DNA from: Prorocentrum cordatum
Lineage: Eukaryota; Sar; Dinophyceae; Prorocentrales; Prorocentraceae
Assembly: GCA_963575745.1 (NCBI GenBank)
Contig: CAUYUJ010015749.1
Location: 58,501 to 122,500 of the forward strand
Length of the DNA: 64,000 bases
Direction of reading: 5' to 3'
The position numbers were made by a program, and so were the translations under genes. Each line of letters starts with the position of its first letter. Position 1 is the stretch's first letter. Below, piece after piece: positions 1 to 64,000 of this stretch. Under the pieces are notes generated by a model. That model was given only the letters and a program-made list of their open reading frames with translations. It had not been told where the DNA came from and made no database searches.

Positions 1-187
1 AGTGGACGTGGAGATTGGCCGCGTCGACCACGAACGAATTTTCCAGTTTTGCGACTTCAGTACAAGCTGCATCTCTGCATATCCAGATTTCGCTTCAGTT
101 CGGTCCTTGGGCCGGTAGGAAACAGGGAAACAAGTCGTCACCCGAGCAGGCCTTGGGGGTGGTGATCAGAGGAAGAGCAGACACCTT

Positions 188-410
188 ATGAGGAACATCC
201 TGGAGGCTTCGCGCGGCGCGCAACAGTTGCATTATCTGGTCGGCACGTCCGCCCCGTCAGATATGGGACGACGTTCGCGCAGCGATGTTCGAACCTGAGT
301 CCGACGCGAATCCGACGTACATCCGACGTAATCCGACGTGATCCCGACGTAAATCAGACGACGTAAATTGGGCCTCAAGGGGCCGCACTAGCCTCCAGGA
401 TGTTCCTCAT
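188..410. repeat. Perfect 21-bp inverted repeat flanking short ATCCGACGT repeats
   Basis: Bases 188-208 (ATGAGGAACATCCTGGAGGCT with its last base) reappear as an exact reverse complement at 390-410. The enclosed segment ends in imperfect copies of an ATCCGACGTA decamer (about 298-368). No ORF of interest is enclosed. It could be a small foldback repeat or the ends of a non-autonomous element. Function is unknown. Confidence 0.7.
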
Positions 411-1738
411 CAGACCCCGATATCGCTGCCCGCCCCTCGCTGCCAGGGCTGGACTTCGCCAAGAAGCCATGATCAGAACGCACCGAGGGGAGAGACACAG
501 GGAGAAGCAGCACTGGTATATCTTTCCGTCCCCCCTGTGAAGGCCGAGCTGGTGCCCTCCTCCTCCCTCTTGCCCTCTGCGGCCGCTCCTCCTCCCGCGG
601 GTCTTCTCTTGCAGCCGGACAATTACAGTCAACCCGCGTAATGAGGATGAGCAAGTCTCCAAGGGTACCCCCTTGTATCCTTACCCCTTCGGCCCGTCCT
701 TGGCCGCTCCCGCTGGCCGCTCCCCGCTCGCCAAGCGTCAGCACGGCCTCTCCTCGAGGCCCTTGCATCCTTGTCGTGCGCCCTTCTTGCACGGGCTGAC
801 GGCAATGAGCCACGAGTCCTGGACAACTCGAGCGCCCGTGGTGACGGCCTAGCTATCACGGCAGTGGCTCCCCGTCGAGGCTTCCACAAGCTGCAGAGTA
901 GTCGCGCCATCGCCCGAAACCTCTTCACAGCTGGCTCCGGAGCCGCGCCCTTGATGCTGCCCCGTTTTCAAGCGCCCAGGCTTCCAATCTGCACGACAGG
1001 CCTTCTCCCTCCCCACACCTTTCCCACCTTTCCCACTTCTTTTCCTCCTGTCCCCTTCCTGTTCCTCCTCCTCCTCCTCCTCCCGCTCCCCGACTGATTT
1101 AGGGGCCGAGTTCTACGTTCGCATGCTTTCTGAATGTTTGTCGGGGTTTACCCTGGGGCTGGCATCAAGAAACGCCTTACAGTAGTCAGGGCGAGGGAGG
1201 GATGGTTCGCGATCAAGCCAGGTCGAAAGGTCTTCGATCGTCGTAGTCGCCGTCCTCGTTGCCGTCGCCGTCGCTGTCGCTGTCTCCCCCTTCCTCCCCC
1301 CCAAACCTCTCAGGCTCCTTCGCGTTCCCCGCCCCAGCGCCCCCCCAGACCACTGCCACCCCAAGCGAGGGAGATTGGAGGCGAGATGGACGAGCAGGAG
1401 GAGGAGGTGGGGGCGGTGTTTCAATGTAGGACACCGAGTTGCTGTGCAACCGCTGCCGTTCGGCTCAAGATCTATAGCCGCCATTTAGCGGTGAGTGTAT
1501 TTTCAGCGGTGACCGCCTACTGCAGAGCAGAGCCTTTTGTTCGCCACGGCTGTTATGTTAAACTTGCGTGGTAGAGGAACGAGGGTATAGCAACGAGGAC
1601 AGGTGCAGTGAGACCTACTTCACGACAGGAATTGATTGTGTACAACCTTGCCAGCTTAGGACTTGATTGCTTTACCACGTATAACCGATGTGATTGTGAG
1701 TTCGTGAAAGAGCTGGCCATCAGGCGAACCTTGGCGCG
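411..1738. other. No recognisable gene
   Basis: ORFs here are short, low-complexity and overlapping on both strands. The region has pyrimidine-rich tracts near 1000-1090 and mixed GC-rich sequence. I see no domain, RNA gene or mobile element. Confidence 0.5.
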
Positions 1739-2366
1739 ATGACGAACTACTTTGGCGATTCAACGTATCGGGTACGCAAGAGTTGTCCACCGAACACGCA
1801 GTGTCACGAAATGGAGGTTAGGAAGATGGAATGCAGCATTACTGAGCATCGTCCGTCGCGTGGCGGGGACCACGCAAGCGAAGATGCGACTGGCCGAATT
1901 GGAAAAATAGCCAGGGAACAAATGAACGCCACTGTGATTCTCGCCCAGATAGCTAAAAAGGTAGGACCCACCGCAAGCAAAACCCACGGAAGGCCCGAGA
2001 GTAAATCGAAGGCAGTCATCACCGAAAAGCTTCAACGCAGACCGGAACAAGTTTCGGGAACGCAGCGACAGGCTTCTGAACGGACTGGCGCAAGTCGGCA
2101 TTGGGAGCCGCGAGGCTCTCACTTGTTTGAATTCAGTAATGAAATCAATGGGTGGGGGTGTGCCAGACCCTACCGAGGAAGGCGATAAAACGAGAATGAT
2201 GAGTGGGAACATGAGTACAACAAAGCAGCAGCTGAGAAGAAGCGCGAAGAAGACGAACGCGAACATGACTGCGTTCTGGACGAGAGTGCAATTTACCAAT
2301 TGCACGGAAACGCATGGCGCATTCGAACCATAAAAGTGGAAAGTACGGGGCAAGCTGCCCTGCGGT
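1739..2366 (+). pseudogene. Possible decayed coding region, unknown
   Basis: One forward frame is open at 1739-2188, stops at a TAA, and is open again to 2366. The second part is rich in Glu, Lys and Ala (EKKREEDEREHD), as in a charged helical protein, and base composition is less GC-rich than in the surroundings. No family is recognised. It may be a degenerate exon or a chance open frame. The antisense frame is hydrophobic only because it mirrors the acidic/basic stretch. Confidence 0.2.
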
Positions 2367-3560
2367 AATAAGGTTGAAAGGCTGATCGCCTACGTGGAGC
2401 TATGTAAATGGTGCTTTGCCGAAATATAGGGGTATCGCGATCGGCTAAGGTGAGCTCATGCATGAAACCCTGCCAGCCCAAGAAGATACGTGGCACATGC
2501 GTCCAGCTCGAGCAATGAAGCGCGCTGGTAGAAAAACGCGACATCTAAGACGAAGCAGATGATCACCCTTGCCGTTTAAGATAACAGTTCAAACATTCGT
2601 TACGACACGCGCCGAGGAGAAGTTCGACGACTGGCAGCAATATTGCGCTCTTTCACCCGATTCCCTAAATGGCGAATCGTGCCAGAAGCTCTATGTTCGA
2701 TGCGAGGACTGGCCTCGGAAACAAGGACTGGATGCCGACGCAAAGAACAGCGATGCGATGGGCATCGGGGGTGCAGGCAGTGAAGGAGAGCGCCCAGGGC
2801 CAGGGGCGCACCGGGGAAGTCATCGCGGATTGTGTGACGAAGAGGGCAGCTGGTGGCCCCTGGGCGAAAAAGGCAATATAGGCTGCAATGACGACCCAGG
2901 CCAGGGTGAAAGAGACGTGGGTGCAGCCAATTAAATGTTGAAGTAATGGAAGGGCCATGTGCTGCACGTGCAGCAGACTGGGACGCGTGTCTAGCGGTTT
3001 CCAGAGGCAATGGCACAGGCAAGAGCAGCAGCATAGGGGAAGGAAGCCCAGGCTGGCATCACTGCTACTCCACGGGTAACTGCGGCAAGTGCAGGGGAGC
3101 TGTTCAGCAATCTGGGCAACCAGCGTGCAAAGCAGGCGGCAAGGGACCAGGCAACCATGGGGTGAACCAGGCGGTGGATTCGGAATCGTCGGGGGCCGGC
3201 CTCGGGCTCGCAGGGGGTCAGGGATGCGACAGGGGCGGGCAGGGGGCCGGTGGGAGGACGGGGGAGGGAGAGGGAGGGAGACAAACGTGTGGGGGGAGGC
3301 GTGGAGGAAGGCGGCGGTGGAGTGAGGGAGGCCTCAGTCATGGAGGACGCCGCATCCTTCCCTCTCCTCCCCCTCTCCCGAGAGCGCCCGCCAGCCTCGC
3401 CTCTCGCGTGCACTTTTTGTGTCGCGCCCTCCATCCTGCACGCTGCACGATGTCTCCCTTTCGCCCCCCCTCCTTGCGATTCCGAAGGCCACGACGGGCT
3501 CGCGCTTGACCAAAACGCAATTCTAGTTTTTCTGAGACAAATGCAGCTCTCCCCTCCCAG
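2367..3560. other. No recognisable gene
   Basis: Unique-looking sequence with several overlapping short frames on both strands, and purine-rich tracts at 3240-3330. No domain, repeat family or RNA gene was recognised. Confidence 0.5.
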
Positions 3561-3746
3561 CGGCATTCACTCGAACCCAGCGTGTTGTTTGCCAGAACAT
3601 GTCCGAATCAAGAAGAGGAGTCTGGGTGGTGGTTGAGGAGGTGGGAGAGGATGATGAGGAGGAGTCCGAGTATGAGGAGGAGGAGGACGACGAGTGTAGT
3701 GATGATGACGATGCTGATGGTGATGCTGATGGTGATGTTGATGTTG

Positions 3747-3748
3747 AC

Positions 3749-3827
<79 letters not shown>

Positions 3828-3890
3828 CTGATGCTGATGCTGATGCTGATGCTGATGCTGATGCTGATGCTGATGATGCTGATGATTCCC
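3747..3890. repeat. (GAT)n and (GCTGAT)n microsatellite
   Basis: An uninterrupted GAT run of about 78 bases passes into alternating GCT-GAT. All long frames over this stretch (poly-Asp, poly-Met, poly-His, poly-Ile) are repeat translations, not genes. Confidence 0.95.
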
Positions 3891-4128
3891 AAATTTGAGT
3901 GGGTCAATATGGCAAACGCGACCGCGGTCCTCTTTGCAACAAATCTTTGGAAATATCCAGGACAATATCCAAGCTGAGTTTGGCCATTTTCAGAATATTT
4001 GGAACATTCCCAGCTCAGAAAATATCTGGGGAAATCTTCGGAAAATTTCCGGGCTCAGACAATCTCCCGGGAAATCTCCAGACAATCTCCAGGTTTTAGA
4101 AATCTCCAAAAAATCTCGGGCGATATGT

Positions 4129-5395
4129 TTTTAGACCTTTCCCAACCATCCTGTGATGTTGGCCTTCGCTTTGAAGAGACGGTCCCCGCGTTCTCCTCCC
4201 CCCTTCTTTCCTTCCTTCCTCCTCCCTCCTCCTCCCTCCTCCCTGCGTTTCACCCACCCAGTACAGCGCTTCGTAGCCCCATAGGGAGCTCCACCGAAGG
4301 CTCCAGTGGGACCGCCCGCATGCGTCACCCACCGCCCAGTACAGCGTTTCGTGGCCCCATAGGGAGTTCCACCGAAGGCCCCAGTGGGACCGCCCGCATG
4401 CGTCATCCACCACACAGTACAGCGCTTCGTGGCCCCATAGGTAGTGCGCTACACCGAAGGCCCCAGTGAGGCCGCCCGCATGCGTCATCCACCAGCCAGT
4501 ACAGCGCTTCGTGGTCCCATTGGGAACACCACCGAACGCCCCAGTGGGACCGCCCGCATGCGTCATCCACCACCCAACACAGCACTTCGTGGCTCCATAG
4601 AGGGCTCCACCGAAGGCTTCAGCGGGACAGCCCGCATGCGTCATCCAACACCCAGTACAGCGCTTCGTGGCCCCATAGAGGGTTCCACCGAAGGCCCCAG
4701 TGGGGCCGCCCGCGTGCGCCATCACCCAATACAGCGCTTCGTGGCCCCATAGGCGGCTCCACCGAATGCCCAGTGGGGCCGCCCGCATGCGTCACCCACC
4801 ACCCAGCACAGCATGTCGTGGCCTCATAGGGAGCCCCACCGAAGGCTCCAGTGGACCGCCCGCGTGCGTCACCTACCATCCAGTACAGCGCTTCGTGGTT
4901 CGCATGGCGGCGATTTTCGATATTCGGAGGTTTTCCGTGGTATTCGACGTGTTGAGGCCGCTTTCGGGCCGCGCATCCCGGGCGGGAGCCAGCCTGCTCG
5001 CTCTCCCTGTTCCGCGCAGCGGACGACCCGCGCGCGTCGCCGGGACCCCTTCGGAGCGACCAGCGCGCGTCGCGGGGACTCCGTGCGGCGCCGCGCCCGC
5101 AGCCTTGGACGTGGGCGTGCACGGGCAAAGAGGGAGAAGAAGAACGGGAAGGAAACGGGCGCCATCCTCGTGAGAGGCGTGCCGACATGGGCGTCGACAT
5201 TTATGCAGAACTGCTGGCTCTCAGTCTCTCGCGCACAGACCTAGCGTCTTCGCTCGCGATGTGCGCCCCGCCACGCATGTCCGCACGCCACTCACACGGT
5301 TCGTGGCCCCATAGAGAACGCGGGCGAAGATGAGCTTCATAATTGCGGTATTCACAACTGCATATGGTTGGGTTCCTCGCCAGGGAAAGTTTGGC
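4129..5395. repeat. Composite repeat, copy 1 (contains a 78-bp tandem satellite)
   Basis: The head (about 4129-4200: CCCAACCAT, then GAAGAGACGGTCCCCGCGTTC) is followed by a pyrimidine tract and about eight tandem units of about 78 bp. Each unit carries CAGCGCTTCGTGGCCCCATAG and CCGCCCGCATGCG motifs (about 4255-4890). The tail at 5330-5395 contains ATTGCGGTA..CACAA..CATATGGTTGGGTTC. Head and tail match those of the copy at 7880-9423. CCCAACCAT in the head is inverted as ATGGTTGGG in the tail, so the block may be a satellite-bearing mobile unit. About 400 bp of GC-rich sequence before the tail (4905-5290) is unique to this copy. Confidence 0.7.
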
Positions 5396-5689
5396 ACATG
5401 TTTTGAAGATTTGTCTGGGCGTTCGCAAGGCGTGAAGATTTGTTGCAGATGTTTTAAATATTGTTTGAGATTCGTAAGGCGAGAAGATTTGTTGGAGATT
5501 TTTTGGGGTTTTTTAGGCGCGGAGACGGTTTGGGGATTTCGTCTGCGTTTCTTTTGGGGCGCGAAGATTATTCGGATATTCGCCTGTAGATTTGTGGGGG
5601 GTTGGAGATTGCAGAAAAGTCGCGGGAAAATGTTTGGAATATTTTGGGGCGGTCGAGTTTGCCATGATCGACCCGGCCGAAGTAAAATG

Positions 5690-5795
5690 GTGACGATGTT
5701 GATGAGGATGATGCGGATGATGATGACGATGGCGATGACGATGATGATGAGGAGGAGGAGGAGGAGGGGGAGGAGGAGGAGGGGAAGGTGAGGAT
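5690..5795. repeat. GAT/GAG triplet microsatellite
   Basis: GATGAG/GATGAC triplets grade into GAGGAG. Simple repeat, no gene. Confidence 0.9.
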
Positions 5796-6374
5796 GAACG
5801 GGGGAGGAACTCTCCAATCCCTGCCTGTCCTTCATCATCGTCGCCCTCCCCCCCCGCCGCGCTCGAGACCCGCTGGAAATCAATCCCCCGACGCTTTTTC
5901 CCGGGGTCACAGTGGCGACGAGAACCTCCCGAAACCGCCCCCCCGCACCACCAAAACCTCCCCGTCCCTCTTCCCCGCGTGCGCGTTGGAGCGCGTGCGG
6001 GGAAGGGGGGCGACAAAGGCTCGTCCTCCTCCTCCTCCGCCTTTTTCCTCCTCCCATTCCTCCTCACGAAGGAGGAGGAGCAGGGGGAGGAGGAGGAACA
6101 GGAGGAGGACGAGTTGGAGGAGGAAAGGGGGAAGGGAACAGGAAAAGGCAGGAGGAGGCAGGAGGCAGGAACAGGCAGGAACCTGGAAAGGGGGGGGGCC
6201 CAGAAAAAAAACACGTCATGTTTGTTCGCGACGTGGACCCAGAGGTTTTGTTTTTTAGCCCAGGTTGGGTTTTGATTGCCCCGGCATTCGGTAAGGGCCC
6301 CAAGACGCCCAGAAATCAGAATGTGTCAACCACCTTGCGCCGTTGTTTTTTGTTCATTGCGCGTGCAGGGAGAA

Positions 6375-6585
6375 GGGGAAAGGAGAAGGAGGAGGAGGAG
6401 GAGGAGCAGGAGGAGGTGGAGGAGGACAAGGAGGAGGAGGAGGAGGCGGAGGCGGAGGCGGAGGCGGCGGCGGAGGAGGAGGAGGAGGAGGAGGAGGAGG
6501 AGGCGGAGGAGGAGGAGGAGGCGGACGGGGAGGAGAAGGACGAGGGGAAGGAGGAGGAGGAGGCGGAGGGGGAGGAGGACCTTCG
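6375..6585. repeat. (GGA)n microsatellite
   Basis: A long GGA/GGC triplet tract, giving poly-Glu, poly-Gly and poly-Arg frames. Shorter GGA-rich stretches flank it at 6010-6180. The unique spacer at 6230-6330 encodes AFGKGPKTPR in one frame, weakly like a SHIPPO repeat. Confidence 0.9.
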
Positions 6586-7009
6586 TAAACCCAAGACAGC
6601 AAGACATACCAACGAGATTGCAATACACGCTCCCTCCTAGCTTCCTCTTCATAGGCTCCATACAAGGGATCATCTTTACTGAGGGAAGTGTTCCTCTGGA
6701 AGACAATCGTTTGAACATCCGGAACTGTACTAGAACACAATTTCTGGGATGTCAACGCTGCGAATCCTTGTTATTGCTGCGTGTTGACGATCCTCAATTG
6801 TGCCAGAACGTCATCCCTGGGGCGTCAGCACCGTGAAACCATGTACTTGCTGCGCCCTGGCAGCCCAACATCGTGCCAAAACGGAATTCTTGGGACGTTA
6901 GCCGTGGGAGCCCTTGAAGCTGATGTAAACTCTTAAAACGAATGTCGACGGCGGTACGGGGAGCCACATGCTGGAAAGGAACGGCCCTCCATCCGTGAAG
7001 CTTTTTTTG

Positions 7010-7076
7010 CCATTCGTTTGAGACGGGTGCGCTCAGCGCTAAGGCGAGAGCCTCATTTTGAAGATTGCCCGCCTTT

Positions 7077-7108
<32 letters not shown>

Positions 7109-7200
7109 AAGCTGCTGCAGTTGTTCAAGACGAAGATGCGCTATGCTAAGGCGAGAGCCACATTTTGAAATCGGCCCGCCCTCAATCCGTGAGATTCTTG
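7010..7200. repeat. Duplicated spacer with (GT)n
   Basis: Two diverged copies of a roughly 100-bp segment containing CTAAGGCGAGAGCC.CATTTTGAA (near 7040 and 7146) are separated by a (GT)n run at about 7080-7108. Confidence 0.7.
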
Positions 7201-7315
7201 CAAATTTAAAGCTATAGTGCCCTACGTGGTGAAGAAATGAAGAAGTCTCAGGCGAAACGCCCGGTCCGCCCTACGGGCACCTCTCGGGGGGCGACAGGGA
7301 GGAAAGGAGAAGAAA

Positions 7316-7485
7316 GAGGAGGAGGAGGAGGAGGAGGAGGAGGAGGAGGAGGAGGAGGCGGACGGGGAGGAGCAGCAGGAGGAGGAGGCGGAGGGGGAGG
7401 AAGAGGAGGAGGAGGAGGAGGAGGAGGAGGAACAGGAGGAGGAGCAGGAGGAGGAGCAGGAGGAGGAGGAGGAGGAGGAGGGGGC
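7316..7485. repeat. (GGA)n microsatellite
   Basis: GGA triplets with occasional CGG and GCA. Simple repeat, no gene. Confidence 0.95.
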
Positions 7486-7526
7486 TCTCGCCGCTGCGTT
7501 CGGTCCGCCCCTCCCGTGCCCAGGGT

Positions 7527-7640
7527 ATGATGAGCAAGAACCCTGGGCCTGGCGCGTACGCCCCGAAGGACCACAAGTCCATGAACCCCCCCAAGTGGGC
7601 GTTCGGAAGCGAGGAGCCCTGGCTGCTGCTGATGCCCCAT
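7527..7640 (+). pseudogene. SHIPPO/STPGR-like exon fragment
   Basis: One frame reads MSKNPGPGAYAPKDHK followed by PPKWAFGSEEP. The PGPGxY motif followed about 15 residues later by a WxFG box is the unit of SHIPPO (ODF3/STPGR) repeat proteins, which bind axonemal or cortical microtubules. An AG|G acceptor-like sequence precedes it, and it runs into a (CCT)n microsatellite. Similar pieces occur at 18776 and 29538 on the same strand. They may be remnants or widely spaced exons of one gene. Assignment rests on a short motif and is tentative. Confidence 0.4.
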
Positions 7641-7879
7641 CCCTCCTCTGCCTCCTCATCCTCCTCGGCCTCCTCCTCCTCCTTTTCCGCCTCCTCCTTT
7701 TTCTCCTCCTCCTCCTCCTCCGACTCCTCTCTCCTACTAATTCCAAATGCTGAATATACGTGCTCTCCTCTCCCCTGACGCTGATCCGCAATATGCTCGG
7801 TCCTCTCTGCGTATTGCTCCTGGTGGTTAAAGATGCAGGATTCTAACCGTCTTTTCCTGATCATGCTTGTACGATCCGA

Positions 7880-9423
7880 TTGCTTGAGGTTTTTCCCAAC
7901 CATGATGTGGTGTTGGGTCCTCGTTTTGAAGAGACGGTCCCCGCGTTCCTTTCCTCTTCTCTTCTTCTTCTCCTCCTCCCCCTCCTCCCCTCCCTCCTTC
8001 TTCCATGCGCTTCACCCACCCAGCACAACGCTTCGTGGCCCCATAGGGAGCTCCACCGAAGCCCCCAGTGGGACCGCCCGCATGCGCCCCCCACACCCAA
8101 TTTGGCATTTTCACCCACCCAGTACAGCGCTTCGTGGCCCCATAGGGAGCTCCACCGAAGCCCCCAGTGGGACCGCCCGCATGCGTTCCCCACACCCAAT
8201 TTGGCATCTTCACCCACCTAGTACAGCGCTTCGTGGCCCCATGGGGGGGGGCCCACCGAAGCCCCCAGTGGGACCGCCCGCATGCGCCCCCCCCCACGCC
8301 TAGTGTGGCATTTTCACCTGCCTAGTACAGCGCTCCGTGGCCCCATAGGGAGCTCCACCGAAACCCCCAGTGAGACCGCCCGCATGCGCCCCCCACGCCC
8401 CAATCTGGATGTTTCACTTATCCAGTAAAGCGCTTCGTGGCCCCATGGGGAGCCCCAGCGAAGCCCCCAGTGGGACCGCCCGCATGCGTCCTCCACACCC
8501 AACTTGGCATTTTCACCCGCCCAGTACAGCGTTTCGTGGTCCCACAGGGAGCTCCACCGAAGCTCCCAGTGGGACCTCCTGCATGCGTCCTCCACGCTCA
8601 GTTCGGCATTTTCACCCGCCCAGTACAGCGCTTCGTGACCCCATCGGGAGCTCCACCGAAGCCCCCCAGTGGTACCGCCCACATGCGTCCCCCACATCCA
8701 ATTTGACATTTTTACCCACCCAGTACAGTGCTTCGTGGCAATAGGGAGCCCCAGCGAAGCCCCCAGGGGGACCGCCCGCATGCGTCCTCCACACCCAACT
8801 TGGCATTGTCACCCACCCAGTACAACGCTTCGTGGCCCCATAGGGAGCCCCACCGGAGCCCCCACTGGGACCGTCCGCGTGCGTCCCCCGCACCCGATTT
8901 GGTACTGTCACCCACCCAGTACAGCGTTCCGTGGCCCCATAGGGAACTCCACCGAGGCCCCCAAGGGGACCGCCCGCGTGCGCCCACCATGCCCAATTTG
9001 GCATTTTCACCAGCCCAGTACAGCGTTTGTGGCCACATAGGGAGTTCCACCGAAGCCCCCAGTGGGACCGCCCGCATGCGTTCCCCACAGGGAGCTCCAC
9101 CGAAGCCTCCAGTGGGACCGCCCGCATGCGTCCCACACACCCAGTTTGGCATTTTCTCTGACCCAGTACAGCGCTTAGGGAACCCTACCGAAGCCGCCGT
9201 CCGCATGCGTCCTCCACACCCAATTTGGCATTTGCACCCACCCTTTACAACGCTTCGCGGTCCCATGGGAAGCTCCACCGAACCCCCCATTAGGACCGCC
9301 CGCATGCGTCCCACACGCCTAGTTTGGTATTTTCACCCACGTGGCCCCATCGGGAGCTTCACCGAAGAAGATATTCAGAATTGCGGTACCCACAATTTCA
9401 TATGGTTGGGTTCTTCGCCAGGA
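7880..9423. repeat. Composite repeat, copy 2 (contains a 96-bp tandem satellite)
   Basis: The head has the same arrangement as at 4129 (CCCAACCATGATGTGG, then GAAGAGACGGTCCCCGCGTTC). The head is followed by about 13 tandem units of about 90-97 bp (about 8020-9350), each with CAGTACAGCGCTTCGTGGCC, GAGCTCCACCGAAGCCCCC and ACACCCAATTTGGCATTTTCACC. It ends with the shared tail CATATGGTTGGGTTCTTCGCC at about 9400-9423. All long frames across it are repeat translations. Confidence 0.75.
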
Positions 9424-10615
9424 TAATTCCAAATGCCGCTCCCGCTTCAGCGTGGGCCTCATTTTCGGATCGGCGCTTTGACCCCGTCGTTCAGACTGGC
9501 GCTCTCGCCCCTGCGCGGGCCGTTTTTCTGGATCCGAGTCTTTTTTTATCTCTGTCGCCCCCTGTCCCCCCCGCCTTCCCCTTGGTCCCTGGAGTTCCAC
9601 AAGTCACAACGCCCTGGGCCCCCTAAAACTCCGAGGACTGTCATGCCTCCTCTTCTCCCTTCTCCTCCATCCCCTCGGCATCCTTCCTGAGACCCGCATG
9701 GTCATCCAGAAGAGGAGGAGGAGGAGGAGGAGGAGGAGGAAGAGGAGGAGGAAGAGGGGGAGGACGACGACGACGAAGCGAACGACGAGGATGCCGTCGC
9801 TGTCGTCGTCGTCGTCCTCCTCCTCTTGTACTCGTTCTCGTCCTCGTCCTCCTCTTGTTTTTCCTCCCTTACTTTCCGCGCGCGTGCGCCCCCAGTCCAG
9901 ATCCGCACGGTCTTCCTTGGGCCTTCACAACCCCCAGGGTCATTTGGAATCCCTCAGGTCTTTGCTGTACAGTGGAGACCCATGCCAAGAAACTCCCTGC
10001 TCGCCTCCAGGGTGCCGCGGGTTTCTTGGGTTTCGATGGCTTTGCGATGGAGTGCGTGACGTTCCCGCACCACAAAAAACCAAGAGACGTCGTCGGGTCT
10101 CAGGGTGAGGCTTCTTGCGGAAGGTTTCTTGTGGACTGGCCCCACCTGTATTCCTATGGGCGCCAGCAGAAGTCCCGGTCGATTGGCATCACGTGGGGGA
10201 TGCCCCTTGTCAGCGTTCTTCGGGGGAGCGCGACGGTTTCTTTCGGCCGGGCCAGCTCCCGGGCCCCGCAGAGATCCCAAGAGCCGTTCTGTGTCCTCCG
10301 CCCTCGCCTCTGCGAGCAGCGCCGACCTCGAGGACTGTCGAGGCCCGCGCGCAGACGTTTTGCAGGCAGCTCTGGACGCCGTCCTGCCCAGTATCCGAAT
10401 GGCCAGCCAGAAGACAAGCGTCACTGTCGTTGTCGTTGCCGCCGCCACCGTCGCCGTCGTCGTCACGGACGGGCTATCTTCCGCTCTGGAGCGTACACGG
10501 GCGGGGGGGGATGATGTAGTGGTGGAGAAGGAGGAGAAGAGGAATGAGGAGGAGCATGAGGAGGAGGAAGAGGATAATGAGGACGCCAGCGTGCGCAAGG
10601 GAGGGAGGTGAAGCC
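9424..10615. other. Microsatellite-rich spacer without a recognisable gene
   Basis: GGA/GAC triplet tracts lie at 9712-9860, with unique GC-rich sequence on both sides. Several overlapping frames exist, none with a recognisable domain. Confidence 0.5.
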
Positions 10616-11558
10616 TCCTCCTCCTCCTCCTCCTCCTCCTCCTCCTCCTCCTCCTCCTCCTCCCCCTACCCCTCCTCCTCCAGCTTCGGCTCGCGAGGAA
10701 CTGCCCCTGCGGGTGCCTGCCAGCGCAGTCGAGGGCCCCCCCGTGCGCGCCGAGATCAGCGCTCGGCCACGGCGGCTCCGAGGGAGACTGCTGTGCACCA
10801 TCGAGCGCGACCCCGCCGGGCTGCGGACCGCGCCTTGCTTCACGCCTGGGCGAGCAAGAGGTTTGCGAGACTGGACAGCCTGTTGCAAAGCGCCGCGGCG
10901 CGGCTGGACGCCCTTTACGGCTCGTCGTCTCGGAGGATGGCGCCAACAGGCCCGCGCGCCCGCGGCCCTTGTCCTGCTAGGGGACAAGAAACCGTACTGG
11001 GGCTGCCCGAGCTGCGGGAAATCAGCAAACTGGGCGTGCCGCATCGTCTGCAGTTGTGGGCGGCGCGCACCAGAAACAATTGTTCGAAAAACGCAAAAGG
11101 CTGACAAAGAGGAACGTGTTCGGCAGTACCCTTCGAAATTGGCTGGAGGAAAGCTCGTGGCCAAGCCAGCACCGTGGAGCAAGGAGTGGCAAGGCATGTC
11201 TGATATGCTGGCCTTCCTCAAGGCAGAGCTTGCTAATGTCAAGGGGAGTGCAGGCGGGGGGGCACCTGCGGGCACATCACCTACGGCGCCGCGCCTGGAC
11301 GGTGACGGGGGCAAGGGCGGCAGAAAGTTTCCCAATTTCAGTCAGAAGACGGCGCTTCAGGAAAATACTATCAAGGACGGCGTTGCGCTGAAGACAATCA
11401 AGGACCTGGCCAAACACGGTGGCATGGACAACGGCTCCATCGGCGAAGGGCACCAGGCGGAGGTCGAGAAGCTGCGCGAGCAGATCCGTGAGCTGCGACC
11501 CCCAGGATCAGCACATCGGCAGGCTGTTCAGAAGCTGGGGAGAAGCACGCGCAGCTGA
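10608..11558 (+). CDS. LINE ORF1-like N-terminal region with CCCC zinc finger
   Basis: This 316-aa frame opens with a poly-Pro stretch that is only the (CTC)n microsatellite at 10616-10680, so the true start is unknown. The middle contains YWGCPSCGK, nine residues, then CSCG, a RanBP2-like four-cysteine finger (about 10996-11065). A Lys/Glu-rich part predicted to form a coiled coil follows (KLREQIRELR near the end). In my experience dinoflagellate LINEs start with such a finger ahead of the endonuclease. The next 6 kb contains endonuclease, RT and RNase H relics in the right order, so I read this as the 5' end of one decayed LINE. Frames break repeatedly after 11558, so a full protein cannot be made. 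Confidence 0.55.
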   Translation: MKPPPPPPPPPPPPPPPPPPTPPPPASAREELPLRVPASAVEGPPVRAEISARPRRLRGRLLCTIERDPAGLRTAPCFTPGRARGLRDWTACCKAPRRGWTPFTARRLGGWRQQARAPAALVLLGDKKPYWGCPSCGKSANWACRIVCSCGRRAPETIVRKTQKADKEERVRQYPSKLAGGKLVAKPAPWSKEWQGMSDMLAFLKAELANVKGSAGGGAPAGTSPTAPRLDGDGGKGGRKFPNFSQKTALQENTIKDGVALKTIKDLAKHGGMDNGSIGEGHQAEVEKLREQIRELRPPGSAHRQAVQKLGRSTRS

Positions 11559-12442
11559 ATCGGTCCGGCAAGGACTTCAAGGGCATGTAGGCGCAGCTCG
11601 CGAGGTTTCAAGAGCAGACCAGCGAGAAGGAGGCGAATATCGTGGCGAAGCGCAGCGAGGTCGAGCGTCACAAGGCAGAGTTGGCTATGCACGCGAACCA
11701 TCATGGATGCGCGAGGTGAAGCACGACCTGAAGCTGACGACGGCCCAACCCCAGCGAGCTTCACCGGGATCAACTCTCATGATGGGAGCTTCAAGCAGAA
11801 AGCCGGGGCCCGTGGATGTTACAAGGAGTTTTGCGCTGACCCGAAGTTCGTTGAGTTCCAGTCCGTCTTGCACAAGAAGGTGGGCGCCATGCGGGCGACT
11901 CGTGAACTGTGGCTATGCCTGTCGACGGTGATCGGCCTGACATGGAACTCGACAGCGACGGCGACGGCGACGAGCCCGCGCAGGGACCTGACGCAGCAGG
12001 CAATGACGGAGGCGGCAAGCGTGAGTGCACCGCAGGAAGGCGGGCGGCGCTGCTGTTCGGACGGGGGGGCGCTGATCACCACCTCCTGCGCGCGAGCGGG
12101 TTGCGACCCGATGCGGGGGTCAAGTGGGCCGGCGCCCCGACTCGAGAGGCCCCCATCGGCTCGCGCCCGCTCGAGACCTTCAACGCCAATCAGGCGAAGG
12201 GCGCCCTGAAGCAGAGGTTGGGAAGGACGCGCGCGCTGGCGGCCACCTTCGCTGGGGCCGCGAGGCGCTCAGCACATGGGCGAGCGCGCAAGGCGGGCAG
12301 GTTAACATTGCGCCAGGCGCGCGGGCTGGAGGCCATCTACCTGCGGCGGGATGGGCTTTCTTCGCGCGCGAGGGCGTCTGTCGGACACTCGGGGCCACAG
12401 CGCGTCCATCGGGGGCGGCGCTCGGGCGCGCGGGGGCGCTGA

Positions 12443-12841
12443 ATGACGAGGCGGCCTTCGGCTGGGAGCTTGTCGCCCACCGCGGTCAGCGCCTTCTTGT
12501 CGAGCCCCCGGGGCGGCCACCGCCGAGCGCGTCCAACGCGCGCGCGCTCGGCGGTGGCGATGCGCAGCGCGAAGGTCCTCAAACATATCGGGCCGGCGAT
12601 GGCAGGTCAGTTTCACCGGTCGATCATCGGCGGCGACCGGGACTTGAGTGCGCAGGAGGTTGCGGACCCCAGCCTCCCAGTCCACGCGCAGGTTGGCCCG
12701 GCATCGCCAGGGCAGATCACGCGCGGGACGTGGGCGTGGGCGACAACGATTGAGTTCTTTGCGCCCAGCTCGGGCGCGATGAGCAATCCCGCGGGGTGGG
12801 TGAGGCATGGGCGCCGGAGCGGCATCGACCTGTCCAGCTGA
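12443..12841 (+). pseudogene. APE-type endonuclease C-terminal fragment of the LINE
   Basis: The frame contains SIIGGDRDLSAQEVADPSLP and later TTIEFFAPSS. These align with the GDFN and T/SIDFF..S motifs near the C-terminus of apurinic-like LINE endonucleases, which nick target DNA to prime reverse transcription. The usual Asn of GDFN reads as Asp here. Upstream parts of the domain are not readable in one frame. Confidence 0.5.
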
Positions 12842-13591
12842 AGCTCTGCGCCCAGAGCGAGAAGCTGCAGTGTCTCGCGCGCGCGGGCGGCCAGGAGATC
12901 GGCGTCGATCGGGTCGCGGGGCCCGCGGGCCCGGTGGATTTTTGGGATCGCTGGCGCGCCTATGCTGCAGAGGCTGTCCGACTTGCCGAGCAGGAGGAGA
13001 ACGCCACGGCGGCGCGGACATTCCTGTCCAGAGCGCGGGGGGCGCAGGCCATGAAGGCGGCGGTTCGTCTTGCGATCCTCGCGAACACGGGGCCTCGATC
13101 GACGTCGAGTTACGCGAAGGCTTGGTTCCGCGATGGGCGGGCCCTGTCCATCAAGGGAAGGATGCCGAGGGGCCCTGGGCTGCGGCAGAGGGCAGCCAAC
13201 GGTTTCAGGATGGTTCGGCCCTGATCGCGAATTTCAAGGCGAGCCGTTTTGACAGCCAGAGGACCCAGCTCGACGACGAGGCGCAGGGGTTTTCATCGCG
13301 GACTACCCTGGACAGAACACCGATCACCGACTCGATGCAGCATTTTCAGGCCCGACGCACGCTTGGCACGAGCTCCACCTCGGCCGACGCACGCTTGGCG
13401 CGAGCTCCACCTCGGCCGACGACATCCACGCGTGCCTCGAGGAGTGCGAGGCCGACGTCCAGCATGCGTAGCAACGGGCCGATCGTGACAGCAATCGCAG
13501 ATGGCGCGACTGATGCTGCCTATCGGCTCACGCGGGCGCGAGACGCGCGAGCGCCGACTGTCGCGCGAGCGCAAGCTGGGGAACTTGATCA

Positions 13592-14940
13592 GTGGCACGA
13601 CATGGATGCGAAGCACCAGAAGCCGTGAAAACGCGACGGCCATGGCACCGCGTGCGCGGGCGCCCGACAGGAGTTGCCTGGAGAGACCGACGCCTAATCT
13701 GGGCGGCATCTCAGAGTTCCTCCCTCAAGCCGCCAAGTAGTCTCGACAGATTACGCCTGGCGCACTTTCGGTACCTCAACGACAATGTTTCGGAGGGCCT
13801 ATGCGACATCTCCGAGGCATGCGAGTGCGTCGGGCCCCCCCCGTGCCAGCTGACATGGATGGCGCTGCCGATGCTTCCGAAGGCGGCGGGCGGGCACAGG
13901 CCCGCCATCTTGTGCGCGTCGATATATAGAGTATGGCAAACGGATGAGGAAACCCGCCTTGCGCGATGCGCAGAAGTTGCTCGGTCGCCCCTGTTGGGGC
14001 GCTGCTGCAGGGGGGGCGCGATCAACAGCGCGCGGGTCCTTGCTGCGGACAACGCGCAGAACGTGAGCGTCAGGGGGCCCGCGGCGACGAGCGTGGCGGA
14101 CTGCGGCAAGTTCTACGAGACGACCGAGACGATATCTTTAGAACCAGCCAGAGATAAACTACGTCACCTCCCGGTCCCCGTGGCCCTGGTAAAGGCGCCG
14201 TTGAACTAATCAGTGGCGAGGGCCGAGGATCGCGCGGCTACGGCTCCACCATGGCGCGGTAGCGCGCTTCGCTCAAGATCGTCTTCCTGCTGGCGATGCC
14301 TATGCCGACGCAGCGATCAAAGCGCGCGCCCTGCAGCGGTGAGGAATCTACGTTGCGCTTCACCCGCCGGTGCGATTCTCGTTGTATATCGATCGCCCCA
14401 TCGTTGGGCGTCGACAGCCGCTCGAAGGCCGCAGTGATCGTCGCGGCAGCTGAGGCGGCGAAAGGGGTTCTTCAAGACGGCGAATGCCCTCGGCGCGACG
14501 ATCAGCGGCAAGCTAGCGGTCGTGAGCAGCCCGAAGGACATCAGCGATGACATCGCCCAGAGGCTGACGGTCGGCGCGCTCGCGAGTCAGCGGGCCACCG
14601 CCCGCCTTGGGGCGGATTCTGCAGGGGCCTGGGCCAGGGGCGCGAAGGGCGCGAGAGTGAAGCAGCGAAGTAGACGGCCACAGTGCAAGGATCGGCTTAA
14701 GAAGCTGAGGAAGTACCAGAGAGCACTGCCCAAGCGGAAGGTGCATCGGACTGGCCAGATCCATCGCGCGGCAGCAAGGCCAGGAATGACACGCGGCATC
14801 GAGATCAACAGTGCTGGCGACAACGAGCTGCAGCGTCCATGGCGAGAGACTATGCTCGTCATCAGAAACCCTGCCACGGGGGCATCCCCACGAGTGCATA
14901 GCTGGTCCTGCTCGGGGGCCCTGTTGTTCGGCAAGCACTT
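13592..14940 (+). pseudogene. LINE reverse transcriptase, frameshifted
   Basis: The first frame (13592-14209) reads LTWMALPMLPKAAGGHRPAI, then YRVWQ. This corresponds to the LINE RT block 'L.LiPK..GG.RPI.l..s.yR.w'. The later SVADCGKFYETT occupies the place of motif A (Asp followed by an aromatic residue). Thumb-like sequence SSPKDISDDIAQRL...LGADSAGAW follows in another frame at 14522. No intact YxDD box is found in any single frame. Heavy indel decay is evident. Confidence 0.5.
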
Positions 14941-15483
14941 GCTCCGGCGCTCCAGTGGTTACGGATGGTCGGGGCGGCAGTGGCCACTGCGTCAGGGCCG
15001 CTCATGTTGCCGCGGGCTTGGTGGCGACGTGCTGCGACGGGGCCCGGGGCCGTCTCGACGTGGGGTCAGACACGTGGACCGCTGCAGCGAGCAGCAATCT
15101 GCGCGCGACGAGCAGGATGGGCAGTCAAGATGGGGCTCCTCTGGGTCAACCACCGCGGCGACGAGGTGCACGTGGGCCAGCTCGCGCCAGGACTCCCTAG
15201 GCGTGCTGCCAAGCCACGGACATGCTTGCCAGCGCGCAGGAGCATAGCCGACGAAGTGGAACATGCCCGGGGAGTCCCGCGTGATCCTTGACCTGCTCAA
15301 GGGCTGCGTCAGGCCGCGCAGTTGGAAGTTCAATGAGCACCAGAAGTTCTGCATCGTGAACTGCGCGTGGGAGGGGGCTGGGCAGAGGCGAGGGCGCAGT
15401 TGCGAGGATATCACTGACGGGAAATGTCAGTGCGGTCAAGACGACGCCCTAGTCCGTCGGCTATATAATCGTACCGAGCGGAC

Positions 15484-16250
15484 GTGATCCAAGCGAGGGA
15501 GGAGGCTGAAGTATCTGCAGCTCACCTGCAGCGTCTGCGCCATGAGGCCCCCGACCGACCCTTACTTCAAGGTGGGTTCGCGTATCCAGAGTACGAGCTG
15601 CCCGACACGGGCCCGGGGGCGCGGGGCGTCGTCGCGGGCGGCGACGGCGGCGACGTGGATTGCACCCCCAAGACGATGACTGCCAGGGCGCTCAGAGAGC
15701 ACGCTCAGGTCATGGAAGTGGCGATCGACGGGTCCTGCTCCAAGCCAGCCCTTGTGGAGCTGCAGAAAGCAGCTTGGGCGATCGCCTTGCTCGATCCTCG
15801 CTCCGATCTGCCGCTTCGGATGATGTATGCGGCAGTGCCAGCGTCGCTTTCACAGACGCCGGCCGTGGCGGAATATCTGGCACATGCGTGAATTGATCAG
15901 ATCGCTGACCGTCGTTCTTTCGGATCTGCTGACTTCGTGGACACTGCGAATCTGGCGCGCAGGTGCCCCAAGCGGCAGGTCAGCTCCAGGTCGCCATGCG
16001 CATGCGCGGCTGTTGCTCAAGGCTGCCCAGGTCTCCGGCGCGCGTGCCGAGGCCATCGCGCGCATCGAGGCGCGCCGCTCTGGCCAGGAGTGCGAGAGCC
16101 TCGGCGCAGAGGCGAGGGGCATCGCCGACGGCAACATCGCGGCAGACGTCAGGGCAGGAGAGGGCGCAGCGCGGCACGAGACGATCAGCTCGGACTTCGC
16201 TGAGGCCATCGAGAAGGCATCGACGCAGAGGCTGCGCTTTGTCAAGCTGG
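15484..16250 (+). pseudogene. LINE RNase H domain, frameshifted
   Basis: Frame 15484-15891 carries VMEVAIDGSC, with the first catalytic Asp at about 15727, then LQKAAWAIALLD and SLSQTPAVAEYLAHA, where the Glu of AEY (about 15871) fits the RNase H catalytic Glu. After a frame change, GIADGNIAADVRAGEGA (about 16117-16165) corresponds to the terminal GN.xAD motif with the last catalytic Asp. RNase H removes RNA from the RNA:cDNA hybrid and is found C-terminal to RT in several LINE clades. Confidence 0.6.
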
Positions 16251-17204
16251 TTGCTGCCTCCTGCCCGTCTTCGACAAGTAAGAGAATGCAAGGTTGACGA
16301 GACGACCGGTGACGGCGAGAAGGGTCTGGAGCACTGGAGCACGCGGAAGGAGGGCTTGCGTCGGGGGGGGCGCCGAGCTAGGGAAGCATCACAAGGCGCG
16401 CCTCAAGCTGCGCGCCCCTGGGCAGGGGCTCGCTCTCACAGGTAGCACGGGCGCGCCGACCTTCCTGAACGGACACTTGCTGGAGCCGCTCGGCCACCTG
16501 CCCCAGGGCGCCTTGCGCGGAGGCGGCACCCGCGGTCTTCGCGCGCGCGCGGCGCGGGGCCTGGGCGCGACAAGGGCGGCGCGAGAAGCTTCGGGCGATG
16601 CGCGCGCAGCCCGCCATCGAGGGGCTCGAAGCTCTGTCCAACCTCCGCCGAGGGCTCGGGCCGCGTAAGACGCTGGCGAGGTACGTCGACGCGCTCGCGC
16701 CCGTCCACATGGAGAAGACGAACGTCGTCACTCCATTGGCCACTGAGGAGTCCGGCAACGAGAGCAGGATGGCTGCGTCCCTGGAGCAGATCAAGGCAAA
16801 GGGGAAGCAACGCGCAGAAGGGGGAGCAGCGCAAGAACGCGATCCTCGGGCACGCGGTGCTGGATGCTGGACAGGGGGCATCCGCAGCACCACCACGGCG
16901 CGGGATACCTGGTGAAAGAAAGGTCGCGAGATCCTTGGCCACGGAGGCAGCGGCGCCCAGGCCTTCGCTTGCGCCAGGGGCGTCGCCGTCGCCGCAGGGG
17001 GGGGGGGGCTCCTGACGGGCCCGAAGTGCATGGCGGGGTGGCTCGATTGGGATGTACTCGGCGCCCCGAAGACGCTTGCAACGGGACCTCTCTCGTCGGC
17101 GTCAGCGACGAGAAGCAGTGGGAAGGCTGCGTTCCGACCTGGGAGAGGGGCGCGCGAGCCCCCCGAGCGCAGCGAGTGGCGTCGTCGGGGGGCCTCTCCT
17201 GCAG

Positions 17205-17655
17205 TATTCTCTGCCAGGCGAGGGGTTAGGCCTGATGGTGCTGTAGCGAAGAGATCATCACCTGCGACGGCGACTCCGAGAGGCGAATGACCACCTGCTG
17301 CAGCAGCAAGTGGCCCAGCACAAAATGAGCTGCGTCATCGAGGAGGCCGCGAACGCTCTTTCCCGGCCAGGCCGTGGGGTAGGCCAGATGGCGCTGAGGC
17401 GAGAGGGCCGTCGCCTACGACGTCTGGCCCGAGAGGCGAAGGGCCACCTGCTGCAGCGGCGGGTGGCCCAGAGGACAGCGAGTTGCGTCATCGAGAAGGC
17501 CGTGCACATGCGTTCCCTGCCCGGCAATGGGGTTAGGCCTGATGGTGCCAAGGCGACGGGCTCATCACCTGCGACGCCGGCTCCGAGAAGGCAGCGAGTT
17601 GCAGAACCGAGCAGGCCACGCACGAGCGCCCCCTGCCAGGCGAGGGGCGTAGCTC
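17205..17655 (+). repeat. Three diverged tandem units of about 150 bp (3' part of the LINE)
   Basis: GGGGTTAGGCCTGATGGTGC, GGCTCATCACCTGCGACG and CACCTGCTGCAGC recur in three diverged units. They sit just 3' of the RNase H relic and look like 3'-UTR repeats of the element. Confidence 0.6.
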
Positions 17656-17764
17656 GGGGGTTCTGCTGGGAGCAGGACGTGATGTACGAGTACTTTTCCA
17701 TCGTCCTGCTGCTCGCCGTGCGCGCCGCGACCCGGGGTCCGCAGGCTTGTTCATTGTTTATATA

Positions 17765-17950
17765 TTTCTTGTTGTCTGTCTTTCTTAACTTCTTCCTCCC
17801 CCTCCTCCCCTTCCCCCTTTCATCGCCCTCCTCCCCTCCTTTCTCCTCCCTTCCCCTCCCCCCTCGCCGTTCCCTCCTCCTCCCCCCTCCTCCTGCCTTT
17901 CCCTCCTTCTTCCCCACGCCCCCCTCCTCCCCTCACCCGCCTCTGCAGCC
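17765..17950. repeat. Polypyrimidine tract
   Basis: A nearly pure CT/CCT tract of about 170 bp. No gene. Confidence 0.85.
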
Positions 17951-18414
17951 GCAGCCGCCGCTGTCTTGGGATAGTTGTGGGCCTCCCGAGGTCCCCAGAG
18001 CTCACCGGAAATCCCAGCGGAGGGTTCTGAATATTTCCAACGGGCCGAGGTCGTTGATGCGTAACGATGACTTTTCGCCCGAGTGACTTTTGGTGCGGCA
18101 CTCGGGCGGGTGGCAATTGGGGGTGGCCCGAGTGCGGGTTCAGGCAAGGACTTCTTCAGGGTCGTTTTCTCCCCCCCAATTCGGTCACCCCCATTACCAC
18201 CCGCCCGAGAGGTCCCCGGGTAGTTGAATTCGATTCGATAGCAGCGTCTTGCGCACTCCTGTTCGGCCCCCCGCTGCCTCCGAAAGTCGCGCACCAAAGG
18301 TCACCTGTTGCCGATGGTCACTTTTACGCGAAGCCGACCGAGAAGAGGAGAAGCTCGCCAAGAGTTTTGACCTTCGGTTCCCGACCGAGGATCGACTCGA
18401 CGTTGGGGTATCGG

Positions 18415-18600
18415 ACGCCCCCGCTGGGGTTCCCCTGGCTGCAGACATCTTTCGACTTGCGAACCCCAGCCGACGTTTTAGAAATTACGAATTACGAATT
18501 ACGAACTACGAACTACGAATTACGAATTCGAATTACGAACCCCAGCTGGGGTCAGACATCTTTCGAATTACGAACCCCAGCCGACGTTTTAGAAATCTGC
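18415..18600. repeat. Direct duplication with (ACGAATT)n
   Basis: GCAGACATCTTTCGA..TGCGAACCCCAGCCGACGTTTTAGAAAT is present twice (about 18440-18486 and 18552-18598). The two copies are separated by a run of ATTACGA/ACTACGA heptamers at 18483-18540. Confidence 0.8.
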
Positions 18601-18775
18601 CCTGCAGGGGTCTGGGCCTCCCAGGTGGTGTCAGAGCAGGTGGGGTCAGAGGAACGCGCCGCATCGCCGATGCATCGCCGACTGGCGAAAATGCCCGTTG
18701 CAAAGCAACGGCATCGCACAGATCTGAGGGGCAGGGTTCACTTCTGATTGCCCACCGCCGCCGCTCAGACCCGCA

Positions 18776-18835
18776 TGGCCGAGAAGAAAACGATGAAGGC
18801 GCCGGGCCCTGGCCAGTACAACACGTGCGGGCCCC
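18776..18835 (+). pseudogene. SHIPPO-like PGPGQY fragment
   Basis: The frame reads MAEKKTMKAPGPGQYNT and then enters low-complexity GCG-rich and (TCG)n sequence. PGPGxY is the SHIPPO/STPGR signature. The piece is too short to prove homology alone, but it parallels 7527 and 29538. Confidence 0.3.
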
Positions 18836-18899
18836 AGCCCGCGGCGCGCGGCGCGCGCACGCGGCGCGCGGCGGCAGACTCCGCAGGGCCGCGCGCGTC

Positions 18900-18903
18900 G
18901 CTG

Positions 18904-18952
<49 letters not shown>

Positions 18953-18966
18953 TGTGTCGTCGTATT

Positions 18967-19018
<52 letters not shown>

Positions 19019-19205
19019 TCGTGTCGTCGTATCGTCGTCGCGCCGTTGTCGTCGTCGACGTCGTCGCCGTATCGTCGTCGTCGACGTCGTCGTCGTCGAC
19101 GTCGTCGTCGACGTCGTCGACGTCGTCGTCGGCGTCGGCGTCGGCGTCGGCGTTGGCGTCGGCGTCGGCGTCGGCGTCGGCGACGGCGTCGGCGTTGGTG
19201 TCGGT

Positions 19206-19238
<33 letters not shown>

Positions 19239-19245
19239 AGCATTA

Positions 19246-19319
<74 letters not shown>

Positions 19320-19335
19320 GTCGCCGTCTCCGTCG
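18900..19335. repeat. (TCG)n / (GGCGTC)n microsatellite
   Basis: TCG runs pass into GGCGTC hexamers and back. Frames over it are poly-Ser, poly-Val, poly-Arg or poly-Asp. Confidence 0.95.
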
Positions 19336-19519
19336 CGTTCCTGGAATATGTTCGTGGTTGCGAGAGTGCGCGAACGCATTATGGTGATCATGCGTATGTG
19401 AGCAGTCGCGTGGACCTCCCAGAAGCCCTCGTAAGGGCCTCTTTTGGAACCTTGGGGCACTCGAGGAGCCCTCCTGCGACCCTTAAGAGCACCCCTTGGG
19501 ATCCTGCAGGGATTCAGTC

Positions 19520-20937
19520 TTAGAATGATTGTTGTTGTTGAGCTCACTTTTGAAGAATAATTACTGTTCATCCCCAACGTCTGGTCCACATTTTTTCTGT
19601 TGAAATGCCCTTCCCCGGGCTCGCATCCTATTTTTAATCAGGGAAAGTCTTGAGGGTCAAACTGCGTTGGTGGCCCCCGGTTTACAACTCCCGCCTGATA
19701 TTTCCTCACAATGTATTGAAGAATCGCGCTCTCGCTTGGGACTCCCTTGCAATTTACCACCGGATCGCGGCTCCCGCTAGATACTTCCTCACAATGTACT
19801 GAAGAATCGCGCTCTCGCTTGAGACCTCCTCGCAACTTACCACCGAATCGCGGCTCCCGCCGGATACTTCCTCAATTTATTCAGATGCCGCTCTTCGACA
19901 CTCAGGAATCGCGTTCCCGCTACCTATTGCCTGGCGGTTCAAGCAGAATTTACGCTTCAACGACCCGCCCGCTTGACCCGCCCGTCTGGGCCTGCCCGGC
20001 CGACCAGCCCGTTAGGGACTGCAGTCGCCGCTCGCTGCCCTTCGCCCGGCTTCGATGCCCCTCGCCGCCCCTACTGGTTCCGCGGTCGCCTTCGCTCGCT
20101 GCCCTTCGTGGCCCCGTTGCTGCCCTCAGTGGCCCCGTCGCTGCCCATTGTGGCCCCGCATTATATTCCCTTCGTGGCCCCCGGTCGCAGTCGCCCGTCG
20201 TGGCCCCATAGGCATGCCCTTCATAGCCCCACTGTTGCCCTTCGTGGCCCTCTCGCTGCCCTTCGTGGCCCGTTTGCTGCCCTCGGTGGCCCCGCTGTCG
20301 CCCTTTGCGGCCCCATATACGAATGCCCTTCGTGGCCCCCGCTCGTTCGCGCCCGTCGTGGCCCCATATGCATGCCCTTCGTGGCCCCGCTGTCGCCCTT
20401 CGTGGCCTCCTCTCTGCCCTTCGTGGCCCCGTTTCTGCCCTCAGCGGCCCCGTCGCTGCCCTCTCTGGCCCCGGATTATTGCCCTTCGTGGCCCCCGCTC
20501 GCTCGCGCCCTTCGTGGTCCCATACGCATGCGTTTCGTCGCCCCGCTGTCGCCATTCGTGGCCCCCTCGCTGCCCTTCGTGGCCCACTTTCTGCGCTCAG
20601 TGGCCCCGCTGTCGCCCTTTCTGGCCCCATGCCTCCCTTCCTCCGATCCCTCCCTTCCTCCGATGGCCCCCTCCCCTGCAAATCATCGTCCTCCCTCCTT
20701 CTTGCCCCTCCCCTCCCTTCCTCCGATCCCTTCGTCCTCATTCTCCCCCGTTATCTGCTACCCTTCGTTTCCAAGGGCTTCACCAACCACACGTGGCAGG
20801 GAATGAATATACCCCCCAAAAAGGGGTACGATTGAAGACGAAGAGGGCGGGTATCCAGGGTTTGGGATATGCATATAGAGTGACACGCGAGCAGATCAGA
20901 GCGAAGAGTCTTAAGCTGATTGTTGTTGTTGAACCCT
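19520..20937 (+). repeat. Composite dispersed repeat, copy 1
   Basis: The head contains GATTGTTGTTGTTGAG then CACTTTTGAAGAATAATTACTG. It is followed by units of about 45 bp built on CGCTCCCGC..GAGACTTCCTCACAATTTACT (19690-19960). Next is a tandem of about 19 bp, CCTTCGTGGCCCCGCTGTCG (20090-20640). The tail GGGGTACGATTGAAGACGAAG..GGGTTTGGGATATG ends in CTTAAGCTGATTGTTGTTGTTG. Tail and head of adjacent copies touch. Confidence 0.7.
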
Positions 20938-21857
20938 CACTTCTGAAGAATGATTCTTGTTGATCCCCGCTCACCGGTGCATGCTGTTTATGTTCTCAAT
21001 CAAATTGCGCCCCTTGACGCTCGCACCCTGTTTTTTGACAGAGGAAGTCTTGGGGCCCCCCGGATTACAACAACAACGGTTCCCGCCTGAGACTTCCCTC
21101 AAATTTTCTCCGGACCCCCGCTCCCGCCTGAGTTTTCCTCACAATTTACTCAGGATCGGTGCTCCCGCCTGCGACTTCTTCGCGATTTAGTCAGGACCCC
21201 CGCTCCCATCTGAGACTTTCTTACAATTTACTCAGGAACGGCGCTCCCACTTGAGACTTCCTGGCAATTGTGTCAAGACTTCTTCGCAATTAAATCAAAA
21301 CCCCCGCTCCCGCCAGAGAACCCTTCACATTTTATTCAGGAGTTGCGCTCTTTCATGTGACTCCCATGCAACATATTCAAACATCCGCTTTCGACGCTCA
21401 GGAAACACGCTGCGCCAAGGACGCCGTCACAATGTACTTAGGATTCGCGCTCTCGCCATACTCAGGCATCCCGCTTGAATGTCCCACCCGCCCGACCCGC
21501 TCGTCAGGGGATCGCCCGCCCGTCGTGGGCTCCCGCCCGAGACTTCCTTCAGGAACAGCGCTTTCTCCCAGGACGTCCTCGAACGTTTACGCTCTTAACT
21601 TCCTGCTCCTCCTCCCTCTCCCTCCTCCCTCCTCCCTCTCCCTCCTCCCTCCTCCCTCCTCTCCTCCCTTCTCTCTCCCTCCTTTCTTCCCTCATCCTTC
21701 TGCCTCTCTGCCCTATCCCCTCTCCCTCCCCTCCCTCCTCCCTTCTCCCTCCCCTCTCCTGCCTCCTCCCTCCCTCTTTTTTGTTTCCCCCTCTCTCTCT
21801 CTCTCGCCTCTCTCTCTACCTCTCTGATCTGTTTTTGCTGCTTTTCTCTCTCTGTCT

Positions 21858-21890
<33 letters not shown>

Positions 21891-22338
21891 CCTCTAATCA
21901 ACCGCCCCCCTCTTCGCTTCTTCTCTCCTGGCGTTTTCCCTCTTCCTTCGTCCCTCCCCTTCCCTTCCTCCCACTCTCCCTCGTTCCCCCCATCCTCTTT
22001 GCAGGGCCCACACCAATTCCAATGGTGGACACATGTACCCCAACGAATGATTGTCCGCCCGTTCAGGTTTGCCCGCCTGTCTAAGCCCTCCGCTTCCCGC
22101 GAAGACAAATATTCCCCCCAAAGGAGGCGTGTTCGAAAACAAGAAGGGCGGGTCTCGAGGGTGTGGGGAACTCGTTTTGAATGACATACGGGCAAGTAAG
22201 AGGGAACAGTATTATAATGATTTGTGTTGTTGGTGTTGTTTTTGTTGTTGTTGGTGTTGGTGTTGTTGGTGTGATTGTTGTGATTGTTGTTGTTGTTGTT
22301 GTTGGTGGTGTTGGTGTTGGTGTTGGTGTTGGTGTTGG

Positions 22339-22398
<60 letters not shown>

Positions 22399-22420
22399 GT
22401 TTGTTGCTGTTGCGTATTCG
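20938..22420 (+). repeat. Composite dispersed repeat, copy 2
   Basis: It starts directly at the tail of copy 1. Its head is CACTTCTGAAGAATGATTC..TTGATCCCC and the 45-bp units lie at 21060-21560. The GGCCCC array is replaced by a CT-rich tract (21600-21900). The tail at about 22100-22215 (CCCCCCAAAGGAGGCGTGTTCG) is followed by a long (TTG)n run to 22420. Confidence 0.6.
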
Positions 22421-22537
22421 CCACTCAACAATTATTATTGTTGGACCCCCAGGCGCTCTGGCGCTCTCTCCTCGGCGTTGGCTACATGTTCACAGAAAAT
22501 GCGGCTCACGTTCGAGCGGTTTGGGCGGGCGCCCAAA

Positions 22538-23725
22538 CCGGCCCCAACAACAACCGCAACAGCAACAACAACAACAGCAACAACAACAACAACAATCATT
22601 TTAAGACTGTTCGCCCTTATCTGCTCGAGTGTCCAATAACGCCTATTTCCCAAACCCTCGATACCCGCCCTCTTCGTCTTCGATCGAACCCCTTTTGGGG
22701 GGTATACTTTTCTTCCCTGCAGGCCGGGCACCGGCAAGCGGCGGGCCGGCCGCGGACCGTCGGCCTGGCCAGCGGCAGCGCTGATCGGCGGGGCGGCCGC
22801 GGACCGTCGACGGACAGGGGACCGACCACGACGACGACGACGTCGACGACGACGGCGACGACCACGACGTCGACGATGACGGCGACGAGCGAAAGCGAGA
22901 GCGAAAGAGAACGACAGCAAGGCCACAAGGAAACGAAGTAGGCCACGAAGGGCAATAGCGGGGACACGAAGGGAATGCGCACGGGGCCACGAAGAGCGCG
23001 AACGATCGGGGGCCACGAAGGGCAGATAATGCAGGGCCACAGAAGGCAACAATGGGGCCACTGAGGGTAGCAACCTGGCCACGTAGGACATATGCATATG
23101 GGGCCACCACGGGCGCGACCGAGGGGGGGCCACGAAGGGCATGCATATATGGAGCCACGAAGGGCAGCGGGGGGGCCATGAAGGGATGCATCGGGGCCAC
23201 GATGGGCAGCGAGGGGGCCACGAAGGCCTGCAACGAGGCCACGAAACAAAGCGACGGGGCCACGAAGGGCTTCAACGGGGCCACGAAGGGCAGCGAGATC
23301 CCGATTCCTGTGTAATTTGTGAGGGAGTCCTAAGCGTGAGCGCGACTCGGGAGCGCGGCGCTTGAGTAAATTGCAGGAAATTCCAACGCAAGGGCGCTAT
23401 TCTTCAGTAAACTGCAAGCAAATCTCCAGCATGAGCGCGACTCCAGAGCGCCGGGAGAATAATTCCTAAGGAAGTCCCAAACGAGAGCGCGATTCCTGAA
23501 TAAAACGCGAGGAAGTCTCGGGCGGGAGCGGGGGTCCTGGCTAAATTGTGAGGAAGTCTTAGGCGGGAGCCGCTCTTGTAAACCGGGGGCCGACGAAACA
23601 GTTTGACGCTCAAGATTTCCCCTGGTAAAAAAACAGGGTGCGAGCCCCGGGAAGGGCATTTCAATCAAAAAATATGTGCACCGAACGGGGGGGATCAACA
23701 ATAAAATTTTTTCAAGAATGAAATG
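22538..23725 (-). repeat. Composite dispersed repeat, copy 3 (inverted)
   Basis: Reading the minus strand, the head lies at about 23725, the 45-bp units at 23580-23350 and the CCTTCGTGGCCCC array at 23300-22940. GC-rich DNA with (GTC)n follows, and then the tail with GGGGTTCGATCGAAGACGAAG..GGGTTTGGGAAATAGGCG and (TTG)n at 22595-22538. It is tail-to-tail with copy 2 and closely matches copy 4. Confidence 0.7.
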
Positions 23726-23749
23726 AGAGTTCAACGCTCCCGTTCGGGA

Positions 23750-24480
23750 CTTCTTCCTTTTTTACTCAAGGCCGGTGTTTTTGCTCGCCGCCGAAGGCCG
23801 CCGTACCAACCAGACCAGCGCTACCGCTCGAGAGTTCCCGTTTTTTCTTGCACTGGCGCGCTACTTTTTCTGTCATCGGCGCCGCCCCCAGCAACATCAA
23901 CGCTCCCGCTCGAGAATTCCCTTTTTTTGCTCAAGGCGGTGCTCCTCCTCGCCGCCGACAACCGCCGTCCCGACAAGACCAGCGCTCCCGCTCGAGACTT
24001 CGTTTTGTTTTACGCTGGTTTAGCGCCGTACTCTCTTCAGCATTGGCGCCGCTCCCAGCAACAACAGCGCTCCCGCTCGAAGCTTCATTTTTTTCCCTAG
24101 GACGGTGCTATTCTTCGCCGCCGACAGCCCCCATCCCGACAATATCACGGTTCCCGCTCGATACTTATCCCATTCTTACTCCAGGCGGTGTTCCTCCTCG
24201 CCGCCGACATCCGCCGTCCCAACAAAATCAGCGTTCCCGCTCGAGACGTCGTTTTGTTTTACGCTGGACTAGCGCCTTACTCTCTTCAGCATTGGCGCCG
24301 CTCCCAGCAACAACAGCGGTCCTGCTCGAGACTTCCTCCCTGTCCATTTCAGGCCATGTCCTTGCCTCGCCGCCGACAGCCCCCATCCCCACCATGGCAA
24401 TCCTGTCGCTCGATATTTCCTTGCGCTTTACACTTAGCTGGGGCTCCACTGGCGTTCTTGCATCGGCGCAGCAAGGCGCG
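23750..24480 (+). repeat. Tandem array with CGCTCCCGCTCGAGACTTC
   Basis: About nine imperfect units of 60-100 bp carry CGCTCCCGCTCGAGACTTC and CTCGCCGCCGACA. They are related to the 45-bp units of the composite repeats. No gene is supported. Confidence 0.7.
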
Positions 24481-24740
24481 GGCATGCGTTTTCGATGCGG
24501 GATGTGTTCTCCTCCCCTCCTCCTCCTCCAGTCCTCCTCCCCTCCTCCTTCCCTCCTCCTCCACAAGCGTCTTCCTCCTCCTCGTTCACCACACCTTTTC
24601 GGTCGTGGGGTTGCTGATTGCTGTTATTGAGGGGAGTGTCGACCTGGGGCACCGGGGCTTCGAGCCCGGCCTTCACAGCGGTGGAGGGCCAGGAGCCGCT
24701 GGCAGGTGGTGCAAGGGCTCTGTTGCCGGCCTTTTCCTTG

Positions 24741-25424
24741 ATTTCTCATTTCTGAAAAAAATTATTGTTGATCCCCTCCCACCGGTGCATACTGTTTTTT
24801 CTCAATCAAAGTGTGCCCCTCGACGCTCGCACCCTGTTTTTTGAAAGGGAAAGTCTTGATGCTCAAACTGGGCCCCTGGCCCCCGGGCTACAACAACAAC
24901 AACGGCTCCCGCCTAAGACTTCCTTACAATTTAGCCAGGACCCTCGCTCCCGCCCGAGACTTCGTCGCATTTTATTCAGGAATCGCGCTCTCGCTTGGGA
25001 TTCCTTACAATATATTCAGGAATCGCTCTCCCGGCGCTCTGGAGTCGCGCTCTCGCTGGAGATTTGCTTGCAACTTACTGAAGAATGGCCTTGCGTTGGA
25101 ATTTCCTGCAAGTTGCCCAAGCGCCGCGCTCCCGACACCCAGGCACCCAGGAGTCGCGCCCGTTGTGGCCCCATGTGCATGCCCTTCGTGGCCCCGCTGT
25201 CGCCATTTGCGTCCCCCTCACTGTCCTACGTGGCCCAGTTGCAACCCTCAGTGGCCCCATAGTTGCCTTCTGTGGCCCCGCATTATCTGCACTTCGTGGC
25301 CCCCGCTCGTTCGTGTTCTTCGTGCCCCCATACGCATTCCCTTCGTGTCCCCGCTGTCGCCCTTCGTGGCCTACTTCGTTTCCTTCGTGGCCCTGCTGTC
25401 GTTCTCTCTCGCTCTCGCTTTCGC

Positions 25425-25456
<32 letters not shown>

Positions 25457-25462
25457 TTCGAT

Positions 25463-25498
<36 letters not shown>

Positions 25499-25790
25499 GT
25501 GGTCGGTCCCCTGTCCGTCCCTCTTGGGGTCGGGTCGACGGTCCGCGGCCGCCCCGCCGATCAGCGCTGCCGCTGGCCAGGCCGACGGTCCGCGACCGCC
25601 CGCCGCTTGCCGGTGCCCGGCCTGCAGGGAAGAAAGGCATACCCTCCAAAAGGGGTTCGATCGAAGACGAAGAGGGCGGGTATCGAGGGTTTGGGAAATA
25701 GGCGTTATTGGACACTCGAGCATATAAGGGCGAACAGTCTTAAGATTATTGTTGCTGTTGTTGTTGCTGTTGTCGCTGTTGGTGCTGCAG
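24741..25790 (+). repeat. Composite dispersed repeat, copy 4
   Basis: The head TTGATTTCTCATTTCTGAAA is followed by 45-bp units (24900-25110) and the CTTCGTGGCCCC array (25150-25400). (TCG)n and a GC-rich block come next (25530-25620), then the tail AAAAGGGGTTCGATCGAAG..GGGAAATAGGCG and a (TTG)n/(CTG)n end. The GC-rich block and tail are near-identical to copy 3 in inverse orientation. Confidence 0.75.
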
Positions 25791-26820
25791 TTTTCGGCCT
25801 CGAGGCTTTCACGGCCCTTGGGGCGAACGACCCAGGATGAGGAGTTGGTTTTTGGAGAATGCCCGGGGGTCCAGGAGCCGTTTCCTTCAGGACCAGTCAC
25901 CTTCATGCCACAGTTTGTGCGCACCCGTGCACGCCTGGTCATCTGCTTTTTCCTGTCCCTCTTCCTATCCGTCGGCGTGTTTCCCTCGGCAACTCGCTCG
26001 GTTCGAAGTTCGCGAGCGATCGGTTGTGCGATCAGCACTGAGGGGATGCATTACTGGCGATGGGGGCGGGTGGGCGGAGCCTGCGAGGATAACGAAGAAC
26101 GATGCGGTGCAAATCTCCATGTCGAGCAGGTTCGACTACACCACCAAGGACTTTATCGAGTAGCCCTGTGCCACGGGCTGGATGTTGATCAGACAGGTTC
26201 GAGTCCGATGCCGCGTGCCAGAGAGAGGGAGAGAGGCAGGCACGCTGGGCGACGTCCTTCTACGATTTGGGAAGGGGCTTGTGCGGACGTGTCGAACATT
26301 CTAGGGCCTTGCCAGGATTATCCGCATGCACGGCTCGCCATTGAGAGGGCGCCCATCACCAGATCACTTTTTGTTTCGTGGAAGCCCTTCGGCTGCAGTG
26401 TAAACATATCTTAAGTGCCGATCTCGCAGCCTCTTGCGCAGGTATCCCGTAGCTACCTTCATGACGCCATCGTGTTTGTTTTTCCGTGTTTGCAGCAATT
26501 GCCAGCCAAGAAAGCATAGCAAGGTTCAGCTCGGGTCTGCCCTGTCTTTGATAGGGTCTGCAGTTTTCAGCTTGCACTGTGTTGTTTGGAGCCGGAGTGC
26601 ATCTTTTTTTATTGCCGTCTGGATCGTGTTGTGTTGGACCTCTTGCCCAGGCCAGGAAACAGCTGTTTGCGCAGGCCCGATGTCAGACCCTGCATCTGGA
26701 TATCACCAGGCGCCAGACCAACGTTGTGATTGTATTAAGTCACGGCGTCGTCTGGTCTGGAACGCTACATGGTTACTTACATGTTATGTGTTGTGTGTTA
26801 TGTTTATCCCTCTCTCTATA
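25791..26820. other. Unique sequence, no gene recognised
   Basis: The longest forward frame (25749-26414) has no recognisable domain. A short frame ending QISMSSRFDYTTKDFIE at 26163 reads like a protein C-terminus and could be a last exon, but nothing upstream supports a gene. A GGTTCGAGTCC box at about 26190 does not fold into a tRNA. Confidence 0.4.
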
Positions 26821-26974
26821 TATGTATGTTCTCTCTCTCTCTCTCTCTCCCTCTCTCTCTCTCTCTTCGTAATTGTTGTTGTGTTGTTCCTCTTTCTCTC
26901 TTTCTCTCTTTCTCTCTGTCTCTTCATTTGTCTCCCTCTCTCTCATTTGTGTTCTCTCTCTCTCTCTTCTCTCG

Positions 26975-27006
<32 letters not shown>

Positions 27007-27170
27007 TGATGTCCCTGTCTATAGTTGTCTTCTCCTTATACATATACAATTACACCTACATATGCATGGAGATGTACATGTACAAGCACATGTATACATG
27101 TATGTATATACCTAGATATACATCTACACATTTATGTATCTATATATATATATATACATATGTATGCGTG
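26821..27170. repeat. (CT)n and AT-rich simple repeats
   Basis: CT/CTTT dinucleotide tracts (26828-27005) are followed by TATA/CATA-rich simple sequence up to about 27170. Confidence 0.9.
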
Positions 27171-27235
27171 TCAAATGGATGAATACGCCCCTCACCCCCC
27201 TGGGGGCCCAGCACCTCGCCACCATCGGGCCCCTT

Positions 27236-27550
27236 TTTGTTACCCCCTCCCTGGCCTCCAAGAGGCCTCAAGACGGCCCGCGAGTCCAAGACAGCTTGAG
27301 CTACCCCGAGGACGGCCTAAGAGAGGCCCACGAGGACCCGAAGACTGACCAAGAGCGCCCCCAGAGCGCTCAAGATGGCCTCGAGGCCAAAATATGGATG
27401 ACCCGTGGGTTTGGGACAGTTTTACGGTTTTCGCCGCTGATAGTTTCCGACGGCCCCAGACGGCCCAAGGGGGCTTTCCGGAGACCCCCAAGGTAGCGTC
27501 AAGACGGCCCCAGAGATAGCCCAAGAAGGCTCCAAGATCGCTCCAGGAGG
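27236..27550 (-). repeat. Fragment of the CTTGGAGGCC array family, inverse orientation
   Basis: GGCCCGCGAGTCCAAGACAG-type and CCAAGACGGCCCC motifs are the reverse complement of the array words at 36.6-48 kb. A further fragment lies at 28530-28700. Confidence 0.6.
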
Positions 27551-27559
27551 GCGTCCGGG

Positions 27560-27626
27560 AGTGGAGTGGAGTGGAGTGGAGTGGAGTGGAGTGGAGTGGA
27601 GTGGAGTGGAGTGGAGTGCAGTGGAG
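27560..27626. repeat. (GAGTG)n pentanucleotide repeat
   Basis: About 13 nearly perfect GAGTG units. Confidence 0.95.
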
Positions 27627-29300
27627 CCCATCACAAAGTCGTGATTCGAATTACACCTACCTGCGGCACCCACCTGCCCTCCCCGCAGATCACGAAGCCG
27701 AACACGTCGATGTAGTCATGGAATTTTCACCACTATTTCAGGCTCCTGAGCCCCCACGAGAAGAAAACCCACAATACTTTCACCATTATTGGAGGTTCTT
27801 CGCCACCAGGGTAAAACCAAACGTGACCACGGAATGGCGTGCTTAACATGCCCACCAACCGACGCTGCATATTCTGAATGGAATAACGCAACTGGTACTG
27901 AATGCAGGCCGACCCGAGTATACGAGTCATGTCTCCTGACACCGCTGGAAACCAACGGCTGGGCGAAATGTTAGACAAGATCCACCCGAGCCTTATTGGC
28001 GAGCCACACTCCATTCACCAAAAACGTTAAGCAGCTTCAAAGCAGCTGCCCGCGCCAGGCCACGAAGGGAATCCAAAATTCGCCGCCTGCAAAAAAACAG
28101 TGCTAATGGTGCACCTCAACGAGCGCTATACCGAGCGAAAGCGGAACGAACATTTGGAATGCTAAATTGCGAACTGACCATAAAAAGCGAATTAATCCTT
28201 CCGAGGAACACCACCATTGAAGTACACCCAGGGACGGGGGGGGCTTTTGCATGGGAAAGCCCGCCAGCACCCCACGCGCTCCGCCCCTGGGGTGGGCCGC
28301 GCCGAAAGTGTCCAGGATGGAACAACAAACTGCCTTTGCATGTATACGTAATTCGTGAAACCCCCTCGGTCGTAGCCAACCTGTGAATTACGGCAGAACA
28401 ACCGAATACGAGGAAGTCACTCGGACCGACAGGATGCGACAAACACGTCGGCGACGAGGCGCCGAGGGTGGCTACATGGCTGGTTGGAGCCAACAGAGAC
28501 GGCTATGGACTTGCCTTGAGAAGCCGTTTGCTCTTAAGGAGGGCGTCTGGGAGGGCTCCAAGACAGCGCAGGAGGGCCTCAGGGTTGCCCCAGGTATCTC
28601 AGGGGGCGCCCAGCCTCCAGTAAGCCCCAGAAGGAAGGCCCCCAAGAAGGCCTCCAGAGGCCTCCCAACAGTCCCAGCTGGCCCCATGAGCTCTTCTCGT
28701 GGCGCGCCCTCCTAGGGCCGCCGTGGGCGCTTGAAAAATTATACTTGACGCGGAGATCCCTATATGTGCACCCCGTTTCCTGGCACGTCCCGCTGTGAGC
28801 GTCTGGGTGTAAGAACGAGTCCAAGTCGACGAGGGGTACGACGACGACGGCGACGACGACGGCGGCAGCTACGATGAGGGACAGCGACGACGACGGCAAC
28901 AACAACCAGACGGTGGGCAGATCCCGACGAGGCTTGCCCAAGAGAGTGTAGCACGACGACGACGACGAACCCATTTCGACACAGTACAACTTCGCGAAAA
29001 ATCACGACCGGAGCCTTAGGTCCAATCTTGCTGCGGCATTTTCCGAGCCGGCTCGACCTGTGATGGTCGCGGGGCCCGACATTTGGCGAGTACGGCCGAT
29101 GTGAAGAAATGTGACAGGTGGATCTCAGGGAAGAGCACGACGACGACGAGGACAACCCCCAGATTTGGCCTGAGGCGCGTTCTGGCGAGAAGCTCGAGGC
29201 GAATCCAGCCGTGGCCACGAGGGAGCCCCTGGAGGCCCAAAAGCCACCAAATCTTCACTCTCGATCCTGGACCCTCTGCCCTCGATCAGACCGATCCTCA
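27627..29300. other. Mostly unique sequence, no gene recognised
   Basis: Short frames occur on both strands, with an array-family fragment at 28530-28700 and GACGAC-rich patches at 28840-28970. None of the frames shows a domain. Confidence 0.4.
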
Positions 29301-29377
29301 ATCAACGACAATACGACCACCACCACCACCACCACGAGGACGACGATGACGACGACGATGACGATCACGACCACGAG

Positions 29378-29430
<53 letters not shown>

Positions 29431-29456
29431 TAACGACGATAACGACGACGACGATA

Positions 29457-29487
<31 letters not shown>

Positions 29488-29500
29488 TAAGCGACTTGGC
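29300..29500. repeat. (GAC)n / (CACCAC)n microsatellite
   Basis: A long GAC-triplet tract. Its frames encode poly-Thr, poly-Asp or poly-Arg only. Confidence 0.95.
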
Positions 29501-29537
29501 CAGAGCGCCCGCCCGCCGCGCCGGGGCGCCGTAGGAG

Positions 29538-29672
29538 CAGGCCCCCGCGCCCGGGGCCTACACGCCGAAGTTCGACTCCGTATCCACCATCAAGGCGGCA
29601 GAGAGGCCCGCGCTTTGGGGAGGGGCCCACAGCCGTGCCGCTCGCAGAACTGCTCACAGGGAGGAGGTCTAG
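29538..29672 (+). pseudogene. SHIPPO-like fragment (APGAYTPKFDSVSTI)
   Basis: One frame reads PAPGAYTPKFDSVSTIKAAE, then RPALWGG and a stop at about 29670. PxPGxYxP followed by a hydrophobic WGG/FG box resembles one SHIPPO unit. A second piece with SPKFDAVSTIL is read at about 29908-29940. Both lie next to (GGA)n. Probably exon remnants of a microtubule-associated repeat protein, but the evidence is short-motif only. Confidence 0.35.
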
Positions 29673-29689
29673 GGGGTGGAGGAGTTCTA

Positions 29690-29797
29690 TTGGGGGAGGA
29701 GGGGGGAGGAGGGAGGGAGGAGCAGGAGGAGGGGGGAGGAGGAGGAGGAGGAGGAGGAGGAGGAGGAGGAGGAGGAGGAGGAGGAGGAGGAGGAGGT
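29690..29797. repeat. (GGA)n microsatellite
   Basis: GGA triplets; simple repeat. Confidence 0.95.
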
Positions 29798-29979
29798 CTA
29801 GGCCTCCCAGATGAGGTGTGAGCAGATGGGGTTGGAGGATCGCGATGCATCGCCGATGCATTGTGGATGCGGCTCGATGTGCAGCTCGATTCTATCCACG
29901 CCGACGTCGCCGAAGTTTGACGCCGTGTCCACAATTTTGTTCCCGAGCGTCCTGCCCTGCACATGGGAAAGTGGCAGTC

Positions 29980-30735
29980 GCACCAGGTCCGGAGAAACAA
30001 TGGTCGGGAATCAGAGGCTTTGCCAACCTCTGCCGACGCCGCCATCCCCCCAAGCAGGCGCCAGATCACCCCTCGGCTGACACGTGCGCGCAGCTCTTAG
30101 CAACAGAAGTCTTAGCCACAGAAGACAGGCCACGAGAGCCGGGCGCGATGAAAGAAGACACGTGAAACCCAGTAGGAGGAGGAGGGGGAGGAGGAGGAGG
30201 AGCAGGAGGAGGAGGAGGAGGTGGAAGATAAGGAGGAAGGCCCGCTCACAGCCCCTAAGGCAGCCGGCGCGGCAGCGAAGCGCCCCCGCACCCGGCCACC
30301 AGCATGCTGTGCAGTGCCGTGCTGCTGGCAGCCACAGCGCTGGTCGGCGCCAGAGTGCGCGACAGCCCTCGCGACCCACTGATAGATGTTCAAGTCGTGG
30401 TGCTGCACACCGTCCTGCCAATCAACGCGATGCCGCCAGCACCCCACGCGCGCTGCTCAGCACCCTCGGACAGCTGAGTCGAGTTGCCCGACGCCGTGCT
30501 GCCTGTCGCCGCCCGCGTGCCCACAGTCGCGCTGCTCGCAACACTGCACATCCCAGCCACGGATGTCCGAGTAGCTCTGCTGCTCCCCGGTGTGTTGCTG
30601 GACGTCGTGCTGTTTGCCGCCGCCGCGTTGCCCACAACAGCCGTGCCACTGCTCGCCCCACTTCAGGATGTGGAGGTCGTGCGCGGGGGCAGCACGGCGG
30701 CTGCAGAGCGCGCGCTCGACCACGTCCGGCCCAGA
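29980..30735. other. No recognisable gene
   Basis: GC-rich sequence with a short (GGA)n at 30178-30235. It is open in several frames on both strands because stops are rare in such DNA. No domain is visible. Confidence 0.5.
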
Positions 30736-30738
30736 GCA

Positions 30739-30795
<57 letters not shown>
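30736..30795. repeat. (CTG)n microsatellite
   Basis: About 20 near-perfect CTG/GCT units directly before a MITE-like element. Confidence 0.95.
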
Positions 30796-30798
<3 letters not shown>

Positions 30799-30805
30799 AT
30801 ACTTA

Positions 30806-30992
30806 AGTCGGGCCTGTCCCCCTACAGGGGGATTTTCGGCGAAAAATGAAAAATACACCAAAAGTAATCAAAAAATAGTCCAAAAATAGTCAGGGGACGA
30901 TTTTTTGAATTTTGTTTTACCTTTTTGGTGCATTTCTGGGGTATTTTAATTTTTTTGTCGAAAATCCCCGTGTAGGGGGACACGCCCGACAT
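30806..30992. mobile_element. AT-rich MITE-like element with long inverted repeats
   Basis: AAGTCGGGCCTGTCCCCCTA at 30806 is mirrored by a reverse-complement arm ending in GACACGCCCGACAT near 30992. The arms pair over about 50 bp (GTCGGGC.TGTCCCCCTACA.GGGGATTTTCG). The interior is strikingly A/T-rich against GC-rich surroundings. It has no ORF. A one-arm relative lies at 34801. TATAC is present on both flanks, but the duplication cannot be called because the word is part of a palindrome. Confidence 0.7.
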
Positions 30993-31019
30993 AACTGTAT
31001 ACTTTCTTCGCCGTGCGCG

Positions 31020-31795
31020 ACACCGCCTCAGCTCAGCGCGCCCCGAGCGACACCGCCTCAGCGCACCCTTCTGCTCGGGCCTGGCTGCCAGCAGCGCCCG
31101 CGCGCCGGCCTCCTGGGAGACCCTCTGCGGCTGCGCCTGCGCCGCCCAGAAAAAGCTGCCTCGCCCTCCGCCGTCTCTGGAAGCGCGCGTGGAAGGAAAG
31201 GCTGCGCTGCCGCGCGCCGCAGAGCACGCACTGCTGCACGGCTGCTTGGGACCTGCGCCCACCGGTGTGTCTCAGGATAAAGAGGCCAGCTCGCCAGCGG
31301 TTGAGGGACCGCATGCCCTGGAGCACATCGCAGCAGAGCTCGCTCTGGAGAGCGGCCTCGAGATCCCTGACGGGTCCGTCGCAAAGAGTAAGCAGGGACT
31401 CTGGGCGGGGCGATCATGGGCTCGCCCTGGGCTGCCACTCCTCCAAGCACTTGCGCGCGACCTGCTGCTGGGCTGCCACATGTGGTAAGCCTCGCGCTGC
31501 TCCCCCGGGTGGGCCAGGGACTAGACCGGCCAGTCCTCTGCGCCTCAGCTCGAGAGCATCTTCCTGGACGGGCTTGCCTAAGACAGCCCCTCGGTCACGC
31601 GGGCATCCAGCAAGACCGACCGTTGCAGATCGTCCTCGGGAAGGGTCCACAGCCCGGCGCGCCAGCGCGCCACGTCAACCACGCCACGCCCTGCGCCGGG
31701 GATGACCCAGCCCAGTTCCGCCTTTGCTGCCGTCGAGGCCGTCGCGGGGGGGGCCCAGGAAAGCCCTGGCCCGTCTGCAATATTCGAAGAAGAAA
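31020..31795. other. No recognisable gene
   Basis: GC-rich unique sequence with overlapping low-complexity frames. No domain or repeat family is recognised. Confidence 0.5.
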
Positions 31796-31800
31796 AACCA

Positions 31801-31938
31801 CATAAACATAAACTTTTGGCGCTCCGCGCGGATTTCTTGGATTCGCGCTGGGCGGCCCCCCTGGCGGCGCTTCCGGCGCCACGGGGTCCAGCGCGGATCC
31901 AAGAAATCCGCGCGGAGTGCCAAAAGTTTATGTTTATT
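31801..31938. mobile_element. Foldback element with arms of about 51 bp
   Basis: The left arm (31801-31851) contains AAACTTTTGGCGCTCCGCGC and GGATTTCTTGGATTCGCGC. The right arm (31888-31938) is its reverse complement with about two mismatches. The loop of about 36 nt is GC-rich and itself partly palindromic (GGCGCTTCCGGCGCC). This is a classical hairpin MITE geometry with no coding capacity. Confidence 0.75.
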
Positions 31939-32106
31939 TTATTGTCTCTTCTTTGAAATACGGCTCGTCCAAAGCCGCCGCGCAGCCCTCCCCAACGCAC
32001 CGCAACCGCAGCCACCGCCCGAGGCGGAGGCCTCCTTGGATCTTCATGTCGAAGATACCCGCCGCAACTGTGAGGGGAACGTCGCCACTGGCCACTCGGC
32101 CCGCAG

Positions 32107-32175
32107 GAGGAGGAGGAGGAGGAGGAGGAGGAGGATCAGGATCAGGAGGAGGAGGAGGAGGAGGAGGAGGACGAG
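32107..32175. repeat. (GGA)n microsatellite
   Basis: GGA triplets, with sparse GAT. Confidence 0.9.
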
Positions 32176-32397
32176 GGAAGGAGGAGGATGAGTTCGTCCT
32201 CGTCCTCTTCGTTGTCGCCGCTTTCGGACCGTCAGGCTATTCCCGCCTCACCTCGGGGCGGCGGGGGGGAGGGGGCAGGCGGGCGCACGTGGCCCTGGCA
32301 CTGGATCGCCTGGCCTGGCCTCGGCGGCGCGGGGGGCTGCCGTTCGGCTCTTCCTCCTCGCTCGCTCCTCGCTGCTTTTCGCTGCCCCTGTCCTGCT

Positions 32398-32800
32398 CCT
32401 CCTCCTCCTCCTCCTCCTCCTTCCTCCTCCTCCGCTTCCTCCCCCTCCTCCTCCTCCTCCTCATCATCATCATCAGCATCATCAACATCATCATCAGCAT
32501 CAGCATCATCATCATCATCAGCAGCGTCATCATCATCATCGTCATCATCATCATCAGCATCAGCATCATCATCATCATCCGCAACATCAGCATCATCATC
32601 GTCATCGTCATCGTCATCGGCGTCGTCATCATCATCAGCAGCAGCAGCATCATCGTCATCACCATCATCAGCAGCGTCATCATCCTCATCAGCAGCAGCA
32701 TCAGCATCATCATCGTCGCCGTCGTCATCATCATCGTCATCGTCATCGTCATCGTCGTCGTCTTCATCGTCATCAACAGCATCGTCATCATCAACTTTGC
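32398..32800. repeat. (CTC)n then (CAT)n / (CGT)n microsatellite
   Basis: CTC triplets (32398-32465) pass into CATCAT/CAGCAT and CGTCAT triplets up to about 32800. CTC and CGCT motifs continue to 33170. Long frames here (Ser-, Asp- or Ile-rich) are repeat translations. Confidence 0.95.
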
Positions 32801-33245
32801 CCCCCTCCTCGCTCAGCCTCGCTCCTCGTTCCTCCTCGCGTCTCGTCGCCGACCCCCGCTCGCTCACTCGCTCACTCCTCGCCCAGCCTCCATCATCGCT
32901 CATCCTCGGTCCTGCCTCGCTCGCTCGCTCGCTCCGCACATCTCGACGCTCAGCCTGGCTCCTCCTGGCTCGCACCTCCTCGCTCCTCCTCCTCCTCCTC
33001 CTCCTCCTCCTCGCTCCTCCTCCTCCTCCTCCTGCCTCTTCCTCCTCGCTCGCTCCTCGCATCCTCTCGCTGCACCTCGTCTCGCCGCCTAGGTCGTCCT
33101 CCTCTGTTCCTTCCTCGCTCGCTCGCTCGCTCCTCGCTCCTCCTGCTCCTCCTCTTCATCCTCAGCTGGACTCGGCCTCGTGCCAGCGATGGGCAGAGAC
33201 TTGTACATACTCGTGTCTTCTCGGGCTATCCCGACGTCGAACTGT

Positions 33246-33278
<33 letters not shown>

Positions 33279-33354
33279 TCGCTCCTCTTCGACCTCCTCG
33301 CTCCTCGCTCCTCCTACGCCTTCCTCCTCGCCCCCTCGCCCCTCCCCCGCGGAC

Positions 33355-33830
33355 AGCGACGACGCCGGAGACGCTGAGGGCAACGACGGCGACGATGCTG
33401 AAATCGACGACGGCGAAAACGACGAAAAGGACGACGGCGGAAACGACGACGACGACGAAATGGACGAGGGTGGCGGCGACGAGGGCGGAGGCGGCGGCGA
33501 CGACGACGTCGACGACGATGACGGCGACGTCGATGACTACGAAAACGACGACGACGAAAACGACGAAAACGACGACGGCGAAAACGAAGACGACGACGGT
33601 GACGTCGACGACGACGACGACGACGACGAGGCGGAGGCCAAGGAGGAGGAGGAGGAGGACGACGACGAAGACGAAGAGGACGAAGAGGACAACGACGACG
33701 ACGACGACGAGGCCGAGGTCGAGGTCGAGGTCGATGACGACGGCGACGGCGACGGTGATGACGACGACGACGACGTTGACGAACACGAAGACGACGAAAA
33801 GGACGACGACGACGACGACGAGGCCGAGGT

Positions 33831-33869
<39 letters not shown>

Positions 33870-33920
33870 GGCCGAGGACGAGAACAAAAGCGGCGGCGAC
33901 GGGGGAGGCGGCGGCGACGA
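33355..33920. repeat. (GAC)n / (GAAAAC)n microsatellite
   Basis: About 560 bp of GACGAC with GAAAAC, GAGGTC and GGCGAC interruptions. The acidic frame (Asp/Glu) is typical repeat translation. Confidence 0.95.
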
Positions 33921-34085
33921 CGCACCGCGTATGCGGCCACAGGATTCATTTCGGGTCCTCCTCCCGCACTGGATTCAAGGACAACTCGGTGCCGCGCCCC
34001 CGGGGGGCTGCTCCGCCGGCCCGGACGACCAGGGGGTGGGCACCACGGGCCAGCACGAAGGAGGGGCATGAGGAGGAAACTGAGA

Positions 34086-34530
34086 AGGCGGAGGAGGAGG
34101 AGGAGGAGGAGGAGGAGGAGGGAGGAGGTCGGAGGAGGAGGAGGAGGAGGAGGAGGAGGAGGAGGGGGAGGGGGAGGGGGAGGAGGAGGAGGAGGGAGGA
34201 TGAGGAGGAGGAGGAGGGGGAGGGGAGGATGAGGAGGAGGAGGAGGAGGAGGACGACGAGGATGACGAGGAGGACGAGGAGGAGGAAACAAACATGGAGG
34301 TGGAGAAGGAGGGGAATGAAGAAGAGGAGGAGGAGGAGAAGGAGGAGGAAGAGGAGGAGGAGGAGGGGAATTAACGAGGAGAAGGAGGATGAGGAGCAGG
34401 AGGAGGAGGAGGGGAATTCACAAGGAGGAGGAAGAGGAGGAGGAGGAGGAGGAGGAGGAGGAGGAGGAGGATCAGGAGGAGGAGAAGGAGGAGGAGGAGG
34501 ATGAGGAGGAGGAGGTGTTGGACGAGGGGG
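34086..34530. repeat. (GGA)n microsatellite
   Basis: About 440 bp of GGA/GAG triplets. No gene. Confidence 0.95.
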
Positions 34531-34800
34531 AGGAGTGTCAAGCCACCGCGCGCTCGAGCGGGCTGTGCCCACGGGGAGGCTGGCCAGCGGCGGCAGGGCT
34601 CGCGCGTGTCGCCATGTCCTGCTGCAGGGGCCCCGTGCCTCGCCCCTGCCGCGGGGTCCGCGGCCGCGCCAGCGGCGGCCTGCCGCGCTGCACGCGCGAC
34701 GCGGCGCCTCGTGAGGGCGACTGTCGCGGCGACAGTGCCTGGCACAGGCGGGGCCGCCAAGCCAGAGCGAACGCCCACACCCTGCTGAGGGTAGCGTCGA

Positions 34801-34862
34801 GTCGGGCCTGTCCCTCTACGGGAAGAGTAGTCGAAAATAGTCAACAGTAGTCTGGGGACGAA
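34801..34862. mobile_element. Single arm related to the MITE-like element at 30806
   Basis: GTCGGGCCTGTCCCTCTACG is followed by AGTCGAAAATAGTC and AGTCTGGGGACGA. The same words occur in the left half of the 30806 element. The opposite arm is absent, so this is a truncated copy. Confidence 0.55.
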
Positions 34863-35356
34863 TGTTTGTCTATTTTTGGACTAGTTTGGAATATTCTGCC
34901 CAGAAGGTCAATCTGGCGCCCTGGACATGTGCATCATGCTCGACAAACAATGGGGATCTGCTCTGGTTGTGCAAGTACTGTGGCAAGTCTTGGAAGCAGC
35001 ATCATCACCAGAAGAACCAGAGAGATGCATCCAATGGCAGACAGTCGAGACCACAGTCCAGAGAAAAATCCTCATCACACGGATCAGCCAGAGGCAGATC
35101 GGGAATGTCGAACAGCAGGAAGATGAGCGAGTCCCCCTTCCGCAAGATCATCAACGACATCGGCACCATGCATATCGCCCTTGCGAAGGTGGCCGACACG
35201 TTGGTTGTACCACACCGGGTCCAGCAAAACAACGTCAAACCAGTCTCTTCAAAAAGAAGCAACGGCAACGTATCTATCATTTGTCAGAGTTGGTGGCATC
35301 ATTCAGGAGTGCAAGCAAATCAGCGGCAATCGAGGTATCAGAGATTTCAGTCTTGA
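34862..35356 (+). pseudogene. LINE 5' fragment with RanBP2-like zinc finger
   Basis: The 164-aa frame contains APWTCASCSTNNGDLLWLCKYCGKSW, here summarised as W-x-C-x2-C, about ten residues, then C-x2-C. Ser/Arg/Gln-rich sequence follows (SREKSSSHGSARGRSGMS). The spacing and flanking Trp match the finger at 10996 in the decayed LINE, although the two sequences are divergent. This is therefore probably the start of another LINE of that broad class. Coding potential fades after 35450 and no RT follows. It could alternatively be an orphan zinc-finger protein. Confidence 0.45.
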
Positions 35357-35649
35357 AGGCCGCCATCACGTCATTGTTTCCAGCTGCCGAACAAACGAAT
35401 TCTATTGTAGTGGCCTCCAGCCAGTGCCGCCGATTCGGGGCGCTCCGACTGATGTGATCCTCCTTCGCCCTCGTCCCTCCTCTCTTTTTTCCTCCCTCCC
35501 CTTCTCACTCTGCATTATTACCTAACAGCGAAGACTGATAGGTTTCTAGTGGTCTCAAAAGAGAGCAGCAGATGACTCCACAGGGGGGTCTGGGCAGCCG
35601 TTGGGGAGGTGTTAGGGTTTGCCGGCCGGGATCGTTTTTCGCATACAGT

Positions 35650-36262
35650 CACACACTTCGTGCTCTTCGACCTCCCAGAATTCCATTCCCGGGCCACATT
35701 CTGAATGCCCGGAGCCAATTGTATAGGCCACTTCGTGCTCTTCGACTTCCCAGAACTCTTTTCCCGGGCCACATTTTGAATGCCCGGAGCCAACTGTAGG
35801 CCACTTCGTGGTCTTCGAGTCCCCAGAACTCCATTCCCGGGCCACATTTTGAATGCCCGGAGCCAACTGTAGGCCACTTCGTGCTCTTCGAGTTCCCAGA
35901 ACTCCATTCCCGGGCCACATTTTGAATGCCCGGAGCCAACTGTAGGCCACTTCGTGTCTTCGAGTTCCCAGAACTCCATTCCCGGGCCAGATTTTGGATG
36001 CCCGGAGCCAACTGTAGGCCACTTCGTGGTCTTCGAGTTCCCAGAACTCCATTCCTGGGCATGAATTTGAATGCCCGGAGCCAACTGTAGGCCATTCCCG
36101 GGCCAGATTTTGGATGCCCGGAGCCAACTGTAGGCCACTTCGTGGTCTTCGAGTTCCCAGAACTCCATTCCTGGGCATGAATTTGAATGCCCGGAGCCAA
36201 CTGTAGGCCACTTCGTGTTCTTCGAGTTCCCAGAACTACATTCCCGGGCCACATTTTGAATG
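35650..36262. repeat. 74-bp tandem satellite, about eight copies
   Basis: Units of about 74 bp contain CCCGGGCCACATTTTGAATG, CCCGGAGCCAACTGTAGG and CCACTTCGTG.TCTTCGAG. Copy starts recur near 35691, 35765, 35838, 35912 and 35983. Each unit has a CCCGG..CCGGG dyad. Confidence 0.9.
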
Positions 36263-36482
36263 CTGAGGCAGGCTGAGGCTGAGGCTGAGGCAGGCTGATG
36301 CTGAGGCAGGCTGAGGCTGAGGCTGAGGCTGATGCAGGCTGAGGCTGAGGCAGCCTGAGGCTGACGCCGAGGCTGAAGGCAGACTGAGGCTGAGGCTGAA
36401 GCAGGCTGAGGCTGAGGCTGAGGCAGGCTGAGGCTGAGGCAGGCTGAGGCTGAGGCTGAGGCAGGCTGAGGCTGAGGCTGTG
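36263..36482. repeat. (GGCTGA)n minisatellite
   Basis: GGCTGAGGCTGAGGCA-type units. All frames over it are repeat translations. Confidence 0.95.
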
Positions 36483-36630
36483 TCTGTGACTGCCGTTGCC
36501 ACTGCGACTGTCATCGCGAATGCGACTACGACTGCGAGAACAGCACAATTCTACAACTGGATTCTCATCTGAATCTTAAGGGGAATGCTTCCAGATATGC
36601 TCCTACACATCGCTGTTAGGTTGCTTTGCC

Positions 36631-38344
36631 GGGATAATCGAAGACGCCTACGGCGAATCACCGCCGCCCCCTGCCTTTTTGGAAGCGCCTGTGTGGCCGA
36701 ACGTTGAGGCCAGACCTGCCAAGCTATCCGCACATGTGTTCCCCGAGTCGGTTTGGAAAGCCTTCGGGGAACACCAGGGCATCTTGAAGGTCATCTTGGC
36801 CGCCTGGAGGCCATTTTGACCCTTTCGGGCCTTCTTGGAGGACGTCTTGGAGGGCTCTTGGGCCGTCTTGGAGGCCATCTTGAGCGTCTTGGAGGCCTCT
36901 TGGGCCGTCTTGGGGGTCTCTGGGTGCCGTCGTGGGCCTCTTGGGCGATCTCTGGGGGCACTTGGGCTGTCTCGGGCCGTCGGAAGGCCGAAACGAAGCA
37001 AATGCCACAATCCTTGAAACACTCATGGGAAATCAATGATGTTGGCCTTTTCTGGCCTTCCTGGAGGCCCTCTTGGAGGCCTCTTGGGCCGTCTTGGGCC
37101 AGCTTCGAGCCAACTTCGGCCATCTTGGTGGGCTCCTGGCCCGTCCGACGCCGTCGGAAGCCGTTTGGGGGGCCAGTCGGGTCGACTTGGGGCCCTCTTG
37201 GGGTGCTCCAGGGCCGTCTTGGAGGCCATCTTGGGCGTCTTAAAAGCCTCCTGGGCCGTCTTTGTGCCCTCTTGGGGCCGTCTTGGGGGCCTCTTGGGCA
37301 GTCCTGCGGCCATCTTGGAGGCCTCTTGGGCGATCTTTGGGGGCTCTTGGGCCGTATCAAGCCGTCGGAAGGCCGAAACGAAGCAAATGTCAAAATCATT
37401 CGAGAACCTACGGCACATCAGTGTTTTTGGCCTTTTCTGGCCTTCCTGGGGGCCCTCGGAGGCCTCTTGGAAGCCTCTTGGGCCGTCTTGGGCCAGCTTC
37501 GAGCCAACTTCGGCAATCTTGGTGGGCTCCTGGCCCGTCCGACGCCGTCGGAAGCCGTTTCGGGGGCCTGTCTGGGCCGACTTGTGGCCCGCTTGGGGTG
37601 CTCCAAGGCCGTCTTAGAGACCATCTTGGGCGTCTTGGAGTCCTCTTGGGTCGTCTCTGTGTCCTCTTGGGGCCGTCTTGGGGGGCCTCTTGGGCAGTCC
37701 TGCGGCCATCTTGGAGGCCTCTTCGGCGCTGTGGGTGCGATCCTGGGGGCCTCTTGGGCCGTCTTGGGTCGTCGGAAAGCCGAGAAGAAGCGAATGCGCA
37801 AATCCTTTAGAAACCTACAGAAAATCAATGATTTAGGCCTCTTCGGGCCCTCCTGGAGGACCTCTTGGAGGCCTCTTGGGCCGTCTCCGGGGTCCTCTCT
37901 GGCCGTCTTGGGCCGTCTTGGACTCTCTTGGGTCGTCTTGGAGGCCGTCTTGGACCATCTTGGGTGGCCATCTTGGAGGCCATCTTGGGCCGTCTTGGAG
38001 AATTTATTTGCAGACGTTGAGGTCGTTTGCGGGCCTGGAGCTCCCTCCCGGGACCCCGGCGGGACGGGCCGACGCGCCAGGGGGAATTCTTTTGGAAAAC
38101 AAGCCAAAACCAAGACCGTGAGAAGTCCAGCACGCCAAGGCACCCTTGTGATGAATCAACAGGGGGCGGCGGATCGAAGACGCCTACGGCGAATCACCGC
38201 CGCCCCCTGCCTTTGTGGAAGCGCCTATGTGGCCGAACATTGAGGCCAGACCTGCCAAGCTATCGGAACATGTGTTCCCCGAATCGGTTTGGAAAGCCTT
38301 CGGGGAACACGAGGGCATCTTGAAGGTCATCTTGGCCGCCTGGA
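36631..38344 (+). repeat. Higher-order tandem array (1.5-kb unit), first part
   Basis: Each unit begins with GATCGAAGACGCCTACGGCG flanked by a GGGGCGGCGG...CCGCCGCCCC dyad. The unit continues through GCCAGACCTGCCAAGCTA and a TTCCCCGA.TCGGTTTGG box. It then runs through sub-repeats of about 400 bp made of GTCTTGGAGGCCTCTTGGGC words punctuated by AAATCAATGAT..GGCC, and ends with GCACCC.TTTGATGAATCAA. The next unit starts at 38160. Long frames on both strands (rich in LGGLLGRLGG or QDGPRGLQEG) simply translate the repeat. Confidence 0.85.
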
Positions 38345-38423
38345 GGCCTTGGAGATAGTTTATCGGGTTGGCCTGTCAATTTGTTGATCCGCAACCGTTG
38401 GATCTAATCAGCCGCGCGAGCCG
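38345..38423 (+). repeat. Split direct repeat A1
   Basis: It runs from GGCCTTGGAGATAGTTTATC to CAGCCGCGCGAGCCG and is repeated as A2 at 44361-44439 with two substitutions. Confidence 0.9.
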
Positions 38424-38438
38424 GTAGTTCGCCCCTCT

Positions 38439-38879
38439 ATGGAGTGGGCGAGGGCTGCCGCTGCTGGCGCCGGCGGCTTGGCACACCTGGGCAGCCTGTG
38501 GTACGGCCAGCGCTGTACCTGCCAGGTCGAGCTGGGAGACGGGTTCTCGGTGGACCGTGAGCTGCTGCGCCTGCTGGAGGGGCAGCTGCAGAGGTGCGGG
38601 CCCGCCAACCTCACGGTGCCTGCGCCGTGCGCGCCCCCAGAGTGCTCGGGCTATCCTGGGCTGGTGGTCTTCCTGGTGGCGGTGCTGGCTTTCCTGTCAG
38701 GATTCGCCGCTGCTGCCGCCTGTGGCTGGTGGTGCTTGAGACGCTCGGAGGGTCGTGCTACGTCTGAGGGCTCAGAGACTCCGTACTTGACCGACGGAAG
38801 CGATGTCAGAGCATCTTCGTCAGGGCCAGCGGGTGCTCGTCTCTTACGACGAGGACCCCCGCGAGCTGTTGTGGCATGA
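38439..38879 (+). CDS. Small single-pass membrane protein-like ORF of the retrotransposon
   Basis: This 146-aa frame is the first ORF after A1. Residues 74-99 form one strong hydrophobic helix (LVVFLVAVLAFLSGFAAAAA) followed by CGWWCLRR, a positive stop-transfer end. The N-terminal half has several Cys (QRCTCQ, QRCGPAN, PAPCAPPEC), suggesting a disulfide-rich ectodomain. It overlaps the Gag-like frame by 77 bases. No homologous family is recognised. It could be a real accessory protein or an open frame in GC-rich DNA. The well-formed membrane segment and the position favour a real gene. Confidence 0.45.
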   Translation: MEWARAAAAGAGGLAHLGSLWYGQRCTCQVELGDGFSVDRELLRLLEGQLQRCGPANLTVPAPCAPPECSGYPGLVVFLVAVLAFLSGFAAAAACGWWCLRRSEGRATSEGSETPYLTDGSDVRASSSGPAGARLLRRGPPRAVVA

Positions 38880-40140
38880 GCGCCTTCTGTGCGCGCACGT
38901 GCACGAAGGCTCCTGGGTGGTGACAACACCCGAGAGAGACATGCACCTGGAGGACCTTCAGGAGGGCGTCGAGAGCCTCGTGTTGTTGGGTCCCATGGGA
39001 GGCCTGCCGATCGGATGGAACCGTGGGCCCACGCACCTGTTCAGGAACTCGTCCCAGGGCCCGCTGCACCGCGAGGAGATCTTGCGGCTCCAGTCGGAGG
39101 GCGCTGAGCTGGCCTTGCAGGAGAGGCGCGGCTTGGGCCTTGCCGCTTCGCCGCCGCTGCCGCCGCCCGCGGGCGCGCCTCCGCCGCTGGCGCTGGAGGG
39201 CGCGCCGAGCTCGGGCGAAGGAGGGCGGCGGTACTCGGAGAACCGCGGTGGTGCTCGGCTGGGCGAACGCGTCGGCGACGCGGAGCTGGAGGCAGGCTGC
39301 CATCGAGGAGATCGCGGAGTGGCTCTGATGGGCGACGTCTTCGTGGCCTGCTCCTTCTTCAGGCCGGGCCAGCAGATGCCCGCGCCTAGGGAAGTGGAGG
39401 CGGCGGAGCCTGCGTCCAACGAGCTGCGCACCCTCCCGGTGAAGTACGAGACGGCCAGCCAGCGGCATCGCTCCTACAAGGAGGCCGCATCGCTGACCAC
39501 GACGACGGCGTTCGAGGACTGGCCGATCAGCGGCCCGAGGACGGCGGAGTGGCTGGCGCGGGAGATCGCTCGGCAGGAGCTGACGCCCGTGCGCCGCCAC
39601 TTCTGGTGGAGACAGCTGCTGGGCTTGGGCCCCAGCGACTGGGGCGTCGGGGAGCACGAGTCCTTGAGCCGGCTTTTCGAATACGCTCTGACGTACGAAC
39701 AGCTGAACTTCGGCGAGCTGGCGTCGCTGGAGCTTGCAGGCAGGCGCTACCAGCTGCTCGAGGAGAGGCACGCCCGCATGCTGATCGCGGCGACGGCGGG
39801 TGGCGACAGCGGCCATCTCGACAACGACAGGCTGTTCATGGGCGAGGAGGGCCGCCATGGCCGCGCGCTCGTGGCGCCTGCGCTAGAGTCCTGGATCTCC
39901 CAGAAGCTGTCCGAGGAGAGCGCGGTGCTCATGGAGCGCCGCAAGGCGAAGGAGGAGCGGCAGCTGGCCCGCTCGGCCGATGTTGCTCCAGGTGCTGGCA
40001 GCGGCAAGAACGACGAGAAGCCCCCCAGGCGCCCGAAGAAGAATGGTGGCGGGCCCGGGGGTGGCGCCGCTGGAGCTGCCACGGGCGGCGGAGGCCCCCG
40101 GCCGCCGCCCATTCTGCAGAGGGGAGGGCTGCCCGCCTGA
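38803..40140 (+). CDS. Gag-like protein of the PAT/DIRS element
   Basis: A 445-aa frame runs from ATG at 38803 to TGA at 40138. It holds a folded-looking N-terminus (LVSYDEDPRELLWHERLLCA, VLLGPMGGLPIGW). Next come a Pro/Ala-rich linker and an alpha-helical, charged central region with FRPGQQMPAPREVE and FWWRQLLGLGPSDWGVGEHE. The C-terminus is basic and Gly-rich (RRKAKEERQLARS, PPRRPKKNGGGPGG). Position before RT and the basic tail fit a nucleic-acid-binding Gag. No CCHC knuckle is present. The next protein starts at ATG 40146, six bases after the stop, in another frame. Confidence 0.6.
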   Translation: MSEHLRQGQRVLVSYDEDPRELLWHERLLCAHVHEGSWVVTTPERDMHLEDLQEGVESLVLLGPMGGLPIGWNRGPTHLFRNSSQGPLHREEILRLQSEGAELALQERRGLGLAASPPLPPPAGAPPPLALEGAPSSGEGGRRYSENRGGARLGERVGDAELEAGCHRGDRGVALMGDVFVACSFFRPGQQMPAPREVEAAEPASNELRTLPVKYETASQRHRSYKEAASLTTTTAFEDWPISGPRTAEWLAREIARQELTPVRRHFWWRQLLGLGPSDWGVGEHESLSRLFEYALTYEQLNFGELASLELAGRRYQLLEERHARMLIAATAGGDSGHLDNDRLFMGEEGRHGRALVAPALESWISQKLSEESAVLMERRKAKEERQLARSADVAPGAGSGKNDEKPPRRPKKNGGGPGGGAAGAATGGGGPRPPPILQRGGLPA

Positions 40141-40263
40141 GGAGGATGGCGGGCCGCCTCGGTGTTGCAGGTGAAGGCCTAGACTGGGCTCGGGACTTGC
40201 TGCCGCTGCCATCTGGGCGCTGCCTGGCTGATCTCCTCGAGGGACTCTCGCCAGCTGGCCTGG

Positions 40264-42225
40264 GTGTGTCGCGCTGTGCGGATCGGCGGCGCTCGCGCCG
40301 ACGGGCTGCTGAGGCGCGGCTGCAGGGCGGCATCTCGACGCTCGACGTGCTGGGCGGCCGCGGCGAGGAGTGGGGCCCCAAAGTGCTGCCAGGTGCTATC
40401 CAGCGCCAGGCTGCGGCCAGCTTGGCCCGGGCCTACTTTGCCGTGCCGCCGCCGCCCGACGACCTCACCGCCTCGGGAGCGTGGTCTGCGCTTCGGGGCT
40501 GCGGTTCCGGCTGCGCCGTTGCAGGTGTTGTCGCCGGAGAGTTCGCGACCTACCAGCGCGGCAGGCTTGCCCCGCCAGCGGTCGGTAACCAGGCGATCGA
40601 CCTCGTCAGTTGCCTGCCCGACCACTACCAGAAGTTGCTGGTGGATAGTGGCCGCGCTATCAGCAGTGTGTGCAAAGGACGCGGCGGCAGAGGCGGACGA
40701 GTTGGGCCCTGCGATGGATCCCATCCTGGCGAGGTCGCCCAGCAAGTACGCCGAGTTTTTGGTGTCAGCATACGAATCGGGTGTCGTCGAGCCGGCGACT
40801 GAGGTTCGCAGTTTTGTGGGAGTCTTCTTTGTGCGTAAGAAGGACGGCTCGTTGCGGATCATCTTCGATCCTCGACAGACGAATTTACAGTTTGTACCTC
40901 CAGATGGTGTCGCTCTGGCTTCTCCTGAGGCCCTGGGTGATCTTGAGTTACCTGCAGGCCAGCGGTTGTGGGTCAGTGAGGGCGATGTCGAGAACTGCTA
41001 CTACCAGTTCCTGCTGCCTGACGACCTGAGGGCCGACTTCGCGTTACCTGCGGTGCCTCGGAAGCTGCCGCCGCGAAGCCTGCGCCGCCTGTTCCCGCCC
41101 GGGGACGACTTCGTTCACTTCCAGGTGCGCGCGGCGCCGATGGGCCGGAGCTGGGCCGTGGCGCTGGTGCAGGCGGCGAACGCGGAGCTGCTGCGCGCCG
41201 GTCCGCAAGGGGCCCGCCGCTGGATCTGCAATCGCCGCTGCGCGCCTGCTGTCGCTGGGCGTGAGCCCGCTGCTCTCCTGCGCATCGACAACTTCGCCTC
41301 GCTGGGAACCGTAAAGGAGACAGTCCAGCTCGACGGCGACTCGATGGAGAGGCAGCTGAGGGGACGCGGTCTGACTACTCACGACATCTCGGGGCCGCAA
41401 GTTCACGTGGACCTGCTCGGGTTCCACGTCGACGGGGTGAAGGGGGCGATCCACATCGCGCCCAAGCGGTTCTGGAGGCTAGTCATGAGTCTGGACTACA
41501 TCCTGAAGCCCCCCCTCCTGACGGGAGCCGAGCTAGAGCGGCTGATCGGGCACTTGACGTACGTGCTGCTGCTACGGCGCGAGGTGCTCAGCTTTCTCAG
41601 TGCATCCTACGTCTATGTCAGCAAGTGCCACGCTCGTCGCGTGCGGCTCAGGCCTTCGGTGCGCCGAGAGCTGACCTGGATGCGAGCGCTGCCGCCGCTT
41701 GTGTGGGCGGATCTGCGCGGCGCCTGGGCCCCCAGCGTGATGGCCGTGGACGCCTCGTTGACTGGCTTGGGCGCGGTGGAGCGCTCCGCGGACCCCCGCG
41801 AGGTCGGGCGCGTCGGCCGAGTCAGAGAGCGCTGGAGGTTCAAGGAGCACGAGCTGGTGGCCGAAGGCTCGCGTGCACGCGCCTTGCGTGAAGGCGCCGT
41901 TGGCGACTCCCCGTTCCCCGACGTGCCGTCGGACTTCTGCAAGGCCGCCTCGCGGAAGACCGTGGCCTCGAGGCGGTGGCGCCATCGTGCCCCCATCCAC
42001 CTCCTGGAGGGCGAGGCGCTGCTGTGGGCCATGCGGCGGCAGGTGCGGCGAGTGGCGCATCATGGGTGCAGGCTTTTCTTTTTGTCAGACAGCATGTGTA
42101 GTTTCTGCGCAGTTGCAAAAGGAAGAGCCTCGGACTTTCCCATCCTCGCTCAGTTGAGACACTTCACAGCTCTTCAGCTTGCATCGTCTTGTCGTGTGTC
42201 AGTGCGATGGATTCCTTCAGAGTGA
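40264..42225 (+). CDS. Reverse transcriptase-RNase H of the PAT/DIRS element
   Basis: The RT begins with SFVGVFFVRKKDGSLRIIFD. Motif A is SEGDVENCYYQF (Asp at residue 241), motif B is AAPMGRSWAVALVQ, and motif C reads LLRIDNFASLG (Asp 342; the usual second Asp is Asn). RNase H follows with VMAVDASLTGLG (Asp 496), a Glu in LLEGEALLW, FLSDSMCSF (Asp 609) and RWIPSE. The frame from ATG 40146 to about 40640 (one frame earlier: GEGLDWARDLLPLP...IDLVSCLPDHYQKLLVDS) is the true N-terminus, so an indel near 40640 separates the two. The TGA at 42223 falls exactly where the conserved Trp of PSEWNPADxPSR is expected; NPADGPSR follows in frame. RT-RNase H copies the element RNA. Confidence 0.85.
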   Translation: MCRAVRIGGARADGLLRRGCRAASRRSTCWAAAARSGAPKCCQVLSSARLRPAWPGPTLPCRRRPTTSPPRERGLRFGAAVPAAPLQVLSPESSRPTSAAGLPRQRSVTRRSTSSVACPTTTRSCWWIVAALSAVCAKDAAAEADELGPAMDPILARSPSKYAEFLVSAYESGVVEPATEVRSFVGVFFVRKKDGSLRIIFDPRQTNLQFVPPDGVALASPEALGDLELPAGQRLWVSEGDVENCYYQFLLPDDLRADFALPAVPRKLPPRSLRRLFPPGDDFVHFQVRAAPMGRSWAVALVQAANAELLRAGPQGARRWICNRRCAPAVAGREPAALLRIDNFASLGTVKETVQLDGDSMERQLRGRGLTTHDISGPQVHVDLLGFHVDGVKGAIHIAPKRFWRLVMSLDYILKPPLLTGAELERLIGHLTYVLLLRREVLSFLSASYVYVSKCHARRVRLRPSVRRELTWMRALPPLVWADLRGAWAPSVMAVDASLTGLGAVERSADPREVGRVGRVRERWRFKEHELVAEGSRARALREGAVGDSPFPDVPSDFCKAASRKTVASRRWRHRAPIHLLEGEALLWAMRRQVRRVAHHGCRLFFLSDSMCSFCAVAKGRASDFPILAQLRHFTALQLASSCRVSVRWIPSE

Positions 42226-43609
42226 AACCCCGCCGATGGTCCTTCAAGGCGGTTCGAGCCTCGCCGTTTGCGGGGCGATGGAGCGCCGTCGGCTCGCGGC
42301 GGCCGCACCGAGTGCGCAGCCGCTGCCCGCTCCGAGTGCGCCGTCGAGCGGCCATGGGCGGAAGCGCCGCCTGGGCTCGCCGGGCCGCGCGCGCTCGGGT
42401 CAAGCGAGGGCCAGCGCCAGACGCCCCTTGCCCGCTGCCGCGACCCGGAGGTCGACAGCCTTGCCGTGGCACCGCCTCCTGGGCTCGAGCGTGTCAGGAC
42501 TGGAGCTGGAGGCGGTGAGGCCCTCTACCCAGCAGAACTACTTGAAGTGCCTCAGTGGCCTTTGCAACTGGCTCGGAGTGGAGACGCTGCCCAGCTGGAG
42601 CGCGCTGGAGTGGGACGACGCACTGCTGCAGCACCTGAACGACGAGTTCGCGCAGGGAGCGCGGCCGAACAGGGCTGCGAAGCTGTTGTCGGCGGTGCTC
42701 TGGGCGCGACCGGCGCTGGGGCGGCCCCTGCGGGTGGCGCTGCCGAGGAGCAGCCGGGCGCTGCTGGGCTGGAAGCGCAAGCGGCCTGGCCACTCTCGGC
42801 CGCCGCTCCCTTGGCTGGTGCTCTGCGGCGTGCTGGAGATCCTGCTGCTGAAGCGGGAGGTGGCGATGGCGTGCGCTCTCTGCCTCATGTTCCACTGCTA
42901 CCTTCGGCCCGGAGAGCTCCCGGCGATGAAGGCGTTTCAGCTGGTGCCGCCGGCTGCAGGGCTGCAGGGCGGGTTTCGCTGGTGGACGCTGTTGCTTCAC
43001 CCAGAGGAGCTGCTGGTGCCCAGCAAGGCTGGCGAGCTGGACGACTCGCCGCCGCTGGACGCGCCCGTGCTCCAGTGGCTTACGCCCGCGCTCAGGGATC
43101 TGAAGGCGCGGTCGGAGCCTCGCGAGCCGCTGTGGAGATTCGGCTACGCGCAGCTGCGCGAGGAGCTCGAGGCCGCGCTGGCGGCGCTGGGACTTCAAAG
43201 CCTCGGTGCCACGCCGTATTGCATACGGCACGGAGGAGCAAGCCACGATCGAATCGTGGGAAGGAGGTCGCTCGAGGAGGTGGCCAAGAGAGGCAGGTGG
43301 CGAGCTCGCCTGTCCGTGCGGAGGTACGAGAAGCACGGCCGCCTGGCGCTGCAAGTGGCGAAGGTGCCGCCCGTGGTGCAGGAGCGGCTGCGACTCAGCA
43401 CGCAGAGGCTGCCGCAGCTGTTCGCCAATTGCTCAACGCGACGCGCCACAGAGTGCGCCTGGGGCGAGAGAGGGTCGCCGTCGAGGTCTTCGCTGGGCCA
43501 GGCCGCCTCGCCTCGGCGCTTCGTGCCAGAGGAATCCCCGCGGTCGAGTGGGACATCATTCGAGGAGCGCAGTTTGATCTCACCAAGGCGTCCAGTGTCG
43601 AAGTTCTGA
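42179..43609 (+). CDS. Tyrosine recombinase of the PAT/DIRS element
   Basis: The 476-aa frame has a basic Ala/Pro/Arg-rich leader, then a core-binding helix region (VRPSTQQNYLKCLSGLCNWL, about residue 121 on). The catalytic domain follows, with the first Arg in CYLRPGELPAM (residue 243) and the Arg-His box TPYCIRHGGASHD (Arg 350). It ends with VAKRGRWRARLSV and the nucleophilic Tyr in RRYEKHGRLAL (residue 383). This is the complete R..RH..W..Y set of DIRS-type recombinases, which integrate circular element DNA without target duplication. It overlaps the end of RT-RNase H and the whole upstream part of the methyltransferase frame in a different frame, as in DIRS-1. The start is uncertain. Confidence 0.85.
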   Translation: MHRLVVCQCDGFLQSETPPMVLQGGSSLAVCGAMERRRLAAAAPSAQPLPAPSAPSSGHGRKRRLGSPGRARSGQARASARRPLPAAATRRSTALPWHRLLGSSVSGLELEAVRPSTQQNYLKCLSGLCNWLGVETLPSWSALEWDDALLQHLNDEFAQGARPNRAAKLLSAVLWARPALGRPLRVALPRSSRALLGWKRKRPGHSRPPLPWLVLCGVLEILLLKREVAMACALCLMFHCYLRPGELPAMKAFQLVPPAAGLQGGFRWWTLLLHPEELLVPSKAGELDDSPPLDAPVLQWLTPALRDLKARSEPREPLWRFGYAQLREELEAALAALGLQSLGATPYCIRHGGASHDRIVGRRSLEEVAKRGRWRARLSVRRYEKHGRLALQVAKVPPVVQERLRLSTQRLPQLFANCSTRRATECAWGERGSPSRSSLGQAASPRRFVPEESPRSSGTSFEERSLISPRRPVSKF

Positions 43610-44214
43610 AAGGATGGATTCTCAGCGGTGATGTGAGCATCTTGTGGTTAGGAACCCCATGCACTTCTTTCTCGTTGGCTTGTGGGTACACCAAGTCTGG
43701 GCCAGGACCTTTGAGGTCCAGGGAGTTTCCTCTTGGACTGCCGGGCCTCTCGGGCCCCGATCAAATTCGAGTGCAGTTGGGTAACCGTTTGATGCGTGTC
43801 TCTGTTGTGCTTGCTAAGCTAGCTCACACTAGAGGGATCCCTGGAGAGCTCGAGAATCCCGCTTTTTCTCGTCTTTGGCTGTGTCCGCCTGTGCTAGGTC
43901 TCGGTAGGCTTCCCAATGCTCACGATGTTTTCACGGACTTTTGTATGTGGGGTGAGCCGTGGCGTAAACGAACACGGCTTCGCGTCTGGCACGTTTCTTC
44001 CGGGCTTCTTGGGCGAAAGTGCCACGGTAAAGGCATTTGTGAGAGGTCCCAGAGGCCTCACCAAGTGTTAGAGGGCAAGGCCCCCGGTGGCCAGTTTTGG
44101 ACTGCAGTAGCACAGCCTTACCCAAAGGCGCTGTGCAAGAACCTTGCCAAGTCTCTTGTAGATGCGTCAAATAATCGTAGGCTCTCTCGGTTGTGGGACA
44201 TTTGTAAATGCTAG
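42268..44214 (+). CDS. Methyltransferase-like domain of the PAT/DIRS element
   Basis: Only the last 258 or so codons (43441-44214) look like a real domain. RERVAVEVFAGPGRLASALR fits an AdoMet-binding motif I, and IPAVEWDI an acidic motif II. LGTPCTSFSLACG has the Pro-Cys of cytosine-C5 motif IV (Cys codon 43660), and GELENPAFSRLW resembles the ENV/ENP motif VI. The frame is the same one as RT-RNase H and is open from 40264 to 44214 except for TGA 42223. The protein may therefore be the C-terminus of an RT-RH-MT polyprotein, with the recombinase overprinted. DIRS and PAT elements are known to carry methylase domains, and cytosine methyltransferases have been reported in dinoflagellate retrotransposons. 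The exact methylated base is not settled by sequence. Confidence 0.65.
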   Translation: MRGDGAPSARGGRTECAAAARSECAVERPWAEAPPGLAGPRALGSSEGQRQTPLARCRDPEVDSLAVAPPPGLERVRTGAGGGEALYPAELLEVPQWPLQLARSGDAAQLERAGVGRRTAAAPERRVRAGSAAEQGCEAVVGGALGATGAGAAPAGGAAEEQPGAAGLEAQAAWPLSAAAPLAGALRRAGDPAAEAGGGDGVRSLPHVPLLPSARRAPGDEGVSAGAAGCRAAGRVSLVDAVASPRGAAGAQQGWRAGRLAAAGRARAPVAYARAQGSEGAVGASRAAVEIRLRAAARGARGRAGGAGTSKPRCHAVLHTARRSKPRSNRGKEVARGGGQERQVASSPVRAEVREARPPGAASGEGAARGAGAAATQHAEAAAAVRQLLNATRHRVRLGRERVAVEVFAGPGRLASALRARGIPAVEWDIIRGAQFDLTKASSVEVLKGWILSGDVSILWLGTPCTSFSLACGYTKSGPGPLRSREFPLGLPGLSGPDQIRVQLGNRLMRVSVVLAKLAHTRGIPGELENPAFSRLWLCPPVLGLGRLPNAHDVFTDFCMWGEPWRKRTRLRVWHVSSGLLGRKCHGKGICERSQRPHQVLEGKAPGGQFWTAVAQPYPKALCKNLAKSLVDASNNRRLSRLWDICKC

Positions 44215-44259
44215 GCGGTATTACCAGTACACTAATGAATCTGGACGTGAATATGACCC

Positions 44260-44364
44260 CCCAGAGTTTTTTACTTGTTCGATGCTGCTGCGTTCTGTTG
44301 TCACTGTTGCCGATGCCTCGCCCCAGCGCCCTCTCAAGCTAGTGCTGGAGAAAAATAGAAGGCC
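44260..44364 (+). repeat. Split direct repeat B1
   Basis: CCCAGAGTTTTTTACTTGTT up to AAAATAGAAGGCC, repeated as B2 with three substitutions. Confidence 0.9.
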
Positions 44365-44439
44365 TTGGAGATAGTTTATCGGGTTGGCCTGTCAATTTGT
44401 TGATCCGCAACCGTTGGATTTAGTCAGCCGCGCGAGCCG
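44361..44439 (+). repeat. Split direct repeat A2
   Basis: A second copy of A1. The B1/A2 junction (ATAGAAGGCCTTGGAG) mimics the joined ends of the circular intermediate. Confidence 0.9.
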
Positions 44440-44505
44440 CCCGTCCCTCCCTCCCTTCTCTGCTCTTCCGCCTTTCAATCCCACACACATTCAGAATTTA
44501 ACAGG

Positions 44506-44610
44506 CCCAGAGTTTTTTACTTGTTCGATGCTGCTGCGTTATGTTGTCACTGTTGCCGATGCCTCGCCCCAGCGCCCTCTCAAGCTTGTGCTGGTGAAAA
44601 ATAGAAGGCC
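44506..44610 (+). repeat. Split direct repeat B2 (element 3' end)
   Basis: A second copy of B1. Its GGCC end joins host array sequence ATGTTGATCC, which continues the interrupted unit. Confidence 0.9.
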
Positions 44611-45290
44611 ATGTTGATCCTTGTGGGTCCTTTTTGGAGGACGTCTTGGAGGGCTCTTAGGCCGTCTTGGAGGCCATCTTGAGCGTCTTGGAGGCCTCTT
44701 GGGCCGTCTTGGGGGCCGCTGGGTGCCGTCGTGGGCCTCTTGGGCCGTGTCTTGGGGCACTTGGCCGTCTCGGGCCGTCGGGAGGCAGAAACAACGCAAA
44801 TGCCACAATCCGTCAAAAAACTCATTGGACATGATTTCTTGCCTTTTCGGGCCTTCCTGGAGGCCCTCTTGGAAGCCTCTTGGGCCGTCTTGGGCCATCT
44901 TGGGGCCATCTTCGGCCGTTTTGGTGGGCGCCTGGCCTGCCCGACGCGGTCGGAAGCCGTTTGGGGGTGCCAGTGGGGGCCGACTTGGGGCCCTCTTGGA
45001 ATGTTTCAAGGCCGTCTCGGAGGCCATCTTGGGCGTCTTAAAAGCCTCCTGGGCCGTCTTTTGTGCCCTCTTGGGGCCGTCTTGGGAGCCTCTTGGGCAG
45101 TCCTGCGGCCATCTTGCAGGCCCCTTGGGCGATCTTTGGGCGATCTTTGGGGGCTCTTGGGCCGTATCGGGCCGTCGGAAGGCCGAAACGAAGCAACTGT
45201 CAAAATCCTTCGAGAACCTACGGCACATCAGTGTTCTTGGCCTTTTCTGGCCTTCCTGGGGGCTCTTGGGCCGTCTTGGCCAGCTTCGAG
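44611..45290 (+). repeat. Higher-order array, continuation after the retrotransposon
   Basis: The sequence resumes at the exact point where unit 2 stopped (GGCC|ATTTTGACC-like), then CTTTTTGGAGGACGTCTTGGAGG and the sub-repeats of about 400 bp, up to CTTCGAGCCAATT. Confidence 0.85.
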
Positions 45291-45893
45291 CCAATTCTTG
45301 ACGCTTCGCGTGTCCCCACCAGCCTATCCTACACCAGGCACTCGAACGAAGAGCGCCGATGATCGGCAGCTGTTCTCCTCCCCTCTTCCTCCTTCTCCTC
45401 CGCCTTCTCCTCCTCCTCCTCCTCTCCTCCTCCTCCCTCTCCTCATCCTCCTCCTCCTCCTCCTCCTCCTCCTCCTCCTCCTCCTCCTCCTCCTCCTCCG
45501 CCTCTTCCTCCTCCCTGGTGGCGTATTGGAAGTGTCTTCGAACGTTTTGGTGGGCTCTTGGGCCTCGCGGGCGGGCGGGCGGCGCTCCGCCCGCCCGCGC
45601 GCAAAGCCCAAGAGGGGGTCCAAAACGTCTTTTGGAACAATCTTGGAGGAGATCGATCAACGAAGGGGGGTTGCCTAATTACAGCCCCCCCCCTCAGGAG
45701 CCACGATCCCCGTGAGGGGTGTCGAATTTTAGCCTTCCCAGGAGTCGATCTTGGACGCTCGAACTACCCGCGGCCCCCCCTGTCCAGGTCAGTGGGGAGG
45801 GGGTAGGGGGAGGGGTAAACCCCTCCCCGAAGGGGAAGAAGGAGGGGTGGAAGAGGAAACGCTCTAAACCACCGACGCCCAGAGGCCTGGTGG
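45291..45893. mobile_element. Insertion of about 0.6 kb inside the array, unknown type
   Basis: The array word GAGCCAACTTCGGCAATCTTGG is broken after GAGCCAATT and resumes at TTTCGGCAATC. The insert contains (CTC)n (45380-45510) and a strong GC-rich hairpin (about 45555-45610). It also holds the dyad GTTTTGGTGGGCTCTTGGGC...GCCCAAGAGGGGGTCCAAAAC and a GTGAGGGGTGTCGAATTTTAG box with a relative at about 50010. No ORF is supported. Confidence 0.55.
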
Positions 45894-48068
45894 GATTTCG
45901 GCAATCTTGGTGGGCTCCTGGCCTGTCTGACGCCGTCGGAAGCCGTTTGAGAAGCCTTTCTGGGCCGACTTGGGGCCCTCTTGGGGTGCTCCAGGGCCGT
46001 CTTAGAGGCCATCTTGGGCGTCTTGGAGGCCTTATGGGTCGTCTCTGTGTCCTCTTGGGGCCGTCTTGGGGGCGTCTTGGGCAGTCCCGAGGCCATCTTG
46101 GAGGCCACTTGGGGGCTCTGGGGGCGATCTTAGGGGCCTCTTGGGCCGTCTTGGGTGTCGGAAAGCCGAAAAGGAGCAAGCACGAAAAACTTGTTAAAAG
46201 TCTAAGGCAAATCGATGATTGTGGCTTCTTCGGGCCCTCCTGGAGGGCCTCTCGGAGGCCTCTTTGGCCGTCTTGGAGGCCTCTTGGGCACCTCTCTGGC
46301 CGTCTTCGGCCGTCTTGGAGGTTTCTTGGGCGGACTTGGAGGCATCTCCTCCTCTCTTGGGCGGACTTGGAGGCCATCTTGGACCATCTTGGAGGCCATC
46401 TTGGGCCAACGTGGCCATCTTGGAGGCCATCTTGAGCCGTCTTCGGGGATTTGTTGGGAAATTGAGCGCCTTCCGCGGCCCCGGCGGGACGGGCCGAAGC
46501 TCCAGGGGGAGTTCTTTTCGAAAAAGAAGCAAAACCAAAAGCCATATCATCTGGCACGCCAGGCACCCCTTTGATAAATCAAAAGGGGGCGGCGGATCGA
46601 AGACGCCTACGGCGAATCACCGCCGCCCCCTGCCTTTTTTGGAGCGCCTACGTGGCCGAACGTTGAGGCCAGACCTGCCAAGCTACGGACCATGTGTTCC
46701 CCGAATCGGTTTGGAAAGCCTTCGGGGAACACGTGGGCATCTTGAAGGTCATCTTGGCCGTCTGGAGGCCATTTTGACCCTTTCGGGCCTTCTTGGAGGA
46801 CGTCTTGGAGGGCTCTTGGACCGTCTTGGAGGCCATCTTGAGCGTCTTAAAGACATCCTGGGCCGTCTTTGGGGCCTCTTGGGGCCGTGTCTTGGGGCAC
46901 TTGGGCCGTCTCGGGTCGTCGAAAGGCAGAAAAAATGCAAATGCCACAATCCTTCAAACACCCATTGGAAATCAATGATTTTGGCCTTTTCGGGCCTTCC
47001 TGGAAGTCCTCTTGGAGGGTTCTTGGGCCGTTTCGGGCCATCTTAGGGCCATGTTCGGCCGTCTTGGTGGGCTCCTGGTCCGTCTGACGCCGTCGGACGC
47101 CGTTTGGGGGGCCTCTATGGGCCGACTTGGGGCCCTCTTGGAATGCTCCAGGGCCGTCTTGGAGGCCATCTTTGGCATCTTAAAGGCCTCCAGGGCCATC
47201 TTGGGGCCCTCTTGGGCCGTTCTGGGGCCATCTTGAAGGCTTCTTGGGCGATCTTTGGGCGAATTTTTGGGGCCTTTGGGCCGTCTCGGGCCGTCGGAAG
47301 GCCGAAAAGAAGGAAATGCAAAATCCGTCAAAAACCTTAGGAAAAGAAGTATTTCTTGCCTTTTCCGGCCTTCCTGGAGGCCCTCTTGGGGGTCTCTTGG
47401 GCCGTCTTGGGCCAGCTTCGAGCCAACTTCGGCCATCTTGGTGGGCTCCTGGCACGTCTGACGCCGTCGGGACCTTTCTGGGCCGACTGGGGGCCCTCTT
47501 GGGGCGCTTCGGGGCCGTCTTGGAGGCCATCTTGGGCGTCTTGGAGGCCATCTTGGGCGTGTTGCAGGCCTCTTGGCCCGTCTTGGGGCCGTCTTGAAGG
47601 CCACTTGGGCCGTCATGGGGCCCTCTTGGGGCCTCTTGGGCGATCTTGGGGGCCTCTTTGGCTGTCTTGAGCTGTTGGAATGCCGAAAGGAAGCAACTGT
47701 CAAAGTCCTTCAAAAACCCATGAAAATAAATGATTTTGGCCTCTTCGGGCCCTCCTGGAGATCATCTTGGAGGCCTCTTGGGCCGTCTTGGAGGCCTCTG
47801 GGGGCCTCTTGGGCCGTCTTGGACTCTCTTGGGCCGTCTTGGAGGCCATCTTGGACCATCTTGGGCGGACTTGGAGGCCATCTTGGGCCATCTTCGCGAT
47901 TGTTTGAGGATGTCCCGAGCGAAACGGCCGTTTATGGCGTTGGCAACCGGGTCTTCCGGGTACGGTGGCGGGACGCGCCGGAGCCCCAGGGAGAGTTCTT
48001 TTGGAAAAAGAATCAAAACCAAAACCGAGAGGGTCTAACACGCCAGGCACCCCTTTGATGAGTCAAAA
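45894..48068 (+). repeat. Higher-order tandem array, last units
   Basis: This is the remainder of unit 2, then a new unit start at 46587 (GGCGGCGGATCGAAGACGCC) and a complete third unit ending with GGCACCCCTTTGATGAGTCA at about 48060. A fourth unit start (GGGGGCGGCGGAT) is cut off at 48078. Frames with LGRL or RRPQDG periodicity are repeat translations. Confidence 0.85.
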
Positions 48069-48069
48069 G

Positions 48070-48275
48070 GGGGCGGCGGATGACGGAAAGAGTGAGGCAC
48101 GAGTGATGACGTTGAGTTGGGGCGAAGTCTTCTAGGGAGGGGTCCAGGGGGAGGGGCGAGGCCCGGACACAATGGTCTAATGGCCCGTTTCCCTTGTATT
48201 TTTTCTAGTGAAGCGGCTCCCGGGCGGCTCCCTTGGCCCGTTTCTTTGTATTTTTTCTGGTGAAGCGGCCCAAGG
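48070..48275. repeat. Spacer with a direct duplication of about 48 bp
   Basis: TGGCCCGTTTCCCTTGTATT plus TTTTCTAGTGAAGCGGCTCC recurs immediately as TGGCCCGTTTCTTTGTATTT plus TTCTGGTGAAGCGG. The block stands between oppositely oriented array segments. Confidence 0.75.
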
Positions 48276-48945
48276 GCCCCAAGACGGCTCAAGAGGGCCC
48301 CAAGACAGCCCCAGGAGAGCTTCAGATGGCCGCTAGGATGTCCAAGAGAGTCTCGAGACGGTCCCAGAGGCCCTCAAGAGGGCCCCCAAGAGGGCCTCAG
48401 AAAGCCAAAAACTTTGATTTCCCCATGGTTTTTGCAGGTTTTTCAGGTTCTCCCCTTTTCCGTTCCAGAAGGGCCCCAGACGGCCCAAGAGGCCCCAAAG
48501 ATCGTCCCAAGACAGCCCCAGAGGCGCCCAACATTTGCCCAAAACGGTCCAAGAGGGCCCCCAGCCGGGCCCAAGACGGCCCAGAGGCCTCAAATATCGT
48601 CCCAAGACGGTCCCTGAGGCGCTCCAAACGGGCCCAAAACGGTCCAAGAGGGCCCCCAGACGGGCCCAAGACGGCCTAAGAGGCCACATATCATCCCAAG
48701 ACGGCCCCAGAGGCGCCCCAAAGGGGCCCAAGAAGCCCAAGGTGGCCCCCAGACGGCCCCAATACGGCCAAGAGAGGGCCCCCCAGAGGGGCGCCCGAGG
48801 AGACGGCCTAAGAGGCCACATATCATCCCAAGACGGCCCCAGAGGCGCCCCAAAGGGGCCCAAGAAGCCCAAGGTGGCCCCCAGACGGCCCCAATACGGC
48901 CAAGAGGGCCCCGAGGGCCCTAAGAGAGCCCAAGAGGGCCCCAAT
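48244..48945 (-). repeat. Array-family segment in inverse orientation
   Basis: CCCCAAGACGGC and CCAAGAGGGCCCC words are the reverse complement of the main array. An internal direct duplication of about 117 bp (AGACGGCC.TAAGAGGCCACA, at 48670 and 48810) is near-identical. Confidence 0.8.
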
Positions 48946-49515
48946 AGGAGGAGGAGGAGGAGGAGGAGGAGGAGGAGGAGGAGGAGGAGGAGGAGGAGGA
49001 GGCGGGGGAGGAGGGTGAGGAGGAGGAGGAGGAGGAGGGAGGGAGGAGGATACGAGGAAGGGCAAGGGAGAGAGCAGGGAGGTAGAAGGAGGAAGGGGGA
49101 GGAAGATGAGGAGAAGGAGGAGGAGGAGGAGGATGGAGGAGGAGGGAAAAGGAGGAGATGGAGGAGGAGGAGAGGAGGAGGAGGAGGAGGGAGGAGGGAG
49201 GAGAGAGACGGAGGAGGCGGAGGAGGAGGAGGAGGCGGAGCGGGAGGCGGAGGAGGAGGAGGAGGAGGAGGAGGAGGGGAGGAGGGGAAGGAGAAAGAGG
49301 AGGAGGAGAAGGAGGAGGAGGAGGTGGAGGAGGAGGAGGAGGGTGAGGAGGCGAAGGAAGGGAGGAAGGAGGAGGAGGAGGAAGAAGAGGATGAGGAGGA
49401 GGAGGACAGGGAGGAAGAGGGGGAGGAGGAGGAGGCGGAGGCGGAGGCGGAGGCGGAGGAGGAGGAGGAGGAGGCGGAGGAGGAGGAGGAGGAGGAGGAG
49501 GAGGAGGAGGAGGAG
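48946..49515. repeat. (GGA)n microsatellite
   Basis: About 570 bp of GGA/GAG triplets with GGC interruptions. No gene. Confidence 0.95.
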
Positions 49516-50646
49516 TTCTTGACACCAAGGCCCAGCCAAGGCTCAGGAACGTGCGGCAACGTAACAATGTCTGAACACTAGGGCTCCCAACGGAGACGGC
49601 GACGCAACAAGGCCTCCACACCAAGGCTCCCAAGAGCGAAGGGTGCCATGAGCTATCTCGGGCAAGTGCCTGAGGCGCTCTTTCCGTTTCCGTGCCGGCC
49701 CAGGTCTAGTGGCCCTCGGCCTATCCCGCCACCGTGCTTGGGTGGTGGGTCAGAGGCCTCTGGATGTTGGTTGGTATCTCGTGGTTGGCCTCTTCGGGTC
49801 CTCTGGGAGGCAGTTTTGAGGCCCCCCCGGGCCTCTTGCGAAGTTGTGGGGCTTCTTGGGGCCACGTTGGGGCCTCTTGGGGGCCTCATTGGGGCCTCTT
49901 GGAACTTTCGGGGGGCCTCTTGGGAGCTTCTTGGGGCCTCTTGGGGGCCTCTTGGGAGCTTCTTGGGGCGTGAGGGGGGGTAGTCGAGTTCGGGACCCCC
50001 TCGGGGGCCACGGTCCTCGTGAGGGGTGTCAAAACATGCCCTCCCCAGAGACACGCGGGCAGCCGCGACAAGCCCTAGGAGCCCCCCCGGAAAACGGAGC
50101 ACAACTCGTCCCCCCCCCTCCTCCCCCCCTTCCCTGGCAGAGCCCCCCCGGCCCCCCCCCCAGCAGAGCTGAAGCTCAGGCTGTAGGCTGTAGGCTGTAG
50201 CTGAGGCTTTTTCAAACTCACTCGCCGGATCGGCGGAGTTCAAAGCGTGCAGATGTCATTCAGGATAAATTGTCCAAGGTCTAGGAGCAGCTGGGAGGTC
50301 TTGTGTCAATGTTGAGCTGCACTGTGTCAATGTTGAGCTACACTGTCAATGCCTCGCTCTCCTGGGGCTTTGCTGTCTTCCTGCTTGTTAACGTTTGTCA
50401 CGTGTGCGGAGCCACACTGTCACTGCCGCGCTTTCCTGTGGCTTTGCTGCGTTCCTGCTCGCAACGCACACCGCCAGAGGCGGCGGAGAGCTTGAGAGAT
50501 CCACCTACCAAGAGGGAGCGGATTCTTGGCACGCGCATTCGATTCAGCCGCTGGCCGGTCAGGTGGCGGGTCGGCACACAGCACGCCGCAGCAGAGCACG
50601 GGCTGATGCCCCGAATATGCATCGGCTCGGGCGCCAGGGCTGCGGG
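49516..50646. other. Array-family fragment and unique sequence, no gene
   Basis: TTCTTGGGGCCTCTTGGGGG words at 49790-49975 are a plus-strand array fragment. A GTGAGGGGTGTCAAAACATG box at 50010 is shared with the 45.3-45.9 kb insertion. The short tandem GTCAATGTTGAGCTGCACTG lies at 50305-50350. The rest is unrecognised. Confidence 0.5.
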
Positions 50647-51204
50647 GAAGGGAGGAGGGGGAGGGAGGAGGAGGAGGAGGAGGAGGAGGAGGAGGAGGAG
50701 GAGGAGGAGGGAGGCGGAGGTAGAGGAGGCGGAGGAGGAGGAGGAGGGAGGAGGAGGAGGAGGAGGAGGAGGAAGGAGGAGGAGGAGGGAGGAGGAGGAG
50801 GAGGAGGAGGAGGAGGAGGAGGAGGAGGAGGAGGAGGAGGAGGAGGAGGAGGAGGAGGAGGAGGAGGAGGAGGAGGAGGTGGAGGAGGAGGAGGAGGAGG
50901 AGGAGGGGAGGAGGAGGAGGAGGAGGAGGAGGAGGAGGAGGAGGAGGAGGAGGAGGAGGAGGAGGAGGAGGAGGAGGGTGGAGGAGGAGGAGGAGGAGGA
51001 GGAGGAGGAGGAGGAGGAGAGGGAGGAGGAGGAGGAGGAGGAGGAGGAGGAGGAGGAGAGGAGGAGGAGGAGGAGGAGGAGAGGAGGAGGAGGAGGAGGA
51101 GGAGAGGAGAGGGAGGAGAGGGAGGAGAGGGAGGAGAGGGAGGAGAGGGAGGAGGAGGGAGGGAGGAGGGGGAGGGGGAGGGAGGAGGGAGGAGGAGAGG
51201 CAGG
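50647..51204. repeat. Long (GGA)n microsatellite abutting a LINE
   Basis: About 550 bp of GGA triplets. The poly-Glu/Arg/Gly stretch runs in frame into the RT, which makes an apparent 648-aa ORF (50303-52249). The repeat part is not LINE protein. Confidence 0.95.
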
Positions 51205-52137
51205 AGGAGCACTTGGAGCAATTCTGGGCGGTCGCCTTATCGCACTGGCAAAGAACGACGGCGGAGTCAGACCCATTGCTTGTGGTAGCGTCGTGCGCCG
51301 GATCGTTGCCAAGGCGGCGTGCAAGGTCCTGAAGGCCGACCTCGCCAGAGCAGCTGGCCCGCGGCAGTTTGGGGTCGGCAAGCCGGCTGGCGCCGAACGC
51401 GTGCAGAAGATATTGAGTTCTCTGGCAGAGCAGCGCCCAGACTCCGCGATCCTGAGCTTCGACGCTGCCAACGCTTTTAATACAACGTCGAGGGGTGCAA
51501 TCCGGCAGGCACTGGCCGCGGAAGTCCCCCCCCTGGCGCGGCTGGCTGGCCCGTGGTACGCCCGTGGGTCCACGCACACCTACTGGGACGAGGGCGGCGC
51601 GGCGTGGTCCGTCCAGGCGGACCGAGGGGTGGACCAAGGATGCCCCTTGAGTCCTGCCGTGTTTGCGATTGCCCTGGCACCGCGGCTGGAGAAGTTCGAT
51701 CGCAGGCTCTGGGAGCGGGACCCGCATGCAAAGGTGCTTGCGTATCTGGACGACGTGTACGTGGTCACTGATGCGGCCAATGCCCCGTTTGCTGTGGAGG
51801 TGTTGCGGCAGCTGGCGGCTTCTCTTACGATGGAGCTGCGCGTCGATAAGACCAAGCTGTGGACTCTCCGCCCAGATGCGGCCGTGCCCGTGGAGGTCGC
51901 TCGATTCCGGGTGCCGTCTCTGACCTGCCTGGGTTCCGTCTTGCCGCTCGTGCAGCGAGGCGATGGCGACGACGACGCGTTGGACCCCTCGCGGGCCCCG
52001 ATCCTGCAGGACAGCCCTGGCTCAGCAGCCCTAGCCGCCTTGCAGGCGTATGTGGGCCGACTGCGGGAGCTCCGGGCCGCGGGGCTCAGTGCGCAAGCGC
52101 GGCTGGTGCTCTTTCGGACTTTCGTCAACGGCGCCAC
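51205..52137 (+). CDS. LINE reverse transcriptase, 5' part (interrupted by the 10-kb element)
   Basis: The frame reads LGAILGGRLIALAKNDGGVR (RT block 0-1), PIACGSVVRRIVAKA, and FDAANAFNTTSRGAI (motif A, Asp codon 51461). GVDQGCPLSPAVFAIALAP (motif B), VLAYLDDVYVV (motif C, both Asp codons 51749-51754) and VDKTKLWTL follow. It is an intact non-LTR RT up to the thumb (AQARLVLFRTFVNGAT), where the TIR element begins at 52138. The N-terminus is truncated at (GGA)n, so no DNA-binding fingers are seen. Its continuation is at 62199-63390 in the same frame. Confidence 0.9.
52133..52137 (+). repeat. Target-site duplication GCCAC (left copy)
   Basis: GCCAC immediately precedes the left TIR. The same five bases follow the right TIR at 62199-62203, read in the same codon phase (GCC AC-). 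Confidence 0.8.
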
Positions 52138-52185
52138 TCCTGCCTTAACAAGATACACTCGCCGTTCGGGCGGGTGGATTTACCT
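52138..52185 (+). repeat. Left terminal inverted repeat
   Basis: TCCTGCCTT then AACAAGATACACTCGCCGTT then CGGGCGGGTGGATTTACC. It matches the reverse complement of 62151-62198, with the 20-bp core identical and about 80% identity over 48 bp. Read through in frame it encodes NKIHSP. Confidence 0.9.
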
Positions 52186-53219
52186 AGCGAAGCAATTTCG
52201 CCAACATCAGACGGTAATGCGCGTCCGAAAGGGCTGCGTGGATCCGTAAGAAAAAGGAGGAGGACCAGGAGGACGAGGAGGGGCGAAAGAATACGGATGA
52301 GGAGGAAAGGGAAGCCGACGGCGACGATAAGGATAACCCATGGACCCATGAATGAGGAGGGTGGGCAGCAGTGTGATCGCGAGGAGTAGCAGGGAAGACG
52401 AACCACGGTGAGGGGGGAGGGTGCTCATGATGCCGAAGTAGGTCTAGGCGATATCTTGACGTTGCGTCTTTGTTCATGGATGGGGCGTTCTCGGGTGCCA
52501 GGCATGCAACCAACAAAAAAACGGCTGGTCGCACATTGGGCGCCTACAACAACATGCCACTAACAATCACCAAGCAAACGGCATGCAACTAGCACACTAG
52601 CATACACCATGCAACTAGCAAACGGCATGCAACTAGCAAACAACATCCAACACGCAACTAGCAAACAACAAGCAAACGACATGCAATTAGCAAACAACAA
52701 GCAAACCTACAACATGCAACACAAAAGGAAACGGCATGCAACTAACAAACAGCAGCAACAACTACCACGCCACCAAACACACGACACGCAACGTCAACAC
52801 CATTCGCACTCTAGGAACGTATCCGTGGTGTTGTAGAGGTGGATGTTGGCAGATTTTCGGAGGGGCGGTCTTCACGCTTCTGGCGCGCGTTGCCATTTAG
52901 TTTTGATGCGCTTGCGTTGGGGCCCCATATGCGTTGTTCAGTCCGTGATGTTCCTGGTTGATGTTTGATTTGATCTAGGTTCTTATGGCCTCGTTTTTTG
53001 TAGAAGAGGGGTGAGCCAGCACAAACCAATTACACCAGGTGAAATCGGCAACCCATGGGCTCGTGGCTCTCTGGAGGACCCCATGCGCGTGGAGGGTCAA
53101 CTGACCCCTTTCTCAGAATGCAAAGCCAGCACGATGCCCCCCTGAACCATCCAGTTTACCAGGCGGCCCTGGCATTCGCAGTTGCGTCGCCGACGCAACT
53201 GCGAATGGGATCCCTTGTT
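52186..53219. repeat. Transposon left arm with AACAAGCAAACGGCATGCAA-type minisatellite
   Basis: Irregular GCATGCAACTAGCAAACAAC units occupy about 52550-52750. The rest is unique without a convincing ORF. The Gln/Asn-rich frame at 52609-52836 is repeat translation. A perfect dyad of 16-bp arms, ATTCGCAGTTGCGTCG...CGAATGGGA, lies at 53174-53206. Confidence 0.7.
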
Positions 53220-53240
53220 TCCGTAGCCATTTTGGCCAAG
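53220..53240 (+). other. Relict dinoflagellate spliced-leader sequence
   Basis: TCCGTAGCCATTTTGGCCAAG differs from the conserved 22-nt dinoflagellate SL (starting DCCGTAG, ending GGCTCAAG) by loss of a single T. It lies 63 bases before the ATG at 53304, where a trans-spliced 5' end would lie. It indicates that the downstream gene was once reverse-transcribed from a mature mRNA. Confidence 0.85.
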
Positions 53241-53303
53241 GGGAGTTTGCTTCCGCCAGGCGTGTTCTCGCGCCGTGTCCCCACGGCGAACCTGAGTACC
53301 AAC

Positions 53304-54419
53304 ATGGTCCTCTCGAAGTTCGCCACGCCCTCCAAAGATAAGCAGGCGTCGACCAAGAAACGCTCGGCAACATCCGGCAGCCCGTCAGCTAGCAGCCCTG
53401 GCGGTGCAAAAGTTACCTGGGCCATGGTTGTCAAAGAGAAAACGAAATTCGACAAGCAGTGCGCTCAAGATTCCTCCACATCGAAGCTGCCGCAAGTATT
53501 TGCCACCGTGTGCATGGAGCTGCTGGCATCGCCAGCAAAGTTGTTGCCGACACTTCACGCCGTGCAGGGTGATGATATGCGCCGTGGGCCCATTCTCAAG
53601 AAGTCCAAGTCGAGCAAGGCCGTCGACGACGACATCGACGAGCTGTGGGCCGACATGGAGAAACTCAGCCAGTTGCCAAAATACTGGGTGTGGGAAGTGG
53701 TCCATGCGAAAGATCCGAGCTATTTCAGCAGCACCGCAATCAAGATTATCGATAAGAAACACAGGGACAACTTCAGGAGGCTCCTCGAATGTCTTACTGG
53801 ATTGAGGTCTACATACAAAATCTTCGAGGAGATGAAAAACAAGAAGCTCACCGCCCGCGTCGTTGAAGTCCTGTACGATGCGTTTGGTTCTCCCTGGCCG
53901 TCGTTTCGAGTTCTATTTCCTAACCCTGCTGATTTGACTTGGAAGTTTCTCGGGGTGTACAGGTACGGCGAGCCAAACGAGAACGGCAAGATTTCGGACT
54001 TGATTCATATTTCTGGTGCTCGTGCGACGGTGCCGAAGAACATGACTGTCAACTCAGAATGGTATTTCACGAACAACTGGAGCGACAGGTTTGCGCAGGG
54101 GACCGACGGGGATTCGGTCTTCACTTGTTTCACCCGATTCAGTGGCGAGGCTGACCAGCCGTGGTATCAGTTCGCCGAAAGCCCATCGAGCCAGTTGAAG
54201 CACTACGTCCAGAAGGTCAGCACTGATCTCGACGAGGAGTTTGCGAAGACCTTGTCCACCGACGTGAAGATTTCAGATACTATCAAGGAGGTACAGAAGG
54301 ACTCGAGGCGCAGGCACGGGAAGGGCCCCCCTGAGTACGCCATGCCTGCTAGTCTTGAGGCTCGGCCAACGAGCTTCACTGCGCCAGAGCAGACTGGCCA
54401 TCAGTGTGAGCTGGATTGA
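53304..54419 (+). CDS. 371-aa transposon-borne protein, unknown family
   Basis: The start at 53304 is preferred over the upstream in-frame ATG at 53055 because the SL relic at 53220-53240 marks the mRNA 5' end. The N-terminus is basic and Ser/Lys-rich (SKDKQASTKKRSATSGS), like a nuclear localisation signal. The middle has an acidic patch (AVDDDIDELWADMEKLSQ) and a helical, charged segment (KHRDNFRRLLECLTGLR). A mixed region (FGSPWPSFRVLFPNPADLTW) follows, and the C-terminus is polar. No introns are visible in 1.1 kb, consistent with retrocopy origin, whereas its neighbour has three introns. No domain is recognised. It could be the DNA-binding accessory protein of the transposon or captured cargo. 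Confidence 0.7.
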   Translation: MVLSKFATPSKDKQASTKKRSATSGSPSASSPGGAKVTWAMVVKEKTKFDKQCAQDSSTSKLPQVFATVCMELLASPAKLLPTLHAVQGDDMRRGPILKKSKSSKAVDDDIDELWADMEKLSQLPKYWVWEVVHAKDPSYFSSTAIKIIDKKHRDNFRRLLECLTGLRSTYKIFEEMKNKKLTARVVEVLYDAFGSPWPSFRVLFPNPADLTWKFLGVYRYGEPNENGKISDLIHISGARATVPKNMTVNSEWYFTNNWSDRFAQGTDGDSVFTCFTRFSGEADQPWYQFAESPSSQLKHYVQKVSTDLDEEFAKTLSTDVKISDTIKEVQKDSRRRHGKGPPEYAMPASLEARPTSFTAPEQTGHQCELD

Positions 54420-55276
54420 GTCATTTCCCTCTTGCCCCAGCCCACCACCACTTCAAAGCCCAGGCTCACTGGGCGCTCTTTTGAGCAGCAGCTTTTCTTT
54501 GAATTTGAGCGGCGATAGAGCTGATGTGGTGTCTGTCACAGAGCTCTTGTGGCCTGGCTTCGAGGGCAATGCGAGAACGAAACTCCATCGGAAACCTACC
54601 CATATGTTTTCATTTGTTGCATGCTTCGTGCCCTCGAGGCCAGTGCACGATCCGATGTCCGCTCGGGTATCAGCGTTATGGCTTGCGAAAGCGTGGGGTT
54701 GCCATCAACGTTCAGACAAGATTTCCACATTGCGTATCCCATCGAGCCATCGAAGCATCGTTGATCGAGTTCTTGCTTGCTGCTGTTGCCGACGATTGTG
54801 AAGAGCGACGGTTGCGATCGGCGTCGGCGGCGACTTCGACGACGACGACGACGACGAGGACGACGACGATGACGTCGACGTCGACGCCGATCGCAATCGT
54901 CGCCCTTCTCCAGTCGATTGCCGTCGCCGACGCTGATCCTCCTCGTCGCCCACTTCGTCCCCCACCGTCTCGCCTTTCGTCGCTTGCACGTCAGCAGTCG
55001 AGGTCAGCGGGCAAGCTGGCAACCTCGCTCGCAGCGAGGCGGACGGCGTGCAAGGAGAGAACATAGATCCCCCATGTAAAAAGCCCCTCTCGCTGTCGGT
55101 TCGGAGGGGGTCTCGAGGGGGGCGAGCGACGGTGGGGGGAAGTTTGGGGGCGGCGGAGCTCCGCTCGGTTCTGCCCTCGCCCTTCCACCAACTCCCTCTT
55201 CCGTCATAGCAGCGCAGGCTCTTAGCGCAGCCCGTGCGCGTCGACCTCGAGGCGACCTCGGCTCAGTCGCCTGGCG
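54420..55276. other. Intergenic region with a triplet tract and hairpin
   Basis: A dyad of 22-bp arms (GCGACGGTTGCGATCGGCGT at about 54806 and its reverse complement ending at about 54905, one mismatch) encloses a short (GAC)n. There is no convincing ORF. The promoter of the next gene presumably lies here, but no motif is recognisable. Confidence 0.5.
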
Positions 55277-58200
55277 ATGGAGGTCGACGAGGGCGTCCTG
55301 GCCCCCCTGGGAGACCAGGGCGCGGGCGCTGCAGCGGGCGACGGTGACGGTGACATCGGCGACGGTGAGTCAGCGCCCCAGGCCGCCATTGCAGTCGGCG
55401 CGGCTGGCGATGCACACGGCGTGCAGGTGGCGCACAACGGCATCGTCGAGCTCTGGATCGACCCTGGCAAGAAGCATCACTATTTGAAGAATCAGCTGAC
55501 CCACGAGACCGTGAAGATACTGGCCCCACCAGCGGGCACGGATTATTGGGTCATTGATTTGAAGGACAACTACGCCTACATCGATAGCCCAGACGAGTCG
55601 CACTGGGTGATTCTGCTCCGGAACGAAATATCCATGCCAAAAAAAACCTGCCACCTGCTACCTGCCCAAAATCCATGCCCAAGTAAAGTTTGGAGGCGTT
55701 CCGTTTTCTGCCCGCCTGAGCAGGCGGGCAGAAAACGGAACGCCGTTCCAAAATTGGTCCGTCTGGCCCCCTTGAGCCAAAATGGCTTCAGCCAAAATCG
55801 CTACGGAAGAGACGGAGGAAGTGGCACCGACTGTTTTTTTGAACACTTCGGCCTACTGACCCTTAGGCAATCTTTTTTCGGTGGCATGTTTTTTCTGACC
55901 GTCTCTAGGTGACGGAGTTCTTCAAGCACAACGCCTTCGTGTCAGACCAGGGCCAGACGTTCGTCAAGTCCACGGACAGCGACTCCCCAGAGTGGATCGA
56001 GAATTTCTTAGGCATGCACAGGGTCGACGAGTTCGCTTTCGCACACCCCGCTGGGACGCAGACCACCAGGTACATGATGGTCGCTGTGTGGGAGAATGCT
56101 CAGTATGATTCGTCGGTGTGGATTTCTCTTTGGAGCGTGTTCGACATGCTTTGTCTCCATGTCAACGTGAGCGGGGGCTCGTGGTTCGCGAACCGTCGGG
56201 ACGCATGGGAGCGGTGCTTGTGCGCGTGGCAGCTTCGTCACCACCTTCGCCAGAGCAGCCCGTACGCGAACAAGAGAGCGGCACTGTCGAGTGAGGAGCT
56301 CGCGATGCGCATCCTGAAGTTCCCGTCGGTCAGCGTGGTCGGCATGATGTGCTTGATGATTCAGTGGGGGTCGGAGAATCAAAGTTCGCGCTTCAAGTCC
56401 GACACAGATCGCGCTTCGGCTAACGACTTGTTTGACAGCTTCGCTTACATGATCCAGAACGGCAGCATCAGGGTCAACGTCGACGGCTTCGCTTGGAGGT
56501 GCGGCCCCGACATTGCAGGCGTGCGGCCCATGGTCGTACTCATCAAGGCTGGAAGGTTTGAACGAAAGTCTTTCAACGCCGTTGTCGAGTCCTTCTTCAA
56601 TGAGTACGGTACGCCAGTGAGCTGGGAAGATGCTGGCGTCTGGGATAAGCGCGAGGAGGGCGAGGACTTCAAGCCGTCTGACGTCATTCAGAAGATCCTC
56701 ACTGGCAACAGGGACGCCAAGCTTGCAATGCAGCTCGTCTGGGGCCTAGGCAACCTCGTCGACGCGAAGATCGCCAAGGCCAAGGGCAAGGATGTCGAGC
56801 TGGCCCCCGACTTCAGGTACGATTTCTCGGACGATCTTGACGCTCAGCCCGACTCCAGCGTAGACGTTGCGGTATCTGGCAACCACGGCGCTGCGCAGGT
56901 GATCATGCGGTACCTCAAGGTCAGCAAGCGCACCATGATCGACAGCATGAACCTCGGTTTCGTCATGGACGCTTCCACGCCAGACCACCAGAAGAAGTTC
57001 TACGGCGCTGTGTTCAAGCCGAACAACACAGTGGCCATTTGCCCACCGCAGGTGTTGCGGGCAAGCTGGGATTCCCAGGTAGATCGGCGATCCTGATCCT
57101 GGTAGTTTCAGGGGGGGGGGGAGCTCCGGATATCCTTGGGTCCTCCGAGGCTCTGGCTCGAGACATTGGCACATCAAGGGGAACGTATGCCAGGAATATC
57201 CTGGTAAATTCAGGTATCGGATCCTGGTTCGTCGGGCTCCTTCTCCAGGTGGGGTCCCGCTTGGGTCTTAGGGGTCCGTTCGGTTCGATCGACAGTCTGG
57301 AAGTCGCGATTGCAGGGCAGCTGCGAGCGATCGGGATGCGACCGAGACAGACCCTCAGGTGAGCTCAGTCTACAGCGGCAGGCAGATGTACGACAGCGAG
57401 AGCACGGCATTGGCGGTGCAGACGTACGAGAATACCCACATCGAGCGGGCCAGGGAGCTTCTGGGCATCAAGTGCAACTCCTCTGAGTTGCCACGGATGG
57501 AAAAGGTCAAGCGCAGGTACAGATTGGACTCCTTCATGGCTGGGAAGGCTCTTCACAACATGCGCCTCGTGAGCGTCGGCGAGGGCCTTGGGGCAGTCAA
57601 GATCACATTAGAACAGTACCACCAGATGAAGGACTGCTACGATTGGAAGTGCGATCACTTGTGCTCCGACCAGGGCCCCGACATGAAGTGCCTGAAGTGG
57701 TTCTTACAGAGCTCGGAGGGCCTGTTCAATGTTGACGACGACGATGATCTGGCACACGGCATCGACAACGATTTCAACATAGCTGACAAGAAGTGCGGTC
57801 TGTGGGCATTTCGGAGGCTTCAGAGGTTGGCGAGGAACGCAATCTATGGCCCCTTCGACGAGGGCAGGAGGTTCAAGGAGTTAAAGGACATCGCGAAGGA
57901 GGTGAAGACGTTCGTCAGCCCTCTCAAGTGCCCGATATTTTGCGAGGCGTTGCCTGCCATCCTCGAGGAGATGGGAGAGCCCGCGCGCATTATGGAGAAT
58001 GGCATCGAGGAGGAGGCGTGGAATGGCATGACCGAAGCCGGCTTCGGCGAGGTGGCTGGCAGGAAGGACAACCCCGCCAGGTGGCTTGGCGACCATTATG
58101 CTTCTCGCATCGACCGCGATCAGTTCACGATGCGCGCCGTCTGCTTCTCTTACGCGGTCATGGTGCGCGAGCAGTCGAGCACGAAGAAGCTCGGAGTCAA

Positions 58201-60870
58201 GATGAAGGAGCTGTACAGCGAACCGAACCAGCACGGGGGCAACGACCAGGCCGTGAGCATGAAGTCGGTGGCCGCCGAGCTGAAGCGCGTGAGGATGGCC
58301 ACGCGGGACCAAGTGGAGGTTGCGATCGTCTACTACAACAACAAGCAGAACAAGAACATCGACAGGGCGACATTCGCCATCCGCGAGCCGTGGGCTCAAT
58401 GGCATAGCCACAACAATTGGCACCTCAGGGATCTCACGAACGTCACGGACTGGGAGGTGGACCAAATCGTCAACGGGAAGCTCCTCAAAGTTTTTGTGGA
58501 ATCAATGTCTGTACCGTTCGATGGCAAGGGGATGATGGCTTACCTCGGCTTCGCTGTGGATCACAGCCATGTCAACGTGAACGAAGTGTCCGCGTCCCAC
58601 CCGCTTCTGAAGATCGAGGGTGACATGGCCGAGTTGATCGGCACTTACTCCCTCGTCCTGAACGCTTGTCGCTTCAAGAGGCTCTTCAAGTTGATGAGGG
58701 GCTGGCCCAAGCACTTGGTAGCGGCCCTCGGTGACCTCGCTTCCCAGGACAGGGTCTTCGCCCTCTTCAAGCAAGACTACGAGAACTGGAAGGCACTCGG
58801 CGACGACACGGTTGGCTTCAGGGCTCTGTCGGGGATTATGGTGTTGAGCGAGAGCCCATCATCCATTGGGCCCTCCCCCTGCGACAAACAATTTCCAGTT
58901 TTTGTTTCACGTGTGCTGTGAGTTTGGCAGCTGTCTGCAGTTATCTCCTCGGATTGCACTAACCTCCGATTCTCCGGCTCACACAACCTTCGATCCTCCA
59001 GAAGGATCGACGCCAGTTTGTTCAGGGGGGCCGTGCCGACCAGAGGTAGTAGGCCGAAGGGGGGGGGGTACGTGAAGGCCCCGAATACTGGTTTCCAAAA
59101 CACCCCCCCCCCCCTAAGGACCGTTAGGGGGGGGGTGAAACAGGGCCTTAAAACACGGACAAGGGCGCAGCGTCGATATGACTTCTAAGGGCCCCTGAAA
59201 TCACATCGCCCTCTGGCCGCGCAAGCGGCCTAAATCTCGAGCTCCCTGAGAATGCCCGTTAGCAAACACGCGCCCGCCCCGAGGCTCGCTTGAAGAAGAG
59301 CTCGCCTTTCAACCTCGTTCCAGTTCGGCAGCATCTCGGCATTCTTATCGAATCGGGGTTCCAGAGGACCTCGAGGTACATGGAGTTCCTCAGCGAGAAT
59401 CGGACGAGGCCACTGCTGTCCCAGATCGCCGAGGATTGCTTCTGCAGGTCAGCCAAGGACATTCAGCACGCCTTGGGCCAAGACCGAGGGATCGACAGAG
59501 ATTTCGCGAACTTGATCGTGAAGGATGTCGTCTCGAAAGTTCACCGCCACAAGGACATCAATTGGAAGTTCGAGCCGCTCGTCAGAAACCCCAGGATCCC
59601 CAAAGAGGTGTATCAGAACACTCCCGACGACGTGAAGGCGATCGGCCTCCAGAACATCATTGGCCCCAACCAGTCTCCGAAGTGGTCCAACCAGAGCGTT
59701 GCCAACGACTCCAAGCCGACTTTCGAGATGGACATGCTGGAGTTCTGCAGGGCCAACGGCGTCAACGTCTCCACCGCAGAGAAGCACTGGTACTGCGCCT
59801 TGGCGAAGCAGGGCAAGGTCGCCATCAAAATGAAGGGGTCCCCCGACTCGGACTACGGCATCGTCATGGGTGACATGTGCGGCATCGGCGTATTGATTGC
59901 CAAGCTCAAGCCTTTCAAATACAGGTCTGGGCGCGACTTCTACATGATCGACTTCGACGCTGCGGCCCCGCTCAAGATGACTTACGTATTTGATCCATCG
60001 GAGTGGGATGCCCTGCCTTTGTCCTGGACGTCACCGCTGATGCAGTTTGTCGCGGAGGGGGGGCGCAGCTTGCCAGGTGGCATCGAGAAGTACTGCATGA
60101 GGCTCGAACCAACTGGGCCTGCTGACAGTCTGTTGCGAGTGGCTGCCAAGAACGCCTTTTGGGATCTGGGATTGTCAGTGTTGAAGACATTCCACAAAGA
60201 CCTTTGCGTCGACCCCCCTGGCGGCCTCGACCTTTTCGAGACCTTGCAGGCGCTGGTGACGCACGTCTTGAAGCCGACAGATCTGGACCTGTGCGAAATC
60301 TTGCGGAAGCGTTGCTTCGTGAAGTTCGTCGGTGAGGACGGCTTGGTGGACATCCAGGGGGCGATGGATTGCATGACGAAGGAAGAGCAGGAGATGACGA
60401 GAGAGACGCTGTCTGAGAAGGACGCCCAGAAGCAGATCAGGAAGGAATACACCGCGAAGTTCAACGTCTACCGCAAGGAGGTGAAGGCGGTGCGCACTGC
60501 CGAGGCTGCCGATCAGAACCGCACCAAGCAGGAGCTGAAGAAGTGGAAGGGGCCAATCGAGCCGCCCAAGGACGGGACCGTGCACTCCGAGGCGAAGAAG
60601 TTCCTCCCACCTGGTGCGAGCCTGTGGAGGGGTCTCACAGGCACGGGCGCGTGGCACGTCCACATCCCCCCGCACTACACGTCCAAGACGTGGCTCGAGG
60701 CTGGCAGCTACGACAACGCGCTCAGGTTCGTCCTGGCCTTCGCCTGGAAGAAGTACCTCAAGAGCAAAGACCTCGACGACTCGCACTGCCCGATCAAGGG
60801 CCTGCTGAAGCACTACACGGACGAGGAGGAGCAGGCGGCCACCGCAGCCGCGAGCTCGTCGAGGGGATGA
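55277..60870 (+). CDS. Large spliced gene of the TIR element, candidate transposase (about 1506 aa)
   Basis: The proposed model is exons 55277-55624, 55909-57060, 57359-58792 and 59284-60870, with all introns in phase 0. Exon ends were chosen where protein-like sequence stops and noncoding sequence begins. Acceptors are CTCTAG|GTG, CCTCAG|GTG and CCGAG|GCT; donors are GA, GC (GCAAG) and GC. The exon 1 N-terminus is Gly/Asp/Ala-rich and low-complexity, followed by IVELWIDPGKKHHYL and YWVIDLKDNYAYIDSPDESH. Late exon 2 has LGFVMDASTPDHQKKF (Asp about 470). Exon 3 has CSDQGPDMKCLKW (Asp about 604) and LAHGIDNDFNIA (His about 633). This Asp...Asp...His pattern could be an RNase H-fold (DDE) core, but no third acid is assigned. 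From memory, SDQGPDM..HG.NND proteins are a multicopy unnamed dinoflagellate family; I cannot verify this. Exon 4 ends Lys/Glu-rich (QKQIRKEYTAKFNVYRKEVK) and AAAASSSRG. Confidence 0.7.
55695..55744. repeat. Perfect 24-bp palindrome with 2-nt loop
   Basis: The left arm GGCGTTCCGTTTTCTGCCCG plus CCTG and its exact complement are separated only by AG. It lies inside intron 1. Confidence 0.9.
55771..55806 (-). other. Tandem relict spliced leaders (full plus truncated)
   Basis: On the minus strand, 55806-55786 reads CCGTAGCGATTTTGGCTGAA plus G (two mismatches to the SL). It is followed without a gap by 55785-55771, CCATTTTGGCTCAAG, a perfect SL lacking its first six bases. Truncation falls at the internal AG of the SL, the known outcome of trans-splicing onto an older relic. 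Confidence 0.85.
57061..57358 (+). other. Intron 2 of the large gene (proposed, GC-AG)
   Basis: The donor GCAAGCTGG follows VLR, and the acceptor ACCCTCAG precedes GTG AGC. In-frame stops appear in the intron (TGA after GATC). Short dyads (GATCCTGATCCTGGTA) and a G run are inside. Phase 0. Confidence 0.65.
58793..59283 (+). other. Intron 3 of the large gene (proposed, GC-AG)
   Basis: The donor GCACTCGG follows YENWK, and the acceptor CCCCGAG precedes GCTCGC. It contains a C-run/G-run hairpin (about 59103-59137) in which CCCCCCCCC..TAA pairs with TTAGGGGGGGGG. Alternative donor positions a few codons later are possible because the frame stays open to 58921. Confidence 0.5.
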
Positions 60871-62150
60871 GTGACAGCTCGCTTCACTTTTTTTTCTGCC
60901 GTCGCAGCTCCTTCCCTCTTCGTTCTCGCACGAGGGTGCCTCCAGACATAGATACGCCCAGCAGGGGAGAAACCCCTTCCCTCGCCCCCGCCCCTTCTCT
61001 GGTGAAAACGGGGATGCGACGGCACGAGGTTCGACACAATACCTTGTATTGTGGACTATGCCGCCCGCCACTGCCCAGACATGACCACAGCTCCCAGCGT
61101 GACGTACGCTGGGAGCTAAGATTTCGATTAGGGTGGGCCGCACCGCCAGCATCGCATCTTCGATTGCTGGTACGTGTTGTGTTGGTTCATGGCTGGTAGT
61201 TGGATGCACTGGCCAGCAGCAGGACGCCTGGTGCATCGCTCGTGCAAGATGGGACTCGTCCGTAGTTCGACCGTAGGTGAACACATAACTTAGCATAGCA
61301 TGATGTTGGTGCGTGTAGCGCACGGCAGAGGGCAGAGGATGATATCGAATAGGAGGCGGGCCGTCGGGTCGCAACGAGGCCACGTGGGAGTTCAGAGGAG
61401 GGCGGATGGGGAATGAGGAGGGGTGGAGGGAAGGTACGGGGCACTAGATAATGAGGAATGTGGCGGCTGCGGGGGGGGAAGGTACGGGGCACTAGGAAAT
61501 GGGAGGGGTGAGGAGGGATGGAGGGGAGATGCGGGGAAGGTATGGGGAATGAGGAGGGGTGGAGGGAAGGTACGGTGCATTAGAAAAATGGGAATGAAGA
61601 GGGGTGGAGGGAAGGTACGGGCCTCTTAGCCATCATCCCTCGTGACCTTGTCGTTCCCTTGTCCATCTGAGCTTGCTCTCCCGCCCCCTCCCTCTCCCTC
61701 GCCCCTGCCCCCCTCCCTTCCTGGCCAATCTCTCCCGTCCCTCATCGCTCCCGCCTGTTTCCCACCAGTCGTGCCCCCACTTCCGCTTAGCCATTTTTGC
61801 TCAAACCCCTCAGCGCTGAGAAGTGCGTTGGCGCCCGAGTCCGACAGCTGCCTCAGCTGCGCTGGGGTACGCGCGTTGGCGTAGAAATTACCCTGGTAGC
61901 GGGGCTGTGCTGGCACTCTGCCAGATCTTGTCGCGGGCCATCTTCCCCCTGGATTTGTTTGATGGCCTCACGGCTGTTTTGAGCGGCTTTGGCGACTTGG
62001 CTGCGGTCGGGTTTCGGATCGGGCTTATGCCTGGGCCTTGGGGGCGTATGTTGCTGGTGTCGGGTTAGCTTTTGCGGCTGTGTGTTGCCCGTGTGGAGGG
62101 GGGCAAACGCTCGCTTCAAGCGGTGGCGCGGTGGTTTCAGACAGGCCTAT
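60871..62150. other. Transposon right arm: hairpins and minisatellite
   Basis: It includes the perfect hairpin AGCTCCCAGCGT-GACGT-ACGCTGGGAGCT at 61089-61117. It also includes a minisatellite of GGGAAGGTACGGGGCACTAG-type units (about 61390-61625) and pyrimidine-rich DNA at 61660-61760. A degenerate SL relic lies at 61782-61805. No convincing gene. Confidence 0.6.
61782..61805 (+). other. Degenerate spliced-leader relic
   Basis: TCCGCTTAGCCATTTTTGCT then CAAA aligns with the SL allowing a 2-base insertion and two mismatches. No ORF of note follows before the TIR. Confidence 0.5.
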
Positions 62151-62198
62151 TCGGGAATTTCACCCCCCCAACGGCGAGTGTATCTTGTTGAGGCAGTA
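62151..62198 (-). repeat. Right terminal inverted repeat
   Basis: The reverse complement reads TACTGCCTC, AACAAGATACACTCGCCGTT, GGGGGGGTGAAATTCCC and pairs with 52138-52185. Confidence 0.9.
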
Positions 62199-62203
62199 GC
62201 CAC
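62199..62203 (+). repeat. Target-site duplication GCCAC (right copy)
   Basis: Direct repeat of 52133-52137 at the outer edge of the right TIR. Confidence 0.8.
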
Positions 62204-63254
62204 GGTCCACTTGCAACGGGGCCTCCATGCTCCCCAGGCGTGGTGCGATTCCCTGGACGCCGAGGTCGTGGTCTTCGTCGAGGAGCTGCTTGGCGTGGCC
62301 CTGTCGGCAGCACAGCGGACGCAGATTTTCTTGCCTTTCCAGCTCGGAGGCTTGGGTCTGTGCTCCATGGGCGCCAGGAGGCACGCGGCGTACGTCGGCT
62401 CCTGGGAACAGTGCTTCAGCGAGGTCGCCAGCCACGTCGGGTGCACTTCCGCCAGCTGCTTCTTCAGGGGTGCCCCGCGGACGCGCGCCGCAATCCAGGC
62501 AGCGGAGGCCGGTTTGCGAGCGCAGGGCGTCGCCGGCGGCGTGCCCTGGGAACGGCGATTCGGCAGCACGGTCCCCCACCAGCAGAAGATGTGGACGAAG
62601 GCGGTTCACCAGGCTGCGCACACTGGCCTCCTCCAGTCCCTCCCAGAGGACGAGAGGGTCGATCTCCGTTCGGCCGGAGGCAAGGGCGCGGGGAGCTTCC
62701 TGCTGGCGCCTTCGCTGGAGGAGCATCTGATGCCGGACGCGCAGTTCATAGAGGCCGCTCGAATGCGCTTGCGGGCCGCCGTCCACGCGCCGGGGCGCAG
62801 GTGCCAGCATAAGTCAGGGGAGACCAGTGCCGTCTGCAACGAAGAGCTGGACGGCAAGGGCCGCCACGGGCGGATCTGCAAGACCGGCGGTGGCGCCGTT
62901 GCCCGGCACGACCGCGTCCGCGACTGGCTGGCGGCTTGGGTGGCCAAGGTCGCCGGACGGACTGCCGTGACGGAGCAGTTCGTGCCCCGGTGGGACCGGC
63001 GGGTTCTGGGCCCAGACGGGCGCGAGCGCATCGAGCGGGCAAAGCTTGACGTCGCGCTCGACAACGCCAGCGGTCGCCGGGTGTACGTGGACGCTGCCGT
63101 TGTGGAGGCTTCTTCACCAGATGGGCATGAGCGGCGGCAGCGGGCCGCCAGAGACGGGGCTGCGGCAGCAACGGCAGAGGACAGGAAGCGCGCGCGCTAT
63201 CCCTGGCCTGGCCTGACACCTTTTTGTAATCGAGTGTCTCGGCCGGGTCGGTGA
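62199..63254 (+). CDS. LINE 3' part: RT thumb, zinc knuckle and restriction-like endonuclease
   Basis: This continues the RT of 51205-52137. AWCDSLDAEVVVFVEELLG and QIFLPFQLGGLGLCSMGARR are post-RT motifs of RLE-type LINEs. Next comes a Cys/His cluster (RCQHKSGETSAVCNEEL, GRHGRICKTGGGAVARHD). The endonuclease follows with RDWLAAWVAKVAGR, ERAKLDVAL (Asp codon 63048), GRRVYVDAAVVEAS (Asp codon 63090) and KRARYPWPGLTPF. These fit the PD..D-x fold of R2/NeSL-like nucleases, which cut the insertion target. The frame is lost at a run of five T (63221-63225). Removing one T continues with the typical FVIECLGRVGESADGLLCSL ending, with a stop at 63388. This reads as a recent indel or an assembly error. 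Confidence 0.85.
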   Translation, partial: ATVHLQRGLHAPQAWCDSLDAEVVVFVEELLGVALSAAQRTQIFLPFQLGGLGLCSMGARRHAAYVGSWEQCFSEVASHVGCTSASCFFRGAPRTRAAIQAAEAGLRAQGVAGGVPWERRFGSTVPHQQKMWTKAVHQAAHTGLLQSLPEDERVDLRSAGGKGAGSFLLAPSLEEHLMPDAQFIEAARMRLRAAVHAPGRRCQHKSGETSAVCNEELDGKGRHGRICKTGGGAVARHDRVRDWLAAWVAKVAGRTAVTEQFVPRWDRRVLGPDGRERIERAKLDVALDNASGRRVYVDAAVVEASSPDGHERRQRAARDGAAAATAEDRKRARYPWPGLTPFCNRVSRPGR

Positions 63255-63390
63255 GAGCGCCGACGGGCTCTTGTGTTCTCTGGCCCCAGCGGACCCCGCC
63301 GAGAGGTCGCGGGTGCTGGGGGCCGCCCGGCAGAGCCTGTCTGTATTAGTACAGATGGGCAACGCCGAGAACGTCCTCTCGGCCGGCTAA
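63255..63390 (+). pseudogene. Frameshifted C-terminus of the RLE LINE
   Basis: In the neighbouring frame the last 55 or so residues (VIECLGRVGESADGLLCSLA, then LSVLVQMGNAENVLSAG) match the standard end of RLE LINE proteins. They terminate at TAA 63388-63390, followed by a short 3' UTR. Confidence 0.75.
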
Positions 63391-64000
63391 TTGGCTCATG
63401 TCTACTGCAGTTTTCTACATATTTAGCTAACCTCTCCTCCTGTTCCCTCCTCCTCCTCCGCCGCGTCCTTCTCCCTTTCCCTCCTCCTCCTCCTCCGTAG
63501 TCGTTTTGGCTACGCCCGCGCGCGCGCTGCACGCTCGCCGCGCGCTCGCCTCAGCTGCCCGCCTCCAGCGCCTCTTCTCCCTCTCCCTCTCCTTCTTCCC
63601 CGCTTCCTGCCTCCGGCGCGCGCGCGGCGCCTAACGGTGGGGTCAGGTGGCTCGCACCCCACGGCCGCGCCCGCGTCTCCTCCGCCTCCCGGTTCCTTCC
63701 GGCTCCCTCCTCCCCTCCTCCCGCCTCCTCCAGCTCGGTGGCTAGCTGTGCGGCTCTGGGGCGGCGTCAAGACGGTGCTGTCCCAGGAGCCACTGGAGTT
63801 GTTGACGAACTGTCCTCTTCCTCTCCCCTTCGCTTCTTGTCCGCCCTTTCTTGTCCCTTGCTCGCGTCTTGCCCGCTTTCCTCTTCTTTTCAGCCGGAGG
63901 AGGAGGAGGAGGATGATGATGAGGAGGAGGAGGAGGAGCAGGAGGAGAAGGAGGAGGAGGAGGAGGAGGAGGAGAAGGGGAGGGGGAGGGGATGGGAGGA
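63391..64000. repeat. LINE 3' flank: polypyrimidine DNA, SL-like word and (GGA)n
   Basis: CTC-rich sequence lies at 63430-63495 and 63560-63890, and (GGA)n/(GAT)n at 63896-64000. At 63494-63511, TCCGTAGTCGTTTTGGCT matches 16 of the first 18 SL bases. No gene is recognised. Confidence 0.6.

Follow-up and report, generated by a model that had tools for sequence, protein, structure and literature searches.

An apparently undescribed 10-kb DNA transposon carrying two conserved genes in Prorocentrum cordatum

A complete transposon of 10,061 bp (positions 52138..62198, forward strand) lies within the window, the whole 64,000-nucleotide stretch of Prorocentrum cordatum DNA analysed here, and the same termini recur at 15 places in the assembly, representing 11 distinct sites. 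We consider it to be, with a probability of roughly 0.8, an autonomous cut-and-paste DNA transposon of an undescribed superfamily. The combination of many same-ended copies, target duplications and two proteins without a significant family match suggests a new cut-and-paste lineage. The element itself also appears undescribed, as far as our family and protein searches, which came back empty, and our open-licence literature searches reach.

Ends, host LINE and genomic copies

The element is bounded by terminal inverted repeats of ~29 bp, TCCTGCCTTAACAAGATACACTCGCCGTT on the left (52138..52166, forward strand) and, on the right (62170..62198), a repeat reading TACTGCCTCAACAAGATACACTCGCCGTT on the minus strand, the two being identical at 27 of 29 positions. 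The fixed termini are 5'-TC... and ...TA-3'. The original prediction had bounded the same 10,061 bp, an extent that our analysis confirms, with repeats of about 48 bp; this length proved too long, since over 48 bp identity drops to 36/48. The 20-bp core AACAAGATACACTCGCCGTT has two matches in the 64-kb window at up to three mismatches, against 0.00 expected from 100 shuffles, and on this ground we reject a chance inverted repeat. At the outer edges, GCCAC is duplicated as predicted (52133..52137 and 62199..62203).

The host sequence is a LINE, whose open frame is split into a left part (50285..52132, forward strand, a stop-to-stop frame) and a right part (62204..63254, forward strand), the latter continuing in the same frame after removal of the element. 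That the halves would join in this way had been anticipated, and the frame indeed stays open across the junction once the element and one GCCAC are taken out. The left half contains the predicted reverse transcriptase (RVT_1, Pfam E 1.8e-18); the endonuclease proposed for the right half found no support in Pfam, where the best match (E 0.13) was to a different family. The original prediction had also pointed to related LINE copies as the place to look for empty sites. Five other loci match the joined LINE flanks across the insertion point and none of them holds the element, so that we reject the 10 kb as natural LINE content. Four of these are clean empty sites, uninterrupted and with the target present once (as GCCGC in one of them), and the fifth, a more distant locus (64-70% identical), has no insert and ~34 bases missing at the insertion point.

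Across the P. cordatum assembly, opposed ends lie ~10 kb apart at 15 places, with core-to-core distances of 10.04-10.11 kb; these count as 11 sites because three groups of contigs share flanks (C4867/C19877, C14223/C18318 and C3427/C5009/C6974). All 15 places share the same nine outermost bases at either end, and across the adjoining 1.45 kb inside each terminus the other 14 copies are 97.0-99.7% identical to the copy in the window. The element was apparently active recently, and the clade to which it belongs (clade 1) comprises several subfamilies of differing age. An exact 5-bp target duplication was found at 10 of the 11 distinct sites of its own family (family 1), two of them (C17360 and C17824) in simple repeats, where matching is easy, and a 4-bp duplication at the remaining one; in other clade-1 subfamilies one site in three has an exact 5-bp duplication and the other two match at 4/5 bp. 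The many same-ended copies and 5-bp duplications foreseen in the original prediction are thus present. True ends further out are rejected, with none of the 15 copies extending beyond these ends, and colinear copies on other contigs argue against a scaffold join inside the element. The further expectation that copies would carry both genes holds for gene 2, pieces of which occur at 15/15 places; for gene 1 the check covered six other clade-1 loci and two near-identical copies of clade 2. Gene 2 is interrupted by stops in several family-1 copies (C4903, C16644, C18318 and the C3427 and C4867 groups).

Two genes kept in two clades

Gene 1 (53304..54419, forward strand) is an open frame for a protein of 371 aa of unknown family, in agreement with the original prediction. 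Gene 2 consists of four forward-strand exons (55277..55606, 55909..57051, 57359..58840 and 59284..60870) and yields 1513 aa, in place of the spliced protein of about 1506 aa first proposed. The first two introns were initially obtained by prediction, and the third junction was picked from the public gene model P0001. The element also contains a 422-residue minus-strand frame (60175-61443) that runs partly antisense to exon 4. A stop or a changed length disrupts this frame even in close copies such as C14522, and we reject it as a third gene because it is broken in other copies.

A second clade within the same genome has the same gene pair in the same order, in an element of ~9.94 kb, the adjacency having been checked in two nearly identical copies, C16323 and C13766. 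Upstream of gene 2 in C16323 lies a gene 1 homologue (38% identity over 346 residues), and the clade-2 gene 2 protein, whose frames are open and without stops, is 35-37% identical to ours over ~1000 residues and 29.5-31% in the preceding exon, with the match between clades broken exactly where intron 2 falls (PPQ). Exact 5-bp duplications occur at all three clade-2 sites. The termini of the two clades differ (TCCTGCC/TACTGCC and TCAAGCC/TAGAGGC), and the duplication length is the same.

We infer that the 1513-aa protein is the transposase. The 371-aa protein could, more weakly, be read as its partner, helping to bind the ends or to assemble the complex, given that both clades retain it next to the large protein. 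The putative transposase would bind both ends and cut the element free, and the excised element would then be joined to target breaks staggered by 5 bp, with the chemistry probably carried out by D464, D595 and E1035, the second D and the E being separated by a very long insertion.

Candidate catalytic residues and selection

D464 (exon 2, 56968-56970), D595 (in the CSDQGxD block of exon 3, 57668-57670) and E1035 (exon 4, 59431-59433) are probably the triad of a divergent DDE-type transposase. These candidates are read from conservation alone because both AlphaFold2 models, with mean pLDDT of 29.1 (2 alignment rows) and 31.8 (24 rows), are too poor for fold comparison, and the choice is partly one of judgement because 190 alignment columns are invariant. 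Residue 464 is D in the copy in the window and in C14522, C19230, C16323 and C348; the six older copies that were examined have G or V instead. D595, D599 and E1035 show no variation among the aligned rows spanning them (7, 7 and 9, respectively). In C348 a possible D(2)H motif does not keep its H. The CSDQGxD block could represent the strand of an RNase H fold that bears the second D.

For dN/dS, pieces below 50% identity or shorter than 40 residues were dropped beforehand. Against three older subfamilies it is 0.56-0.72 for gene 2 and 0.24-0.44 for gene 1, values diluted by dead copies. Little or no constraint is apparent against C20966 and C19230, which are younger (0.80 and 0.83 for gene 2, 0.56 and 1.15 for gene 1).

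Known systems and rival explanations

Neither protein has a significant match in Pfam, NCBIfam or PDB chains when searched as single sequences or small profiles, in keeping with the original view that neither could be assigned to a known transposase superfamily. In Pfam this holds for hAT, KDZ, RAG1/Transib and the retroviral-integrase-like core, and in the PDB for RAG1/Transib and retroviral-integrase-like proteins. For the large protein, with queries that included exon 3 alone and a three-row profile, only P. cordatum proteins were found among the scored candidates, which were drawn from a pool of 5.8 billion; a contig scan of genomes gave no bacterial relative, and the idea of one is rejected.

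Could the element nonetheless belong to one of the known DDE superfamilies (Transib/RAG, hAT-like, KDZ, Ginger2 or another) and have diverged so far that present-day profiles fail to detect it? We regard this as somewhat unlikely; it also overlaps with our preferred explanation, as the transposon would still be undescribed and work in the same way, but there would be no new superfamily. Transib/RAG elements typically make 5-bp target duplications, as here, and their ends begin with CAC; Ginger ends read TGT...ACA, and the termini of the present element are TC/TA. The hAT elements make 8-bp duplications, and hAT, P, MULE, KDZ and others usually 8-9 bp, in contrast to the 5 bp seen here; the element shares with them inverted repeats, a target duplication, one large transposase-like protein and a candidate D, D, E with a long insertion, whereas their profiles give no significant match. 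The CSDQGxD block would suit a diverged DDE enzyme, and the lack of a significant match in Pfam, NCBIfam and PDB chains speaks against one. Two genes, RAG1-like and RAG2-like, are also reported for RAG-like (ProtoRAG) transposons (PMC7204232), a further resemblance alongside the 5-bp duplication. Our genes, however, are in tandem and not convergent. Ginger2/TDD, to which PMC10045372 attributes duplications of 4-5 bp, comes close in this respect, whereas our element has no integrase match.

It is improbable that the two genes are mere cargo, in a 10-kb unit moved in trans by the transposase of another element. Such a reading gains from the public gene models carrying no names, from the tie of either protein to the ends being drawn from sequence, and from the presence of the minus-strand frame, although this last is broken even in C14522. 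Against it, the gene pair is kept in two clades whose termini differ while the duplication length does not, and no short-range opposed pair of ends (up to three mismatches in 27) was among the best candidates listed, although non-autonomous copies may exist beyond those candidates. A linear form, a size of 10 kb, inverted repeats and two genes would also suit an integrated virus-like or Polinton-like element, which is very improbable: polymerase (protein-primed DNA polymerase in Polinton), integrase, capsid and ATPase families are all unmatched, viral contigs contained no relative by the peptide patterns used, on which ground we reject a virus, and the duplications are of 5 bp rather than the 6 bp given for Polinton in PMC10045372. 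Contigs sharing flanks do reduce 15 places to 11 sites, as an assembly or segmental-duplication artefact might; we count that idea as already refuted, since flanks differ among the 11 sites, each site has a duplication of its own, and empty sites exist.

PMC10666404 reports DNA-transposon-like elements with inverted repeats in introns of P. cordatum. Introners are non-autonomous and act as introns, whereas the present element is 10 kb long and has two genes. Returning to the autonomous transposon that we favour, we posit, at slightly under even odds, that it represents a founding eukaryotic superfamily, so far seen in Prorocentrum only, in which movement would require two proteins: a catalytic subunit of 1.5 kaa, from a lineage without a sequence link to any known transposase, would have had the 371-aa protein as its obligate partner since the clades split, an arrangement analogous to RAG1/RAG2 and independent of it.

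Dinoflagellate genomes are huge and, to our knowledge, most of the transposases responsible for moving their DNA elements, including introners, have yet to be identified. With an element defined to the base, two conserved genes and two deep clades, the existence of an unrecognised transposase lineage becomes directly testable and, in the same system, so does the question of whether the 371-aa protein is an essential subunit.

The element, its copies and its empty sites

The element occupies positions 52138-62198 of the window (G000:C14900:58501-122500, in an assembly of 4.13 Gb), and its 10,061 bp are bounded, as originally predicted, by inverted repeats with the target-site duplication GCCAC on either side (52133-52137 and 62199-62203). 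The repeats are nonetheless shorter than the ~48 bp that had been claimed, since an end-to-end comparison gives 27/29 identical positions at first, dropping to 36/48 over 48. A 20-bp core, with up to three mismatches allowed, is found in the window only at the two ends of the element, and in shuffled sequence not at all. Elsewhere in the window, long GAG/GGA-type simple repeats (~48264-49705 and 50650-51200) produce open frames on either strand that are very long but meaningless, and at 40183-44214 large open frames overlap one another, with text that resembles reverse transcriptase and recombinase, as judged by eye only.

Searching the assembly for the core, with at most one mismatch, returned 38 places, and none for the pattern read backwards. 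Thirty of them form 15 opposed pairs lying 10.04-10.11 kb apart, core to core; as flanks are common to C4867/C19877, to C14223/C18318 and to C3427/C5009/C6974 (C and number denoting a contig), these 15 copies represent 11 distinct sites. Every paired copy starts TCCTGCCTT, finishes GAGGCAGTA and carries pieces of gene 2, the larger of the element's two genes, and exact 5-bp duplications flank 10 of the 11 sites: GCCAC (window), ACGCG, ACAAG, GGGTC, TACTA, GATGA (within a simple repeat), TCTTT, TTCTC, GTTAC and CAAGC. The copies that the original prediction had anticipated from its termini are thus present; at C6780 the duplication is TATT, 4 bp in register. Stops fall within the gene 2 pieces of the C3427 and C4867 groups, C4903, C16644 and C18318. 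When the inner 1.45 kb of either end is compared, the other 14 copies are 97.0-99.7% identical to that of the window, so this family (family 1) is young. Among the eight unpaired core places, C13854, C20966 and C12069 have a more diverged second end, C21598 matches through the core alone, and four are single ends. Single element ends at loci L042, L044, L046 and L048 match 144-271 bases of the window element before running into unrelated DNA; these could be copies that have been truncated, or else non-autonomous elements with an unrecognised second end.

When the flanks of the interrupted LINE are joined at a single GCCAC, one reading frame is retained, just as had been proposed. A search with 600 joined bases gave eight matches: the two window halves, four junction-crossing loci, C14335, and a second match in C19288, confined to the right half. 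The four loci (97, 90, 89 and 95% identity) run uninterrupted across the insertion point with one target copy each, GCCAC in three and GCCGC in one, and are the clean empty sites that the prediction had suggested seeking. The element has inserted at exact ends with a 5-bp target duplication, and has spread repeatedly and recently. C14335 (locus L071), a distant fifth junction-crossing locus (64% identity), also lacks the insert, but the ~34 bases missing beside its junction keep it from being a clean empty site. In C19288, the second match (L070, C19288:563980-564380) is LINE sequence repeated in tandem, with a start no more than two bases from the insertion point. Both relatives, which lack the element, are rearranged right at that point, whether by chance or as the trace of a hot spot.

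Two genes shared by two clades

Gene 1 (53304-54419) encodes 371 aa, and gene 2, in four exons, 1513 aa. Introns 1 and 2 of gene 2 were predicted by GT/AG and frame before any homologue was seen, and agree with P0001, a public P. cordatum protein through which the third junction (GIM|ARLKK) was fixed. A minus-strand frame of 422 residues (60175-61443), partly antisense to exon 4, was rejected as a gene, being broken in other copies, C14522 included. Intron 1 (55607-55908) has a GGTGA direct repeat at both flanks and a perfect 24-bp hairpin at 55695-55744. The P. cordatum genome paper (PMC10666404) sought introners through direct repeats of 3-5 nt and inverted repeats of 8-20 nt close to intron ends, a definition that intron 1 fits only in part, since its hairpin is internal. 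Stretches upstream of gene 1 (53219-53249) and in intron 1 (55778-55808) have a 31-base arm in common, in opposite orientation and 77% complementary; both lie near a perfect hairpin, and perhaps represent a small repeat family.

Neither protein could be assigned to a known family, in keeping with the original prediction, as Pfam, NCBIfam, PHROGs and PDB searches all lacked a significant match. In Pfam, the gene 2 exon frames reached E 0.13 at best (not significant), with no match for gene 1, P0001 or a second public protein, P0002; the single NCBIfam match (P0002, E 0.092) was not significant, nor were those in PHROGs (P0001, E 0.28; gene 1, E 0.028, anti-repressor). PDB offered no match for gene 2 profiles and two non-significant ones for gene 1 (E 1.6-1.8). 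Against ~5.8 billion proteins, with ~8000 word-sharing candidates scored per search, the large protein had just two matches among the candidates scored, both P. cordatum proteins: P0001 at 98%, which stands for a cluster of 13 member sequences, and P0002 at 88%. A three-row gene 2 profile again returned just these two, exon 3 alone gave nothing at E 0.1 within its length range, and peptide patterns found no relative in a viral contig collection or a prokaryote genome collection.

Within the organism's own genome, a protein search revealed deeply diverged relatives (clade 2). C16323, C13766, C17824 and C348 are 35-37% identical to the window's gene 2 over stop-free frames of 1067-1074 residues, the first three being ~100% alike across the searched stretch, whilst C1187 shows 31-43% identity. 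The preceding exon is 31% (C16323) and 29.5% (C348) identical, and the match breaks at the intron 2 residue, PPQ. Further searching added C14866, C16413, C558, C20058 and C20306, with stops or in pieces. Gene 1 was checked in two of these contigs: C16323 has a homologue upstream of gene 2 (38% identity over 346 residues), and C13766 is 99.7% identical to it in that region. Comparing the same two fixed the clade-2 ends, which start TCAAGCCCTCGATAG... and finish ...GGCCTCTA, with a size of ~9.94 kb and exact duplications TTCTT and CGTAA; that of C17824 is GGGAG, within a G-rich repeat. The terminal sequences differ between the clades, but at >60% protein divergence both keep the pair of genes, the element size, the position of the intron, TC/TA ends and a 5-bp duplication. 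It is chiefly this common layout that shows both genes to be part of the mobile unit.

Older subfamilies and selection

Clade 1 comprises family 1 and older subfamilies. In C13854 (L039) the element measures ~9.86 kb, with GGACC at both flanks and protein pieces 43-82% identical to the window's; C20966 is flanked by CAAAG/CAAAT and C12069 (~7.6 kb) by AGGTT/AGGTC, each a 4/5 bp match, and C17211 retains both genes, with stops. Relative to the window copy, dN/dS for gene 2 and gene 1 respectively is 0.56 and 0.24 in C13854, 0.63 and 0.44 in C17211, and 0.72 and 0.41 in C12069, which fits purifying selection diluted by post-insertion decay. The younger comparisons, C20966 (0.80 and 0.56) and C19230 (0.83 and 1.15), show little or no purifying selection, and C14522 (1.00 and 2.21) is too alike to judge. 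Between L039 and the window element, synonymous divergence differs strongly by gene (~0.79 for gene 1, ~0.25 for gene 2), as if parts had been exchanged between subfamilies.

A candidate transposase and its placement

We posit that the gene 2 product is the transposase; gene 1, conserved beside it, may have an accompanying role. The best-kept stretch of gene 2 runs from DxxCSDQGxD through DDD and IDNDF/INNDF; a possible strand pair (FVMDAS/FIMDGS) precedes it, and a helix-like QxxExxFCR block follows. D464, D595 and E1035 could form a DDE triad, as read from conservation: in an alignment with 190 invariant columns, D595 does not vary in the 7 rows covering it, nor E1035 in its 9, and all five of the younger copies checked keep D464. 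Six older copies (L039, L040, L047, L055, L060, L061) have G or V at D464. In five of them, from both clades, its codon (window 56968-56970) reads GGC instead of GAC, with V in the sixth; that the same codon should differ every time would not be expected of random decay.

As for known systems, the element is a TIR DNA transposon, and its 5-bp duplication is of Transib/RAG length. Family searches and termini, set against the terminal motifs of these groups, nevertheless speak against Transib/RAG, and likewise against Ginger2, whose duplication length (PMC10045372) also fits. Searches of the open-licence PMC literature, covering the opening lines of abstracts, yielded no description of such an element. 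According to PMC10666404, P. cordatum gene models were filtered against transposon databases; P0001 and P0002 bear no transposon name in their protein records, which suggests that these models passed that filter unrecognised. The original observation is confirmed, and on its best account the element belongs to a kind already known but forms a lineage that is new at superfamily level, with a candidate transposase.
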